In this document: positions 1 to 48,739 of the stretch, piece by piece
Position numbering within the stretch: the first letter of the stretch is position 1
Layout: each line of letters opens with the position of its first letter
Source of the DNA: a virus
DNA: 48,739 bases
Virus record (IMG/VR): IMGVR_UViG_3300029926_000006
Coordinates: 1-48,739 of that record
Reading direction: 5' to 3' (one strand)
Notes under the pieces: generated by a model
Databases searched by the model: none
What the model saw: only the letters and a program-made list of their open reading frames with translations
What the model was told of the DNA's origin: nothing
Translations under genes and position numbers: made by a program

Positions 1-99
1 CGAATGGTGAAGTGGTTATCCCGGTTGCAGACTTTGCTGCTGACTTTGTGGGCAGTGAGCATTTTGAAGCGTTGCGTCCGCACATGACATTGAGTGCTG
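1..99. repeat. Terminal overlap, left copy (circular closure)
   Basis: Bases 1-99 are identical to bases 48641-48739. The reading frame of the gene open at the right end continues in frame at the left end. This is what a circular or circularly permuted genome gives when an assembler leaves a k-mer-length overlap. A physical 99-base direct terminal repeat is less likely because it would split a coding gene. Confidence 0.95.
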
Positions 100-596
100 A
101 TACCGTATCACCGTTCAGAGCAGAATCCGAGAAGGAGGCCACCGAGAACTATACGCGGCGTCTGGTTGAAGAGGCGAATGAAAACGTATCTGAATATGCA
201 GAGAACCAAGCGATATTTACTAACACGGTGGACCAGCTAGTTGCTACCGGGCAGGTCAATAAGAAAGCGGCAAAGCAGATGGCCCTAATCGTACCCGCGT
301 GGGCTACGGTGATGAGTCGTCACACAGGGATGCCGGTTGCAGAACTGTATGCCAAGGTGGGCTTGACCATTGAAGGACCGTTTGAAGAACGTAAGGCGGC
401 GGTGGCTGAAGGTGCTGCTGAGATAGGATTGATACTGGACCAGCAAGATTTCGGTGACGTTAGCTTTGATGAGCAACATACGCTTGCTGAGACTGGTGAA
501 GCGATCACCGTCAAGAGGTCCGCACAGCGCGTGTTTGAACAAAAACGAAAACAACGTACAATGACTCAAAACTTATTGGATTGTTTATATGGCTGA
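1..596 (+). CDS. Internal virion (ejection) protein, C-terminal part
   Basis: This is the 3' portion of the gene that begins at 47296. Codons are read from base 3 and end in TGA at 594-596; joined across the circle the product is 646 residues. This part is acidic and mostly helical in character, with no recognised catalytic motif. It belongs to the run of internal-core genes that follows the tail nozzle gene. The next gene starts inside its end with an 8-base overlap (ATGGCTGA). A role in DNA ejection is inferred from position and from the hydrophobic segment in the N-terminal part. Confidence 0.85.
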   Translation, partial: NGEVVIPVADFAADFVGSEHFEALRPHMTLSADTVSPFRAESEKEATENYTRRLVEEANENVSEYAENQAIFTNTVDQLVATGQVNKKAAKQMALIVPAWATVMSRHTGMPVAELYAKVGLTIEGPFEERKAAVAEGAAEIGLILDQQDFGDVSFDEQHTLAETGEAITVKRSAQRVFEQKRKQRTMTQNLLDCLYG

Positions 597-945
597 TCTA
601 ACGCAAGCTGAACTTCAATCACTGCTGGCAAGCGGTGCCACTGTTGAGCGCAACAATGTTCAAATATCTGTAGCCGGTATGGTGCAAATGTTGCGTCACA
701 TGGGGTCCATGGTTGAGACTAATAAGGCGATAGCCAGTAAAACGAATGATGCCATGGTGGAGGCAGTGAACAAGCTGACTCACGCGGTGAAGGAGAAGTC
801 ATTCAAACCGCAAGACTTGAAACCGTTAATTGATTCACTGCTCAATAATAATAAACCCGGCAAACCCATTGCTTATGATTTCAACATTGAACGTAACAGT
901 CGTGGGGTTATGACCAAAGTTTCTGCTACACCTAAAGAGGAATAA
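589..945 (+). CDS. Small virion-region protein, function unknown
   Basis: A 118-residue protein translationally coupled to the upstream ejection-protein gene by an 8-base overlap. It has a helical N-terminal half (residues about 1-75). The C-terminal tail reads like a beta strand pair with the pattern YDFNIERNSRGVMTKV, a 'polar-aromatic strand, RNxxG turn, strand' ending I associate with small accessory proteins near phage tail genes. No enzyme motif is visible. It sits in the late structural operon, so a minor virion or assembly role is the simplest inference. Confidence 0.75.
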   Translation: MADLTQAELQSLLASGATVERNNVQISVAGMVQMLRHMGSMVETNKAIASKTNDAMVEAVNKLTHAVKEKSFKPQDLKPLIDSLLNNNKPGKPIAYDFNIERNSRGVMTKVSATPKEE

Positions 946-947
946 TC

Positions 948-1364
948 ATGGCTACATTTAATAAGTTTAATCAATTTGTCGAAGATAAAAATCACGGCAA
1001 ACATGACTTCAGTAACGATACGATTATGGTGGCGTTGACTAATACGCTACCTGTCGCAGGCAATTCCATCTTGGCTAACATCACTCAGGTTAGTTACACC
1101 AATCTGTCATCGCGCGTGCTGTCATTAGACTCAAGCGGTCAGGCTGGCGGGGTGTATAAAGTATCCTTCGACGACTTAACCTTGTCTGCTTCAGGTGGTA
1201 GTGTAGGACCATTCCGTTACGCGGTGATTTACAACGACTCACAGGCCACACCAGCCAAGCCGTTAATCGGTTGGTATGATCGTACCGCGTCTGTAACATT
1301 AGGTGATGGTGAATCCATACTGCTTGACTTAGACCAAGTCAACGGTCTGTTCGACGATCAATAA
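948..1364 (+). CDS. Beta-rich structural protein, probable virion decoration or appendage
   Basis: 138 residues, starting 2 bases after the previous stop, with AGAGGAATA as ribosome-binding site. The sequence alternates short polar and hydrophobic strands (VALTNTLP, VYKVSFDDLTL, FRYAVIYND, KPLIGWYD) and is rich in Ser, Gly and Asp, typical of an all-beta phage structural protein. The W-Y-D strand near residue 110 and the Leu-Asp-rich end are the most distinctive parts. There is no catalytic motif. It lies between the internal-core genes and the appendage genes, so it is probably displayed on the virion. Confidence 0.75.
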   Translation: MATFNKFNQFVEDKNHGKHDFSNDTIMVALTNTLPVAGNSILANITQVSYTNLSSRVLSLDSSGQAGGVYKVSFDDLTLSASGGSVGPFRYAVIYNDSQATPAKPLIGWYDRTASVTLGDGESILLDLDQVNGLFDDQ

Positions 1365-1376
1365 ATCGTTTGAACG

Positions 1377-3110
1377 ATGACCATATCACGGGTCGGCACT
1401 TCATCACAGAACACTAACAATGTCACCAGCATGTCTTTATCTGTTCCTGCTGGGACGGTTGATGATGATGTCATTCTGTTTTTTGGATCATGTGATGGCA
1501 ATAACGGGTACAACTTACCGTCAGGCTTCACGACGATCCATAATGTCAATTCGCCGGGGACCCACAAAAACTTACTGGCCTATCGGGTCGCTTCGTCTGA
1601 ACCCGGCAGCTACACTATCTCAGCATCCACGGGTGAACGTGGTATAGGTATATTCGTCACCTACCGGGGTGTCGATACATCATCCCCAATCAATATATCC
1701 ACCAGCAATACAGGCGGGTCAAACACCACAGGCGTATTGTCTGCCATAACACCACTGATTGATGATTGTATGGTGGCAGTATTTGCCGGGTTGGAAAGTG
1801 GTAACAATGGAAGCCCTATTGCAACATCGTGGCCCAGCACAATTACTGAACGTCTTGATAATGTCAACGGTCCTGCGGGTGGTGGTAGCGCATCTTCAGC
1901 CGGGGCCTTTGGTGATGTACTCCAAACCACTAAAGCAACGGTATCAGGCAACATTGGACTGACAGGTGGTAATTCTAATTGGGGTGTGATGTGCGTAGCC
2001 TTGGCACCGATAGTGGCGTCTGGTCCTGATTACACGTTGGAACTGGATAAGGGTGCGTTCACTACCAGTGGATATGCTGCTTCATTCTTACTACAACATG
2101 CCTTACAGCTTGCCAAAGGTAGTTTTGTCACCACAGGTCATAGTGCAGAATTTCTTCGTCAGTACGCCTTGTCGCTTGATAAGGGTGGATTTATCACCAC
2201 GGGCCACGATGCTGACCTACTTTCTCAATATGTCTTGCAGATTGCCAAGGGTGGATTCACCACCACGGGCCACGATGCAGACTTACTTCTTCAGTACAGC
2301 ATGGAACTTGCCAAAGGTAGCTTTGACACCACGGGCCATGATGCAATCTTCAGCTTTCAATATCGTATGGCCCTTGCCAAAGGTAGTTTCGCGACTACCG
2401 GGTATGCTGCTGACTTTAGAAAACAATACAATTTACAACTCGCGACAGGTAACTTTGCAACGTCAGGTCATGATGCAGAACTGCTTACTCAATACAGCTT
2501 ACAGCTTGATGCTGGCAGTTTCACTACAACTGGATATGGTACTGATTTGCTTACAAATTACAATTTACAGCTTGCTACAGGAAACTTCACTGAGGCGGGT
2601 TACGAAATGGGGTTCAAGCTGCAATACAGTTTAGAACTAGATACAGGACATTTTAATGAGGCGGGGTTTGGGATCTCGTTTATATTGCAAGAGTCAGTGC
2701 TTCAGGAAGCGTTACGCAAGCTGCATGAATATTGGCGGTTCATGGGTAATGATGTGGGCCATCCTGCTACACGTGGTCCGCAATATCACACGGGTGGTGC
2801 AGGCATTACGCTGGACGTTGTTGGTCAAGATGATGTCACGGTAACGAGGGCTGAAGAGTCGTTGATTGATAAACCCGGTGGTGATGCTGAGACTTTAATG
2901 CTGATGATGATTAACGATATATGGCGTCGCGTTGGATTGGACCATGAGAATCCATTAACGATATCAGCGGTACTTGAAATGGCAGGTGATGTGGCGATTG
3001 ATTTGAGTGAGAACGCGGGCGTGGTAACATTGCAACGACAAAATACATTTGTGGTGGACGAACTAGGCAATACCTTAGTTGATGAATTTGGCAATTTTGT
3101 GGTGGGATAA
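1377..3110 (+). CDS. Appendage protein with ten 22-residue repeats
   Basis: 577 residues in three parts. Residues 1-215 form a beta-rich, Gly/Ser/Thr-rich domain of the kind found in phage surface proteins. Residues 219-438 are ten uninterrupted 22-residue repeats, each beginning YxLxLAKGxF and continuing TTGHDAxLLxQ. Residues 440-577 are a helical, acidic tail ending in two near-copies of VDELGN/VDEFGN. Repeats of the general form 'aromatic, Lys-Gly-Ser-Phe, Thr-Gly' occur in other phage and marine bacterial surface proteins. A stalk or surface-binding role is inferred; no enzymatic motif is visible. The next gene begins directly after the stop. Confidence 0.8.
   Translation: MTISRVGTSSQNTNNVTSMSLSVPAGTVDDDVILFFGSCDGNNGYNLPSGFTTIHNVNSPGTHKNLLAYRVASSEPGSYTISASTGERGIGIFVTYRGVDTSSPINISTSNTGGSNTTGVLSAITPLIDDCMVAVFAGLESGNNGSPIATSWPSTITERLDNVNGPAGGGSASSAGAFGDVLQTTKATVSGNIGLTGGNSNWGVMCVALAPIVASGPDYTLELDKGAFTTSGYAASFLLQHALQLAKGSFVTTGHSAEFLRQYALSLDKGGFITTGHDADLLSQYVLQIAKGGFTTTGHDADLLLQYSMELAKGSFDTTGHDAIFSFQYRMALAKGSFATTGYAADFRKQYNLQLATGNFATSGHDAELLTQYSLQLDAGSFTTTGYGTDLLTNYNLQLATGNFTEAGYEMGFKLQYSLELDTGHFNEAGFGISFILQESVLQEALRKLHEYWRFMGNDVGHPATRGPQYHTGGAGITLDVVGQDDVTVTRAEESLIDKPGGDAETLMLMMINDIWRRVGLDHENPLTISAVLEMAGDVAIDLSENAGVVTLQRQNTFVVDELGNTLVDEFGNFVVG
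2031..2690 (+). repeat. Tandem array, 10 x 66 bp (22 codons)
   Basis: Ten in-frame 66-base units with no gaps, encoding residues 219-438 of the appendage protein. The invariant or near-invariant positions are the aromatic residue 1, Leu/Met/Ile 3 and 5, Gly 8, Phe 10, Gly 14 and a terminal Gln or Asn. Units 3 and 4 share long stretches at DNA level (CACCACGGGCCACGATGC), suggesting recent duplication. The last two units are the most divergent, with EAGY/EAGF replacing TTGH. Confidence 0.95.
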
Positions 3111-3707
3111 ATGGAAATTAAAAAGCAGATATTAGATTTTACCGACAAGCCTGTTCCTGATGATGATGATGCAATTCTGATTCAGGAACCCGGTGGTCTA
3201 ACACTGCGCACAGCATTAGCTGCACTTCATAAAAGCAAAATAGGCTTCTTTCAGTACGGTGATTTAGCAACCGCGACTGTACCGTTTGCCGTACCGGGCG
3301 ATAGCGTGTACCGCGCTTTGCCTAACGATGGTGAAGGTAACAGCACGCTAGACCAAGCACCGACAGGTATGACGCTGCTATGGAATGTGGACACTGACCA
3401 GTTTGATTTTTCTGAATTAGCCATCGGTGACATGGTGGATATAGCCGTCAACCTTGAGATCACATCATCATCTAACAATCAGCAAGTGGCCTTAAAGATG
3501 GTGCTTGGCATTGGTGGTACAGAAACAGAATTGCCGTTTGATTACATTAACCACAAATCAGCGGAAACATTCTTGATTTTACGGTACAAAGGCTTTTTCA
3601 TTAAGGATGCAAATATCCGTGATAACCCAGCCGAGCTACGCATTGCCAGTGATGGTACAGCAGACGTTAAAATACTAGGTTGGTACTGCAAGATAACAAG
3701 GCGATAA
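3111..3707 (+). CDS. Putative appendage or receptor-binding accessory protein
   Basis: 198 residues. The N-terminal 40 residues (DFTDKPVPDDDDAILIQEPG, then LTLRTALAALHK) form the short anchor-like segment often seen at the start of phage appendage proteins. The rest (about 45-198) is a beta-sandwich-like domain with alternating hydrophobic strands and a basic C-terminal end (WYCKITRR). It lies between the repeat protein and the giant virion protein in the late operon. A trimeric appendage or baseplate-type role is inferred from the architecture only. Confidence 0.7.
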   Translation: MEIKKQILDFTDKPVPDDDDAILIQEPGGLTLRTALAALHKSKIGFFQYGDLATATVPFAVPGDSVYRALPNDGEGNSTLDQAPTGMTLLWNVDTDQFDFSELAIGDMVDIAVNLEITSSSNNQQVALKMVLGIGGTETELPFDYINHKSAETFLILRYKGFFIKDANIRDNPAELRIASDGTADVKILGWYCKITRR

Positions 3708-3708
3708 G

Positions 3709-3915
3709 GTGATATCACCACGGGATATAGCGTCAGGCGGGTATCTTAATTCTCCTGTCAGTGTGGCGGCAAATGGTTACATAGCAGTAAGTGTGGATAG
3801 TGGCGGTGGTGGTGCGTATCCTGTGTTTGGTGCAGGTAGATTGCTGAAGCAGATCCAACAGGACGATGAAGAAATAATGGTAATACTAATGGCATTTATG
3901 GGGATGATTCGATGA
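3709..3915 (+). CDS. Small protein with GTG start, function unknown
   Basis: 68 residues, starting with GTG one base after the upstream TAA; no in-frame ATG occurs until the last ten codons, so GTG is the only sensible start. The middle is Gly-rich (SVDSGGGGAYPVFGAGRLLKQ) and the C-terminus is hydrophobic and Met-rich (EEIMVILMAFMGMIR). Its stop overlaps the start of the 2538-residue gene (ATGA), which implies translational coupling. Small size, a Gly hinge and a hydrophobic end suggest a membrane-active or capping peptide, but this is speculative. Confidence 0.6.
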   Translation: MISPRDIASGGYLNSPVSVAANGYIAVSVDSGGGGAYPVFGAGRLLKQIQQDDEEIMVILMAFMGMIR

Positions 3916-6900
3916 GCTTACAGGACTGTCTGAGAAAAGCAGGGAAAGCGTTCAATGCTTCCGATGCCACGGTCATCAATGAAAATGTCGAACAGCTTGT
4001 CAGTAGCGGTGTAGAACGGGCCACGGCTGAGACTCAAGCGGTTGAGCAGTTTCTATCACAGCAGACCGATGAGCTTAATGACATCGCCACACAAGCTGAA
4101 GAACTCGGTGCTACCGTAGCACGTGAGGACTTGACGCAACCTGACTATTTGGCAGACTTCACCGCGACGTCCGCTACTGATTTCCATGGCAGACTATCTG
4201 AAGCGATGTCAGCAAGCACCAACGCATTGTCGGTGAAGATATACGACGTCAGTGAATATGAGAATATGCAACTGTTCTTAACCGATGATGGTAAGGCCGG
4301 GTTTGCATTAGAGTACGATGGTGGTTTAATATCCGTGTTTAAGCACCCGGATTCGTCCATTGATGCAGCATTAGATGTCATCGTGCCAGCAGCCATTCAA
4401 GCTGGTGCTACGAAGCTGGAAGCGTTTGACGGTTTTTTAACCGCACGATATAAAGAATTTGGATTTGTCGAAGTATTACGGGATGATTGGAACGACAATT
4501 ATGCACCGGCTGGCTGGGATAAATCTGTATTAGGTACACCCGCTGTAGTGGCGATGGAATTGAAAGGAGTAGCGCAATATGAATACAATGAAGAAACCAT
4601 TCCGTTCTCGGTTCAACACCCGGTTGGAGTACGACGAGGCGATGAGTCGTTACAACCAAGTGATGCAACACCTGACCAAAGGCGCACCACGGGGCGTGAG
4701 TCAGATGGAAGTCTCAACGGACTCCCACGGGAAGTAGGCAATTTCAATGCAGCCGCCAGCAGTAAGATTGCAGCGGTTGCTGAAAATTATGTAACTCAAC
4801 TCGGACTGGAATACAGTCCACCCACCAATTACGCAACTGTCGATGTGGAACGTGCGCGAAGAATAGCTGAAGCGTATGAAGCTATGAAGCACGATCCAGA
4901 AAACCCTGAAGTTAAAGAAGCCTATGCCGCACTGACTGAAGAAGTCATTGCACAATACCAAGCTGCACTTGATGCCGGGTTGAAGGTTGAGTTTATCAAC
5001 TTTGAACGTGATGGTGATCCGTATGCAGCTTCACCGCGCATGGTGACGGATGACATCAACAACAACAATCACATGTGGGTGTTCAGCACACGTGACGGTT
5101 TTGGTTCAAGCGTCGAGATAGATGTATCAAACAATCCCTTATTAGCTGAGACAGACTTTGTCATATCCGGGCAGAAAGCACTGGTCAATGACTTATTCCG
5201 GGTGGTCCATGATTACTTTGGTCACGCTAAAGAAGGTGTCGGCTTCCGGGCCATCGGTGAAGAAAATGCGTGGCGTATTCATTCCGCTATGTTTTCACCA
5301 TTAGCGCGACAAGCATTGACGACTGAAACACGCGGTCAGAACTCATGGGTCAATTATGGTCCACATGGCGAGGCCAACCAGACAGCGACCAGCGATACCG
5401 TATTTGCAGATCAGAAAACAGGACTGCTACCACAATGGGTCGTCGATGAAGGTCGTATTGACCAGCCTATATTCAACCAAGATATCAATCCCACAGCGGT
5501 CCGCAATGCGCTTGGCCTGCACAGTGCCGTCGAGCAAGCGGTGATGGATACCGACTTACAGCAATGGTCCAAAAAAGCTGGCAACAATAATAAACAAGTC
5601 AAAGCATTAGACATAAAGATTGCTGAACTTCAGACCACTTACAAAGCGGAACAAGCTGAATTTGAAGCCGCTATGGATAGGTTAGAAGCTAATCCCGGAA
5701 ACCAAGAGGCGATTGATAACTTAGAAGATAAGCTGTCAGACACCACCGTGTCTAACGAGATATCAAAGTTGAAGTTTGAGCGTTCCAGAATTGCCAACAA
5801 TCCCTTGGCACCGGGTGTTGAAATCTGGTCGAAGATATCTAAGACTGCTGGCGTCAAGAAAGAAGAATTAACGTGGTTGGGATTAGAAGAATTTTTGAAG
5901 GTAGATCCTAAAGGAAAGTTCAGCCGGGAAACAGTTCTTAACTTCGTGCGTGCTAACGGCGTGGTGGTGGAAGAAACCATCGGTGATCAAGAGACATCAT
6001 CGCGCAATGAACTTGAGTGGGATAGCGGCACCGTGTGGGACGAGGAAGAAGCCTACATGCACAACGTCGAAGATATGATGTATGAGTTCGACGCTGGTGA
6101 TGATGACACGTCTTATATCAACATCGCTACCTTCATGGACAAGTGGATGCACGACAACATCGACACGGTGTTGGCAAATTACAAAACATCGCTGCCTGAA
6201 GGTGAGTTTGCTGAACTGACTGAACTGGACACGCCGGGTGATCAAATTGTCTGGTTGGCTAACCACTACCCTGTCAATGAAGATATGCGCAGTGAGGCCC
6301 GTGAGGACTTTGAAGAAGCCGCCACAGCAGCAGCGCGTGAAGCCTACTTGGATGATCCGACCTACATACATAAAGCCACCAACGTAGAAGATTTATACAT
6401 CTTCGGTAGTGACGACTTGGGTTATGACATTCGCCATGGTGGGTGGGATAACGCTAAATACATGATTGACAACCAACTCCATATTGATTCTCTCAATGAG
6501 ACTCAAATCCACGCATTTCATTATGCTATTGAAGAAGGATTGTTGGAACAAGTTGAGGACGTTAATGTTGCCAAGTGGGGCGATTACGTTATGGATGGTA
6601 GCTGGGATAACTACCGGGAAATCAAACTCATCCTACCTGATCTTGGCGGTCAAGACTTTGACTATGATATGCACTTTGAGGACTCCAACATCGTCGCGTT
6701 CCTACGGGTGGATGATAGAGATTTATCGACTGGTACTACAAGAGAACAAAAGCGGACTGTTGAGAAAGAAGATTTTAATGAGTTTGATGACCCTAGTCGT
6801 CCACGTTACGGGGTTAAAGTTACGGTTGATGGAAAGGTCTACCGTAGTGATTACGATACTGCTGAAGAAAGGGATGCCAACTTCATACCGCTAAGTGATG

Positions 6901-9900
6901 CGGGTGGCAATCAAGTAGACAACGTAGCCAAAACATTCTTCATTGATGAATTTCAATCTGACTGGCACCAACAAGGTCGTCAGGAAGGGTATAAATTCAC
7001 AGAATCAGACCGCGTAGAGGCGCGTGCAAAAGCTGAAGTATTGAAGAAAGAACAACAAGACAACCTTGACAGCCTTGAAGAAAAATATGGTGAAGATTGG
7101 AAATGGATGTCGTCCCATGAAGAACGCAACGTCAATGTAGAACTAGGCGATAAAATAAGAAAGTTGCACGAACAAGCAGACGCGGTCCCTAATGCGCCAT
7201 TCAAGGGTGATGCGTGGGTCAACTTAGGTTTGAAACGGGCCATCATTGAAGCCGTTGATAATGGGTACGAGTCAATCGCGTGGCCTAACTCACAAGTGCT
7301 GGTGGACCGATGGAGTGAAATGTACCGGGAACTGTACGTTAATCAGTACGACAGGAAGATGGTCAAAGGTATCAAAAAATTGACTGGTCAAACACCAGTG
7401 CAGTTGGACCTTGAAGGTAATCCTTATCCTACGACCAGCGATGTGTTGAACGCTTTTGACCTAGTACCGTCAAGTGAATCAGGTAGATTTAATTTAAAAC
7501 TAAAAAGCGGTCACAACACCATTGAAGCAATTCCTGTTAATGACGAAGGGATTGCCAGTACAGGTCGGTCCCTTGGTGAAGTAAGTAAGCTGACGTTTAG
7601 CAATGAAGGTCATGCAGTTGAATTTTTAAAAGATGTTGTCAAAACAGAATCAACGCAAGGCTACTTCATCATCCCAATCACAGATGAGCTACGGGCAGAT
7701 ATCAAGAATGATGGCCTGACCTTATTCCAAAAACAAAGCGGTGAAGCACGTGGGTATTATGATCCGACGAACGTATTGATCCGATTGAACGAAGCAGCCA
7801 ATCCTTCAACCTTCATTCATGAGTTTGCTCACTTCATGTATGACATGGAACAAAAACTTAAAGGACCAAACCTTAATGCAATCAACAACTGGTATCACGG
7901 CAATGCTGAAGATATCGCTGCTGAAGCGTCTGAGCATTATGGACACCTCATATCAGGGTTTGAAGTTGACCAATACTTAGACAACGGCACGACAGGTGAT
8001 GTGGAAATAGATACAGCCATCTTGGTAGCCACGCATGAGCAGTTTGCCCGTGGGTTTGAGTCCTATGTGATGGAAGGTAAGGCACCAAGTATGGAATTGC
8101 GCAATGTATTCCGGGTGTTAGCGCGTATGCTGACAGCAGTTTACAAAGCCATCACAGGCGGTTTAAGCACTCCAAACGTCACAGACGATATGCGACAGGT
8201 GTTTGACCGATTGATTGCTACAGAGGAACAGATAGCCGCCAGCGAAGCACGTGACCGCGCAGCACCTTTGTTTACTGATGCTGCCATGGCGGGGATGACT
8301 GAAGAACAGTTCCAGAAATATCAAGAGCAGGCACGCAAAGCTACCGATAAATCCAACGAGACTTTACGCGACAAGGTGATGAAAGAATTAACCCGCGTGC
8401 AGCAGAAGTGGTGGGGTGATGAGCGTGATGACATCATTGATGAGCAAGAAGAAATCCTACGAACTGAACCTGTCTATGTGGCACGTGCTCGGTTGCGTAG
8501 TGGTGACGATCTGAAATTGGATTATGTCTCTACGATTGAAATCATGGGTGTGAAAAATTTGATGGGTATCGTCCCGATGCGTGGCCTAACTGCAAAAGGT
8601 GGTCTAGGCACGCACCCGGATGAAGCTGCGAAAGTCTACGGGTTTGAAACCGGGGACCAGTTAATTGAAGCACTGATGACTGAACCCAAGTTGCAAGATA
8701 AAGCAGAGGCTAATGCTGATGCTGAAATGATTGAGCGTCACGGTGACATCATGAACGATGGCACGCTGGAAAAACTAGCCGATGACATGGTCAGAAATGA
8801 GCAGCGCGGTACATTGCTGCTGACTGAAATTAAGGCATTGTCTAAGGGCCAGAACGTACCACTGATTGACAAGCAAACTATCAAGGCATTAGCGGCTGAG
8901 AACATCGGCAAGCTGGCATTGAAAGATATCCGTCCTGACCGTTACCGCAAAGCTGAGATCCACAGTGCGCAGGAAGCAGCCATTGCATTATCTAAAGGGG
9001 ACCAAGTAGCAGCATTAAGAGCTAAGACCCAGCAGGTGATGAACTTCTACTTATGGCGTGAAGCACGTGATGCACAACTCACGGGTGGCAAGGTGGCTAC
9101 ATACATGGCCCGGTTCAAGAAGAAGTCACTGCGTGAACGTATCGGTAAAGCTGGCAACAACTATCTGGAAAACATTGACCGTATTTTAGAACGGTTTGAG
9201 TTTAGGAAATCAGTGTCGTTCAAAAAACATGCTGAAGCACGTGACTCATTGCAGGCATGGGTGGACCAGCAGGGCAGCGAGAGTGACATGATTGCCTTGA
9301 GCACTGAAGTATTAGATGAAACGTATGCGCGTCACTGGCGTGAGATACCGATTGATGAGTTGGTGGGTATTCAGGAGTCAATCCAAAGCATTGAGAACAG
9401 TGCCAAGGCGTTGAACAACATCATCATCAATGAAGAGAAGTTGACCTATGAGCAGACCATCACCCGGATGCTGAATCAGATGGGCCAACTTAAAGATAAA
9501 GTTTTCCCACAATATAAAGATTCTGTTGACAATGGTGGTGTGCGTCGCTGGACTGAAAACTTCCTGACTGAACAGGTCAAAATCCCATGGATGATGCGCT
9601 GGTTAGACAACGGTGAAGAAGTGGGGATCATGCACCAAACCATTATGCAGCCGATGAACAACGCTTATGATGCTGAAGTGCGTATGTGGGACCGGGTTGG
9701 TAAGGTGGTGATGCAGGCCATCAATGGTCGTAGCAAGGATGATGTCAAACGTCACCAGCAAGAAATCAGCATCCCTGAAATTGCCAATACTGAAACCAAG
9801 CTGGAAGGTAAGCTGCTCGGTCATCAAATTATTGCGGTTGCATTGAACACAGGTAACGAAGGTAACTTGCGGAAGATGCTACTCGGTGAAGGATGGGCCA

Positions 9901-11528
9901 CTACGGATGAAGAAGTCAGCATTGAGAATCCTAAACTCCAAGCCGTGTTGCAGCACATGAGCACGTCAGATTGGGACTTGGTTGAACTGATATGGGAACA
10001 GATTGGATCACTTAAAGCAGACTTAGCAGCCATCCATAAACGGGCCACTGGTATCACCATGGATGAAGTGAAACCCGTGTCGTTCGTACAGGATGGTCGC
10101 ACCATTAAGGGTGGGTATTACCCGGTTAAGTACGATGCCAACCGTAGCGAGAAAGCACGTCTTAACGAAGAGAAAGCAGATGAACAGGCCGTGTCCATGT
10201 TGACGGCGGGTGGCTTTGTGCAGCCTGTCGCACGTACAGGTGCACGCATCAATCGTACTGAGTTCGTAGGTCCTATCAAGTTCAGCTTGGATGTGGTGCC
10301 TAACCATATTCAGGAAGTTATCCACTTCATTACTCACTATGATGCGATTAAACAGGTGAATAAATTAACGGGTGATCCACGCATTGCCGCTGCCATCAAA
10401 ACAAAATTGGGACCAGCACAATACGCATTGCTTAAACCTTGGCTGAACGATGTGGCTAAAGATGGCAAGGAAGCACCTATCAAGTCAGGTCTTGAATCAC
10501 TGGCCCGTAGGTTAAGGTTTGGTACTACATACGGTGTAATGGGCTTCAAGGCGTCCACAGGCTTAATTCAAATCGCCGGTATCTTTAACACCGCTGCTGA
10601 AGTGGGCGTGGTTAGAACACTACGCGCAGTACGCACCGTGTTGGGTAGCGAGAAGTCCATACGTGAGACTTGGGAATTTGCCAAGGCCAACAGCAAGGTG
10701 CTTGAACATCGTCAGCAAACTATGGATAGGGAAATCAAGAACGCATTGATAAGCCTGCAATCCAAACGCGGTCCGCTGGCAGTGGTACAGGAAGCTGCCA
10801 TGATGCACATCGCTTTGGTCCAAACGTACACCGTTGACTTACCATCATGGTATGCCGCCTATGCGAAGGGCATGGATAAATTTGAAGGTGATGAACAGCG
10901 TGCTTTCCAGTATGCAGATTGGGTAGTTGAGAACGTGCAGGGTAGTGGTCTGACAAAAGATATGTCATCCATCATGCGCAGCAAATCTGAACTGTACCGA
11001 TTAGGCACCATGTTCATGACGTTCTTCAGTTCATTGTATAACCATAATGCTGACGTGAAGCGTGCGGTGCAGGCGGGTCAACTTAGCATCCCGGCAGCAG
11101 TCGGCAAGCTGATGTTGTTGTGGACATTACCCGCGCTATTTGAAACAGTGATGCGCGAAGGGTGGGGTGATGAGGACGATGAAGAAAGTTTGTTAGAGCG
11201 CACATTAGTCGGCACAGCCATGATGCCAATCACCACGGTGCCGTTCTTTAATCAGGTAGCGAACGGGGTGATATCAGGCTACGGTTACTCAGCATCACCT
11301 GTATTTCCGCTGGTCGAAGGTGGCGTTGAAGCCACACGTGCGCTGGCTGAAGGTGGGGAATTGACCAAGTACAAAATCAAACAAGCAAGTAAGGCGGTGG
11401 GCATTGCTTTTGCCATACCGGGTGTAAATCAGGCATGGATCACCGGGGAACATTTGTACGACTATGCAGTAGAAGGTGAAGATTTATCAATGCGTTACCT
11501 GCTTGTCACAACTAATAAAGACAAGTAG
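3912..11528 (+). CDS. Giant polyvalent internal virion protein with zincin motif
   Basis: 2538 residues, about 16 percent of the genome. Visible parts in order: an N-terminal helical segment (1-80); an alpha/beta module at about 95-205 ending in FDGFLTARYKEFGF; a conserved block with HDYFGHA (433-439) and ETRGQNSWVNYGP (472-484); the EFQSDWHQQGR module (about 1013-1023) followed by a GDAWVNLGLKRAI segment (about 1099-1111), typical of large polyvalent phage proteins; a zincin metallopeptidase motif HEFAH (1303-1307) with a downstream FARGFESY helix that may carry the third ligand (E1383); long helical regions; a GGYYPVKYD block (about 2067); and hydrophobic helices near 2396-2414. Its place just before the tail fibre and its size suggest it is ejected with the DNA, as T7 gp16 is. 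Its enzymatic modules could act on the host envelope or cytoplasm. Confidence 0.85.
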   Translation: MSLQDCLRKAGKAFNASDATVINENVEQLVSSGVERATAETQAVEQFLSQQTDELNDIATQAEELGATVAREDLTQPDYLADFTATSATDFHGRLSEAMSASTNALSVKIYDVSEYENMQLFLTDDGKAGFALEYDGGLISVFKHPDSSIDAALDVIVPAAIQAGATKLEAFDGFLTARYKEFGFVEVLRDDWNDNYAPAGWDKSVLGTPAVVAMELKGVAQYEYNEETIPFSVQHPVGVRRGDESLQPSDATPDQRRTTGRESDGSLNGLPREVGNFNAAASSKIAAVAENYVTQLGLEYSPPTNYATVDVERARRIAEAYEAMKHDPENPEVKEAYAALTEEVIAQYQAALDAGLKVEFINFERDGDPYAASPRMVTDDINNNNHMWVFSTRDGFGSSVEIDVSNNPLLAETDFVISGQKALVNDLFRVVHDYFGHAKEGVGFRAIGEENAWRIHSAMFSPLARQALTTETRGQNSWVNYGPHGEANQTATSDTVFADQKTGLLPQWVVDEGRIDQPIFNQDINPTAVRNALGLHSAVEQAVMDTDLQQWSKKAGNNNKQVKALDIKIAELQTTYKAEQAEFEAAMDRLEANPGNQEAIDNLEDKLSDTTVSNEISKLKFERSRIANNPLAPGVEIWSKISKTAGVKKEELTWLGLEEFLKVDPKGKFSRETVLNFVRANGVVVEETIGDQETSSRNELEWDSGTVWDEEEAYMHNVEDMMYEFDAGDDDTSYINIATFMDKWMHDNIDTVLANYKTSLPEGEFAELTELDTPGDQIVWLANHYPVNEDMRSEAREDFEEAATAAAREAYLDDPTYIHKATNVEDLYIFGSDDLGYDIRHGGWDNAKYMIDNQLHIDSLNETQIHAFHYAIEEGLLEQVEDVNVAKWGDYVMDGSWDNYREIKLILPDLGGQDFDYDMHFEDSNIVAFLRVDDRDLSTGTTREQKRTVEKEDFNEFDDPSRPRYGVKVTVDGKVYRSDYDTAEERDANFIPLSDAGGNQVDNVAKTFFIDEFQSDWHQQGRQEGYKFTESDRVEARAKAEVLKKEQQDNLDSLEEKYGEDWKWMSSHEERNVNVELGDKIRKLHEQADAVPNAPFKGDAWVNLGLKRAIIEAVDNGYESIAWPNSQVLVDRWSEMYRELYVNQYDRKMVKGIKKLTGQTPVQLDLEGNPYPTTSDVLNAFDLVPSSESGRFNLKLKSGHNTIEAIPVNDEGIASTGRSLGEVSKLTFSNEGHAVEFLKDVVKTESTQGYFIIPITDELRADIKNDGLTLFQKQSGEARGYYDPTNVLIRLNEAANPSTFIHEFAHFMYDMEQKLKGPNLNAINNWYHGNAEDIAAEASEHYGHLISGFEVDQYLDNGTTGDVEIDTAILVATHEQFARGFESYVMEGKAPSMELRNVFRVLARMLTAVYKAITGGLSTPNVTDDMRQVFDRLIATEEQIAASEARDRAAPLFTDAAMAGMTEEQFQKYQEQARKATDKSNETLRDKVMKELTRVQQKWWGDERDDIIDEQEEILRTEPVYVARARLRSGDDLKLDYVSTIEIMGVKNLMGIVPMRGLTAKGGLGTHPDEAAKVYGFETGDQLIEALMTEPKLQDKAEANADAEMIERHGDIMNDGTLEKLADDMVRNEQRGTLLLTEIKALSKGQNVPLIDKQTIKALAAENIGKLALKDIRPDRYRKAEIHSAQEAAIALSKGDQVAALRAKTQQVMNFYLWREARDAQLTGGKVATYMARFKKKSLRERIGKAGNNYLENIDRILERFEFRKSVSFKKHAEARDSLQAWVDQQGSESDMIALSTEVLDETYARHWREIPIDELVGIQESIQSIENSAKALNNIIINEEKLTYEQTITRMLNQMGQLKDKVFPQYKDSVDNGGVRRWTENFLTEQVKIPWMMRWLDNGEEVGIMHQTIMQPMNNAYDAEVRMWDRVGKVVMQAINGRSKDDVKRHQQEISIPEIANTETKLEGKLLGHQIIAVALNTGNEGNLRKMLLGEGWATTDEEVSIENPKLQAVLQHMSTSDWDLVELIWEQIGSLKADLAAIHKRATGITMDEVKPVSFVQDGRTIKGGYYPVKYDANRSEKARLNEEKADEQAVSMLTAGGFVQPVARTGARINRTEFVGPIKFSLDVVPNHIQEVIHFITHYDAIKQVNKLTGDPRIAAAIKTKLGPAQYALLKPWLNDVAKDGKEAPIKSGLESLARRLRFGTTYGVMGFKASTGLIQIAGIFNTAAEVGVVRTLRAVRTVLGSEKSIRETWEFAKANSKVLEHRQQTMDREIKNALISLQSKRGPLAVVQEAAMMHIALVQTYTVDLPSWYAAYAKGMDKFEGDEQRAFQYADWVVENVQGSGLTKDMSSIMRSKSELYRLGTMFMTFFSSLYNHNADVKRAVQAGQLSIPAAVGKLMLLWTLPALFETVMREGWGDEDDEESLLERTLVGTAMMPITTVPFFNQVANGVISGYGYSASPVFPLVEGGVEATRALAEGGELTKYKIKQASKAVGIAFAIPGVNQAWITGEHLYDYAVEGEDLSMRYLLVTTNKDK

Positions 11529-11557
11529 AATTATCAAAACTTAAAGGACCACAAGTC

Positions 11558-14500
11558 ATGACTGTCAACACGACTAATATTGTTTCAGGCCCGTATACCG
11601 GCAACGGTGTGACCACTCAATTCAGTTATGGCTTCAGGGTTGACGATAAAACGCAACTCGTTGTCTATGAAACCGATGACTTAGGTGTTGAAAGCGTGTT
11701 GGTCGTTGACGTTGACTACACGGTTAATAACGTGGGCGATGATGCTGGTGGCACGATTGACCGTATCGCAGGCGCGTTGCCTACCGACTACACGTGGTAT
11801 ATCCGTTCTAATTATCTGCATCTTCAGCTAACCGCGTTCGCCTCACAGGGTGGATTCTTTCCAGACGTTCATGAAGCTGCGATGGATTTGCTGACGTTCT
11901 TATCCCAACAACAAGAGGACCGTATTGCACGCGCAATGCGATTCAACGATTCATATTCAGGCGGTGCAGATCCAGAACTACCTGTACCTGAAGCCGACAA
12001 AGTATTGGTCTGGTCCTCGGATGCCTTAAACATCATCAACGGACCGAGTGAAGGTACGTTCATGGGTTGGGCTGACGCAGCAATCGCAGCAGCAGCAGCG
12101 GCGGTGATCAGTGCCGACGCAGCAGCCGCCAGCGCAGTAGCAGCAGACTTGAGTAAGATTGCCGCCGCGTTGAGTGAGACTAACGCAGGTGACGCAGCCA
12201 ATGCAGCAATAGCAGCAGCAGCAGCAGCGGCGATAGATAAAGCAGCAGCAGCCGTCAGCGCAGCAGCAGCATTAGTCAGTCAAGGTGCTGCGTCAGACAG
12301 TGAGGCAGCAGCAGCAGCCAGTGCAGCAGCAGCCGCGATAGACCAGCTTGCAGCAGCAGCCAGTGCAGCAGCAGCATTAGTCAGTGAAGGTCTAGCAGAA
12401 TATTGGGCCGGGGAAGCACAGACCGCTGCTGGTGCAAATGAAAAGATTGCCGCACGTAACGCAGTACAAAACCAAGACGCAGTAAGCCAAGGTTTAGCAC
12501 AACGGTCTGGTATGAGTTCAACTATCTACACAGGTAACGGTACAAGCCAAAGTATTATTACTGGCGTTGATATGTCCAGCGGCGATTTTGGTGGCTTTAA
12601 CTGGATTAAAAATAGGGATGCTGCAATATCTCACGCCTTGACTGATTCAGTCAGGGGCGACTTTAGGTTAGAGAGTGACACAACCGCCGCAGAGTCAGCC
12701 ACTACAGCGGTAGCGCTAACGTCAACAGGGTTTGACTTGGTCACTGCAAGCAACAGATACAACCAAAATAGTGTTGATTATGTAGCTTGGTCATTCCAAA
12801 CCAATAAGAAAGCGTCACGTAATATAGCGATATACCCTGAACAATTTGATAATGCGGTATGGGCAAAATCGGCGGGCATAGTGGTTACACCTAACGCACA
12901 AATCGCACCTAATGGCTTTATGACAGCAGATGAATTGGCACATGACGGAGTGAACAATCGCGCCGTAGTGCAATCACCCACAACCTTAAAGGCTAACACC
13001 ACCTATACTTTTTCAATCTATTTAAAAATAATCTCCGGTAGTTTTACCGAGAATAGTAAATGTCAATTAGCAATTTATGGCAGTGGCCTTGTAGCTACAT
13101 CATCGGTGATTATTGGTGACGCACTTAACGGCGATTCTGAATGGCAGAGATTTGAAGCAACAGCGACAACAAACGGCGCACCGTCAGTAGCTAATTTCAG
13201 CATAAGGTGTGATGAGTTAGTCACCCTTGCTGAGTGGGGCGCACAGATTGAAGAAGGTAGCGCGGCAACCGATTATCAAAACGCAGAAACCAATCACGGC
13301 AAGCCTTACGAGTGTCACTACAATACTGAAATGGGCTTTAGTATTGTCGGCTATGAAGGTGATGAAGTCGCAGGCCATGAGATACCGCATCATCTAGGTG
13401 GCGAACCTGAATTAACAATCTATAAAAATAGAGAGAGCGTTTATTCTTGGATAGTAAAAGGGGCAATGTTTCAGGACGATGAGTTCTTATTCCTGAACGC
13501 CACTAATGCGCTGGCTACAGGTTATGTCAGTTCGCAAGATGATACGACTTTAACCGTGGACGATACGGAGGAGTTAAATGAAGCAGGCATAAATATCATC
13601 GCCTACAACTTCCGTTCTATCGCGGGCGTATCAAAAATAGGCAAGTACATCGGCACAGCGGCAACGGGTAATTATGTCGATTGCGGCTTTATTCCGCGCT
13701 TTGTGATGTTGAAAACGCTTGATTCTGCTGGTGGATGGGCGATGTATGACACTGCTAGGGGTATAGACCAAGTAGTAAATGCAGAGAGCAGTGACGCTGA
13801 AACTACTAACGTCAAGATTGAATTGACCGAGAATGGTTTTGTGCTTATTGGTACGTCATACAATGCACTTGACCAACAATATTTATTCATAACTTTTGCT
13901 GAAACTGACAGCGATGCCAACAAGTCATGGACGGATTACGACTACGCCGTTGATAAAGACGTTTTAGTTATTGAGCAAGATACCTTGGTGAGCTTTGCTA
14001 ATGGCTTCTCAGAAACAGGCCAAGTCGATACGCAATTCAATGTCGGCAGTGGCGTGACCTACAGCGAGAAAGGCGATGAGCTGGTAACTAATGGCACGTT
14101 TGATACTGATACCGATTGGAATAAAGGCGCAGGCTGGTCTATTGGTTCTGGTGTTGCAACCTCGGATGGTGCTAATGGAAACCAAGCGCTCAATCAAATT
14201 GTCAACCTTGTTGAAGGCGATACTTACCAAGTCTCTTTTGAGGTTACTGCCTATACTGCTGGTTTATTACAACTAGAGTTGATTGCTACGACAACCGTAG
14301 CCGCAATAAATGTCAATGCTACTGGCGTGTATACCGTTACTTATGTTGCCGAAGCTGACACCTCTATGATAGTTGTTTTTAGAAGCAATGCTAGCTCTCC
14401 TTTTGCTGGCGGTGTTGATAACGTATCGGTCAAAGTAGTAGTCAGCACACCTAAGAAACTCTACCTGTTCATGGACAAGACCGGCTTGCTTGGTTCAACT

Positions 14501-15952
14501 GAGTTCAGACCTTTGGTTGGCCTGTCACGTGACGAGGCCGATTTTTGGGGTGTTGAGTCACCGCTTGACCCTAGCCTTAGAACAGCGGCGCATCACTTTG
14601 ATTATGAAAGTAGTACAGGTGTGGCGAGTGCCAGCATTGAAGAATCCAATGCCGTAGCTTGGGAGGCGGTAGCTGAACATGCGAATGAAATAGTGGCAGA
14701 CCGCCGCTGGTTGGCATTAACTAATACGCTATGTTGGTGGCAGTACAAAGGTACTGAGAAACGCATCTTAAAATCATGGCGTATACGTGCGGCTAATATA
14801 GGTCGCTTACCACAGCGGTTTACCATTGAAGGTAGTAATGACGGGCTGAATTGGACAGCGATTGATTCAACTTATACTAATAGCGACTTCAATATCGGGG
14901 GCAGTAATCTTTGGGGCGACTTAGAAGATACGTCAGCCAATACAACGGCTTACCTTTACCATCGGATAAACATTACCGCTAATGGCAGTGACCCTTCATT
15001 AACAGGGTTTGCCAGCATGGAGTTCAACACCGAATTGCCGTCCGACTATTACCTAATCCCACAGGGTGAAATGTTTGCCTATCGTGGTGATGAAGTGGTG
15101 GTTAATGGCACGTTTGATGTTAATACAGACGGTTGGAGTCCTAAAGATGGTGACGCTGAATTAACCGTAGTAAATCAAACCCTGCGCATCACTAACGGTG
15201 CGGCAAATGGGGCTTGGGCTAATCAGGCATTAACAGGTTTAATCGTTGGTGAGACTTACGAGGGTAGCGTACAAGGTGTCGGCGGCGATGCAGGCGCATC
15301 ACGATTTACTTGTGGTAGTTCTGTAGGTGGCAGTGACTATTCAGGGTCGGGTGCTGATAATCTATTTGGCCTTGATGGAAAAACTTACACGTTTAGATTT
15401 GTAGCAGTAGCCACAACAGCTTGGTTTAGAGTGTCCAACGCTACGGCACTTCTTGGTGCTTACTATGACTACGACAACATCACCGTCAAACAGGTCGGCG
15501 TACAAATTGAACGCACCTACCTTGCTGAGTTCACAACCGACAGCGATGGCGATGTAAGTTCATTCAAAAACCTTACGCCAGCCAAGCAGTACGAAACTGA
15601 AATGGAAGTGCTGAAAACCTTAACTGTGCGGGGTGAGATTCACAATCCGCAAGTGGCGACAGCATGGGGTGATGTTGATGGTACGGTAGCACCACCGCTG
15701 GTAAGTGTTGAGCATAATATAGCGGCAATTGTCGGCTTAGACGCAGGTAGTTATTATGTTGAGTTTAACGAACCTATGGACACTAAAAGCTATGTGGTGG
15801 TGGCGACAATAGTCAGCCTTAATACCAACCATAACAGGATTGTTAAAACAGGTAATAAGACTGTCAGGGGGTTTGAATTGTTGGCGCAAACCACAGGAAG
15901 CGTACCGGCTGATGCCGTCCTATCATTTGCAGTATTTGGAGGGAAAGACTAA
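11558..15952 (+). CDS. Tail fibre, T7-type N-terminus
   Basis: 1464 residues. Residues 1-150 match the T7 tail-fibre N-terminal virion-binding domain (TGNGVTTQFSYGFRV, then VDYTVNN, HEAAMDLLT and QQQEDRIARAMRF). Residues about 170-300 are an Ala-rich heptad-like stalk. From about 325 the pattern TGNGTSQSIITGVD, then FNWIKNR and YVAWSFQ, matches a fibre domain common in phages (DUF7483-like), with a second partial copy (IGKYIGTAATGNYVDCGF onwards) after an inserted beta domain. Two carbohydrate-binding-like modules begin ELVTNGTFD (about 845) and EVVVNGTFD (about 1182), separated by a discoidin-like segment (IEGSNDGLNW). The last 100 residues are probably the trimer tip. The fibre should bind the host surface glycan. 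The stop overlaps the next gene's ATG by one base. Confidence 0.9.
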   Translation: MTVNTTNIVSGPYTGNGVTTQFSYGFRVDDKTQLVVYETDDLGVESVLVVDVDYTVNNVGDDAGGTIDRIAGALPTDYTWYIRSNYLHLQLTAFASQGGFFPDVHEAAMDLLTFLSQQQEDRIARAMRFNDSYSGGADPELPVPEADKVLVWSSDALNIINGPSEGTFMGWADAAIAAAAAAVISADAAAASAVAADLSKIAAALSETNAGDAANAAIAAAAAAAIDKAAAAVSAAAALVSQGAASDSEAAAAASAAAAAIDQLAAAASAAAALVSEGLAEYWAGEAQTAAGANEKIAARNAVQNQDAVSQGLAQRSGMSSTIYTGNGTSQSIITGVDMSSGDFGGFNWIKNRDAAISHALTDSVRGDFRLESDTTAAESATTAVALTSTGFDLVTASNRYNQNSVDYVAWSFQTNKKASRNIAIYPEQFDNAVWAKSAGIVVTPNAQIAPNGFMTADELAHDGVNNRAVVQSPTTLKANTTYTFSIYLKIISGSFTENSKCQLAIYGSGLVATSSVIIGDALNGDSEWQRFEATATTNGAPSVANFSIRCDELVTLAEWGAQIEEGSAATDYQNAETNHGKPYECHYNTEMGFSIVGYEGDEVAGHEIPHHLGGEPELTIYKNRESVYSWIVKGAMFQDDEFLFLNATNALATGYVSSQDDTTLTVDDTEELNEAGINIIAYNFRSIAGVSKIGKYIGTAATGNYVDCGFIPRFVMLKTLDSAGGWAMYDTARGIDQVVNAESSDAETTNVKIELTENGFVLIGTSYNALDQQYLFITFAETDSDANKSWTDYDYAVDKDVLVIEQDTLVSFANGFSETGQVDTQFNVGSGVTYSEKGDELVTNGTFDTDTDWNKGAGWSIGSGVATSDGANGNQALNQIVNLVEGDTYQVSFEVTAYTAGLLQLELIATTTVAAINVNATGVYTVTYVAEADTSMIVVFRSNASSPFAGGVDNVSVKVVVSTPKKLYLFMDKTGLLGSTEFRPLVGLSRDEADFWGVESPLDPSLRTAAHHFDYESSTGVASASIEESNAVAWEAVAEHANEIVADRRWLALTNTLCWWQYKGTEKRILKSWRIRAANIGRLPQRFTIEGSNDGLNWTAIDSTYTNSDFNIGGSNLWGDLEDTSANTTAYLYHRINITANGSDPSLTGFASMEFNTELPSDYYLIPQGEMFAYRGDEVVVNGTFDVNTDGWSPKDGDAELTVVNQTLRITNGAANGAWANQALTGLIVGETYEGSVQGVGGDAGASRFTCGSSVGGSDYSGSGADNLFGLDGKTYTFRFVAVATTAWFRVSNATALLGAYYDYDNITVKQVGVQIERTYLAEFTTDSDGDVSSFKNLTPAKQYETEMEVLKTLTVRGEIHNPQVATAWGDVDGTVAPPLVSVEHNIAAIVGLDAGSYYVEFNEPMDTKSYVVVATIVSLNTNHNRIVKTGNKTVRGFELLAQTTGSVPADAVLSFAVFGGKD
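12070..12410 (+). repeat. Ala-codon low-complexity stalk region
   Basis: Runs of GCA codons with occasional GCC/GCG and interspersed AGT/GAC/ATA encode an Ala/Ser/Asp-rich segment of the tail fibre. The segment SAAAALVSQGAAS is nearly repeated as SAAAALVSEGLAE about 35 residues later. Regular placement of Ala with spaced polar residues fits a trimeric coiled-coil or triple-helical shaft. Such DNA can vary in length by slippage. Confidence 0.85.
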
Positions 15953-16380
15953 TGAGCTTTGTAAGACAAATAGAAAACAAGCCGTTGGAGATATGTGCGG
16001 TGCAACTGGATGGCTTTGTTGAAGCTGAATTGCCCGAAGATACTACCCATCGTAGCGCATGGCGATTGGTCGGCGGCGTTGTGGTGATTGATAAGCCAGC
16101 CAAGGCGGTCATTGATAAAGATATCGGCAAGCAAGACTTGAACAGTGAGCTGCACGATATGACCTATACCTATGCCGATGGGCGGGTGATTCAAACCAGA
16201 CCAGCCGACTTGACCAATATTGAGATTGCCATCGCTCAAGGTGCAGATCGCAAGTGGATCATGAACGATGATACCGTTGAGCTACTAACCGTGGCAGAAC
16301 TAACCGAGGCGCGCAATGCCAGTATCGGTACAGGTACGGACCACTGGAACACTTACGTTGATTTGGTGGAGGCATTGTAA
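15952..16380 (+). CDS. Tail fibre assembly-like protein (DUF4376-like)
   Basis: 142 residues coupled to the fibre gene by a TAATG overlap. The N-terminal half is a small beta domain. The C-terminal half has the pattern YTYADGRVIQTRPADLTNIEIAIAQG followed by helix VAELTEARNAS and an ending with W and Y (HWNTYVDLVEAL). This is the shape of DUF4376-type phage proteins that commonly follow tail fibre genes. A role in fibre folding or attachment, or as a short fibre cap, is inferred from position. No enzyme residues are apparent. Confidence 0.75.
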   Translation: MSFVRQIENKPLEICAVQLDGFVEAELPEDTTHRSAWRLVGGVVVIDKPAKAVIDKDIGKQDLNSELHDMTYTYADGRVIQTRPADLTNIEIAIAQGADRKWIMNDDTVELLTVAELTEARNASIGTGTDHWNTYVDLVEAL

Positions 16381-16529
16381 TGAAGTGCATAGTGATAGTC
16401 ATCTTCGCTGCATTGATAGTGGTACTGGCGGGATGCAGTCCTACTTACATCGACGTGCATAATAATTCTGGTGATGTAGTTATTGATGCGTCCAAAACCT
16501 TTCCTGTAAATGCTAAAGCTGGATTATGA
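16380..16529 (+). CDS. Small lipoprotein, candidate outer-membrane spanin
   Basis: A 49-residue product. It opens MKC, followed by a hydrophobic signal sequence and a clear lipobox LAGC near residue 18. The predicted mature lipoprotein is about 31 residues (CSPTYIDVHNNSGDVV onwards). Its start overlaps the stop of the previous gene (TAATG) and its stop overlaps the next gene (ATGA). A tiny lipoprotein at the head of a lysis cassette is the usual form of an Rz1-like o-spanin. The mature part is not Pro-rich as in lambda Rz1, and the inner-membrane partner is not certain, so the role is inferred. Confidence 0.75.
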   Translation: MKCIVIVIFAALIVVLAGCSPTYIDVHNNSGDVVIDASKTFPVNAKAGL

Positions 16530-16870
16530 ACCTTACATCCTCACAGACCTATAAGGACGCGACACCAGCAGAGCGTGACGCTGTCTGCAACGGCTGTGGT
16601 AGCAAAGGGTTTGGTGGCTGGGTGATACCTGACACTATTTACTTCCTGAGTATAAAGGATGTCTGTGATATCCACGATTGGGATTACGGTGAAGGTGTGA
16701 CGCTGGCAGATAAAGGCGCGGCTGACCGACGAATGTATAACAACATGCTGCGTAAGATTGAAGTGTCCGCTAAGTGGCTTAGACCAGCACGAAGGTGGCG
16801 TGCTAATACCTATTATGTAGCAGTCAAAAAACTAGGCGGACCCGCTTATTGGGAGGGTAAAGATGGATGA
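16526..16870 (+). CDS. Phospholipase A2-like protein in the lysis cassette
   Basis: 114 residues. The motif VCDIHDWDYGEG (C47, H50, D51) follows a CNGCGSKGFGGWVIPD segment (C21, C24) and precedes a helix with AADRRMYNNML. This layout matches the phospholipase A2 fold: a Gly-rich calcium-loop-like stretch, a Cys-x-x-His-Asp catalytic helix, and a second helix with a conserved Asp. The protein lacks a signal peptide and has a basic C-terminal half (AKWLRPARRWRANTYY). It sits between the lipoprotein and the small membrane protein genes and overlaps both. Phospholipid cleavage during lysis or entry is plausible; activity is not shown. Confidence 0.65.
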   Translation: MNLTSSQTYKDATPAERDAVCNGCGSKGFGGWVIPDTIYFLSIKDVCDIHDWDYGEGVTLADKGAADRRMYNNMLRKIEVSAKWLRPARRWRANTYYVAVKKLGGPAYWEGKDG

Positions 16871-17036
16871 CATGCAGCAAAAGCAAATCATTATTGAACC
16901 TACTATTATTATAAAAAATAATACTGAAGCAGGTTTGTTTGAGTGGACGGCATGGATTCTTATTCCACTGCTAACCCTGTACGTTACGTGGCGCTTGTTT
17001 CATAAGAAGCATAACGACAAAGACAAAGGTGAGTGA
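16863..17036 (+). CDS. Single-pass membrane protein, lysis cassette
   Basis: 57 residues. A polar, Ile-rich N-terminal segment (MDDMQQKQIIIEPTIIIKNN) is followed by one transmembrane helix (about 27-47, WTAWILIPLLTLYVTWRLF) and a very basic/acidic tail (HKKHNDKDKGE). The start lies in an 8-base overlap with the phospholipase-like gene (ATGGATGA), and the stop overlaps the endolysin start (TGATG). It could be a small holin or an inner-membrane spanin subunit; the sequence does not decide between them. Confidence 0.75.
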   Translation: MDDMQQKQIIIEPTIIIKNNTEAGLFEWTAWILIPLLTLYVTWRLFHKKHNDKDKGE

Positions 17037-17407
17037 TGGGTGACATGACAAAAAATTTATCCCGCAAAGAGATAGCCTGCAAGTGTGGTTGTGGCTTCGA
17101 CACCATTGACCATGAGACTGCACGCATTTTGCAGGAGACTTGCAACCACTACGCGAACGTCATGGGTATCAAGAAAGTGGTGGTCAGTATCGGTAGCGGT
17201 TGCCGCTGTGAGGACCACAACAAAGCAGTAGGTGGTGGTAAAAATTCCCAGCATCTAAAAGGACGAGCAATAGATTTCACAATCTCAGGAGTTAATTCAG
17301 AGTTAGTGTATAAATATTTGAATGAAAAATACCCGGACCAATACGGCATGGGTCGTTATACTAGCTTCACCCACTTTGATTCAAGACCAGTCAAAGCACG
17401 TTGGTAA
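17036..17407 (+). CDS. Endolysin, M15 family D-Ala-D-Ala peptidase
   Basis: 123 residues. It has the M15 zinc-binding signature HxxGxAxD (H73, G76, D80) and a second HxD (H113, D115) in the FTHFD strand, the ligand set of the M15 carboxypeptidase/endopeptidase family. It is single-domain, with no signal peptide and no separate wall-binding domain, and carries several Cys near the N-terminus (CKCGCG). It should cut peptidoglycan cross-link peptides once a holin lets it through the inner membrane. The ATG at 17036 was chosen because it forms a TGATG junction after an AAAGGTGAG ribosome-binding site. Confidence 0.92.
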   Translation: MGDMTKNLSRKEIACKCGCGFDTIDHETARILQETCNHYANVMGIKKVVVSIGSGCRCEDHNKAVGGGKNSQHLKGRAIDFTISGVNSELVYKYLNEKYPDQYGMGRYTSFTHFDSRPVKARW

Positions 17408-17426
17408 TAATAATAAAGGATTGACA

Positions 17427-17765
17427 ATGGCTTCACCTGAAGAGTGCCTTACGTTTAAGCAGCAGCTTAATGATCTGACAACTCATATAGAAAAAAGGTA
17501 CACCGCTGTGCATGAACACATACGTGAATTGCGTGAAGATTTCAGTGACCATCTTGAGATTCAGGAAGATCGTCATCGTGAGAACATGGCGTCACGTGCT
17601 CATAACACCAAGGCCATTGAGACTTTGACGGACAACACGAAGGGTATGGTCGATGCGTGGAAAACGATTGCCAACTTGGTTAAGTTTGTTGTGGTTATCG
17701 CAACCGTGTTGGGTTCAACAGCCGCTATCCATACCGCGCTGCAACACTTCAATCTGATTACATGA
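17427..17765 (+). CDS. Holin-like protein with C-terminal membrane helix
   Basis: 112 residues. The N-terminal two thirds is a charged helical/coiled-coil segment (HIEKRYTAVHEHIRELREDF and on). Residues about 83-103 form one transmembrane helix (VKFVVVIATVLGSTAAIHTAL). This topology, directly after the endolysin, resembles phage holins of the hemolysin XhlA-like type. The start at 17427 was preferred over an upstream in-frame codon because AAAGGA precedes it at a normal distance and the upstream extension lies inside the endolysin gene. Its stop overlaps the convergent helicase gene by 8 bases. Confidence 0.75.
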   Translation: MASPEECLTFKQQLNDLTTHIEKRYTAVHEHIRELREDFSDHLEIQEDRHRENMASRAHNTKAIETLTDNTKGMVDAWKTIANLVKFVVVIATVLGSTAAIHTALQHFNLIT

Positions 17766-19239
17766 AGGTTAGTTCAGCACTGGCCTGACCATCCCGGTAA
17801 CGCTGGATAGAATCCTTCAATCCTTTCTCATCGTCAGCCTTACGCATGATGGCGTCAGCGACAGCCATATCCAGTGAGTCATTGACTAAAATTCTAATGA
17901 TGCTGACCGGGTTGGATTGACCGTTGCGATCTAATCGTCCGTTCATTTGCAGGTACAATTCCAGTGACCAGTTCAGGCCAAACCAGACGATGATAGATCC
18001 ACTGTCTTGCAGTCCATCAATACCATGGCCCATGCTGGCGGGATGACCTATCAACAATTTGATTTTCCCCGCGTTCCAATTATCAATTATCTTCGCGGTG
18101 TGACTACTCTTCTCAGCCGTCAGGTTCACAGGTTTGTACTTCTTGAACCGGGTCATGATACGTTCAGCGTCAGCCTTGTACGCATACGATAACAGCACCG
18201 GCTGACCACCCACTTCTTCAAGGATATCTTCAAGCGCATCCAGCTTGGCGTCATGCAGTTTTTCCCACGTGCCATCCAAGTCGGTGTACGGTGAACCGTT
18301 ACATATCTGCAAACACTTATTGCCTACGCTGGCCTTGGTGAATACTTCAAGCTCGGTCCCGCTGTCCAACTCGGTGAACATCTTGGCTTCCATTTCTTCA
18401 TAGTGCTTCCGGGCCTTGGCTGGTAGGTCCACCATGATGTTAGTCTCACGTACAGGCGGCAGGTCCAAGTAATCTTTACTGTCCATCTTCACGGTGATGT
18501 CAGATATCTTGTGCTCAATCCACTGCTTACCGATGGGTGTCACTGAGTAGCCGTAGCCATTGTAGTTACCAGCGAAGTAAGCATCCCGGTAGTGGGTGAC
18601 AAATTTCCCCAAGCGTTCACCGCCATCAATGGCAAGGTACTGACCAAACAAATCTATGTAGCCGTTGCTTGCCGGGGTCCCGGTTAAGCCGGTGCTGTAG
18701 GCAAACAGGTCCATGATTTTACGCCAGCCAATTACCTTGACCATGGTCGTTTCTTCAGTGCGCTTGTCTTTGACTTCACGCTTGCCACCTTTCATACGCA
18801 TGGACTCAGAATTTTTTAGCTTGGTGACTTCATCATAGACTGCCATTTGAAATGGGATGGGCTTACCCTGCTTGATGTAATAGGTCTGCAAGACTTCCAC
18901 CAACCAGTTCATATTCTCATAGTTGCACAGGTAGATATCTGCTTCCCGGAACAACTTACGCTTGCGGGTCGCTGGTGTACCACTGAGCACCATGCAGCGA
19001 AGATGCTCAGTATGGGTCCACTTCTTTGATTCGCGTTCCCATACGGCATTGATGACACGCTTGGGGCCAAAGATTAAGGTCTTATGTACCAGACCTGCAC
19101 GCATCCTATCGACGATGGTGGTCAGGGTGATGACAGTTTTGCCAAGGCCAACACCTAACCACAACATTGAATCCGGGTGGATCAGTTGATGGTTGATGGC
19201 TGCTTTCTGGTAGTCGTATAACTCTTGTGGTCTAAGCAT
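17758..19239 (-). CDS. SNF2-type DNA helicase/ATPase
   Basis: 493 residues with both RecA-like lobes: Walker A GVGLGKT (29-35), motif Ia-like LIFGPK, Walker B DEVTKLKN (136-143), motif III GLTGTPAS, and in the second lobe LLSYAYKADAERI, GHPASMGHGIDGLQ and motif VI QMNGRLDRNGQ. This is the compact SF2/SNF2 helicase common in phage replication operons, likely remodelling or unwinding DNA during replication or recombination. It is the last gene of the leftward operon; its start overlaps the methylase stop by 8 bases and its stop overlaps the convergent holin-like gene by 8 bases. Confidence 0.93.
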   Translation of the reverse strand: MLRPQELYDYQKAAINHQLIHPDSMLWLGVGLGKTVITLTTIVDRMRAGLVHKTLIFGPKRVINAVWERESKKWTHTEHLRCMVLSGTPATRKRKLFREADIYLCNYENMNWLVEVLQTYYIKQGKPIPFQMAVYDEVTKLKNSESMRMKGGKREVKDKRTEETTMVKVIGWRKIMDLFAYSTGLTGTPASNGYIDLFGQYLAIDGGERLGKFVTHYRDAYFAGNYNGYGYSVTPIGKQWIEHKISDITVKMDSKDYLDLPPVRETNIMVDLPAKARKHYEEMEAKMFTELDSGTELEVFTKASVGNKCLQICNGSPYTDLDGTWEKLHDAKLDALEDILEEVGGQPVLLSYAYKADAERIMTRFKKYKPVNLTAEKSSHTAKIIDNWNAGKIKLLIGHPASMGHGIDGLQDSGSIIVWFGLNWSLELYLQMNGRLDRNGQSNPVSIIRILVNDSLDMAVADAIMRKADDEKGLKDSIQRYRDGQASAELTFM

Positions 19240-19795
19240 TTTTCATTTCATCCCGGTTGACCCATGATAAACGTGTGACACTATCTTCACTGAAGGGGTT
19301 GAACACCACGAAGCAGGACCCGCGTGTGTTGCCTGATATCTCATCACCTATCTCAATGTGCTTGTCAGGCTTACCCTTCTTACCTTTGACGGTGAAATCT
19401 TCAGGTGCGATGAATGATAAGCGACCATTGATGAAGATGATTTCATGCGCTTTGCCAAAGATATATTCCCGGTACGCATCTTCACCATTAGGTGTGGGCA
19501 GCAGGAACACAGTAGCAAAACCCAGCAGTGATTCAGCATAGGCTTTTTCTAACCACGGCTTCACGTTTGAATAGGGTGGATTGCACCAGCCGGTATCACC
19601 CAGCGTATGCCAGTCTTGCTTCAGGCCATCCATCGCTTCATCAAAATGTAACATGCACTTGCTTGATATGACGTCAGCGGCAAGGTCGATGTTAAATTTA
19701 TACGTGCCATCAATCCAGTCGAATACATATTGCGGTGTGCGCAGGCGGTCCCGCAATGACAATGGGGTGTTGCTTGATTGCTGCTGACTAGCCAT
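19232..19795 (-). CDS. DNA N6-adenine methyltransferase (phage Dam type)
   Basis: 187 residues from the ATG at 19795, chosen because GGGGAAAG lies just upstream and the longer form would overlap the preceding gene. It begins with SLRDRLRTPQYVFDWID, then FNIDLAAD (SAM-binding region), and has the catalytic NPPY tetrad (72-75) followed by SNVKPWLEKA. This is the compact phage N-6-adenine methylase family (PF05869 type). It may protect phage DNA from host restriction or mark it for replication control. No partner restriction enzyme is seen. Confidence 0.92.
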   Translation of the reverse strand: MASQQQSSNTPLSLRDRLRTPQYVFDWIDGTYKFNIDLAADVISSKCMLHFDEAMDGLKQDWHTLGDTGWCNPPYSNVKPWLEKAYAESLLGFATVFLLPTPNGEDAYREYIFGKAHEIIFINGRLSFIAPEDFTVKGKKGKPDKHIEIGDEISGNTRGSCFVVFNPFSEDSVTRLSWVNRDEMKNA

Positions 19796-19796
19796 A

Positions 19797-20009
19797 TTAT
19801 CTTTCCCCATGCTGAAGTTTATCGACATACGCAGCCTTGGTCCTACCTACTGCTCGGCATGAGAAGCACCGTACTGTCGAGTAGTCTGAGGACTCGCCAC
19901 CATATCGAACGAAGGTGCTGTTATTCCACTTGTACGTTAGGATGAACCAGTTCCGTTTCGTCACCGGCTTCTTCCTTTCTGGACATTTACAATTAAAAGC
20001 ATTAGCCAT
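19797..20009 (-). CDS. Small basic zinc-finger-like protein
   Basis: 70 residues with two Cys pairs, CKC near residue 8 and CFSC near residue 49, separated by a basic region (ERKKPVTKRNWF) and Ser/Tyr-rich strands. The spacing could bind one zinc ion. The start has AAGGATT seven bases upstream and overlaps the VRR-NUC gene stop by 8 bases (ATGGCTAA). A DNA- or RNA-binding accessory role is suggested by charge and context only; I do not recognise a named family. Confidence 0.7.
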   Translation of the reverse strand: MANAFNCKCPERKKPVTKRNWFILTYKWNNSTFVRYGGESSDYSTVRCFSCRAVGRTKAAYVDKLQHGER

Positions 20010-20283
20010 TTTTTAATCCTTCAATAAACTTATCGACACCGAGCTTGCCAGCCACCCATGTGACGTTCGCACCGGCTGCACGAAGCCTGCTCATTTCACG
20101 CATTTGATGATCTTCAGGTACGTTACCCAGCGTCTTGACTTCAACGAACCAGACGTCACCAAGGATAACTATCTGGTCGGTGACGCCGGGGTGTCCGGGG
20201 CTGGTCCACTTGCGAGTGATGCCACCGAGCTTTTCAACTTCAGTAGACAGATATCTTTCAACCGTGTTTTCAGCTTTACCCAT
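20002..20283 (-). CDS. VRR-NUC domain nuclease
   Basis: 93 residues from the ATG at 20283, which has GGGGAA upstream and overlaps the previous stop by 8 bases. It shows the stand-alone VRR-NUC fold: KAENTVERYLSTEVEKLGG, then PGHPGVTDQIVI (D36) and FVEVKT (E48, K50), the PD-(D/E)xK active site, and HQMREMSRLRAAG after it. Phage stand-alone VRR-NUC proteins are thought to be structure-specific nucleases, likely acting at branched replication or recombination intermediates. It sits between the TOPRIM protein and small zinc-finger genes. Confidence 0.9.
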   Translation of the reverse strand: MGKAENTVERYLSTEVEKLGGITRKWTSPGHPGVTDQIVILGDVWFVEVKTLGNVPEDHQMREMSRLRAAGANVTWVAGKLGVDKFIEGLKNG

Positions 20284-21202
20284 TGTCAAATTCCCCGGCT
20301 GCAAGTTTGTCTTTTATGGTATCCCAATGCTCATGCAATCCACCGAGCGCATTAGATACATCACTCTCTTCAGCCTCAACATCTTCCCAAATACTATGGT
20401 CAATGCAACTGCGAATTTCATCGGTGATTAAATCGGTCATCACATCTAAGTCCAAGGCGTCTAACTCCCAAGAACTGTGACCATGTTCTGCGATGTAATC
20501 TTGAGCGCGACTGTCTGTTAATTTAGTCGGGTTAGGTGGTGGATCATACTGGTCAATCTGGTCACGGTTTAATGCGATGCGACGGACTTCAATTTCACCG
20601 GGGCCAGCACGACTTAACAACTGAAGTCTGTCAGCATTGTCGCGGGTCATATCAATACCACTTGGGTCATGATCACCAAGGTGAATAAGAACACAGTCCT
20701 TACCTTCAGCAATCTTATCTTCAAAGCGTTGACCCGCACGCCATGCTTCCGATGCTGACAGATATCCTTTGCAACTCATGTGCGGTACAAGCCATGGTTC
20801 ACACGCTTTAGCGATGACGTTACCGAGTGCTTCTTTCTCGACCCACACTTCAACATAGTAGGATTGACGTTCCCACTGGTCAAAGCGTATGTAGTTTGGA
20901 AGGTTGGCAATTAAACCGTACTCATCTTCCCGCGTCCAGAACGTGTTGTGTTCCCGGTTGCGATCTTCAATAGCTTCCCATGACACCATGCCTGCAAGTC
21001 GTGCCTTGGTGATGAGCGTGCCTAAATTTTTATAACTGCGCTCAGTATTAGGAATGATGTCTCGCGCTACGAACTGGTAGTAAAGCTGACGCAGTGTGAG
21101 CGTGAATCCTTTGATGGAATACTCAGCGATTATAGCGTTAGCTGCATCAACAAGGTCCTGACTCTTTTGTGTGGGACTCCAATCTTTATAATGTATTTTC
21201 AT
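20276..21202 (-). CDS. Spo11/Topo VI-A-like TOPRIM protein (mini-A-like)
   Basis: 308 residues from the ATG at 21202 (ATGA overlap with the 50-residue gene upstream; a start five codons earlier is possible). The N-terminal segment has LTLRQLYYQFV (Y41/Y42), resembling the catalytic-Tyr CAP helix of Topo VI-A/Spo11, followed by SYKNLGTLITKARLAG. Then comes a TOPRIM domain: EVWVEKEALGNVI (E124 region), GYLSASEAW, and HLGDHDPSGID with the DxD acids at 177-179. Topo VI-A-like proteins without a B subunit ('mini-A') are known in mobile elements. No GHKL ATPase partner is visible here. It probably cleaves or senses DNA. Confidence 0.75.
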   Translation of the reverse strand: MKIHYKDWSPTQKSQDLVDAANAIIAEYSIKGFTLTLRQLYYQFVARDIIPNTERSYKNLGTLITKARLAGMVSWEAIEDRNREHNTFWTREDEYGLIANLPNYIRFDQWERQSYYVEVWVEKEALGNVIAKACEPWLVPHMSCKGYLSASEAWRAGQRFEDKIAEGKDCVLIHLGDHDPSGIDMTRDNADRLQLLSRAGPGEIEVRRIALNRDQIDQYDPPPNPTKLTDSRAQDYIAEHGHSSWELDALDLDVMTDLITDEIRSCIDHSIWEDVEAEESDVSNALGGLHEHWDTIKDKLAAGEFDNG

Positions 21203-21351
21203 GTCACCCGGTCCCATACATGATTCAAAATGTAAGACTCATTTTCTGACAGTGGACCAGTCAGGTTTTCCACAAACTTTAATTCCCAATCCGTCAGGTC
21301 ATGCTTACGGTTGATGCAGTCATCAATCATCACTTCATGTTCTTCGTTCAC
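21199..21351 (-). CDS. Small acidic protein with GTG start
   Basis: A 50-residue product beginning NEEHEVMIDDCINRKHDL after the GTG and ending YILNHVWDRVT. The GTG start lies one base beyond the polymerase stop, with AGGAG at good spacing inside the end of the polymerase gene. The TGA overlaps the ATG of the TOPRIM gene (ATGA), and this precise fit on both sides supports it as real. It is acidic and helical, with no known family; possibly a polymerase or TOPRIM accessory factor. Confidence 0.65.
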   Translation of the reverse strand: MNEEHEVMIDDCINRKHDLTDWELKFVENLTGPLSENESYILNHVWDRVT

Positions 21352-21352
21352 T

Positions 21353-23353
21353 TCACTCTCCTCTTAATGGCAACACTAACTTGTTCGCCTTATTGATGTA
21401 GTAATCGTAGTTGATACTTAACCCGTTGAGCATTTGGATATCATTGCAGATGGTCACAAGGAAGCCAGCTTCAACGGCACCGCGCCGGGTTGAGTAGACA
21501 CTTTTGTTCTTGGTGTGAACACGTTCATCCCATACACCCTGTCCTATCTCATCAATTACTTCCTGATAGATAGCGTCAGTCAGACCGTTGGCACGCTTAA
21601 ACTGCCCTTCAGGTCCCGCTGGCGGCATAATTTTATTCAAAGGTTTACCGTCAGTGGTGACGACATACCGCACAATGTTTGGGACCGGCACATCAAGACC
21701 TTCAACCGACAGGGCCAGTGCTGCTGACCGTGGCACCTTGGTGTTGATCATGAAGTCACTGATATCAGAATGGTTACGGATGAAATCTTCAACGTCCTGA
21801 CCATCGACCAGCGCAGCTTCAGCAGCCTTGGCAATTACCTGACTGGAAAAATTTTGATTCCAGTCGAAGTCATCACCGTAGCAGTACGTGCCTTTGCGCT
21901 TGAGTCCACCACCCTCATACTCAGCGATGTAGTTGTTGACGTTCAGGATCATCATGCGTGAGTACAGCACTTCTTCCAGTTCTAATTGAGTGACACCTTC
22001 CCACCATCCACACACACTGCGTAGGTGCTCAAGATATCCGCGTGGACACTTGACGGTCATGCCATCGGTGTTGACTTGGATCATGGTCAGGCCGGGTATC
22101 TTAATCAGTTGTTCTGCCAGCATACATAGCATCAACTGACCGTTGACCGTCGTCCCCATGGTGTACTTCGTATCATAGAAAGGACTGTACTTTGAATTGC
22201 TATCCCCGTACACCGAGTTCAGGGCCAACTTGAGCATCGCGTTCTCAGGTGTACCCTTCTTATATTTGCGACGTTCTTCATACACTTCAGTGTAGATATC
22301 ACAGAAAATTTCAGGCAGATGTTCAGGCTTCATTCTGGTTTTCATCGGTATGCGCGGGTAGTAACTTGCCACATCAACGTCCACTAATTGATACTCTTCA
22401 TCACTGGTGACGGTGGTAGCGGTGATGCTGCCATGGATACCACCAAGACCAAAGTCATATTGGAAGCCATCCACTATGCAGTTGATATCTTCAAACACAC
22501 CCTTAGTTTCAGTGATGCGCTGGGACCTGAACCATGCCACCATGCGTTGAAATTCTGGATGCTCAAGTTGCACGTAGTCGAAGATGACATCACCAAGGTC
22601 TACATACTCACGCTTGGTCTGACGGATGACGCGCTTGCCTGATGTCATATCGTAGCAGCATCCCGGCACCGCTTCTTCCAGCTTCATGATGAAGAAGTCC
22701 TTGCCTATCTTGCCGTCGTTATGATTGATGAAATTTTTGCCATACTTCTCGGTCAGTTCTTCCCGGAATTTTATGGCGGGTAATGTTTCAAAGTAGAACA
22801 TTTCAGTGGCGTTGATGTCATACCAATTATAGACAATCAAGACATCCATTTGTGCGTCAGTCAGGATGGTGCCGACTGGAAACGGTAGGTCCTCAACGCG
22901 GTCCATACCCATGTTAATTTCTAAAGTTTTCAGGCTGGTGGCCCGACTGACATTATCAAAGTGGTGGATCTTAAACAGGTCCACTTGCTCAACGATGCAG
23001 TCATGGTCCCGGATGATATGTCTGAAGCGTTGGTTGTAGTGACCATTGATGATCGACATCGCTTTTTCATATATCTCAGACACCGCTACAGCGATACCTT
23101 TTTCCATGATGTAATGCAGGACCGGGTAATCAAAACCGATTGAATTGAAGCCGACGAAGCGACTTTTATAATCACTTATCGCTTCTACGAAATCCATCAA
23201 CTGCACCACGTCATTGCGTCGCGTGCTGATTTCAAATAGGTATTGCTGACCAGTCTTAGGATTGCGAAAGGCAGCGGTGTAGATGTTGGGGTATGTTTCT
23301 TCATCCCATATCCAGTCACGCGGGTCAGCTATATCGGGGTACATGAAGTTCAT
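21353..23353 (-). CDS. Family B-type DNA polymerase
   Basis: 666 residues. The 3'-5' exonuclease part has WDEETYPN (D17, E19), VGFNSIGFDYPVL and YNWYDINATE. The polymerase part has motif A DVASYYP (D327), motif B KLALNSVYG (375-383) and motif C VNTDGMTV (D430). Motif C has Asn where most family B enzymes have the first Asp of DTD, a form I recognise from other phage polymerases. It is shorter than T4 gp43 and closer in size to phi29-type enzymes, but no terminal-protein gene is evident and the genome is circularly closed. It is the replicative polymerase by context, coupled to the small gene upstream by an ATGA overlap. Confidence 0.92.
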   Translation of the reverse strand: MNFMYPDIADPRDWIWDEETYPNIYTAAFRNPKTGQQYLFEISTRRNDVVQLMDFVEAISDYKSRFVGFNSIGFDYPVLHYIMEKGIAVAVSEIYEKAMSIINGHYNQRFRHIIRDHDCIVEQVDLFKIHHFDNVSRATSLKTLEINMGMDRVEDLPFPVGTILTDAQMDVLIVYNWYDINATEMFYFETLPAIKFREELTEKYGKNFINHNDGKIGKDFFIMKLEEAVPGCCYDMTSGKRVIRQTKREYVDLGDVIFDYVQLEHPEFQRMVAWFRSQRITETKGVFEDINCIVDGFQYDFGLGGIHGSITATTVTSDEEYQLVDVDVASYYPRIPMKTRMKPEHLPEIFCDIYTEVYEERRKYKKGTPENAMLKLALNSVYGDSNSKYSPFYDTKYTMGTTVNGQLMLCMLAEQLIKIPGLTMIQVNTDGMTVKCPRGYLEHLRSVCGWWEGVTQLELEEVLYSRMMILNVNNYIAEYEGGGLKRKGTYCYGDDFDWNQNFSSQVIAKAAEAALVDGQDVEDFIRNHSDISDFMINTKVPRSAALALSVEGLDVPVPNIVRYVVTTDGKPLNKIMPPAGPEGQFKRANGLTDAIYQEVIDEIGQGVWDERVHTKNKSVYSTRRGAVEAGFLVTICNDIQMLNGLSINYDYYINKANKLVLPLRGE

Positions 23354-23526
23354 TTATTTTCCACCACCATTTCAAATCCCAAAGGCAATAAGGCATTAAC
23401 ATCCTTCACGGTCAGGACCTTGTTCTGGTACAGGATTTCAATCAATTCGCTGACACTGATTTGGTCATTGACATGGCTGAGATCGTATTGACGATGTCCG
23501 TCATCGGTATAGGTTTGAATATTCAT
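23350..23526 (-). CDS. Small acidic protein upstream of DNA polymerase
   Basis: 58 residues from the ATG at 23526 (AGAGGAG precedes it at good spacing; upstream in-frame codons lie in the ribosome-binding site). It is acidic, with a helix SVSELIEILYQNKVLTVKDVNALL and a short end EMVVENK. Its stop overlaps the polymerase start (ATGA), so the two are translationally coupled. No family recognised. Possible roles are a polymerase partner or a simple translational leader. Confidence 0.7.
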   Translation of the reverse strand: MNIQTYTDDGHRQYDLSHVNDQISVSELIEILYQNKVLTVKDVNALLPLGFEMVVENK

Positions 23527-23607
23527 TTTAATCTCCTCTCTTAATAGCAATGGCAGCTAAGACTTTACACAAAAAGGATGCCAATCCCGTCCTAACTACC
23601 ATTACTA

Positions 23608-23862
23608 TTATTTGTGGACCACCCAATTGCCGCCATCTAAATTTTTAACCATCACAAAAGGCACCTTGCTATTGGTGTCGTGGCCCGTGAGCACTATTTG
23701 ATTTTCACCATTGCCGGTGTATCTCACTACTTGCCAGTCATCGTTAATGGCAACGTCGAATGAAGTGATTTTCTCCTCAACTAATTCCGCGACCTTGGTC
23801 TTGGCTAGTATTGGTAGTGATATCACCCCCAGCAAACCACCTAAAAATGAACGTCTTTTCAT
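23608..23862 (-). CDS. Tat-signal exported protein, function unknown
   Basis: 84 residues from the ATG at 23862 (ATGA overlap with the upstream gene and GGGGGA upstream). The N-terminus MKRRSFLGGLLGVISLPILAK is a textbook twin-arginine signal (RRSFLG, hydrophobic core, then Ala-Lys). The mature part of about 60 residues is a small beta-rich domain (DDWQVVRYTG, QIVLTG, VPFVMVKNLDGGNWVVHK). Tat export sends folded proteins to the periplasm. A phage protein expressed with the replication operon and exported this way could alter the envelope of the infected cell, for example against superinfection. That function is inference. Confidence 0.7.
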   Translation of the reverse strand: MKRRSFLGGLLGVISLPILAKTKVAELVEEKITSFDVAINDDWQVVRYTGNGENQIVLTGHDTNSKVPFVMVKNLDGGNWVVHK

Positions 23863-24089
23863 GAGTTGTATCCCCCAAGTTGTTCTGCATACCATTCAAA
23901 GGCAACGGTAATGAGATTATCAAAAGCAGCGTAGACACCACGCATCACGAACAGCACTGCGTACCATTCAACGATTGCCATTTCTGGATCATCATTCAGA
24001 TGGATATCAAACAGCATCACAATCACCAGCGGCGTCATGAAAAACATGGCGTAGAACAGTAAAATAAATGCGTGCTTTTGACTAATCAT
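23859..24089 (-). CDS. Small membrane protein
   Basis: 76 residues with a strong first transmembrane helix (about 7-27, AFILLFYAMFFMTPLVIVML) and a second moderately hydrophobic segment (EWYAVLFVMRGVYAAF). It has a good AGGAGAAGG ribosome-binding site. The start overlaps the 54-residue gene upstream (TAATG) and the stop overlaps the Tat-signal gene (ATGA). The gene pair (membrane protein plus exported protein) may form one functional unit. No family recognised. Confidence 0.75.
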   Translation of the reverse strand: MISQKHAFILLFYAMFFMTPLVIVMLFDIHLNDDPEMAIVEWYAVLFVMRGVYAAFDNLITVAFEWYAEQLGGYNS

Positions 24090-24253
24090 TACCTTCTCCT
24101 AGTGGTTATCAGTTTCACCCGGTTGGCTGCTTCAGGCATACCGTACCGCGTGATGTATAAGTACATGGTGGAAACTCCAACATTGAGAATGATGGACAAA
24201 TCTAACGTGTCCACACTCTCGCCGTTGTAGTCATACAGGACCGTGTTGGTCAT
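24089..24253 (-). CDS. Small putative helix-turn-helix protein
   Basis: 54 residues: MTNTVLYDYNGE, then a helix-turn-helix-like stretch TLDLSIILNVGVSTMYLYIT, then RYGMPEAANRVK and a basic end TTRRR. The pattern 'short beta start, helix, GVS turn, recognition-like helix, RxGM..EA' resembles the small HTH module found attached to phage HNH endonucleases. It overlaps the SSB-like stop and the next start by one base each (TAATG at both ends), which supports it as real. It is a candidate DNA-binding regulator. Confidence 0.6.
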   Translation of the reverse strand: MTNTVLYDYNGESVDTLDLSIILNVGVSTMYLYITRYGMPEAANRVKLITTRRR

Positions 24254-25053
24254 TACGCGAAGCTAGGGGCCATCATCATGCCGTTGGTCACTAGCGTTTC
24301 ATCGGTCCAACCTGCTGCAATCATTGCATCATACGTTGCGCCTTGTGCCGCTGCTGTCATGATACGAGCAGGTGCCACAGGTGCAGCTACAGGTGCAGCC
24401 ACAGGTGGTGGTGCCATCGCTGGTGCCATTGCCACAGGTGCCGCAACAACTGGTGCAGCTACTACAGGTGCCGCTGCTACCATGGGTGGTGCACCGGGTG
24501 TTGCCATGCCTGCAACGGCTGGTGCTGCTGTACCACCGGGTAGGCCAGTCAACATTTGGTCCACACTTGGACGTGATGATAATAGCTCAATCGGGATAGG
24601 ACCTTTTTCACCTGTTGCCATGGTGACATTCAGGTAAGTCTTAACACCTTGTTGTGGTGCAGTATAAGCAAGGGTATTACCCACCACCCATACAACATCA
24701 CCGGGTTGGATACCAGCAGGATCAAGCAACGGCTGACGTTGGATATCCACTACAGGCGGCTGACCTTGAGCTTCAGCTTGGCGTAGTGTCAATGCCATGT
24801 AACCAGCAAGTGCCACGTTGGTAGGGTCAGTCACCGCTAAGTCGTTCCAGCAAGTACGCGCACCGGCTGGCAAGCCTGTCGGATAGCGTTCAGCAATGGC
24901 TGCGTTAATAGCATTAGTCACTGCTGTCACTTGTGCAACGTCAGTCTTGTCCACCAAAATCTGAATACTGTAGCTGCGTTCTGTCGCACCTTGAGCAGCA
25001 GATGGTGTGAAGATGTGCGGATATCTGACGATACCTTTTAGTTTAATTTCCAT
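24253..25053 (-). CDS. Single-stranded DNA-binding-like protein (DUF2815-like)
   Basis: 266 residues. Residues 1-165 form an OB-fold-like domain of the DUF2815 phage type (KGIVRYPHIFTPSAA, YSIQILVDKTD, GDVVWVVGNTLAYTAPQQGVKTYLN). A roughly 55-residue Ala/Pro/Val linker follows. The end is a short helical tail (YDAMIAAGWTDETLVTNGMM), the usual finish in this family. It should bind ssDNA during replication and may recruit partners through its tail. AGGAAA precedes the ATG; the stop overlaps the HTH-like gene. Confidence 0.8.
   Translation of the reverse strand: MEIKLKGIVRYPHIFTPSAAQGATERSYSIQILVDKTDVAQVTAVTNAINAAIAERYPTGLPAGARTCWNDLAVTDPTNVALAGYMALTLRQAEAQGQPPVVDIQRQPLLDPAGIQPGDVVWVVGNTLAYTAPQQGVKTYLNVTMATGEKGPIPIELLSSRPSVDQMLTGLPGGTAAPAVAGMATPGAPPMVAAAPVVAAPVVAAPVAMAPAMAPPPVAAPVAAPVAPARIMTAAAQGATYDAMIAAGWTDETLVTNGMMMAPSFA
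24361..24540 (-). repeat. Ala/Pro/Val-rich linker repeats in the SSB-like gene
   Basis: On the plus strand the units GGTGCAGCTAC, GGTGCCGCAAC and GGTGGTGC recur with small changes. On the coding strand they give Ala-Pro-Val linker repeats (VAAPVVAAPV type). The same composition appears in the 135-residue gene at 26567-26974. Low complexity creates open frames on the opposite strand that are not genes. Confidence 0.85.
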
Positions 25054-25072
25054 AATATTTCCTATAATTAAG

Positions 25073-25201
25073 TTAAGAATTGTCGATGTCTAATTCGACT
25101 TCTTCAGCAGTTGTACCACAGTCACCACAGTATTTTTCAAACTCGGTCCAGTGTTCTGCTAAGAAATCTTTGATTACAATTTTAGACGTTTCATTCATCA
25201 T
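25073..25201 (-). CDS. Tiny protein with a CxxC pair
   Basis: 42 residues (start MMNETSKIVIKDFLAEHW, then CGDC and an acidic end EEVELDIDNS), with AAGGA four bases before the first ATG. It fills the space between the SSB-like and DUF2800 genes with little slack on either side. One Cys pair could bind metal in a dimer. No family recognised. Confidence 0.6.
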   Translation of the reverse strand: MMNETSKIVIKDFLAEHWTEFEKYCGDCGTTAEEVELDIDNS

Positions 25202-25208
25202 ATTTTCC

Positions 25209-26567
25209 TTACATAAATGAGATAGGTGCGTCAGCAGCAGGTGCTTCAGCGGGTTGATTTTCTAATGCTTTCTGATTTGCAGCTAATGCTTCAGACGCAT
25301 CAATGGCTGCAACTCCCGATGCTATAGCAGCAAGATCGGGACCTTCAGTACCCTGCAACATTTGTTCAGCACTCGGTTGTTCTGGTATATAGACCGCTTT
25401 CAACGTGTCCTTGCCAGCAACGGTAGTGATTAACTTTTGCATGTTCTTTTTCTGAACTTCAGTTAATTTATCCAACTTCTCAGCACCAGATGGTGACAAC
25501 AAAGTGGCTGGGTAGTAGTCCGATTGAGTCAGCTTCATGGCCTTGAACTTCTTAACCATGACTTTCTCTTCTTCATTCCACACGCGGGTTGCTTTACCCG
25601 GTGCTAACGTGAAGCCGGGTACATCATGGCCCGTGGAAATTCGACGCACTGCTTCAGCGCGTGCATCTTTAAAGGCGTCTTTATATGCTTTCTCGACGGA
25701 CAAAATTTTAGCAAGGTCTACCGGGACCATCGACGGCAAGTGATTCATCACCTGTTCGATAATTCCCATGTGACCGATAATAGAATCAGTCATGTCATTC
25801 TCCTCAATTATTTGATTCTTACGAGCACTGCAATTTTTCTTATGTGAACAAAACTCATTGCAATGCTTTCCGGGGGTTAATGGCGCGTCAGGTGCGTCAG
25901 TTAATATGGCGGCTGCTGCTAATTTATCTGCTTCAGCTTGCAGGTCCACTATATTGATTAACTGGCTGCGCTGGGGCGTCTTGGTCTTGGGTTGAAAAAT
26001 AGTCATCATGCCGGTGTAGCAGGTAATCAGACCAAAGGTTTTGCCATGGAGATACGATATCAACTGCGTGTTGAATTTCTCACTGACATAGCGACGACCA
26101 TCTTTATAGTCAATCACTTCAACGAAGATGATGTCATCCTTAGAATCCTTGACAACGATGGTGATGTCACACGTTCCCCACCAGTCATCACGACCATAGG
26201 CTTCACCGGGATTAGATATCGTTTCAGCGGTAACTGTAACGGTACACGGATCATCTTCTTTATCGTACTGCATCCCAAGTTCATAGATGCGTTGCTCAAC
26301 ATAATCCAAACATGATTGAACACGATCAACACGGTCCTGTTGAATGAACCATCCCATAGGATTCTCTTCATCATCAACACCTATGGTTTGGCCCAAGTAT
26401 GCTTCAGCACGAACGCCATGGATCAGACACGCTTCAAGCAGCAAGTGGGAACCTGTACCATCAATCGCCGCTGGACTTGTAGTATCCGGGTAGGCCGCTT
26501 CTTCACGGATGCTGCCCGGACATTTAGGCCAGCGTTTATTTGATGGTCCTAGCCTTGCGTGGGCCAT
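25209..26567 (-). CDS. DUF2800 protein, Cas4/RecB-like nuclease
   Basis: 452 residues. It begins RLGPSNKRWPKCPGS and has the helix IDGTGSHLLLEACL. The nuclease core shows DDIIFVEVIDYKDGRRYV (a D..E.K-type PD-(D/E)xK site) followed by FNTQLISYLHG. A downstream Cys group, HCNEFCSHKKNC, resembles the cluster- or zinc-binding Cys set of Cas4/AddB-like nucleases. The C-terminal third is helical with an Ala-rich end. DUF2800 proteins typically lie next to DUF2815 SSB-like and polymerase genes in phages, as here. They probably process DNA ends in recombination. The start shares one base with the upstream stop. Confidence 0.88.
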   Translation of the reverse strand: MAHARLGPSNKRWPKCPGSIREEAAYPDTTSPAAIDGTGSHLLLEACLIHGVRAEAYLGQTIGVDDEENPMGWFIQQDRVDRVQSCLDYVEQRIYELGMQYDKEDDPCTVTVTAETISNPGEAYGRDDWWGTCDITIVVKDSKDDIIFVEVIDYKDGRRYVSEKFNTQLISYLHGKTFGLITCYTGMMTIFQPKTKTPQRSQLINIVDLQAEADKLAAAAILTDAPDAPLTPGKHCNEFCSHKKNCSARKNQIIEENDMTDSIIGHMGIIEQVMNHLPSMVPVDLAKILSVEKAYKDAFKDARAEAVRRISTGHDVPGFTLAPGKATRVWNEEEKVMVKKFKAMKLTQSDYYPATLLSPSGAEKLDKLTEVQKKNMQKLITTVAGKDTLKAVYIPEQPSAEQMLQGTEGPDLAAIASGVAAIDASEALAANQKALENQPAEAPAADAPISFM

Positions 26568-26974
26568 TACAATGCAGCCATTCTTTCATTGAAAGTAGCA
26601 AATTGTGCTTGCGGTAACGCTGCAAAACCATTGACACCAAACTCAGTCAGCAAGTTGCGCACTGCTGCACCGCTATCACCTAACCGGGTTGCGGCTGCTA
26701 TGGCTGCTGCGTTCAAAGTCTCAGCCGTGATGGTCGTGGCTGCTGGTGGTGTTGGTGCTACGGCTGCTGCTGCTACGGGTGCTGCTGCTGCAACTGCTGG
26801 TGCTGGCACGCTGGTCAACACGGGTGCCGCTGCAACTGGTGCCGCTGCTGCTACCACTGGTGTTTCAACCTGACCGACTGTTTCAACAGACAGACCTGCT
26901 ACCAACGCTGTTAATAAGGCCACCATTTGTTCATTAGTGGCTGCGATTTTTTCTAAATTTTGTTCAATTGACAT
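26567..26974 (-). CDS. Ala-rich replication-operon protein, function unknown
   Basis: 135 residues in three parts: a helix at 1-35 (SIEQNLEKIAATNEQMVALLTALVAGL), an Ala/Pro/Val linker at about 40-80, and a C-terminal helical domain (RNLLTEFGVNGFAALPQAQFATFNERMAAL). The C-terminal pattern 'fG..gla.Lp...fa.f...l' occurs in small proteins paired with DUF2815/DUF2800 genes in phages. The linker matches the SSB-like linker in composition, so the two may share an interaction strategy. GGAG precedes the start. Confidence 0.75.
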   Translation of the reverse strand: MSIEQNLEKIAATNEQMVALLTALVAGLSVETVGQVETPVVAAAAPVAAAPVLTSVPAPAVAAAAPVAAAAVAPTPPAATTITAETLNAAAIAAATRLGDSGAAVRNLLTEFGVNGFAALPQAQFATFNERMAAL

Positions 26975-27170
26975 CGTATAATTCTCCAGATGTTTTCATA
27001 GTTTTAAGTTGTTCAGCAGTCGGGGTAATTTTCAATCTACCTTCGCTGGCGGCAACCATCATTTCACGGAATAGGTCATTGTGATCCTTCCCGTAAATCT
27101 CTTTGGACTTCTCCTTGAAAGTTTCAAGTTCGTCCTCATCCACACGTATGTGAAATCGCATACTTCCCAT
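26964..27170 (-). CDS. Ribbon-helix-helix-like protein, candidate repressor
   Basis: 68 residues. An N-terminal strand SMRFHIRVDEDEL is followed by two helices (ETFKEKSKEIYG, then HNDLFREMMVAASEG), the layout of Arc/MetJ ribbon-helix-helix proteins, with a C-terminal helix PTAEQLKTMKTS. It has a strong AGGAGG site upstream and is the first gene after the operator cluster at 27198-27250. Such proteins bind palindromic DNA as dimers of dimers. It is therefore my first candidate for the regulator of the recurring CTGTCSGACACTGTC element, with autoregulation implied. This is an inference. Confidence 0.65.
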   Translation of the reverse strand: MGSMRFHIRVDEDELETFKEKSKEIYGKDHNDLFREMMVAASEGRLKITPTAEQLKTMKTSGELYDVN

Positions 27171-27197
27171 GGCTATCTACCTCCTATAAGTGGGAAT

Positions 27198-27250
27198 GAC
27201 AGTGTACCCTATCTGTCGGACACTGTGTTACTTAATTGTGACACTGTCAC
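27198..27250. promoter_or_regulatory. Operator cluster upstream of the RHH-like gene
   Basis: Three related elements lie within 53 bases: GACAGTGT (27198-27205), CTGTCGGACACTGTG (27213-27227, one mismatch to the phage-wide element), and the palindrome GTGACACTGTCAC (27238-27250). They lie in the 81-base gap between the leftward genes at 27252 and 27170. Their density next to a DNA-binding-protein gene suggests autoregulation. Confidence 0.75.
27222..27250 (-). promoter_or_regulatory. Possible leftward promoter overlapping operators
   Basis: On the minus strand GTGACA (27250-27245, 5 of 6 to TTGACA) is followed by a 17-base spacer and CACAGT (27227-27222, 3 of 6 to TATAAT). The arrangement copies the promoter at 30152-30180 but the -10 is weak. 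It would drive the genes from 27170 leftwards. Confidence 0.4.
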
Positions 27251-27251
27251 T

Positions 27252-27479
27252 CTACTTTTGAGTATCACTTCCAAACACTTCATCCTTATGGGTCAAGTGG
27301 TAAATCCTTGCAGCAAGGAATATCGCCATGGTTATGAACATCAACGTGCCACCAGCGAAAGCCCACCAATCAGATTCAAGCCAGTTCAAGTACATGATCC
27401 GCATCCCCAATACCGCTAATATCGCTAAGATTGGCACGTCGTCATGGGCCATTTTTATACCTGATTCTCTTTCAGTCAT
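27252..27479 (-). CDS. Small two-helix membrane protein
   Basis: 75 residues from the ATG at 27479; the upstream in-frame TTG is part of the GGAGAATAAA ribosome-binding site. After a polar start (MTERESGIKMAHDD) come two hydrophobic helices (VPILAILAVLGMRIMYL and WWAFAGGTLMFITMAIFLAARIY) and a charged tail. The likely site is the inner membrane with both ends on one side. No family recognised. It is the last gene before the operator cluster at 27.2 kb. Confidence 0.7.
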   Translation of the reverse strand: MTERESGIKMAHDDVPILAILAVLGMRIMYLNWLESDWWAFAGGTLMFITMAIFLAARIYHLTHKDEVFGSDTQK

Positions 27480-27494
27480 TTTATTCTCCAATCT

Positions 27495-27854
27495 CTACTT
27501 TTGAACAGGGTGGATTGGGGGATTGCCCATACTTAATGCAGCACGTGTTTCATAAAGCAATGTTTCCACCTTATCAAGTCGCTCGTTCATCACTTCAAGC
27601 TCATCCATCAAGGTTGCTACCTTTTTAGATGGCTGCTTGCCAGTGCTAGGACGACGCCATTTCAGTAGTTTATATTTCTTAGCATTGAGCATGGATGATT
27701 CGCTGATTGGGACCCCAACCTTTTCACTCAAGGTCTTACAGATATCTTCATTAGGTACACCGTTAAGAGCACCGTCAGCAGCCATCAATACCAACTCGTC
27801 ACAGACCTGACAATACTGGTTGTTTGTAATACGAAGTCGTATAATTTTATCCAT
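27495..27854 (-). CDS. Helical protein, function unknown
   Basis: 119 residues from the ATG at 27854 (TTGGAGAATATC upstream). The first half has a helical segment with a possible helix-turn-helix (EDICKTLSEKVGVPISESSMLNAKKY) followed by a basic stretch (LLKWRRPSTGKQPSKK). The second half is a coiled coil (ATLMDELEVMNERLDKVETLLYET) with a Pro-rich end. DNA binding followed by coiled-coil dimerisation is a reasonable guess. No family recognised. Confidence 0.65.
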   Translation of the reverse strand: MDKIIRLRITNNQYCQVCDELVLMAADGALNGVPNEDICKTLSEKVGVPISESSMLNAKKYKLLKWRRPSTGKQPSKKVATLMDELEVMNERLDKVETLLYETRAALSMGNPPIHPVQK

Positions 27855-27867
27855 GATATTCTCCAAT

Positions 27868-27999
27868 TTATAGTAAATAAGTTTTCACATCACCGTAGCT
27901 AAATAGCGTGATGATGTACTTGTGGTTGTTCTTGTAAACTTTATAGTGCTGCTTGGTGCTATCCCATACGGCATAGCAAGTACGGCCCCGGTGCATCAT
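27868..27999 (-). CDS. Tiny basic protein
   Basis: 43 residues (MMHRGRTCYAVWDSTKQHYKV and on), basic and aromatic-rich, ending VKTYLL. AAGGA lies nine bases before the first ATG. It starts just after the previous stop and ends 14 bases before the next start, so it fits the operon tightly. Beta-strand alternation in the middle suggests a small folded domain. Function unknown. Confidence 0.55.
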   Translation of the reverse strand: MMHRGRTCYAVWDSTKQHYKVYKNNHKYIITLFSYGDVKTYLL

Positions 28000-28001
28000 A
28001 A

Positions 28002-28184
28002 TTAGTCATCCTTGTTTAACGTGCAGCGGTCATAACACACACCTGTTCCAGATAAAAAATACACCGCACCAGTTAAATCAACCTTGACTGCTGCCAATAG
28101 ATGCTTTCTGAAAATACCGTTGCCTAGATAACACCGCTTGCCGATAGCCGGTGAAAATAAATAGGTTAAAAATTCATTGTTCAT
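28002..28184 (-). CDS. Small protein, function unknown
   Basis: 60 residues with Cys at about 18, 50 and 54 and a hydrophobic middle (HLLAAVKVDLTGAVYFLSG). The start overlaps the upstream stop (ATGA), indicating coupling. The Cys near the end (GVCYDRCTL) could bind metal. No known family. Confidence 0.6.
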   Translation of the reverse strand: MNNEFLTYLFSPAIGKRCYLGNGIFRKHLLAAVKVDLTGAVYFLSGTGVCYDRCTLNKDD

Positions 28185-28447
28185 TTCTCACTTTCCCTTA
28201 GTAAGTTTTTAACAACTTCAGTGTAGTCAGTGCCTTTGTAGTTGATAAATTTGATCTGGTTATAACCGTTAAATGTAATGGTCCAATCTGAATCAACACC
28301 TTCACCGAAAATCTCTTCAGACATATCACGAATAAATTGTTTGACCATGTTTACCTTCACGTCACTTACCGTTCTATGTTTAAAGTTTGCTGAAATGAAA
28401 CATTCCAACGGGTTGAATTTTAGAGTTCTAGTTATTGTGTATTTCAT
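28181..28447 (-). CDS. Small protein, function unknown
   Basis: 88 residues with an N-terminal strand (MKYTITRTLKF), a helix (VKVNMVKQFIRDMSEEIFG) and later strands (WTITFNGYNQIKFINYKG), so probably a small alpha/beta fold. It is coupled on both sides: TAATG with the gene upstream and ATGA with the gene downstream. No motif points to a function. Confidence 0.65.
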   Translation of the reverse strand: MKYTITRTLKFNPLECFISANFKHRTVSDVKVNMVKQFIRDMSEEIFGEGVDSDWTITFNGYNQIKFINYKGTDYTEVVKNLLRESEK

Positions 28448-28626
28448 TACTCACCACCTTTGAACACGTTTTCAAGGTGCTCAATTAAATACTTAGCATA
28501 GCCAACGACTAGCTCAACATCGTCAAACATGAATGTTTCATCACCACGCTCGACGCACTTTTTATACTCAACTTTCAACCGGGCCAATACAGCCGGGGTG
28601 AACTCAAGTGAAGATTGATTTGCCAT
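28447..28626 (-). CDS. Small helical protein, function unknown
   Basis: A 59-residue product (MANQSSLEFTPAVLARL at the start; ELVVGYAKYLIEHLENVF near the end). GAGG lies at proper spacing before the ATG, and the stop shares a base with the next start (TAATG). The acidic, helical character fits a small protein-binding factor. No family recognised. Confidence 0.65.
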   Translation of the reverse strand: MANQSSLEFTPAVLARLKVEYKKCVERGDETFMFDDVELVVGYAKYLIEHLENVFKGGE

Positions 28627-28629
28627 TAT

Positions 28630-28875
28630 TTATACCTCAGTAATTTTGACGTTTTGTGATACCAGACCGTAGCTGTCTTTCAGCTTCATGCCAGTCTCAC
28701 GACTGATGACCTGACACGCAGTGCCGTAGCCACCTACCCAGCCACCTGTATCAGCTTTTTTACAACCGATATATGAAGGTACGTTCTTCTTGACGCTGTA
28801 TACCTCAACGGTCACAACACGGTGTCCGTAACGGTTGGGCTTGCCATACTTTTCAGTGAATATAAAGTGTCTCAT
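28630..28875 (-). CDS. Small beta-rich protein, function unknown
   Basis: 81 residues: MRHFIFTEKYGKPNRYGHRVVTVEVYSVKKN, then SYIGCKKADTGGW, and a C-terminal part with KLKDSYGLVSQNVKITEV. It is basic and rich in Tyr/Val strands, with a Gly-rich centre (GGWVGGYGTA). It is the third gene of the leftward small-gene operon. Nothing indicates catalysis. Confidence 0.65.
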   Translation of the reverse strand: MRHFIFTEKYGKPNRYGHRVVTVEVYSVKKNVPSYIGCKKADTGGWVGGYGTACQVISRETGMKLKDSYGLVSQNVKITEV

Positions 28876-28887
28876 TTCAATCTCCTA

Positions 28888-29748
28888 TTAAAACCAGCGA
28901 CCTTCACAGATTGGGCCAATACCAGCCGCAATACTTTTTGGGTCAGTTAATAATCTACCGCAACACATACACGTGCCGGTGTCTCTACCGTATTCTTTTG
29001 CAGCTTCCAGTGGACTTGCAGCCAACTTGTCTAACGTGGCTTGTAGGTCCTCAGACGCGGTGCGCAATTTACGCAGTTCACCGTCAGCAGTAATTTTGCC
29101 TGCGTACTCGCCATGGTCCTTAATATAAAGGCAACCAACATTTTTACCTGTAGGCGGTGCGATGGATATCACAAGTGAACCGATATGCAGGCGGGGTTTT
29201 TTCAAACCACTCTCACGTGCAGTATCAAATAAGGCATTGATTTTTGTTAAGTCGATGATCGGTGCAGACTTCTTAACTTCAGCTTGCTTGGCGATGTGCT
29301 TGGTGTGCATTTTCTCAGCAGCAGCCAACTGGTTGTCAGTCAACGAACCATAATCAGATACACTGCGAAGCAATGACTCAGCAAACCCATTCCAACTGCA
29401 CACTTTCTTCAGAAAAATATGCAACTCTTCGTGGGCCTCAATCCATACAGCAGCTTTAGCTTCCAACTCAGACTGCTTTTTAACAGCAGCAGTGGCCTTG
29501 CGACCATCACGTGAGAGTTTAGCTTTGGCCCGGTCAGCAGCACTGGTCTTGAAATAGCCGCGACCATTACACACGAAGCAGTTAGCTTTGGGTTGGTGGA
29601 TACGAACGCCACCATAGATGCCAGTACCGCCACACTTAGTGCAGGGATACTTGACACCGTCTTTACAAATAGCTTTGGTGCTGGCAATCAACTGACCTTC
29701 CCAATCACCTTCTAAATCGTCGAACCCATTGAATGTATCGTCACTCAT
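28888..29748 (-). CDS. Zinc-binding protein with C-terminal DUF6011-like domain
   Basis: 286 residues. Near residues 36-64 there is a DnaJ-like double Cys motif (CTKCGGTGIYGG, then CFVCNGRGYF), a probable zinc site. The middle is a helical, basic region (RAKAKLSRDGRKATAAVKK). Residues about 170-240 look like a beta domain (LHIGSLVISIAPP, CLYIKDHGEYAGKI). The end carries GTCMCCGRLLTDPKSIAAGIGPIC, the DUF6011 zinc knuckle. DUF6011 is common in phage proteins that bind nucleic acid or partner with replication genes; its precise role is unknown. AGGAGAC precedes the start. Confidence 0.78.
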   Translation of the reverse strand: MSDDTFNGFDDLEGDWEGQLIASTKAICKDGVKYPCTKCGGTGIYGGVRIHQPKANCFVCNGRGYFKTSAADRAKAKLSRDGRKATAAVKKQSELEAKAAVWIEAHEELHIFLKKVCSWNGFAESLLRSVSDYGSLTDNQLAAAEKMHTKHIAKQAEVKKSAPIIDLTKINALFDTARESGLKKPRLHIGSLVISIAPPTGKNVGCLYIKDHGEYAGKITADGELRKLRTASEDLQATLDKLAASPLEAAKEYGRDTGTCMCCGRLLTDPKSIAAGIGPICEGRWF

Positions 29749-29759
29749 ATCAAGTCTCC

Positions 29760-30113
29760 TTAAAATTTACGTTTAGGGATTTTCATAACGATTTCTGACA
29801 CCTTCATTTCGCTGGCAGTATCAACAAGCTCACCACACGACTCTTCAAACTCTTGCATGGTATCGGCACCGCGAAAAACAAACTCCAAATTAATCTCGTC
29901 AGCATTAGGGTATGCAGTTCTGATGTAATCAATATGAGAGGCAAGGTTTGCTTTAGTCAGCGGTGACACTTCATGGTCAATGCCATCATTCAAGCGCGTG
30001 TTTTTGCGGTCATATATATAAAGCAATGCTTCACAGCGAATGAAGGGGTAAACCTTCTTAGCTTCAGCGTAACCTTCTTTGCGAAGTTCTTTCAGTTGTT
30101 GAAGTAATGTCAT
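29760..30113 (-). CDS. First gene of the leftward small-gene operon, unknown
   Basis: 117 residues, helical, with a charged N-terminus (LLQQLKELRKEGYAEAKKVYPF), a middle with LASHIDYIRTAYPNADEINLEFVFRG, and a basic end (VMKIPKRKF). GGAGATTGAA is the ribosome-binding site. It lies directly downstream of the TTGACA/CATAGT promoter with an internal operator, so it is expected to be an early gene under that control. No family recognised. Confidence 0.65.
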   Translation of the reverse strand: MTLLQQLKELRKEGYAEAKKVYPFIRCEALLYIYDRKNTRLNDGIDHEVSPLTKANLASHIDYIRTAYPNADEINLEFVFRGADTMQEFEESCGELVDTASEMKVSEIVMKIPKRKF

Positions 30114-30151
30114 TTCAATCTCCGGGGTGGTGGTTTAATTAACTTAATGAC

Positions 30152-30180
30152 ACTATGCGCCTCCTGTCCGACACTGTCAA
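30152..30180 (-). promoter_or_regulatory. Leftward promoter with operator in its spacer
   Basis: Minus strand: TTGACA at 30180-30175 is followed by a 17-base spacer and CATAGT (4 of 6) at 30157-30152. The predicted start is near 30145, about 32 bases before the first leftward gene. The spacer carries GTGTCGGACAG, so the operator would block polymerase directly. The perfect -35 plus operator repeats the design at 33115-33144. Confidence 0.65.
30164..30180. promoter_or_regulatory. Operator copy (exact 15-base element)
   Basis: CTGTCCGACACTGTC, an exact match to CTGTCSGACACTGTC, at 30164-30178, followed by AA that completes the minus-strand TTGACA. A weaker related half, GACACTAT, lies at 30149-30156. 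Confidence 0.75.
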
Positions 30181-30198
30181 CTTTATCCGTTATTTACT

Positions 30199-30244
30199 TT
30201 AACGCTGTCGGACAGTTGACACACTTCTATAGCGGTAGTAGGGT
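30199..30244 (+). promoter_or_regulatory. Rightward control region for the primase-helicase gene
   Basis: TTTAACGCTGTCGGACAGT (30199-30217) shares TTAACGCTGTC and GACA with the site at 36.6 kb. It runs directly into a perfect TTGACA (30216-30221). A 17-base spacer leads to TAGGGT (30239-30244), a weak -10 (3 of 6). The predicted transcript starts near 30251 and would give a roughly 100-base leader before the gene. The operator is certain as a repeat; the promoter is plausible. Confidence 0.5.
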
Positions 30245-30355
30245 TGTTGCTTGCTTTGGCTAGGTGATGAATAGCTGTCATCACTGAACGCTTCTTTCCG
30301 GGGAAGCTGCCACGGCCCCACTTACCGGGTGATATCGACGGAGGATATTATTAAA

Positions 30356-32821
30356 ATGCATCCAATAATAAGAATTAATAACGACGAATTTCTACGCGGG
30401 ATTTTCCGCGAAAATTATCTAACCACCCATGTCAACAGCTTTGCTTTTGATCCAAATAATATTCCCAATGACATGCGTGGTATTGCATGGGCTGGTGGCT
30501 ATTATGAGAACACGCCGCTACGACCGGGAGAGAATCAATTTTTCTGCGTATCGCAGTTCATGATTGACTTCACCACGGGTCGAGCAGTCAGGCGTAAGGC
30601 CAACTTCCTTGCTACCTATCTAATCGTCGCTGATGACGTGGAAGAGAAGCTACCACTTGAGCAGGTCCAACGCTTGCCCAAGCCGAGCTACATACTCAGG
30701 ACATCCAACTACTCATATCAATGGGGCTGGATTCTGGAAGTCCCGGAAACGAACATGGACCGGGTCAACAACTTACTGGACCAACTGATTGCGAATGGTT
30801 TAGCACCTGACGGTACAGATCCGGGCATGAAAGGTGTCACCCGGTTGATACGCACACCTGATGGCTTCAACACCAAGGTCAAACGAATTGAAGAGAACGG
30901 TGGCGCGGCGCCACAGTGTGAAGTCACGCAGTGGAACCCGGAACTACGCTACACCATGGAACAGTTAGCCGAGCCCTTCAATGTTGAGCTCGACGCACCA
31001 CGGTCTGACGGTCGAGTTGACGGTGCAGCCGATGTGCCTGACCACCCGGTGCTGCAACATCTAGCTATCAAATCCACCTTGAGTGCAGGCCGATACGACA
31101 TCACCTGTCCATGGGTCGATACGCATACTGATAAAGACGACAGCGGTTCAGCCGTATTCACTAATGAAGATGGGACCGTTGGCTTCCAATGTCACCATGG
31201 TCACTGCCAAGAAAAGACAGCGGGTGACGTGCTCAACTTCCTGAACGTGACGGTCCCCGGCTTCTCGACGGTGTATTCAAACTGGAAGATGAACCGGGCT
31301 TTAGACACGTTGCCTGATATCCCAACGGCACCGCCATCAATGCAAGTACCGATACTCAGCTTCATGGGGGTGGCCCCGGTAAAGGAGGATGATAGCGGCA
31401 TGGACGCGGCGATAGTAAAGCTGTCTCACATGGTCCCCGGTGATGAGCAGCGGGTATTCGCTGAAACATTACTGCACACCATCAATGGTCTGAGCAATGA
31501 AATGTTGAAGATCACTTACAATGAAGATGTGCGACTCTCAATGGACTGGACCAAGTCTGAACTGACTAAAATTATCAAGGCCCTGCATCGCAGTCACGCG
31601 GTAGCGCATGGGGCCAACGATACAATGTGGCTACTCGACAACATCGTGCTGATGACTGAAGGTGCGGGTGGCTTCTATAATATCCATCGCAACGTATTCC
31701 AGTCCGCGTTCTCACTCACTGCAACCTACGGTCACATGGTGCTAGGTGATGAGACACCCGCCAGCGTGATAGCCAACAATCCCAACAAGCGAACAGCGGA
31801 CCGTATAGGGTGGCACCCGACAGCGGAACAGACCTTCGACTACGATGGTCGGACCTACCTGAATACCTACTCACCACCACGCATGATACCAATCCCCGGT
31901 GACGTCAGTCAGTGGCTACAACTCATGGACTTCCTATATAAAGAGCACGCACATCTACTCATTCAACACATGGCATTTACTTTGCAACGGCCCGACGTGA
32001 AAATTCGCTGGCAACCGTTGATTGGTGGTATCCCACGTAGCGGCAAGACAATGAGCATTAAACCATTGATAAAGATATTAGCCGGTAGTGCAGCCATGGT
32101 CAGTAATGATGACTTTGAAGCAGGATGGGGTGATGTCTTTAGTGAGAAGAAAGCGATTGCCTTTGAAGAAGTATGGCAACCAGATAAGCGGCAGTTCAAC
32201 AGGCTTAAAACGAAGTTGGCTAATGATGACATTGAAACGCTGAACATTAAGGGCCAAGGCTTGAAAACGCAGCGCAATCTATACAGTATCTATATGTTCA
32301 CCAACCATCTTGATGCGCTTCAGTTTGATGATAATGAAGATAAGCTGCTGGTCATACGGTGCAATGAGCGCATGAGTGTGGAGTTCTACCGTGAGCTTGG
32401 CAACAAGATAGACTTTGATGCGAATTACATTGCCCACATCTATCATTACCTGCTGAATGTGGATCTCAGTACCTTTGATCATGGACGTTTGCCAGTGCGT
32501 ACACAGGCCATGTATGACATGGTAAAAGAGAGTCGTCCTGAGTATGAAACTTTAGCACTGGAATGGCTTGAAGATGAAGTGTTTAATCCAGCCTGTTTTC
32601 GCATGGCAGATATGATGTCAAAACTACGAGATTGTACGACAGTCAGAAGCATGAAAAAGGTGGGGCAAATGTTGCATCGGGAAGGTTATATTTCTCATAA
32701 GGCCCAAAGAAAGGGCCATCCGGTAGTCAGGTTCTGGTCAAATGATGCTGCCTGCATTGATATGAAGCCGGTTGATTTGCACACTTACTACCACAAGATG
32801 CTCACAGCATCAATCCCATAA
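30356..32821 (+). CDS. Bifunctional primase-helicase (D5-like SF3)
   Basis: 821 residues from the ATG at 30356, chosen over an upstream GTG because GGAGG lies between them. The N-terminal 240 residues have the RepB/primase-type pattern (SYILRTSNYSYQWGWIL, then GVTRLIRTPDGFNTK). A zinc-binding segment follows (CPWVDTH from C251, and FQCHHGHC with C279, H283 and C284). The C-terminal half has SF3-type ATPase motifs: GGIPRSGKT (557-565), AIAFEEVWQPDKRQF (Walker B-like) and YMFTNHLDALQF (sensor). Phage proteins of this form prime and unwind at the origin. The candidate origin lies directly downstream. Confidence 0.9.
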   Translation: MHPIIRINNDEFLRGIFRENYLTTHVNSFAFDPNNIPNDMRGIAWAGGYYENTPLRPGENQFFCVSQFMIDFTTGRAVRRKANFLATYLIVADDVEEKLPLEQVQRLPKPSYILRTSNYSYQWGWILEVPETNMDRVNNLLDQLIANGLAPDGTDPGMKGVTRLIRTPDGFNTKVKRIEENGGAAPQCEVTQWNPELRYTMEQLAEPFNVELDAPRSDGRVDGAADVPDHPVLQHLAIKSTLSAGRYDITCPWVDTHTDKDDSGSAVFTNEDGTVGFQCHHGHCQEKTAGDVLNFLNVTVPGFSTVYSNWKMNRALDTLPDIPTAPPSMQVPILSFMGVAPVKEDDSGMDAAIVKLSHMVPGDEQRVFAETLLHTINGLSNEMLKITYNEDVRLSMDWTKSELTKIIKALHRSHAVAHGANDTMWLLDNIVLMTEGAGGFYNIHRNVFQSAFSLTATYGHMVLGDETPASVIANNPNKRTADRIGWHPTAEQTFDYDGRTYLNTYSPPRMIPIPGDVSQWLQLMDFLYKEHAHLLIQHMAFTLQRPDVKIRWQPLIGGIPRSGKTMSIKPLIKILAGSAAMVSNDDFEAGWGDVFSEKKAIAFEEVWQPDKRQFNRLKTKLANDDIETLNIKGQGLKTQRNLYSIYMFTNHLDALQFDDNEDKLLVIRCNERMSVEFYRELGNKIDFDANYIAHIYHYLLNVDLSTFDHGRLPVRTQAMYDMVKESRPEYETLALEWLEDEVFNPACFRMADMMSKLRDCTTVRSMKKVGQMLHREGYISHKAQRKGHPVVRFWSNDAACIDMKPVDLHTYYHKMLTASIP

Positions 32822-32830
32822 GCGTTAATG

Positions 32831-32861
32831 CTACTCTCAACACCAGTCGTGCTGGGAGTAG
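32831..32861 (+). other. Strong stem-loop after the primase-helicase gene
   Basis: A 13-base stem with one mismatch and one G-T pair (CTACTCTCAACAC with GTGCTGGGAGTAG) and a 5-base loop (CAGTC), starting 10 bases after the stop codon. No U-run follows, so it is not a standard intrinsic terminator. It may protect or end the primase transcript, or serve as an origin structure. Confidence 0.6.
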
Positions 32862-32891
32862 TAATGCTGTGAGCGTTGATACCCACTTCAG

Positions 32892-33105
32892 TGACTACTT
32901 TTGCTATCTGACTACCTTTACTGACTACCTAAAAACTCTAATGAAAACAATAGTATATATATACTTTTAATAAAGGTAGTCAGGTAGTCACTACTACTAA
33001 TACTTATACTTAACACTGTTATAAACGTTAATGTAAATTCTCAACGATTTACGTTTTCATCCTCTTACGGTATTAGTAGTCACAAACTACTGACTACCGA
33101 CTACC
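32892..33105. other. Candidate replication origin: GACTAC(C)-type iterons around an AT-rich core
   Basis: Eight copies of a GACTAC(C)-type element lie in this 366-base gene-free gap. Direct copies start at 32892, 32909 and 32922 (TGACTAC, TGACTACC, TGACTACC). Inverted copies GGTAGTCA are back to back at 32975-32982 and 32983-32990. GTAGTCA is at 33076, and direct copies are at 33091 and 33099. Between the first two groups is an AT-rich stretch with TAGTATATATATAC. Iterons, an AT-rich unwinding element and an adjacent primase-helicase gene are the usual parts of a replication origin. The repeat pattern is seen directly; the origin function is inferred. Confidence 0.65.
33030..33055. other. Second stem-loop in the origin region
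   Basis: AATGTAAAT pairs with ATTTACGTT (one G-T pair) around an 8-base loop (TCTCAACG). It lies between the inverted iterons at 32975-32990 and the cluster at 33076-33105. Confidence 0.5.
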
Positions 33106-33114
33106 TTTGATTTG

Positions 33115-33144
33115 TTGACACTGTCGGACACTGTCTGCTAGTAT
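33115..33144 (+). promoter_or_regulatory. Rightward promoter with full operator in its spacer
   Basis: TTGACA (33115-33120), an 18-base spacer made of CTGTCGGACACTGTC (33121-33135) plus TGC, then TAGTAT (33139-33144, 4 of 6). The operator fills the space between -35 and -10, the classic position for tight repression. The predicted start is near 33151, followed by the ribosome-binding site GGAG and ATG at 33188. Confidence 0.7.
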
Positions 33145-33187
33145 CTTGGATGGGGCAATGTTGCCCGGTGTAAATGGAGTTTGAAAC

Positions 33188-33322
33188 ATGAGTAAATTCG
33201 ACCATAAGAAAGTGCCTGAAGGAATGTTCTTTTGCCAAGGGTGTAGACAGCAACGACCTGTCGGTGATCGCACTGGTAAATACGGTAAGTCATGCAGCAA
33301 GTGCAACGGTGAATCATCATGA
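33188..33322 (+). CDS. Tiny zinc-finger protein, first gene of the rightward early operon
   Basis: 44 residues with two Cys pairs, CQGC (17-20) and CSKC (36-39), split by a basic linker with QQRPVGDRTGKYGKS: a classic single zinc-ribbon layout. GGAG lies 8 bases before the ATG, and the stop overlaps the next gene (ATGA). It lies immediately downstream of the operator-controlled promoter. Such mini zinc ribbons in phages often bind nucleic acid or host transcription proteins; the target here is unknown. Confidence 0.75.
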   Translation: MSKFDHKKVPEGMFFCQGCRQQRPVGDRTGKYGKSCSKCNGESS

Positions 33323-33537
33323 GATTATCCATCGGTTTAGCAGTGGTTTTTCTTACCGGGATGTTTTTCAGCATCATGGCGTGGTATTTGGATTTGCCCA
33401 CGGTTGGACTTAATGACCGGCACGAATGTCAATGGGTGGAAGAAGCACCTGCGTTTGAACGACGTGACTGCCCAAAGGAATTACCAGACAGCTATCATCC
33501 AGTGTATGTGCACTATGATGACAGCAAAGGGGAATAA
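33319..33537 (+). CDS. Small membrane-anchored protein
   Basis: 72 residues. An N-terminal signal-anchor helix (about 3-24, LSIGLAVVFLTGMFFSIMAWYL) is followed by an acidic, probably periplasmic domain with two Cys (HECQWVEE and RRDCPKEL) that could form a disulphide. The start is coupled by ATGA to the zinc-ribbon gene. An early membrane protein of this size may influence superinfection or host membrane state; no family recognised. Confidence 0.65.
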   Translation: MRLSIGLAVVFLTGMFFSIMAWYLDLPTVGLNDRHECQWVEEAPAFERRDCPKELPDSYHPVYVHYDDSKGE

Positions 33538-33539
33538 TC

Positions 33540-33671
33540 ATGCAAGACTTACTGCACGCTATCTTGGAAGAATTGAAGCGGAACAATGAATTATTACAGC
33601 AGATGCTTGAGCAGCGGGATAAGGACCTTGACCTAGCTGATGAGCTTGAACGGGAGTTGAAGCGTGATTGA
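33540..33671 (+). CDS. Tiny coiled-coil protein
   Basis: 43 residues, nearly all one heptad-patterned helix (LLHAILEELKRNNELLQQML and on), highly charged. The start follows the previous stop by two bases; the stop overlaps the next GTG start by 8 bases. It could be an oligomerisation or decoy peptide. Function unknown. Confidence 0.6.
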   Translation: MQDLLHAILEELKRNNELLQQMLEQRDKDLDLADELERELKRD

Positions 33672-33855
33672 CATTTTGTTGGAGATAGCGACTGAGCGTA
33701 AATATGCCAAGGCCAGTATGGTAGCGGCACCACGTTGTTCGTCTTATGACGATGAGTGTGTGGACGTTACATCACCATCAAAATGCTGGATTGGTGATAA
33801 CAAGACAGGACCGGCTGATGGCTACTGTCCATTGATGGGGCGAAGCAATGACTGA
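33664..33855 (+). CDS. Small Cys-containing protein with GTG start
   Basis: 63 residues. The GTG at 33664 has GGGAG seven bases before it and lies in an 8-base overlap (GTGATTGA) with the upstream stop. The C-terminal two thirds carries four Cys (about residues 25, 32, 41 and 54), which may bind zinc or form disulphides. Its stop overlaps the next start by 8 bases (ATGACTGA). No family recognised. Confidence 0.6.
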   Translation: MIDILLEIATERKYAKASMVAAPRCSSYDDECVDVTSPSKCWIGDNKTGPADGYCPLMGRSND

Positions 33856-34015
33856 ATCACCGTGTTGTGAGGCACCGTTTGTATCGTTCAGATCGTTGAA
33901 CATGAAGATGTGCGCTGACTGTTTACAAGAATTTCCATGGGACCTGAAGAAAGGTCAGAACCCATTGCTTACAGGCAGCAGAGATAATTCAAAATTTGGA
34001 GAACATAATGACTAG
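33848..34015 (+). CDS. Tiny protein with CC and CADC motifs
   Basis: 55 residues (start MTESPCCEAPFVSF, then MCADCLQEFPWDLKKGQ). Four Cys in two pairs suggest a small zinc site. Overlaps of 8 bases with both neighbours (ATGACTGA at its start, ATGACTAG at its end) support it as a coupled gene. No family recognised. Confidence 0.6.
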   Translation: MTESPCCEAPFVSFRSLNMKMCADCLQEFPWDLKKGQNPLLTGSRDNSKFGEHND

Positions 34016-34727
34016 ATGGACAATTAGTAATGGCGATAGACCAGTCAGTGACCACACGTTGATTAAAGTGGAATTTGATAATGGGACCTTCAAGACTGAC
34101 GAGTGCTACAAATTTGAGTGGCGTAAAATCATGCCGTCAGGTGGCAACATAGCGCGGTGGCAATTAGCTAAAGAGGAAGTCATTGACAGCGGCGTCCTAC
34201 ACACTGTTGGGATTGTTGGTAAGCATCAATGGAATAAGGCGAAAGGTGTACCACCTAACGCGCACCACCTGCGAGTTGATGTAGAGTTTGAAGATGGTCA
34301 CACCATAGAAAACACCCATATTTCAGATGTCAACTGGTACAAGGAAAGTTTGAACGCAGTGGTCAAGTGGCGATATTGTCAGACACCACCCAAGCACACT
34401 GTTGAGTTTGAAGAAGAAGCGGCTAGTGTGAGTGAAGATACATGGGAGTCCTTAATCGTGCCTATACTGACCCAAGTCGGTAAACAGGACCGTTACATGA
34501 TTGGTGATGATAAAGACAAGATTGATATGTGGGCTGAACAACATCCCCATGATATCTTCAGGAAAATCATGTTTGCCATGATTGACAAGTATGAGTGCAG
34601 GCTGGGTAGAAAGGATGACATAGTCAATGAGACTGCTAAAATGCTAGACTACATGAACCGCTGGCACAATTATGAATTGATATGGGCGAAAGAAGATGCT
34701 GAACAGCAGACAACGACGACGGCTTGA
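34008..34727 (+). CDS. Early-operon protein, function unknown
   Basis: 239 residues from the ATG at 34008 (GGAG upstream; 8-base overlap with the previous gene). The N-terminal half is beta-rich (HTLIKVEFDNGTF, LRVDVEFEDGHTI). The C-terminal part (about 165-225) is helical with KYECRLGRKDDIVNETAKMLDYMNRW, which loosely resembles the helical signature of DUF3310-type phage proteins; the match is weak. It ends with a Thr-rich tail. It lies just before the terminase genes. Confidence 0.7.
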   Translation: MTRWTISNGDRPVSDHTLIKVEFDNGTFKTDECYKFEWRKIMPSGGNIARWQLAKEEVIDSGVLHTVGIVGKHQWNKAKGVPPNAHHLRVDVEFEDGHTIENTHISDVNWYKESLNAVVKWRYCQTPPKHTVEFEEEAASVSEDTWESLIVPILTQVGKQDRYMIGDDKDKIDMWAEQHPHDIFRKIMFAMIDKYECRLGRKDDIVNETAKMLDYMNRWHNYELIWAKEDAEQQTTTTA

Positions 34728-34836
34728 AGCCGAGTTGCACAATGCCAACATTGAGGCTGACAAGAAGCAGCGTTCAAAGTGGGCCATACGTGCACTTCGT
34801 GAAGAGTTTAACAAAGGACGAGAAGGGACGATATGA
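34696..34836 (+). CDS. Tiny basic protein upstream of TerS
   Basis: 46 residues, strongly basic (MLNSRQRRRLEAELHNANIE and so on). It overlaps the end of the previous gene by 32 bases in another frame, and its stop overlaps the TerS start (ATGA). The ribosome-binding site is poor (GAAAGAAG). The exact junction with TerS favours it as a coupled gene, but it could be a chance frame. Confidence 0.45.
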   Translation: MLNSRQRRRLEAELHNANIEADKKQRSKWAIRALREEFNKGREGTI

Positions 34837-35279
34837 GTGACTTAGACTTCATGGGTACTGTTGATGAACTGCTATTGCCGATGGTGGGCAAGCAGGCCCC
34901 ATTTGTCGAAGAATATCTTATTGACTTCAACGGAACACGTGCTGCAATCGCCGCTGGATACAGTGAAAAGACTGCAACATCAATGGCTTCGGAGAACCTT
35001 AGAAAACCACACATCATTGCTGCGATAACGGCTAAGTTGGAAGAATCAGCCATACGCAATGAAGTAACGATTGACAGCTTGACGAAGGATTTGCGTAGTG
35101 CTGTGAGGATTGGGAAGCAGGAAGGTCAGGCGTCAGGCGTCACTGGTGCGGTGATGGCGATGGCTAAGATCCATGGTTTTGCCAACGACAAATCGACAAT
35201 CATCCATAAAGGCGATGTGAATCTGCACCACACAATAGAATTTGTGACGCCTAGTGGCCCACCTACAAATACCGAGTAA
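34833..35279 (+). CDS. Terminase small subunit (Terminase_2 type)
   Basis: 148 residues. The N-terminal helix-turn-helix segment KQAPFVEEYLIDFNGTRAAI, followed by AAGYSEKTATSMASENLRKP, is the Terminase_2 signature. A helical oligomerisation region follows (EVTIDSLTKDLRSAVRIGK). It recognises the packaging site and activates the large subunit. It directly precedes TerL and overlaps it by 26 bases. The GAAGGGACGAT upstream is an adequate ribosome-binding site. Confidence 0.92.
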   Translation: MSDLDFMGTVDELLLPMVGKQAPFVEEYLIDFNGTRAAIAAGYSEKTATSMASENLRKPHIIAAITAKLEESAIRNEVTIDSLTKDLRSAVRIGKQEGQASGVTGAVMAMAKIHGFANDKSTIIHKGDVNLHHTIEFVTPSGPPTNTE

Positions 35280-36582
35280 GCTGAAGCCCCTGTTCGCCGC
35301 CATACGCTACAAAATCATGTATGGGGGCCGAGGGGGTGGTAAGTCTCATTCAGTGGCCCAAGCACTGCTTATAACCGGCACAACCAAGCCAATGCGTATA
35401 CTTTGTGCACGTGAAGTTCAGAAGTCCATCAAGCAATCGGTCCACCAGCTACTATGTGATTACATCGTCAAGCTGGAACTGACCAACTTTTATGAAATCT
35501 TAGACAATGAAATACGTGGGGCCAACGGCACAACCTTCAACTTTGCTGGCCTTGCAGGTAGCACTGTAGACAGTATCAAGTCGTTTGAAGGTGCTGATGT
35601 CTGCTGGGTGGAAGAAGGTCAGACTGTCACCAAGCGAAGCTGGGACGTCCTGATACCCACCATTCGCGCACCGGGCAGTGAAATATGGGTGACGTTCAAT
35701 CCCCACACTGACCTTGATAACACTTACGTTCGCTTCGTGCTGCAACCACCACCAGACAGCGTGGTGATTAAGATCAACTACCCGGATAACCCATGGTTCA
35801 GTGCAGAGCTTGAAGCGGAACGGCTGCACTGTTTAGCGACAGATCCAGACAACTACGCTAATATTTGGGAAGGTGAATGTCTGAGTGCCAGCGAAATGCA
35901 ATTTATAACTACTGATTCAGTCCGTGAGTCCATGTCACGTCAAGCACGTTATCTTGGTGATGATCCACTGATTTGCGGTATCGACTTGGCCCGTGGTGGT
36001 AATGATGACTGCTTCATCACCTTCAGACGCGGTAAGGATGCACGCAGCGAGAAAATCTACAAGATACCCGGCAAGAAATCACGTGACTCAATGGTAGTCG
36101 TATCGTTGGTGACTAAAATATTGCAGGACCACCAGCCTGACCAAGTCAATGTAGATGAAGGAAGCATGGGTGGTCCTATCGTTGATAGATTGAACCAGCT
36201 TGGTTGGAACGTCATGGGTGTCAGCTTTGGCAGTCGAGCTACCGATGACAAGCATTACAGCAACAAGGTCGCTGAAATGTGGGATAGGATGCGCGTATGG
36301 ATTGTCAACGGTGGTGCATTGCCTAACAATCCACGCTTGCTGACAGAATTAACATGCCGTGAGTTCAGCCACGATAATAAAGACAGACTGGTACTTGAGA
36401 GCAAGAAAGCGATGAAGTCAGGTCCAGATCCTAAGCCATCACCTGATTGGGCTGACTCAATCTGTCTGACGTTTGCCATTGATGTAGCACCGATTGAGCG
36501 TAAGGACCGTGATGATATTCATGGTATGCGTTTGCGCAGCACGCATGACGTTGACCCACTGGACGCAATGACCTTCAATTAA
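35254..36582 (+). CDS. Terminase large subunit
   Basis: 442 residues. The ATPase domain has Walker A GGRGGGKS (24-31), Walker B DVCWVEEGQ, and the coupling motif VTFNPH. The C-terminal nuclease domain has CGIDLARGGND, then VNVDEGSMGG and DSICLTFAID, supplying the RNase H-like acids. The family is Terminase_3-like. The start is a GTG (35254) inside the end of TerS; LQIPSKLKPLFA next to it matches the usual TerL beginning. The stop lies within the operator site at 36580. Confidence 0.95.
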   Translation: MAHLQIPSKLKPLFAAIRYKIMYGGRGGGKSHSVAQALLITGTTKPMRILCAREVQKSIKQSVHQLLCDYIVKLELTNFYEILDNEIRGANGTTFNFAGLAGSTVDSIKSFEGADVCWVEEGQTVTKRSWDVLIPTIRAPGSEIWVTFNPHTDLDNTYVRFVLQPPPDSVVIKINYPDNPWFSAELEAERLHCLATDPDNYANIWEGECLSASEMQFITTDSVRESMSRQARYLGDDPLICGIDLARGGNDDCFITFRRGKDARSEKIYKIPGKKSRDSMVVVSLVTKILQDHQPDQVNVDEGSMGGPIVDRLNQLGWNVMGVSFGSRATDDKHYSNKVAEMWDRMRVWIVNGGALPNNPRLLTELTCREFSHDNKDRLVLESKKAMKSGPDPKPSPDWADSICLTFAIDVAPIERKDRDDIHGMRLRSTHDVDPLDAMTFN

Positions 36583-36604
36583 CGCTGTCCGACACTGTCC
36601 GACA
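36580..36604. promoter_or_regulatory. Double operator at the end of TerL
   Basis: TAACGCTGTCCGACACTGTCCGACA overlaps the TerL stop codon. It contains the exact element CTGTCCGACACTGTC (36585-36599) continued by CGACA, so it has one and a half units. It lies 24 bases upstream of the next -35 box. Confidence 0.75.
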
Positions 36605-36627
36605 AAATCCCCAATTAAAACAATAAG

Positions 36628-36656
36628 TTGGACAAGCCAAAACAATAAGTTATACT
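36628..36656 (+). promoter_or_regulatory. Promoter for the head and portal genes
   Basis: TTGGAC (3 of 6 to TTGACA), a 17-base spacer, then TATACT (5 of 6 to TATAAT). The predicted start is near 36663, just before AGGAG at 36671-36675 and the ATG at 36684. The short leader is consistent with a real promoter; the operator upstream suggests the same regulator acts here. Confidence 0.6.
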
Positions 36657-36683
36657 CCGTAAAACTATACAGGAGTGTGACCT

Positions 36684-36896
36684 ATGTGCGGCGGCGGACC
36701 TTCAACACCTAAACCACCAGCTATAGCACCCGTACTACCTGAAGCACCACAAGCGTCAGGTCGGGTTGAAGTAACCAAGAACAGTGATGATGACAGACGT
36801 CGTCGTTCTGGACATGCAGGCACCATCCTTACCGGGCCACGTGGTCTGACAAGTGACACCGGGGCTTCTCAATCTAAATCATTGTTGGGTGCATAG
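36684..36896 (+). CDS. Small virion-associated protein with TILTGPRG tail
   Basis: 70 residues: an N-terminal MCGGGPSTPKPPAIAP segment, a Pro-rich centre, basic DDDRRRRSG, then TILTGPRG and a KSLLGA end. Proteins with this 'CGGG...TILTG...LLG' pattern are common just before podovirus portal genes. They are intrinsically disordered and probably bind another head protein through the conserved tail. AGGAG is 8 bases before the ATG. Confidence 0.75.
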   Translation: MCGGGPSTPKPPAIAPVLPEAPQASGRVEVTKNSDDDRRRRSGHAGTILTGPRGLTSDTGASQSKSLLGA

Positions 36897-36898
36897 AC

Positions 36899-37429
36899 AT
36901 GGCTAGTGGCGTACCTGCTGGCGGCAGATTGGTCAGTTCAAATTATGGACAGCCGTTTGCTCACATGAGGCAACCAGCCGGTGATAAAGACTCCGACTTC
37001 AAGAAATTCAAGACACCGACATCCAACAACAGCGGCAAGACGTTCTGGCGTCGTAAAGGTCCGGGTGATGATGGTCATGATGACGTGTATCAATACAAGC
37101 GGTCCATCATTACCAGACCAGTGATGAGTAATAATCGTGGCCCGTTTGGAATGTTCCCACAGCAAGCAAGAGATACAGGACCGTTTAACACCGGCACTGG
37201 TCAACTGCTGTACTCACAAAGCATTAACTACAAAGAAGCAGGTCGTTTAGCCGGGTCCAGCAAGAACGGTGACAGGCAACCTGAAAAAGCCAAGCGTGCG
37301 AATGATCCACGGCTAGGCGGCAGCAGTACCAAACAGAACAAATCTAATCGTCGAAGCAGCACGATCTTAACGGGACCACGCGGCAAGCTAGGCGGGTCAA
37401 CTACCACTAAATCACTATTGGGTGCATAA
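36899..37429 (+). CDS. Disordered head-region protein sharing the TILTGPRG tail
   Basis: 176 residues, basic, rich in Gly, Ser, Lys and Arg with few long hydrophobic runs, so probably mostly disordered. It ends RRSSTILTGPRG..., then TTKSLLGA, the same end as the preceding 70-residue protein. Its stop lies 1 base before the portal start. It may be a linker or packaging accessory that docks to the same head protein as its neighbour. Confidence 0.7.
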   Translation: MASGVPAGGRLVSSNYGQPFAHMRQPAGDKDSDFKKFKTPTSNNSGKTFWRRKGPGDDGHDDVYQYKRSIITRPVMSNNRGPFGMFPQQARDTGPFNTGTGQLLYSQSINYKEAGRLAGSSKNGDRQPEKAKRANDPRLGGSSTKQNKSNRRSSTILTGPRGKLGGSTTTKSLLGA

Positions 37430-37430
37430 G

Positions 37431-39110
37431 ATGGCACGCGAAAAGAAGTCATACGACAAACGATTGGGAACCCTACGTGCAGAGCGTTCAGGGTTCATCG
37501 ACTATTGGCGTGAGTTATCTGATATTCACCTTGCCCACCGGGGACGTTTCTTAACGTCTGACCGCAACAAGGGCCATAAACGTAACACCAAACAATACAA
37601 CAACACTTCACGTCTAGCAGTCAGAACGATTGCGTCAGGCATGATGGCAGGTATCACATCACCAGCACGACCATGGTTCAGATTGCGGACCAGTGATCCA
37701 GTGCTCAATGAGAGTGGCGCGGTGAAGGAATGGTTGCACGATGTTGAAGGAATGATGCGTGAAGTATTCAACTCATCCAACCTATACAACTCATTGCACG
37801 TGACCTACGCTGAACTGGCTGTGTTTGGTACTGCCAGCATGGGTGTATTCAGTGACTATGAGAATGTGATTTGGTGCAAACCTTACACCGTGGGCAGCTA
37901 TTCGCTGGGCATGAACGGTAAGAATATTGTTGACACTCAATACCGGGAATATGAATTGACCGTGGCCCAAATGGTTGATGAGTTTGGCCTTGAGTATTGC
38001 AGCAACCAAGTCAAGAACCATTGGAAGAAAGGCAGCACTGAAACATGGATCAAAGTGGTCCACGTCATTGAACCTAATGATGACCGGGATGCACTGAATC
38101 CCATGGCAAAACATAAGCGGTATCGCAGCGTCTACTATGAAGCAGCGCATACCATTGAGGACCAACATCAATTCTTGCGTGAGTCAGGCTTTGATGAGTT
38201 CCCAATACTGACACCACGCTGGGATGTAACGGGTGAAGATATCTATGGCACTGACTGTCCGGGGATGGTCGCGCTGGGTGATACCAAGACCTTACAACTG
38301 CAAGAGCGTCGTAAGTACCAAGCGATAGATAAAGTGGTTAATCCACCTGTTCAAGCACCATCATCACTACGCAACAAGATATCAGGCGGTAACTTGGTAT
38401 CGGGTGAAATAGTGTTTGTGGATGACACGGCGAACGGTGGTGTTAAATCATTGTATGACTATCGACCAGACTTAGCTGCGATGCAGGCGTCTATCGACAT
38501 TAACGAAGAGAGGATCAAGCGTTCGTTCTATGAAGATTTGTTCTTGATGCTGTCAAACAGTGACCGTCGTCAAATCACCGCACGTGAGATATCAGAGCGT
38601 CATGAAGAGAAGCTATTGATGCTCGGTCCTGTATTGGAACGTCTGCACACTGAGCTACTAGATCCACTCATCGACAGAACATTTAACATCATGCAGCAAG
38701 CAGGAATACTGCCTGATCCACCTGAAGAATTGAAAGACAGTGTCATCAACGTCGAATATGTATCGGTACTGGCCCAAGCTCAAATGATGGTCGGCATTGG
38801 TGCCTTGGAACGTACTGCACAGTTTGCTGGCAGCTTGGTCGAAATTTGGCCTGAAGCACGTCATAAGTTTGATGCACTGCAAGCGATGGATGATTATTCA
38901 GAAGCCATGGGTGTCAGTCCTCACGTTGTCCGTAGTGATGATGAAGTGGCAGGCATTATGGATGCCGAGAAAGCAGCGGCCCAAGAACAGAAACAAGCAG
39001 AACAAGCAGCTATGGCAACTGACATGGCAGGCCAAGCCGCCAGCATGGATACCAGCGGTCAGAACGTATTGACTGATGTCATGCGTATGGCAGGGATACA
39101 ACCAGAATGA
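37431..39110 (+). CDS. Portal (head-to-tail connector) protein
   Basis: 559 residues from the ATG at 37431, preferred to a GTG three codons upstream. It has the podovirus portal pattern: RAERSGFIDYWRELSDIHLA, then NNTSRLAVRTIASGMMAG and TSPARPWFRL, FGTASMGVFSDYENV, WDVTGEDIYGTDCPG, DTKTLQLQERRKYQAIDKV and TAREISERHEEKLLMLGPVLERL, with an Ala/Gln-rich helical C-terminus. A dodecameric portal forms the DNA channel and binds terminase. The stop overlaps the next gene (ATGA). Confidence 0.95.
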   Translation: MAREKKSYDKRLGTLRAERSGFIDYWRELSDIHLAHRGRFLTSDRNKGHKRNTKQYNNTSRLAVRTIASGMMAGITSPARPWFRLRTSDPVLNESGAVKEWLHDVEGMMREVFNSSNLYNSLHVTYAELAVFGTASMGVFSDYENVIWCKPYTVGSYSLGMNGKNIVDTQYREYELTVAQMVDEFGLEYCSNQVKNHWKKGSTETWIKVVHVIEPNDDRDALNPMAKHKRYRSVYYEAAHTIEDQHQFLRESGFDEFPILTPRWDVTGEDIYGTDCPGMVALGDTKTLQLQERRKYQAIDKVVNPPVQAPSSLRNKISGGNLVSGEIVFVDDTANGGVKSLYDYRPDLAAMQASIDINEERIKRSFYEDLFLMLSNSDRRQITAREISERHEEKLLMLGPVLERLHTELLDPLIDRTFNIMQQAGILPDPPEELKDSVINVEYVSVLAQAQMMVGIGALERTAQFAGSLVEIWPEARHKFDALQAMDDYSEAMGVSPHVVRSDDEVAGIMDAEKAAAQEQKQAEQAAMATDMAGQAASMDTSGQNVLTDVMRMAGIQPE

Positions 39111-39394
39111 GTGCGACTAAACAACAAAAAGCAAGAATGAGAGAGTTGGACGACGTGAAGATAGTTATGTCAACGGAAAATGGCAGACGATTTCTTTGGC
39201 GTCACTTGGTGGAATCGGGCATCTATGTATGCAGCTACACACCGGGGCAGCAGAGCGACCACACTGCGTTCAGAGAAGGTCAGCGAAATTCAGGGTTAAG
39301 GTTAATGGAAGAACTGCAACAGGCTTCACCTGAGTTATTCCTAACAATGATGGAGGAGAACCGCAATGAAATTGTGGAACGAGTTACTAACTAG
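39107..39394 (+). CDS. Bbp19-like head protein
   Basis: 95 residues with DDVKIVMSTENGRRFLWRHLVESGIY, then SDHTAFREGQRNSGLRLM, the Bbp19-type pattern from Bordetella phage BPP-1, between portal and scaffold. It is coupled to the portal by ATGA. The C-terminal helix ends EENRNEIVERVTN. Its role in the head is not known. Confidence 0.85.
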   Translation: MSATKQQKARMRELDDVKIVMSTENGRRFLWRHLVESGIYVCSYTPGQQSDHTAFREGQRNSGLRLMEELQQASPELFLTMMEENRNEIVERVTN

Positions 39395-40037
39395 ATTACT
39401 GGACGAAGCAACTGACGGTGCCGATGGCGCGACTGATGGTGCTGCGTCTGAAACGAACACAGATGTAGATGACGCGGCGGCTGATTCTGCGGGAAGTGAG
39501 TCTGATACTGATGGTGATGCAGCTAATGCTGACCCGGATGATAAAGGCGATGCTGACGATGGTAGCGATACTGATGGTGCACCAGAAAACTATGCCGACT
39601 TTGAACTGATTGATGGTCAAGAAATGGACACTGCAATGCTTGAAGCGTTCAGTCCTGAATTTAAGAAATTAGGACTAACTCAAGAGCAAGCGCAAGGTCT
39701 AGTGACTATTCAGGCGGGGATGGTTCAGGCTGGTCAACAGGCACAAATTGATGCTTTTTCGCAGCAGAATGAGGAATGGGCTACAGCAGCCAAGACTGAC
39801 AAAGAGTACGGCGGGGACAAGTTTGATGAGTCCGTTAGCTTTGCTCAAAAAGCAGTTGAGACTTTTGGAACTCCTGAACTCAAAGAAGCATTGGATAGTA
39901 CCGGGTTGGGCAACCATCCTGAACTTATCCGTTTGATGAATCGCGTGGGTCGTGCGCTGGGTGAGGATGTGCCGGGAGGTGGCAGCAACCTTACTTCAGA
40001 GAAGGACCAAGCGAGTCTTATGTATCCAACTACTTAA
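39366..40037 (+). CDS. Scaffolding-type capsid assembly protein
   Basis: 223 residues. The start overlaps the Bbp19-like gene by 29 bases and has the near-perfect site GGAGGAG seven bases upstream. The N-terminal 75 residues are very acidic (ADGATDG, DGDAANADPDDKGDADDG). The rest is helical (LTQEQAQGLVTIQAGMVQAGQQ, WATAAKTDKEYGGDKFDESV, FGTPELKEALDS) and ends with a disordered stretch. This composition and position, directly before the major capsid gene, define a scaffolding protein. Confidence 0.88.
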   Translation: MKLWNELLTRLLDEATDGADGATDGAASETNTDVDDAAADSAGSESDTDGDAANADPDDKGDADDGSDTDGAPENYADFELIDGQEMDTAMLEAFSPEFKKLGLTQEQAQGLVTIQAGMVQAGQQAQIDAFSQQNEEWATAAKTDKEYGGDKFDESVSFAQKAVETFGTPELKEALDSTGLGNHPELIRLMNRVGRALGEDVPGGGSNLTSEKDQASLMYPTT

Positions 40038-40058
40038 CTAGAAAAAAGGGGCCTTATC

Positions 40059-41057
40059 ATGGCAACACTAGGTAACAACTTTTTTGACCTGATTGACTTA
40101 TACAAGTCTAAAGATCCAGACGGTCAAATCGCAGTAGTCATCGAGATTTTGATGGAAATGAATCCGATCTTAGATGACGCAATCGCCGTGGAATGTAATA
40201 GTGGCACGAAGCACTTACATACCGTTCGTACAGGCTTACCACAGATTTCATGGGGTAAGTTGTATAAAGGTATTCCACAAGGTAAATCAACTAAAGCACA
40301 AGTTGAAGATACAACTGGTTTCGCTGAAGGTCTTAGCACCATCGACGAACGCTTGTTGAAAATCTCAACGAACGAAGGTGCGGTCCGCTTAAGTGAAGCT
40401 AAAGCGTATCTGGAAGCAATGAGTCAAGAAGTAGCAAGCAAAATCTTCTACGGTAACTCAGCCAGTGCACCTGAAGAGTTCATGGGCTTGTCTCCACGCT
40501 ACAACGATATGAGTGCTCAGAACGGCAATCAAATCATTGATGGTGGTGGTGCTGGTGCAGACAACACTTCAATTTGGTTCGTGTCATGGGGTGATAACCA
40601 GACTCAACTGTTATACCCGCAAGGTACGCAGGCTGGTGTTCAACGTGAAGATAAAGGTTCACAACGCTTGCTGGATGGTGATGGCAATGCTTACTACGGT
40701 AAGGAAGAACTGTTCACATGGCATGTCGGTCTTGCGGTTAAAGATTGGCGTTACAACGCTCGTATTGCGAACATTGATATCAGCGAAGTTGAAGCCGGTA
40801 CAGTGGACCTTTACGGCTTAATGCGTAAAGCCTACTGGAAACTTCAATCACGTCGCATTGCAGGTGGTAGTCAAGCTATCTACTGTAACCGTGACATCCT
40901 TGAAGGTCTTGATGCTTTGGCTACTAATGCCGGTGCAAGTGACTCGTTCATTCGTCTGAAGTCTACGGAAATTGAAGGTAAGGAAGTATTAACTTACCGT
41001 ACCATTCCGTTGCGTGAAACGGATGCCCTTCTTAACACTGAAGGTTTAGTAACTTAA
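40059..41057 (+). CDS. Major capsid protein
   Basis: 332 residues. It has the head-gene pattern of BPP-1/epsilon15-type phages: EILMEMNPILDDAIAVECN, GLPQISWGKLYKGIPQGKS, SEAKAYLEAMSQEVASKIFYGN, then FMGLSPRYND and FTWHVGLAVKDWRYNARIANI. The fold is expected to be HK97-like. It is preceded by the strong site AAAGGGG and followed by a Bbp16-like gene and a terminator, consistent with very high expression. Confidence 0.93.
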   Translation: MATLGNNFFDLIDLYKSKDPDGQIAVVIEILMEMNPILDDAIAVECNSGTKHLHTVRTGLPQISWGKLYKGIPQGKSTKAQVEDTTGFAEGLSTIDERLLKISTNEGAVRLSEAKAYLEAMSQEVASKIFYGNSASAPEEFMGLSPRYNDMSAQNGNQIIDGGGAGADNTSIWFVSWGDNQTQLLYPQGTQAGVQREDKGSQRLLDGDGNAYYGKEELFTWHVGLAVKDWRYNARIANIDISEVEAGTVDLYGLMRKAYWKLQSRRIAGGSQAIYCNRDILEGLDALATNAGASDSFIRLKSTEIEGKEVLTYRTIPLRETDALLNTEGLVT

Positions 41058-41079
41058 TCGCTGACTAGGAGAAATTGAA

Positions 41080-41511
41080 ATGATTTTATCAGCACAACAA
41101 CTGTTCTCAGACCAACAAGCGATTACAGGTAATGCAGACTCTACCAACGTAATCGACACGGGCGTTCGTGGCACACCTTACGGTGCTGCTGCTGCCTTAG
41201 TTGGTGACTTAGGTCCCGGTAACAAGATCCCATTATTGGTTCAAGTTACTGAGGACTTCAACACTCTAACGTCGTTGACTATCAAAGTGTCAACGGGTGC
41301 AACTACTGCGCTGGGTACTGAAATCTTGTCACAAACAATTCTGCTTGCAGACTTGGTGGCAGGTAAACAGACCAGCTTTGATGTCGTACCTAACGATGTG
41401 ACAGAGCGTTACTTGGGCATGGAGTATGTCGTCAATGGCACTAACCCTACAACGGGTAAAGTGACAGCCGGTATCTCAATGGGTAATCAAACCAACGTCC
41501 ACGGCGTATAA
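41080..41511 (+). CDS. Bbp16-like capsid-stabilising protein
   Basis: 143 residues: LSAQQLFSDQQAITGNADSTNVID, then IPLLVQVTEDFNTLTSL, VSTGATTALGTEIL and YLGMEYVVNG. The strand pattern is that of the Bbp16 family found right after the major capsid gene of BPP-1-like phages, which is thought to decorate the head surface. TAGGAGAAATTGAA precedes the ATG, and a terminator follows. Confidence 0.88.
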   Translation: MILSAQQLFSDQQAITGNADSTNVIDTGVRGTPYGAAAALVGDLGPGNKIPLLVQVTEDFNTLTSLTIKVSTGATTALGTEILSQTILLADLVAGKQTSFDVVPNDVTERYLGMEYVVNGTNPTTGKVTAGISMGNQTNVHGV

Positions 41512-41533
41512 CCGTCACGACGTTTAACTTAGT

Positions 41534-41565
41534 AAGTGGGGCTGTTATGCAGTCCCACTTCTTTT
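41534..41565 (+). terminator. Intrinsic terminator after the capsid genes
   Basis: An 11-base stem with one G-T pair (AAGTGGGGCTG with CAGTCCCACTT), a 5-base loop TTATG, then CTTTT. Read-through would supply the tail genes at lower level, giving more capsid than tail protein. Confidence 0.8.
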
Positions 41566-41582
41566 AACTAAAGGAAATTGAA

Positions 41583-41891
41583 ATGCCTACATATAAAACG
41601 TCAGAAAAGTGTTACATCGGTGATGTCGTGCGCGAAGCTGGCACTACCTTCACCCTTGAAAAAGCGTTGCCTAAAGTGCCAAAGTATTTGAAGCAGATGG
41701 ACCTTACACCGGGCCAAAAAGCAGCAGCTACCAAAGCAGCTAATAAAGCAGCAGCAGAAGCGCAGGCGTCACAAGATGCCATGGATGCAGCTTCACCCAC
41801 GTCGGCTGATGATGCAGAAGCTACCGATGATGAATCAAAATTGGATTTCACCGGCACAACCGGCACCACTGATGAACCGACAACTCTATAA
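41583..41891 (+). CDS. Small late protein, Ala/Asp-rich
   Basis: 102 residues. The N-terminal 40 are a compact folded-looking segment (KCYIGDVVREAGTTFTLEKALPKVPKYLKQM). The rest is disordered and Ala, Asp, Thr-rich (TKAANKAAAEAQASQDAMDAA, DESKLDFTGTTGTT). AAAGGAAATTGAA is a strong ribosome-binding site directly after the terminator. It probably contributes to head completion; function unknown. Confidence 0.7.
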   Translation: MPTYKTSEKCYIGDVVREAGTTFTLEKALPKVPKYLKQMDLTPGQKAAATKAANKAAAEAQASQDAMDAASPTSADDAEATDDESKLDFTGTTGTTDEPTTL

Positions 41892-41901
41892 GGTTTAAGC
41901 C

Positions 41902-42570
41902 ATGACTAGTCAGGTTGAAATATGTAACATCGCACTGTCAAACATTCGTGCCAAGAGTATTAACAATATCAACGAAGCGAGTGTTAATGCGCAGTATTGC
42001 AAGTTGAAGTACGATTTAGTATTAGACTTCATGCTGCGTTCAAGTCCATGGAACTTCGCTAAAAAGCAGACGGCGTTGGCCTTGCTTGAAAGTGAACTGT
42101 TTGGGTGGATTTACGCCTATCAGTATCCAACAGATTGTCTACGCATAAACCGATTGATGAGTGCGGTAGACCAACTGGCCTTGAGTGATGACGGCTACGC
42201 ATTTCGACCTGACTATTATTCTCATGATCCACTGCTTGACCATGCCAACCATCGGGTTGCCGTCAAGTATGAAGTGCTGACTTTCAGCAACAATAAAGTT
42301 ATCGGTGTCAACCAGCCTGAAGTGTGGGTTGACTACCAGTTCAGTGTGACCGATCCAAACGAATACGACAGCAGCTTTATCATGGCCTTTGCGTGGTACT
42401 TGGCGGCTGAGATAGCCGTACCTGTTATCGGCGGTGATAACGGACGTGCAGAGCGCGGTGCAGCGTTACAAATGTATAAGGCAACACTTGCTGAAGCGAT
42501 GGCAATGGATTCAAACGAGCAGAACAATGGTCCACCACGTGAAAGCGAATTTATATTAACTAGGAGTTAG
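41902..42570 (+). CDS. Head-to-tail adaptor (T7 gp11-type)
   Basis: 222 residues: EICNIALSNIRAKSINNINE, then ARYCKLKYD-like (QYCKLKYDLVLDFML), RSSPWNFAKKQTALALL, and later YQFSVTDPNEYDSSFIMAFAWYLAAEIAVPV. This is the tail tubular protein A/head-completion pattern shared by T7-like and BPP-1-like podoviruses. It forms the ring between portal and nozzle. It lies just upstream of the nozzle gene. Confidence 0.92.
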   Translation: MTSQVEICNIALSNIRAKSINNINEASVNAQYCKLKYDLVLDFMLRSSPWNFAKKQTALALLESELFGWIYAYQYPTDCLRINRLMSAVDQLALSDDGYAFRPDYYSHDPLLDHANHRVAVKYEVLTFSNNKVIGVNQPEVWVDYQFSVTDPNEYDSSFIMAFAWYLAAEIAVPVIGGDNGRAERGAALQMYKATLAEAMAMDSNEQNNGPPRESEFILTRS

Positions 42571-42574
42571 CCTA

Positions 42575-44644
42575 ATGCCAGCGGTTTTGCAACGCAGTTT
42601 TACATCGGGTGAATTAGCACCGGGACTACGAGTACGGGCCGACCTTGGTAAATACGCCACGGGTCTGACCAAGATGAAGAACTTCATGGTTGTATCACAA
42701 GGCGGTGCTTATTCCCGGCCCGGTATGCGCTATGTCGGTGAACTCGGTGACTCAAGCAAGCGTGGTCGGTTGGTATCCTTCGCGTTCAATGTTGAGCAGA
42801 CCTACATCCTAGTGTTTGAACATCTTAAAATGCGCGTCGTTAAAGATGGCGGCTATGTGATGGATGGTGCCAATCCTTACGAGATCACAACACTCTACAC
42901 TGAAGCGATGTTGTCACGCATTGCGTTCACTCAATCTGCTGACGTGATGACCATAGTTCATCCTGATGTAGATCCACAAAATTTAAGCCGGTTGGCAGAT
43001 GACAACTGGACCATTGCAGCAGTGGACTTCACACCTACCACATCAATACCCGGCAACATCGTCGGTGTGGCAACAGGTGAAGGTGGCGGTACTTACGATA
43101 AAACGTATGAGTACGTGGTCACAGCCGTAGGGGAAGATAACTCAGAATCATTGGCGTCAAGTGAAATCAGCATCACCTTGAGTTCATTGTCAGGCACCTA
43201 TGGAGTCAAGATAACGTGGGACGCTGTGACTGATGCGCAATACTACAAAATATATAAGTCTGACTCAGTCAACACCAGTGTGTATGGCTGGATTGGCGAG
43301 TCGAAATCATTAGAGTTTAGTGACTTCAACATCGCACCAGACACCACCGTGTCACCACCTGAAGATAGAACACCGTTTGATGGTGCAAATAATAACCCCG
43401 GTGCTGTGAACTACTACCAGCAACGTCAGATATTCGGTAACACCATCGACGAACCACAGACATTGTGGACCACACAGACTTCCAATTATGTATCGCTGAG
43501 AACATCCAGTCCTGCACGTGCTGATGATGCTGTCACGCTGACCATTGCAGGTCGTCAAGTGAATGAGATACGCCACATCATTGCCTTGGATGCGTTGATT
43601 GTAATGACGTCAGGCGGCGAGTGGTTGGTCACTGAAGGTCAAGATGAAGTGTTGGCACCTGATACAGTCGGTGTACGGATTCAAACGTATAACGGTTCAT
43701 CCTATGTACCACCTGTCGTTATCAATGACACCGTGGTGTATGTTCAGGAAAAAGGTGCCAAGGTGCGTGACTTAGGCTACACCTTCAGCAGCGATAAGTA
43801 TCAAGGCAACGATTTATCCATCATGTCTGAGCACCTATTCAAAAATCATGAGATTGAAGAAATGGCTTATGCTGCTACACCGTATGGCATATTGTGGTGT
43901 GTACGTGAAGATGGTGTTTTATTGGGCATGACCTACCAGCGTGAGCACGAAGTATGGGGGTGGCACCAACATGATACCCAAGGAAATTTTGAATCCGTAT
44001 CGTCCATCACTGAAGGTCAACGTGATGCAGTGTATGTGATTGTTAATCGAACGATTGATGGCAACACGGTCCGCTATATTGAACGCATTGAAGAACGTGA
44101 AGAGGATAATGCTGAAGATTGTTTCTATGTCGATAGTGGATTGAGCTATGAAGGTTCACCCGCCACTGTGATATCAGGACTGGACCATCTTGAAGGTGAA
44201 GATGTTGTGGTACTGGCAGACGGTAATGAAGTGCCGGGTTTAACCGTGGTCAGTGGGACCATTACACTACCGCGTGCCGCCAGCAAGGTCCATGTCGGTC
44301 TGTACTATGAACCTGAATTGATCACCTTGGGAATTGATGATCCTAAAGAAGTTATCCGGGGTGCAAACAAATCGGTATCTGAAGTCACCATGGTGGTAGA
44401 AAACACACGTGGCGGCTGGGTTGGTCCTGTACTGGATGGTCAAACAGACTTAGATGCAGACATGCTTGAAATCAAACCGCGCTATCCTGATGACGACTAC
44501 GACACGATGAAACTCAGGTCTTTTGAGGAAGTCATCAACATTGCAGCAGGCTGGTCAGACGATGGTAGAATCCGTATCACTCAACGTGCACCACTACCGA
44601 TGGCTATTCTTGCATTAGTTCCAAACGTGGATATCGGTGGATGA
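42575..44644 (+). CDS. Tail nozzle (T7 gp12-type tail tubular protein B)
   Basis: 689 residues. It starts LQRSFTSGELAPGLRVRADLGKYATGLTKM and FMVVSQGGAYSRPGMRYVGE, the distinctive beginning of podovirus nozzle proteins. A long beta-propeller-like body follows, with repeated strands and a fibronectin-like insert (YEYVVTAVGEDNSESLASSEI). The C-terminal part has MSEHLFKNHEIEEMAYAATPYGILWCVREDG. It forms the distal tail tube to which fibres bind. The stop overlaps the next gene (ATGA). Confidence 0.93.
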   Translation: MPAVLQRSFTSGELAPGLRVRADLGKYATGLTKMKNFMVVSQGGAYSRPGMRYVGELGDSSKRGRLVSFAFNVEQTYILVFEHLKMRVVKDGGYVMDGANPYEITTLYTEAMLSRIAFTQSADVMTIVHPDVDPQNLSRLADDNWTIAAVDFTPTTSIPGNIVGVATGEGGGTYDKTYEYVVTAVGEDNSESLASSEISITLSSLSGTYGVKITWDAVTDAQYYKIYKSDSVNTSVYGWIGESKSLEFSDFNIAPDTTVSPPEDRTPFDGANNNPGAVNYYQQRQIFGNTIDEPQTLWTTQTSNYVSLRTSSPARADDAVTLTIAGRQVNEIRHIIALDALIVMTSGGEWLVTEGQDEVLAPDTVGVRIQTYNGSSYVPPVVINDTVVYVQEKGAKVRDLGYTFSSDKYQGNDLSIMSEHLFKNHEIEEMAYAATPYGILWCVREDGVLLGMTYQREHEVWGWHQHDTQGNFESVSSITEGQRDAVYVIVNRTIDGNTVRYIERIEEREEDNAEDCFYVDSGLSYEGSPATVISGLDHLEGEDVVVLADGNEVPGLTVVSGTITLPRAASKVHVGLYYEPELITLGIDDPKEVIRGANKSVSEVTMVVENTRGGWVGPVLDGQTDLDADMLEIKPRYPDDDYDTMKLRSFEEVINIAAGWSDDGRIRITQRAPLPMAILALVPNVDIGG

Positions 44645-45105
44645 TTACACCACTTAACTTTGTGATACCCACCAGCGATATGTTGAGCATTATTGCTGAC
44701 AACATGCGTCAAAGTGATATTGAAGAAGTCATTGCTGCTGGCAACGATACGCCATTGCAGGCATTGGAAGAGAGCGTTGAATATTCTAAGACATCGGTTG
44801 TGGCTTGCCATGGCGATGTGCCATTAGTTATCTACGGGTTGAGCAGACCAACAGTGTTGGGTAACGGGGTGATTTGGATGCTAGGCACCAATCAGTCTAA
44901 GAAGTTTCGCCGTGAGTTCATGCACTACACCCGGTTGGTGATAGCTGAAATGCTGACTGAGTGCTCAATGCTATATAATTATGTGCACGCAAGGAATACC
45001 GTCAGTATCCGCTGGCTGAAAGCATTAGGCTTTACCATTGAAGATGCCGAGCAACGTGGCCCGTATAACGAATTGTTTCACAAATTTTACATAGAGAGGA
45101 CCTAA
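44641..45105 (+). CDS. Internal virion protein, T7 gp13-like (GNAT-related)
   Basis: 154 residues of the DUF2833 type: an N-terminal LSIIADNMRQSDIEEV, then ALEESVEYSKTSVVACHGDVP, the strand VIYGLSRPTVLGNGVIWMLGT, and the helix and strand YVHARNTVSIRWLKALGFTIED near the end. These match a GNAT-like acetyltransferase fold, as in T7 gp13 and its relatives, which act in virion assembly. Position between nozzle and gp14-like gene agrees. Catalytic activity is not established. Confidence 0.85.
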   Translation: MITPLNFVIPTSDMLSIIADNMRQSDIEEVIAAGNDTPLQALEESVEYSKTSVVACHGDVPLVIYGLSRPTVLGNGVIWMLGTNQSKKFRREFMHYTRLVIAEMLTECSMLYNYVHARNTVSIRWLKALGFTIEDAEQRGPYNELFHKFYIERT

Positions 45106-45107
45106 CT

Positions 45108-45662
45108 ATGTGCACCGTAGTAGCAGCAATAACAGTAGCGATGTCCCTGTACCAAGGGGTGCAGGAGAATAATCGGGCTAAAGACCAAGCTGACTATACA
45201 CAGCACGTTGCAGCCGTTAATAGTCGCAACCGTGAGAACGAAGCGACCAAGGTGCGTAACGTCGGTGTTGAAGAAGAGAATAAGCAACGTCGTATGACGG
45301 CTGAATTGCTGGGCAGACAACGTGCTCAACTCGGTGCCAACGGTGTGCAGCTTGATTCAGGTAGTGCCTTGAACCTGCAACAAGATACGGTGTCATTGGG
45401 TGAAGAAGATGCACTGCGTATCCGGGGTAACTATGCAGACCAAGCAGATGCTTTAGATCAAGAGGCGTCTAACATCACGTATGAAGGTGACTTCCAATCA
45501 TCCCAACTGAAAGCGTCAGGTAAGAGCGCATTGATTGGTGGTGTCCTGAACGCAGGTGCCGCTGCCTATCCTGTCGCAAGTAAGTGGTACACGGCGAAGA
45601 GTTCAGCGAACAGTAGTTTTGCTGCCAACAATCCTTCATATACGAAAGTAATGGGGGTATAA
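45108..45662 (+). CDS. Internal virion protein, T7 gp14-like
   Basis: 184 residues. A hydrophobic N-terminal segment (TVVAAITVAMSLYQG) is followed by a long charged helix with glutamine-rich repeats (NRENEATKVRNVGVEEENKQRRM), then LGANGVQLDSGSALNLQQDTV, and a second hydrophobic Ala/Gly segment (SALIGGVLNAGAAAYPVAS). This is the gp14-type pattern; such proteins exit the head and form the outer-membrane part of the ejection channel in T7. Confidence 0.85.
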   Translation: MCTVVAAITVAMSLYQGVQENNRAKDQADYTQHVAAVNSRNRENEATKVRNVGVEEENKQRRMTAELLGRQRAQLGANGVQLDSGSALNLQQDTVSLGEEDALRIRGNYADQADALDQEASNITYEGDFQSSQLKASGKSALIGGVLNAGAAAYPVASKWYTAKSSANSSFAANNPSYTKVMGV

Positions 45663-45664
45663 CC

Positions 45665-47296
45665 ATGAAAATTCAGCAGTATGGTCAGGCACAAGTTACG
45701 CGGCGGGTAGCCACTCAGCCTACGTTGCGGACCCAGCAGATTGCCGATACAACCACCCCTATTTTGAAAGGGTTAGCTAATATCGCTGGTGCCATGGATC
45801 TGCAAAAACGACAAGCAGATGACACGGCGGCTGAAGAAGCATTGATTGGCTTTGAACGTGACCAGAATGATTTGTTTTTCAATCCTGATAGTGGCTACTA
45901 CAACACGCAAGGCAAGACTGCGTATGAAGGTGCTGACGTTGCGAATGAGTCATTGGCTAAACTGCAAAGTAATTACGCTGACGGCCTGAGTTCTCCTGAT
46001 GCACGTCGTAAATTTATGACAGCGTCGAATACCCATGTCACTAGAAGTCAGGCGAACATTAGCAAACATTCAGCACAAGGTCTGAACGACTACGAGACTG
46101 CGACAATATCGGCCCGTGTTGAGCAGAGTTTAGAAAGTGCCGCGCTGCACTACAATGACAATAATTCATTACAACTTCAGAACGCAGTGATGCGTACATC
46201 GGTGTCTGAACAAGCAGACCGTTTGGGGTTGGATGGCAAGGCCAAAGCTGAAATGATTCAGACTGCTGAATCAATTTTTGTAACGACAACTATCAATGCA
46301 GCACTGGCCCAAAATGATATCAGTCGTGCGAATGAATTGATGGGTAGGTTTGGTAATCGACTTGAAGGTAAAGATGCACAGGTGGTGACAGCTAATCTCA
46401 ACAAGGCCAACATTGCTGTTGACACGAACGCTGCTGCAACCAAGGTCGTCGGTGACGGTACTAAATCTTTAGGCGCCATGGTTGACGAAGTTAATGAGAT
46501 TGACGCGACCACACCTGAAGGTGCGGCAATGAAAACGGAAGTCATGCGTCTGGTTAAGAACCGTTACGCACTTGATAAAACAATCCGTCAGGAAGGTGAA
46601 CGCAAGCTATATGAGAATTATGGCAGTCAGATCCAAGCGGGTGATTTAAGGGTGTCAAACATTCCCGGCAATGATTGGGATAACATGACCGTTGCACAAC
46701 ACAGTGCCTTGATGAAGCTCGAAAAAGTGATGGCTAAAGGTGATGACGTCGTAACTAATGACGTGGTGTTATCCAACTTGTTGCTATTACCTACGGCTGA
46801 GTTAGCCAAGGTTGACCCTACAGAATACTTTGACCGCGTTGGGGGTAGTGACCGCGATAAATTAAATGCAGCCGTTAAAGCGGCACGCAAGCCTGCTTCA
46901 GCAAATGATGAATCCAACTCGGTACGTGCACGCTCAACCAGTGTGACAGCCACCTTGTTTCAACTCACAGGTAAAAAATCTAGCCGATACAACGATACTG
47001 ATACTGAATTTGCTAATGCCTTTCATCGCATGGTCAATGTAGCGGTGCAGCAAGAAGAATTAGGTTTGGGTCGTAAGCTGAAACCAATAGAGTTTGACAA
47101 CTTGCTTAAAGCGACGACACGCACTGCTGTGATGGAAGGTAGATTTTTTGGTGAAAACGAATATGACATTGATGATGTGCCAGCAGAATACATGGATGAA
47201 ATCACTGAATCCTTGGTCAATCGTGGCATACCCGTTACAGGTGACAATATCACCCGCGCTTACATTAGGGCTGATCGTGCGGGGTTATTAGACTAA
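45665..47296 (+). CDS. Internal virion protein, T7 gp15-like
   Basis: 543 residues, mostly helical. The N-terminal 60 residues (QYGQAQVTRRVATQPTLRTQ, then GLANIAGAMDLQKRQADDTAAEE) and the segment FNPDSGYYNTQGKTAYE resemble the start of phage internal core proteins. The rest is long amphipathic helices with an acidic end. In T7 gp15 forms the periplasmic part of the ejection channel. The stop shares its last base with the next ATG (TAATG). Identification rests on position and general pattern. Confidence 0.8.
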   Translation: MKIQQYGQAQVTRRVATQPTLRTQQIADTTTPILKGLANIAGAMDLQKRQADDTAAEEALIGFERDQNDLFFNPDSGYYNTQGKTAYEGADVANESLAKLQSNYADGLSSPDARRKFMTASNTHVTRSQANISKHSAQGLNDYETATISARVEQSLESAALHYNDNNSLQLQNAVMRTSVSEQADRLGLDGKAKAEMIQTAESIFVTTTINAALAQNDISRANELMGRFGNRLEGKDAQVVTANLNKANIAVDTNAAATKVVGDGTKSLGAMVDEVNEIDATTPEGAAMKTEVMRLVKNRYALDKTIRQEGERKLYENYGSQIQAGDLRVSNIPGNDWDNMTVAQHSALMKLEKVMAKGDDVVTNDVVLSNLLLLPTAELAKVDPTEYFDRVGGSDRDKLNAAVKAARKPASANDESNSVRARSTSVTATLFQLTGKKSSRYNDTDTEFANAFHRMVNVAVQQEELGLGRKLKPIEFDNLLKATTRTAVMEGRFFGENEYDIDDVPAEYMDEITESLVNRGIPVTGDNITRAYIRADRAGLLD

Positions 47297-48739
47297 TGGC
47301 TGAACAAAATAGATTTGATGCAATCATTGATGATTCATTCACGTCGGACCCGTTGCGTGCGACATTAAGTGAATCCATGAAGGAAAGCCCTGACAACCGG
47401 GCTAAAATTCTGGACCTGTCAAACAAGACTGGTATACCTGCTGAAGCAGTAGCACCTGATGTTGCAGGGGTGGAAGCACAGGCCAGATTTGATGCTGTTG
47501 ATATCAAGGGTATGACGCTTCGTTCTCCTGTGACCAGCGACTTCCTGTCGAATTATGATAATGCGTCAGTCTCACATGATGACATTGAAAACCTTGAGCA
47601 GACTGAGCATTTATTTTCAGGACTAGGTCGGGTCATATCATTACGATATCAAGACATTTTGGCAGGTACACAACTCAAAGCGATTGAAGAACGTCAACGA
47701 CTTGGTATTGGGAGGTATCTGGCTGCTGAAGATTTGGACCCCATTACGCAGGATTTAATTGAGCGAAACATTAACGCTACTCAAGATCGAACTGCTGAAC
47801 TACTTGAAGGTATCCGCCAGCGTGGGGAAGATATCAATGCTTTAACACCACAAGATTTAAACATCCTTGAAGAAGGTGCAAGGGCTGGTGTTGAATCCTT
47901 ATCAGTGATGCTACCAGCATTAGCTATTGGTGCTGCAACACGCACCGGGGTGACTGGCGTGCTGTCCTCAATCGGTGTCACCACCATGGGGGCCAATTAT
48001 GGTTCAGCACGTGAGAAAGGATTAGATCCTGACGAAGCACTATTGTATTCACAAATCCAAACCGTCATAGAAGTCGGTACTGAACTGCTGCCTGTTAAGT
48101 CGCTGGTTGATATCGTGTCCAGTAAGACCCGATCCCAGCTTGGTAAGAACGTATTGCAATTCATAGTCCGTGAAATGGGTACTGAGCAGCTTGCTACGCT
48201 GGGTCAGACCATTACTGATTATGCGTTTGACCTTGATGAACAATTAAAAGCTGCTTCATCGGTTGGTGAAATGGCGGCTATCCAAGCACGTCGTCAAGCT
48301 GTGACAGCGATTGCTACTATTGTGGGTGGTGGTGCACAAGCCGGGATTGCTGCGACAATCAATGCAGGCGTGCAGGCGGTAAGCAAAGACGAACAGATGA
48401 AGGATGTCAAAGGTGAAGCCGAGCAATCATCCATAGATGACATCGTGGACTTGGCTGAACAATCCAAAGTTAAAGATCGCAGCACTGAAACATTCCGACA
48501 ATTTATAGAACAAGCTGCACCTAATGACGTGGTTTACATCGACGGACCACAGGCAGCATTGTACTTGCAGGAAGTGGGCGAGGTTGAAGGTGATCCAGTC
48601 TTGGAGGCCATCACTAAACAAATCGGTGAAGCAGCCGTGACGAATGGTGAAGTGGTTATCCCGGTTGCAGACTTTGCTGCTGACTTTGTGGGCAGTGAGC
48701 ATTTTGAAGCGTTGCGTCCGCACATGACATTGAGTGCTG
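47296..48739 (+). CDS. Internal virion (ejection) protein, N-terminal part
   Basis: This begins the 646-residue protein completed at 1-596. Helical N-terminus, then a hydrophobic Gly/Ala-rich segment at about 195-225 (GARAGVESLSVMLPALAIGA) followed by EKGLDPDEALLYSQIQTVIEVGTELLPV. A second hydrophobic stretch is near 335-355 (AIATIVGGGAQAGIAATINAG). This pattern of a Gly-rich membrane-active segment before an 'A..E..tE..P' helix occurs in large phage virion proteins that cross the envelope. It is probably ejected with DNA, next to gp15-like and the 2538-residue protein. The start shares one base with the upstream stop. Confidence 0.85.
   Translation, partial: MAEQNRFDAIIDDSFTSDPLRATLSESMKESPDNRAKILDLSNKTGIPAEAVAPDVAGVEAQARFDAVDIKGMTLRSPVTSDFLSNYDNASVSHDDIENLEQTEHLFSGLGRVISLRYQDILAGTQLKAIEERQRLGIGRYLAAEDLDPITQDLIERNINATQDRTAELLEGIRQRGEDINALTPQDLNILEEGARAGVESLSVMLPALAIGAATRTGVTGVLSSIGVTTMGANYGSAREKGLDPDEALLYSQIQTVIEVGTELLPVKSLVDIVSSKTRSQLGKNVLQFIVREMGTEQLATLGQTITDYAFDLDEQLKAASSVGEMAAIQARRQAVTAIATIVGGGAQAGIAATINAGVQAVSKDEQMKDVKGEAEQSSIDDIVDLAEQSKVKDRSTETFRQFIEQAAPNDVVYIDGPQAALYLQEVGEVEGDPVLEAITKQIGEAAVTNGEVVIPVADFAADFVGSEHFEALRPHMTLSA
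48641..48739. repeat. Terminal overlap, right copy
   Basis: Identical to bases 1-99; see the left copy. It lies inside the ejection-protein gene, in frame. Confidence 0.95.

Follow-up and report, generated by a model that had tools for sequence, protein, structure and literature searches.

Known viral RHH regulators include Arc, SvtR and F55. Arc (and Mnt), from phage P22, is a small RHH protein whose strand residues point outward alternately, the strand sequence being QFNLRW in Arc, and RHH antitoxins autoregulate. In the archaeal virus SIRV1, the RHH protein SvtR acts as repressor on its own promoter and on that of a structural gene, and may spread along the DNA; in the archaeal virus SSV1 the RHH protein F55 acts at tandem sites on several early promoters and on its own promoter (both as described in PMC5569661).

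The window analysed here, a stretch of 48,739 nucleotides of viral DNA, carries an operator-like element, CTGTCSGACACTGTC, that a first-pass annotation had described as recurrent; it was re-found exactly at 30164, 33121 and 36585 and with one mismatch at 27213, together with the fifth related site reported at 30205 and the TTAACG common to 30199 and 36579. This element is confirmed and belongs to a system that is conserved. At four control regions, TGTC and GACA half-sites follow each other in alternation, separated by single bases. The core TGTCnGACA occurs eight times in the window (0.74 expected), and the six copies with C or G at the centre all lie within the four control regions (27214, 30165, 30206, 33122, 36586, 36596), as do five of the six copies of GACAnTGTC; TGTCSGACASTGTC gave five matches over both strands and its reversed control none. 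In a census of perfect palindromes, the eight copies of TGTC-n1-GACA exceeded the shuffle maximum of five, and other palindromes stood out as well. Noncoding DNA, by our own gene list, makes up 2,013 bases (4.1%) of the window and holds 7 of the 23 TGTnnnACA dyads (0.9 expected) and 8 of the 18 ACAnTGT dyads (0.7 expected), with two of these 15 (25112, 33013) outside the four elements. A loose scan for CTGTCSGACACTGTC that allowed up to three mismatches found 10 matches where 2.19 are expected, a number reached by 1 of 100 shuffles; taken alone, this is moderate evidence. A matrix built from 24 distinct sites of relatives placed 27214 (14.7) and 36586 (12.1) at the top of the window, with both scores inside the shuffle range (best score 13.8 on average, 22.5 at maximum); this matrix-based support is weak.

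With a probability of roughly two in three, we interpret the sites as targets of an RHH-like autorepressor of phage promoters that are read by the host RNA polymerase; the predicted binder is a 68-residue protein encoded at 26964..27170 (minus strand) and recognized by profile search and structure model. Its targets would be mainly replication genes and, here, also the terminase unit. Operators precede the proposed regulator's own gene, as the array at 27198..27251, with TGTCGGACA at 27214-27222 and ACA-S-TGT centres at 27202, 27223 and 27244 (21 and 21 bp apart); an additional one-mismatch centre at 27225 is out of phase. The operator of the leftward early unit (27252-30113) spans 30150..30178, with centres at 30153 (one mismatch) and 30174, 21 bp apart, and is overlapped by a promoter-like TTGACA-17-CATAGT on the minus strand (30152..30180; promoter scan 10/12). 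Sequence scans of the window placed the next operator, TTAACGCTGTCGGACAGTTGACAC (30199..30223; centre at 30205, 31 bp from 30174), before the gene of an 830-residue primase-type protein (30329..32821, plus strand; assigned by database matches), a proposed target unit; its TTGACA has no good -10 partner in the promoter scan. The operator TTGACACTGTCGGACACTGTC (33115..33135; centres 33121 and 33131, 10 bp apart) covers part of the -35 and the whole spacer of a promoter-like TTGACA-18-TAGTAT (33115..33144, plus strand; 10/12), and the proposed target unit, small genes and the small and large terminase by protein scans, follows at 33319..36582 (plus strand). Immediately 3' of the TerL stop lies the operator at 36579..36604 with the full chain TGTCCGACACTGTCCGACA (36586-36604; centres 36585 and 36595, 10 bp apart), and 3' of it a promoter-like TGGACA-16-TATACT (36629..36656, plus strand; 10/12) ahead of the head genes. 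Centre spacings within elements, counted with up to one mismatch, are thus 10, 21 or 31 bp, i.e. whole helical turns.

Each of the sites 30164, 30205 and 33121 overlaps a TTGACA or lies directly beside one. The earlier placement of the element between TTGACA and a -10 box at 30152-30180 and 33115-33144 holds in that both boxes appear in the scan, although the scan as a whole was no better than shuffles (26 promoters against 28.0); promoter overlap was seen at these two operators and at neither 27198-27251 nor 36579-36604. The location of sites across several transcription starts and over promoter hexamers argues against a role in replication (iterons), segregation (a ParG-like centromere) or packaging (a packaging site) with a coincidental promoter location, as does the finding of no ParA among the proteins scanned; such a role, for which weak ParG matches and the closeness of sites to primase, polymerase and TerL would speak, is very improbable.

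The site at 36585 ends about 25 bp upstream of the -35 of the 36629-36656 promoter and therefore need not repress. Of the single repressor regulon suggested in the first-pass annotation, the shared operator at several control regions stands, whereas the word repressor is a prediction that may not extend to the head-gene site. The same distance of the full chain from the -35 would suit a dual regulator, that is, an RHH-like protein that represses at in-promoter sites and activates the head-gene promoter from upstream (36579-36604), and there is a precedent in AmrZ, an RHH protein reported both to activate and to repress (PMC3325190). We consider this quite unlikely: in the three relatives that hold the region 3' of TerL (L140, L141, L142) no equivalent site was found, and repression that spreads along the DNA, as given for SvtR in PMC5569661, would also explain the arrangement.

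The structure model of the RHH-like protein has, after an extended start, helices at residues 12-26 and 30-42 (block pLDDT 82-96) and a third helix at 52-61; zero strands were assigned, as expected for a monomer. A structural second look gave the antitoxins DinJ (Z 5.9 and 4.5) and AtaR (4.5) as top rows, then Arc (4.3; 45 residues, rmsd 3.2) and the Rv0300/Rv0301 complex (3.5), where Z below 8 can reflect a common arrangement; the DinJ and AtaR alignments span model residues 1-50 and 3-45 (Z 5.9 and 4.5). Foldseek gave a best E of 4 or worse, a PDB profile search E of 0.29-0.5 only, and there was no trusted-level match in Pfam, PHROGs or NCBIfam: the window protein had no Pfam or NCBIfam match at all, and its PHROGs matches stood at 0.049 and 0.098. 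Among 23 members of the family, the best E-values were to HicB (0.0032), NikA-like (0.0047), RHH_10 (0.0098), RHH_1 (0.12) and an Arc-like PHROG (0.027). The likeness to Arc extends to the alternating outward strand residues (RFHIRV in the window), with no sequence-level match in the searches made; Arc's half-site differs from that of the window, and, unlike that of Arc, the window operator recurs in the control regions of replication, terminase and head genes. Unlike the genes of RHH antitoxins, the RHH gene has no toxin-like gene beside it; the next genes code for a DUF2800 exonuclease and a protein rich in Ala and Pro. The family profile matched 46 of 85 sequences, including the window; as a lone query the window protein gave five stretches and zero relatives, and a pattern method found one weak RHH relative in genome contigs.

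Relatives were collected through the polymerase, and the best 80 of 551 were kept. The 46 RHH regions formed 19 clusters, one of them including the window, which left 18 independent promoters without it. In these 18, with expectations derived from whole contigs, TGT-n3-ACA occurred in 11 (1.01 expected, P 1.1e-8; rank 1 of 704 gapped palindromes) and ACA-n1-TGT in 10 (1.2 expected, P 5.9e-7; rank 2), i.e. both dyads of the window element, and 0 of 400 dinucleotide shuffles attained either count. The AT-rich palindrome AAA-n1-TTT was likewise enriched and ranked third in the same 18 promoters, and 8 of the 18 carried neither exact dyad. A second set comprised 37 loci, from which L109, L117, L120 and L124 had been removed as already seen and L129, L130, L132, L134, L135 and L137 left unused likewise; in its six clusters independent of the first set, the same dyads ranked 1 and 5 of 704. 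Conservation in relatives, which the first-pass annotation had proposed to examine, is found in a diverged form, with TGT and ACA kept while the intervening bases drift. A test of whether the 180 bp upstream of the RHH gene have more words in common with the remainder of the contig than other stretches have was not discriminating (rank 258 of 810 for the window; best in proportion L026, 38 of 171), as expected because the dyad is degenerate.

The full form, TGTnnnACAnTGTnnnACA, recurs in relatives upstream of the RHH gene and directly 3' of the polymerase gene. With up to one mismatch, it occurred at 58 places in 84 relatives (near-identical contig copies counted), 31 of them intergenic, whereas intergenic DNA is 5.5%; the reversed control gave six places, two intergenic. 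These labels come from a crude ORF picker, which tagged some RHH promoters as coding (e.g. L008 2718). A site lay within 40 bp 3' of the polymerase match in 16 of the 84 relatives. In 35 further loci (L118 and L121 also removed) there were 40 places, against nine for the runner-up among 64 same-form patterns, and 14 of the 35 had a site 42-197 bp upstream of the RHH start. With one mismatch allowed, three of the second-set controls matched at 1, 0 and 1 places, and GTTnnnCAAnGTTnnnCAA and TTGnnnAACnTTGnnnAAC at 14 and 15. Overlap with an operator site accounts for 11 and 7 of the latter, and among the remaining 3 and 8 several are GTGTAACTTTGTCAAAC-type, some ahead of the RHH gene. The site centre fell within the spacer of a promoter of at least 9/12 for 18 of 39 distinct sites compared with 66 of 1,160 control noncoding positions, a test that is partly circular in that TTGACA shares ACA with the site, and in which neither of the two window sites reaches 9/12. 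The 19-base window-form pattern had no match in viral contigs, and the window primase as lone query matched no pattern.

Of the two binders proposed earlier, the RHH-like product is the likeliest, because the same two dyads mark the RHH promoters of relatives; it is also the sole regulator type among those proteins of the window that have homologues across many of the best 80 polymerase loci. The HTH-like product of 24089-24253 was set aside, with no HTH-naming match in PHROGs, Pfam or NCBIfam and zero homologues (E 1e-4) in those 80 of 551 loci. It is possible, though unlikely, that the operator is real and another protein, of the host or of another phage gene, reads it, with the RHH gene as one target among several. 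The assignment to the RHH-like protein derives from sequence comparison, Vibrio phage MZH0603 carries an annotated Cro/C1-type HTH protein, and two part-genomes in which no RHH gene was convincing (best E 0.0049) each hold a single one-mismatch site. Against such a reader stand the top ranks of the dyads among palindromes upstream of RHH genes in both sets, the absence of a second regulator-type window protein with homologues in many loci, and the hosts: the named relatives infect Vibrio species, while other polymerase relatives come from many hosts.

For the RHH-like autorepressor, we propose that a dimer would sit on each TGT/ACA dyad and that neighbouring dimers, 10, 21 or 31 bp apart on the same helix face, would bind cooperatively; a site over the -35 or in the spacer would exclude RNA polymerase. 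The promoters would be open early after infection, and the accumulating protein would then damp its own gene and the replication genes and hold back the terminase unit. The circuit would belong with Arc, SvtR and F55, and occurs in phages in which no lysogeny gene was seen. It would share self-repression and a structural-gene target with SvtR, which differs in its archaeal transcription machinery and consensus (homology was compared by PDB searches only), and tandem sites at several promoters including its own with F55, which differs in maintaining lysogeny and in its direct repeats of other sequence (PMC5569661). The earlier description as a phage without an integrase agrees with the window proteins scanned, a part of the ORFs, among which no integrase or other temperate-life gene (integration, plasmid maintenance) was seen. 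This raises the question why phages without visible lysogeny genes retain a repressor-like circuit over several promoters. A speculative and rather doubtful answer is that virulent phages use the circuit as a timer coupled to replication: the autorepressed protein would keep terminase and head promoters shut until it is titrated by the rising number of genomes that carry operators and late genes open; if true, this would amount to a lysogeny-free repressor regulon, with protein and operator conserved across a wide phage group sharing replication genes. Through the predicted binding, a small protein family without a name in Pfam, PHROGs and NCBIfam, which many viral contigs encode next to polymerase, exonuclease and primase, acquires a probable function and a DNA address, and the operator predicts controlled promoters, and their regulator, in cultured Vibrio phages. 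Titles and abstract openings yielded no paper naming operator or protein, a search with most subscription papers outside its scope that leaves novelty unproven.

A Vibrio form of the element was first spotted by eye in intergenic DNA. A loose scan for it (up to four mismatches, both strands) was mixed, with 36 lines in L086 against 38-56 for controls and 108 in L089 against 44-84, mostly coding; the counts cover these two, the lists for L087 and L088 being incomplete, and the two-dyad form is the cleaner test. A census of perfect palindromes in four Vibrio phages showed no outstanding TGT/ACA dyad. Of the 40 second-set places of TGTnnnACAnTGTnnnACA, 13 are found at a distance of 1.8-2.4 kb beyond the start of the RHH gene, close to the exonuclease end, in frame with conserved VAQSS or VAQSD codons in the five loci examined; this site may be kept for the protein sequence.

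The 15-base element that the first-pass annotation reported at control regions of the window (27198-27251, 30150-30223, 33115-33135 and 36579-36604) was present as described, and the recurring operator is confirmed in a stronger form than had been claimed. The element consists of TGTC alternating with GACA, with single-base spacers between, which creates dyads of two types, TGT-n3-ACA and ACA-n1-TGT, succeeding each other every five bases; the full operator form, or chain, is TGTnnnACAnTGTnnnACA. Inside each region the ACA-n-TGT centres lie 10, 21 or 31 bp apart, i.e. one, two or three helical turns; one one-mismatch centre in the window is out of phase.

The proposed binder is a 68-aa ribbon-helix-helix (RHH)-like protein (26964-27170, minus strand), which none of the curated families claims. 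Its predicted structure (mean pLDDT 86.7, pTM 0.62) comprises an extended start and helices at 12-26, 30-42 and 52-61. Foldseek gave no match to this model better than E 4; a second structural comparison returned RHH antitoxins and Arc (Z 5.9 to 3.5), which is compatible with an RHH fold, short of proof. Across the 23 aligned proteins, R35 and E36 never vary, and R9 occurs in at least 90%.

Relatives were collected by a polymerase search (best 80 of 551 contigs taken) and by annotated-phage searches, which gave four cultured Vibrio phages (MZH0603, 1.185.O, 1.021.A and PS25B.1) with RHH, primase, polymerase and tail homologues. The RHH-like profile found a match in 46 of the 85 sequences, counting the window, every one oriented as the polymerase. 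In the four Vibrio phages the RHH gene is the first of a unit running to exonuclease and polymerase, and the primase, on its other side, is transcribed away; in two of these phages a single additional gene separates them. The window has a whole unit of small genes (27252-30113) separating RHH gene and primase.

All 704 palindromes of the form XYZ-gap(0-10)-complement were counted in the 190 bp upstream of the RHH start in 18 independent relatives, window excluded. TGT-n3-ACA ranked first by Poisson P (11 vs 1.01 expected, in 8 of 18 regions) and ACA-n1-TGT second (10 vs 1.2, also in 8 of 18), followed by AAA-n1-TTT (10 vs 1.49), probably an effect of base composition. None of 400 dinucleotide shuffles reached the count of either dyad; CCC-n1-GGG had a higher z-score, on 4 counts. 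At least one dyad was found in 10 of the 18 regions and neither in eight. Among six promoters unlike the first set, from loci drawn by RHH protein searches, the two dyads ranked 1 and 5 of 704, and at least one occurred in 5/6. The helical phase also recurs in relatives: upstream of the RHH gene, ACA-n-TGT sites are spaced 42 and 30 bp in contig L035, and one degenerate and one exact site lie 21 bp apart in contig L008; in 1.185.O the Vibrio operator form is matched weakly (3-4 mismatches) at three places, spaced 31 and 31 bp.

TGTnnnACAnTGTnnnACA (12 fixed bases) occurs in the 84 relatives at 10 exact and 48 one-mismatch places (31 of 58 intergenic), counts that take in near-identical contigs; distinct 19-mers number 39, two of which come from the window; the reversed-pattern control gave 0 exact and 6 one-mismatch places. 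In 16 of the 84, a place lies no more than 40 bp past the polymerase match; four have one up to 23 bp past the helicase match, seven have one close to the end of the exonuclease gene, and others are upstream of the RHH gene. In the 35 further loci the pattern occurs exactly at 7 places and with one mismatch at 33, and 14 of these places are 42-197 bp upstream of the RHH start; when all 64 same-form patterns were compared there, TGT gave 40 places and the runner-up 9. Relative L140 (61% identity to the window in portal protein) has an exact chain about 1.2 kb upstream of its small terminase match, resembling the 33115 site; a chain after TerL is absent in L140, L141 and L142. Because of this distribution, what the relatives share of the predicted regulon is its replication genes; the putative pre-terminase site is paralleled once (L140), and the candidate head-gene site is so far confined to the window.

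The site centre lay in the spacer of a promoter of at least 9/12 for 18 of 39 distinct sites, vs 66 of 1,160 control noncoding positions, an overlap that is partly built in, since the ACA of the site is usable by TTGACA. Within the window, 30180-30152 and 33115-33144 show the operator-in-promoter layout clearly; at 36586 the chain precedes its promoter, and the promoter scan listed none within 27198-27251. In three relatives (L006, L022 and MZH0603) the -35 is outside the site, at the polymerase gene end.

The predicted conserved protein-operator pair is well supported by the sequence statistics. Beyond the sites, their phase, their association with the RHH gene and their overlap with promoter hexamers, all directly observed, we infer that RHH-like dimers would sit on the dyads, neighbouring dimers binding cooperatively, and that the protein may repress phage promoters and autoregulate its own gene, in a circuit with a putative timing role. 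Archaeal-virus RHH regulators (PMC5569661) offer a precedent for autorepression and for restraint of a structural gene. The single repressor regulon proposed earlier is still a candidate, its repressive sign and its head-gene membership both provisional. A genome_contigs scan, a method that needs close peptide matches, found a single weak relative of the RHH-like protein, located in a Fusibacter genome, which agrees with, and does not prove, phages not residing in chromosomes.

The window appears to be an entire phage genome: bases 1-99 recur exactly at 48641-48739, a 99-bp end repeat of the sort that marks a complete circular assembly. Its virion genes include several of a T7-like type (head-tail adaptor phrog_332, tail protein phrog_376, internal virion protein phrog_418), and there is a Gp13-like Pfam match among the virion proteins. 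The similarity of TerL (35254-36582, plus strand) to Pseudomonas phages such as LKA5 and H66 (about 56%) is limited to residues 4-240, so its C-terminal part may have a different history. ORF 1377-3110 contains repeats of 66-bp period (2052-2587). The replication genes comprise a DUF2800 exonuclease, an Enc34-type ssDNA-binding protein, DNA polymerase, a SNF2-type helicase and a primase-type protein. A 313-aa protein (20276-21217, minus strand) matches phrog_6247 'DNA topoisomerase' (3.4e-104); Pfam and NCBIfam yielded nothing for it at the cut-offs applied. The early unit also encodes a Dam-type adenine methyltransferase (PF05869; 19232-19828, minus strand), annotated as well in 1.185.O and 1.021.A. 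Directly after the RHH gene lies a gene for an Ala/Pro-rich protein (26567-26974, minus strand); the gene in this position in MZH0603 includes a stretch of 6-bp repeats containing AGCT (about 9120-9210). The 'CRISPR spacers' annotated in 1.185.O (28101-28318), inside CDS 27853-28686 and with a 54-bp period of CACCGGTG, are probably a repetitive coding tract.

Follow-up and report, generated by a model that had tools for sequence, protein, structure and literature searches.

Few phages have mapped replication origins. Among the closest described systems, ori and crr of P4 are experimentally known sites, and their type I iterons are read by the winged-helix tail of alpha. The annotated crr carries GGTGAACA words and follows alpha closely on its 3′ side, after a terminator, while ori is laid out as < 2 < 3 < 14 > 35 < 2 < (arrowheads for word orientation, numbers for spacer nucleotides), a spacing matched by many of the arrays described below. 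In the islands SaPI and SCCmec, the C-terminal domains of Rep and Cch2, respectively, are reported to recognize iterons directly downstream of their own genes (PMC7581432), and the archaeal plasmid pRN1 depends on a stem-loop that begins 54 bp past the 3′ end of its primase-helicase gene, a plan that its authors suggested for phages as well (PMC4234260). Priming in NrS-1, in turn, depends on an 8-nt template sequence present in one copy per strand near the genome centre (PMC7102993).

The window analysed here, a virus record 48,739 bases long, begins and ends with the same 99 bases (1-99 and 48641-48739, a direct terminal repeat) and therefore represents a complete circular assembly, though handled as linear. 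Immediately upstream of an intergenic array of short repeats lies a D5/DUF5906-type helicase gene, an arrangement of the SaPI/D5-like kind, and the array itself occupies the position of crr, directly 3′ of the primase-helicase gene. As in P4, words of 8 nt stand in direct and inverted orientation, partly as tandem pairs, across an AT-rich gap; unlike P4, where the word is GGTGAACA and two cis sites (ori and crr) are needed, there is a single cluster. The SaPI and SCCmec islands share the iterons directly past a D5-like helicase gene but use another word, whereas this phage is free-standing and podovirus-type. With pRN1 the phage has in common a single primase-helicase protein and an element just 3′ of its gene, although the essential pRN1 element is a stem-loop with no iteron array reported.

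The statistics of the array, its retention in the nearest relative and its repeated occurrence next to related helicases of unrelated phages, together with the P4, SaPI/SCCmec and pRN1 parallels and with fold matches to NrS-1, D5 and SaPI5, make it very likely that the gap is the phage's replication origin, helicase-linked in the manner of P4 and SaPI, and that the primase-helicase probably reads its words through a predicted winged-helix tail. If so, the origin of a metagenomic podovirus would be located base by base. A prior sequence-only reading had proposed an iteron-type origin beside this gene; that core idea is supported by the nearest relative and by the helicase co-occurrence, and three side points taken up below are not supported.

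An iteron array in the largest gap of the genome

The gap is indeed the largest between likely genes, as had been proposed (the next is 324 nt; gene list drawn by hand from the open reading frames). It contains the expected eight copies of GACTAC, on the plus strand at 32893, 32910, 32923, 33092 and 33099 and on the minus strand at 32976, 32984 and 33076, and a ninth lies at 32723 (minus) within the end of the helicase gene. With > for GACTAC and < for its complement, the layout in the gap reads > 11 > 7 > 47 < 2 < 86 < 10 > 1 >, the 47-nt spacer containing the TATATATATA core (Table 1). TGACTAC occurs eight times in 32723-33097 and 17 times genome-wide (shuffle mean 5.9, sd 2.4). Its complement GTAGTCA is the most clustered non-coding 7-mer of the genome, with eight copies in less than 400 nt forming the only such cluster; in 60 genome shuffles no 7-mer exceeded five copies per 400 nt, and the only denser 7-mer belongs to a CAG-type repeat within a gene at 12.1 kb. 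Furthermore, the strongest inverted repeat, which had previously gone unremarked, pairs 32904-32920 with 32971-32987 and is made of the inner iterons.

Table 1. Features of the candidate origin and of the gene upstream (window positions).
Feature	Coordinates	Strand	Remarks
Primase-helicase gene	30329-32821	+	830 aa; primase of RepB/AEP type at the N-terminus, DUF5906 helicase (SF3/D5-like), and a winged-helix tail at the C-terminus, the proposed iteron reader
Predicted C-terminal winged helix, codons	32543-32740	+	Residues 739-804, helix-helix-helix-strand-strand; model pLDDT about 74-87
Iteron word TGACTACC inside helicase gene 3′ end	32722-32729	-	
Intergenic region, candidate replication origin	32822-33187		366 nt; same position in nearest relative
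Stem-loop just past stop codon	32831-32861	+	No T-run found; may be a terminator or a structural element
Iteron TGACTAC	32892-32898	+	
Inverted repeat made of iterons	32904-32987		17 nt, 94% complementary, 50-nt AT-rich loop, z -5.1
Iteron TGACTACC	32909-32916	+	
Iteron TGACTACC	32922-32929	+	
AT-rich core, proposed unwinding element	32931-32975		84% AT; includes TAGTATATATATAC at 32951-32964
Iteron TGACTACC, first of tandem pair GGTAGTCAGGTAGTCA	32975-32982	-	
Iteron TGACTACC, second of tandem pair GGTAGTCAGGTAGTCA	32983-32990	-	AAAGGTAGTCAGGTAnnCACTA kept in nearest relative
Iteron TGACTAC	33076-33082	-	
Iteron TGACTACC	33091-33098	+	
Degenerate iteron GACTACC	33099-33105	+	Abuts iteron 33091-33098
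Promoter-like site TTGACA-N18-TAGTAT, for rightward genes	33115-33144	+	Overlapped by TGTCSGACA palindrome 33122-33130

Both of the stem-loops noted earlier exist. Folding of the RNA strands gives them modest scores (z -2.2 across 32822-32890, z -1.7 across 33010-33070), and a scan for terminator-like sites returned none at the first. Rfam and tRNA scans of the whole 48,739-nt stretch were empty. At the right edge of the gap stands a promoter-like site of a form expected about once by chance in this stretch. The palindrome that overlaps it, TGTC(C/G)GACA, occurs six times in the genome (27214, 30165, 30206, 33122, 36586 and 36596), always in gaps near promoter-like stretches. It resembles an operator for a phage regulator and is distinct from the iterons.

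The promoter-like site and its palindrome, along with the stem-loop after the stop codon, are what would be expected if the repeats were operators controlling the rightward promoter at 33115, or served to end the primase transcript. We consider this very unlikely: four other intergenic sites with the palindrome have no GTAGTCA, so that the operator word appears to be a different one, and most iterons, at a distance of 100-220 nt upstream from the promoter, surround the AT core with the spacing grammar that known origins have. GC skew, which had been put forward as a check on the origin, proved uninformative and was rejected as evidence, since on this genome it tracks gene direction and shows no switch at third codon positions.

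Iteron arrays had also been called unusual for a T7-like podovirus. The connector and tail genes are podovirus-type, and the label may fit parts of the virion; the replication module, by contrast, appears to be of the P4/D5/NrS-1 kind, in which such arrays are usual. Its primase-helicase is of the DUF5906 kind; a T7-like module would have one of gp4 type (SF4). Genes in a leftward block (17.7-30.1 kb) match DNA polymerase, helicase, SSB and exonuclease families in Pfam and PHROGs, the polymerase being family A-type (phrog_1252). A search for a T7-type RNA polymerase drew no RNA_pol match from the genome, nor did it from the control genomes. Elsewhere in the genome, a CAG/CTG-type repeat at 12086-12130, inside a 1464-aa tail-related gene, reaches 13 copies of a 7-mer per 400 nt.

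The primase-helicase as candidate reader of the words

Pfam matches of the 830-aa protein to RepB_primase and DUF5906 are weak (below or near the cut-off), and its PHROG matches, of similar standing, are to DNA primase families. Sequence searches for solved structures matched nothing, and neither blastp nor profile comparison detected significant similarity to P4 alpha. The AlphaFold2 model (mean pLDDT 79, pTM 0.45) finds NrS-1 helicase as its best PDB fold match (E 5.9e-16), followed by vaccinia D5 and then the SaPI5 primase-helicase. The predicted C-terminal winged helix comes from one full-length model, modelling of the tail alone having given a poor structure.

A single-protein query for relatives matched nothing, while an alignment query succeeded. 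The nearest relative is a contig (L006) cut within the gene, with the primase half 61-62% identical and the remainder, the helicase half, at the contig's other end (63% identical). The sequence-only reading had made retention of the repeats in close relatives its touchstone, and here they are kept at the same spot: past the stop codon, a hairpin-like stretch is followed by GGTAGTCAGGTAACCAC and, 94 AT-rich bases later, by GTGGTTACCTGACTACC, the two together forming a perfect 17-nt iteron inverted repeat. AAAGGTAGTCAGGTAnnCACTA, TTGACA and TAGTAT are all conserved, some iteron words are altered to GGTAACCA, and the gene that follows in the phage (VxxGMFxCxGC) is also found downstream, one gene later. 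Relatives that share the primase half (34-37%) and have another tail are without the word, and Vibrio phages that share this half show no GTAGTCA cluster 3′ of the gene, one of them having TGACAC-type repeats some 4 kb beyond; conservation is thus confined by protein to the nearest relative and by word to helicases.

Arrays of other words occur among the more distant relatives. In a 34% primase relative, TTGGTCCA words in both directions surround an AT-rich core about 210 nt past the primase-helicase gene (L013:9938-10160), the same plan with a different word. Relatives that include Vibrio phage 1.185.O carry TGACAC-type repeat arrays 4-5 kb past the gene (L018:14340-14690 and L005:12860-13120), possibly origins at another place.

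GTAGTCA also stands beside VapE helicases of about 400-490 aa (L124, L237 and L278), too short for a fused primase. Together with the primase-half relatives that lack the word, these short helicases point indirectly to the helicase and its tail, not the primase, as reader. The N-terminal domain had been suggested for this role; on comparative grounds, the C-terminal winged helix is the likelier candidate. The same observations bear on whether the words could be priming sites of the NrS-1 type used by the N-terminal primase half, as might be thought from the fold of the helicase half, which most resembles NrS-1, and from the dependence of NrS-1 priming itself on an 8-nt template sequence (PMC7102993). 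The eight copies here are paired and inverted around an AT core, whereas the NrS-1 pattern is two single copies without an array; the short helicases leave no room for a primase, and the relatives with the primase half but a different tail are without the word. Priming sites of this type are accordingly an improbable explanation, with little chance of being correct.

For the origin reading we infer the following mechanism. The C-terminal winged-helix tail of the primase-helicase encoded by the upstream gene would bind the GGTAGTCA words, and copies bound in opposed orientation on either side of the TATATA core could load helicase rings that point towards or away from one another. Melting of the core would follow, the attached primase domain would make primers, and the family A-type polymerase, SSB and exonuclease/helicase genes would continue replication.

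The GTAGTCA word beside helicases of unrelated phages

A scan for exact GGTAGTCAGGTAGTCA retrieved contigs not related through the query protein. TATATA stretches are again flanked by the word there, and the genes adjoining these arrays, chosen by DNA alone, encode VapE-like or DUF5906 helicases. From the recurrent layout in these contigs (> N27-47 < N1-3 <) we set up a gene-blind scan for TGACTAC-N22-50-GTAGTCA-N1-3-GTAGTCA, with the reversed word as control. The grammar was matched by at least 119 stretches of viral contigs, where the reversed word had 8 matches, and by 21 stretches of genome contigs; because the viral-contig counts include near copies, the 11 helicase clusters given below are the safer number. 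Many matches of a looser scan for direct triples were coding repeats (periods of 9 or 18 within long open reading frames) and were set aside. A literature search for the word itself found only unrelated papers, full-text search being weak for a 7-letter sequence.

Among the matches listed, a VapE/DUF5906 (D5-like) helicase gene was recognized at 79 of 141 loci, with the array 3′ of it in 77 of the 79 and within 600 nt in 61; several of the 62 loci with no recognized helicase in the available DNA are contig ends or belong to other families, such as a D5_N gene in L313. Genome contigs with such a helicase beside the array include ones from Streptococcus, Clostridium asparagiforme, Bacteroidales, Saprospiraceae and Sphingobacterium. 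Four or more words stand in the 600 nt 3′ of 72 helicase genes, which form 11 clusters at a 45% identity cut, although the helicase profiles were partly built from array-bearing loci and may favour those, a bias from which the DNA scan and the genome VapE collection are free. GTAGTCA is scattered over a quickly built tree of VapE domains, some branches of which are long, and needs 10 changes there, at least 5 of them forced by well supported branches, so that no single protein feature reading the word is picked out.

In Burkholderia-type prophage contigs (L118, L112, L109 and L092), 4-5 GTAGTCA words lie directly before the terminase small subunit gene; in L092, a VapE gene about 2.5 kb upstream carries an FtsK_gamma domain (Pfam).

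Such a placement would suit a packaging (pac) site or terminase-binding region between replication and terminase genes, and in the present phage the terminase small and large subunits are encoded nearby, at 34833 and 35254. The Burkholderia-type prophages nonetheless also have the upstream VapE gene, streptococcal integrase-repressor-VapE elements have the array after VapE with no terminase among the neighbours scanned, and across the 11 clusters the arrays follow the helicase gene, not the terminase. A packaging function is therefore extremely unlikely.

To this we add VapE genes gathered by family from whole genomes, without use of the motif (Clostridia-, Bacteroidia- and Alphaproteobacteria-type classes, inferred from named centre records). 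With two seeded loci left out, a 7-mer occurs at least five times in 400 nt in 31 of 51 3′ flanks versus 1 of 21 5′ flanks, and the array words vary by lineage, mostly differing from GTAGTCA. In four cultured VapE phages (Marinobacter PS3, Paenibacillus Pd_22F, Fusobacterium phiPaco and Enterococcus phiFL4A) a short-word array comes immediately after the helicase gene, often with an AT-rich core, as in this phage; unlike it, they use words of their own, GGGGTGACC, CGTCAACA, GGACAACC and AGTATCCA, respectively. A fifth, Haddon, has a weaker array farther from the gene. Even among the 8 reversed-word matches, 2 are real-looking arrays 3′ of a DUF5906 gene. The motif-free flanks, the cultured phages and the reversed-word arrays together indicate that the 3′ array is the rule and GTAGTCA one common word.

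Judging from the wider comparison, short-word arrays just past the helicase gene may serve to locate the origins of phages with D5-like helicases. The chances seem evenly balanced for a broader proposal, namely that GTAGTCA is a recurrent origin word of many distantly related phages with DUF5906/VapE helicases, with Bacillota and Bacteroidota among the hosts, and that D5-like helicase genes carry their own 3′ origin with a swappable word of 7-9 nt that tracks the tail. Were this true, origins would be predictable from sequence across thousands of phages and a protein-word code derivable by comparison. The presence of the same word beside 11 helicase clusters opens word choice by the predicted winged-helix tail to direct test.

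In two contigs (L378:3918-4116 and L381:10585-10704), arrays with seven copies of the reversed control word, CATCAGT, lie about 900 nt 3′ of DUF5906 genes, which makes CATCAGT a likely iteron word in another lineage.
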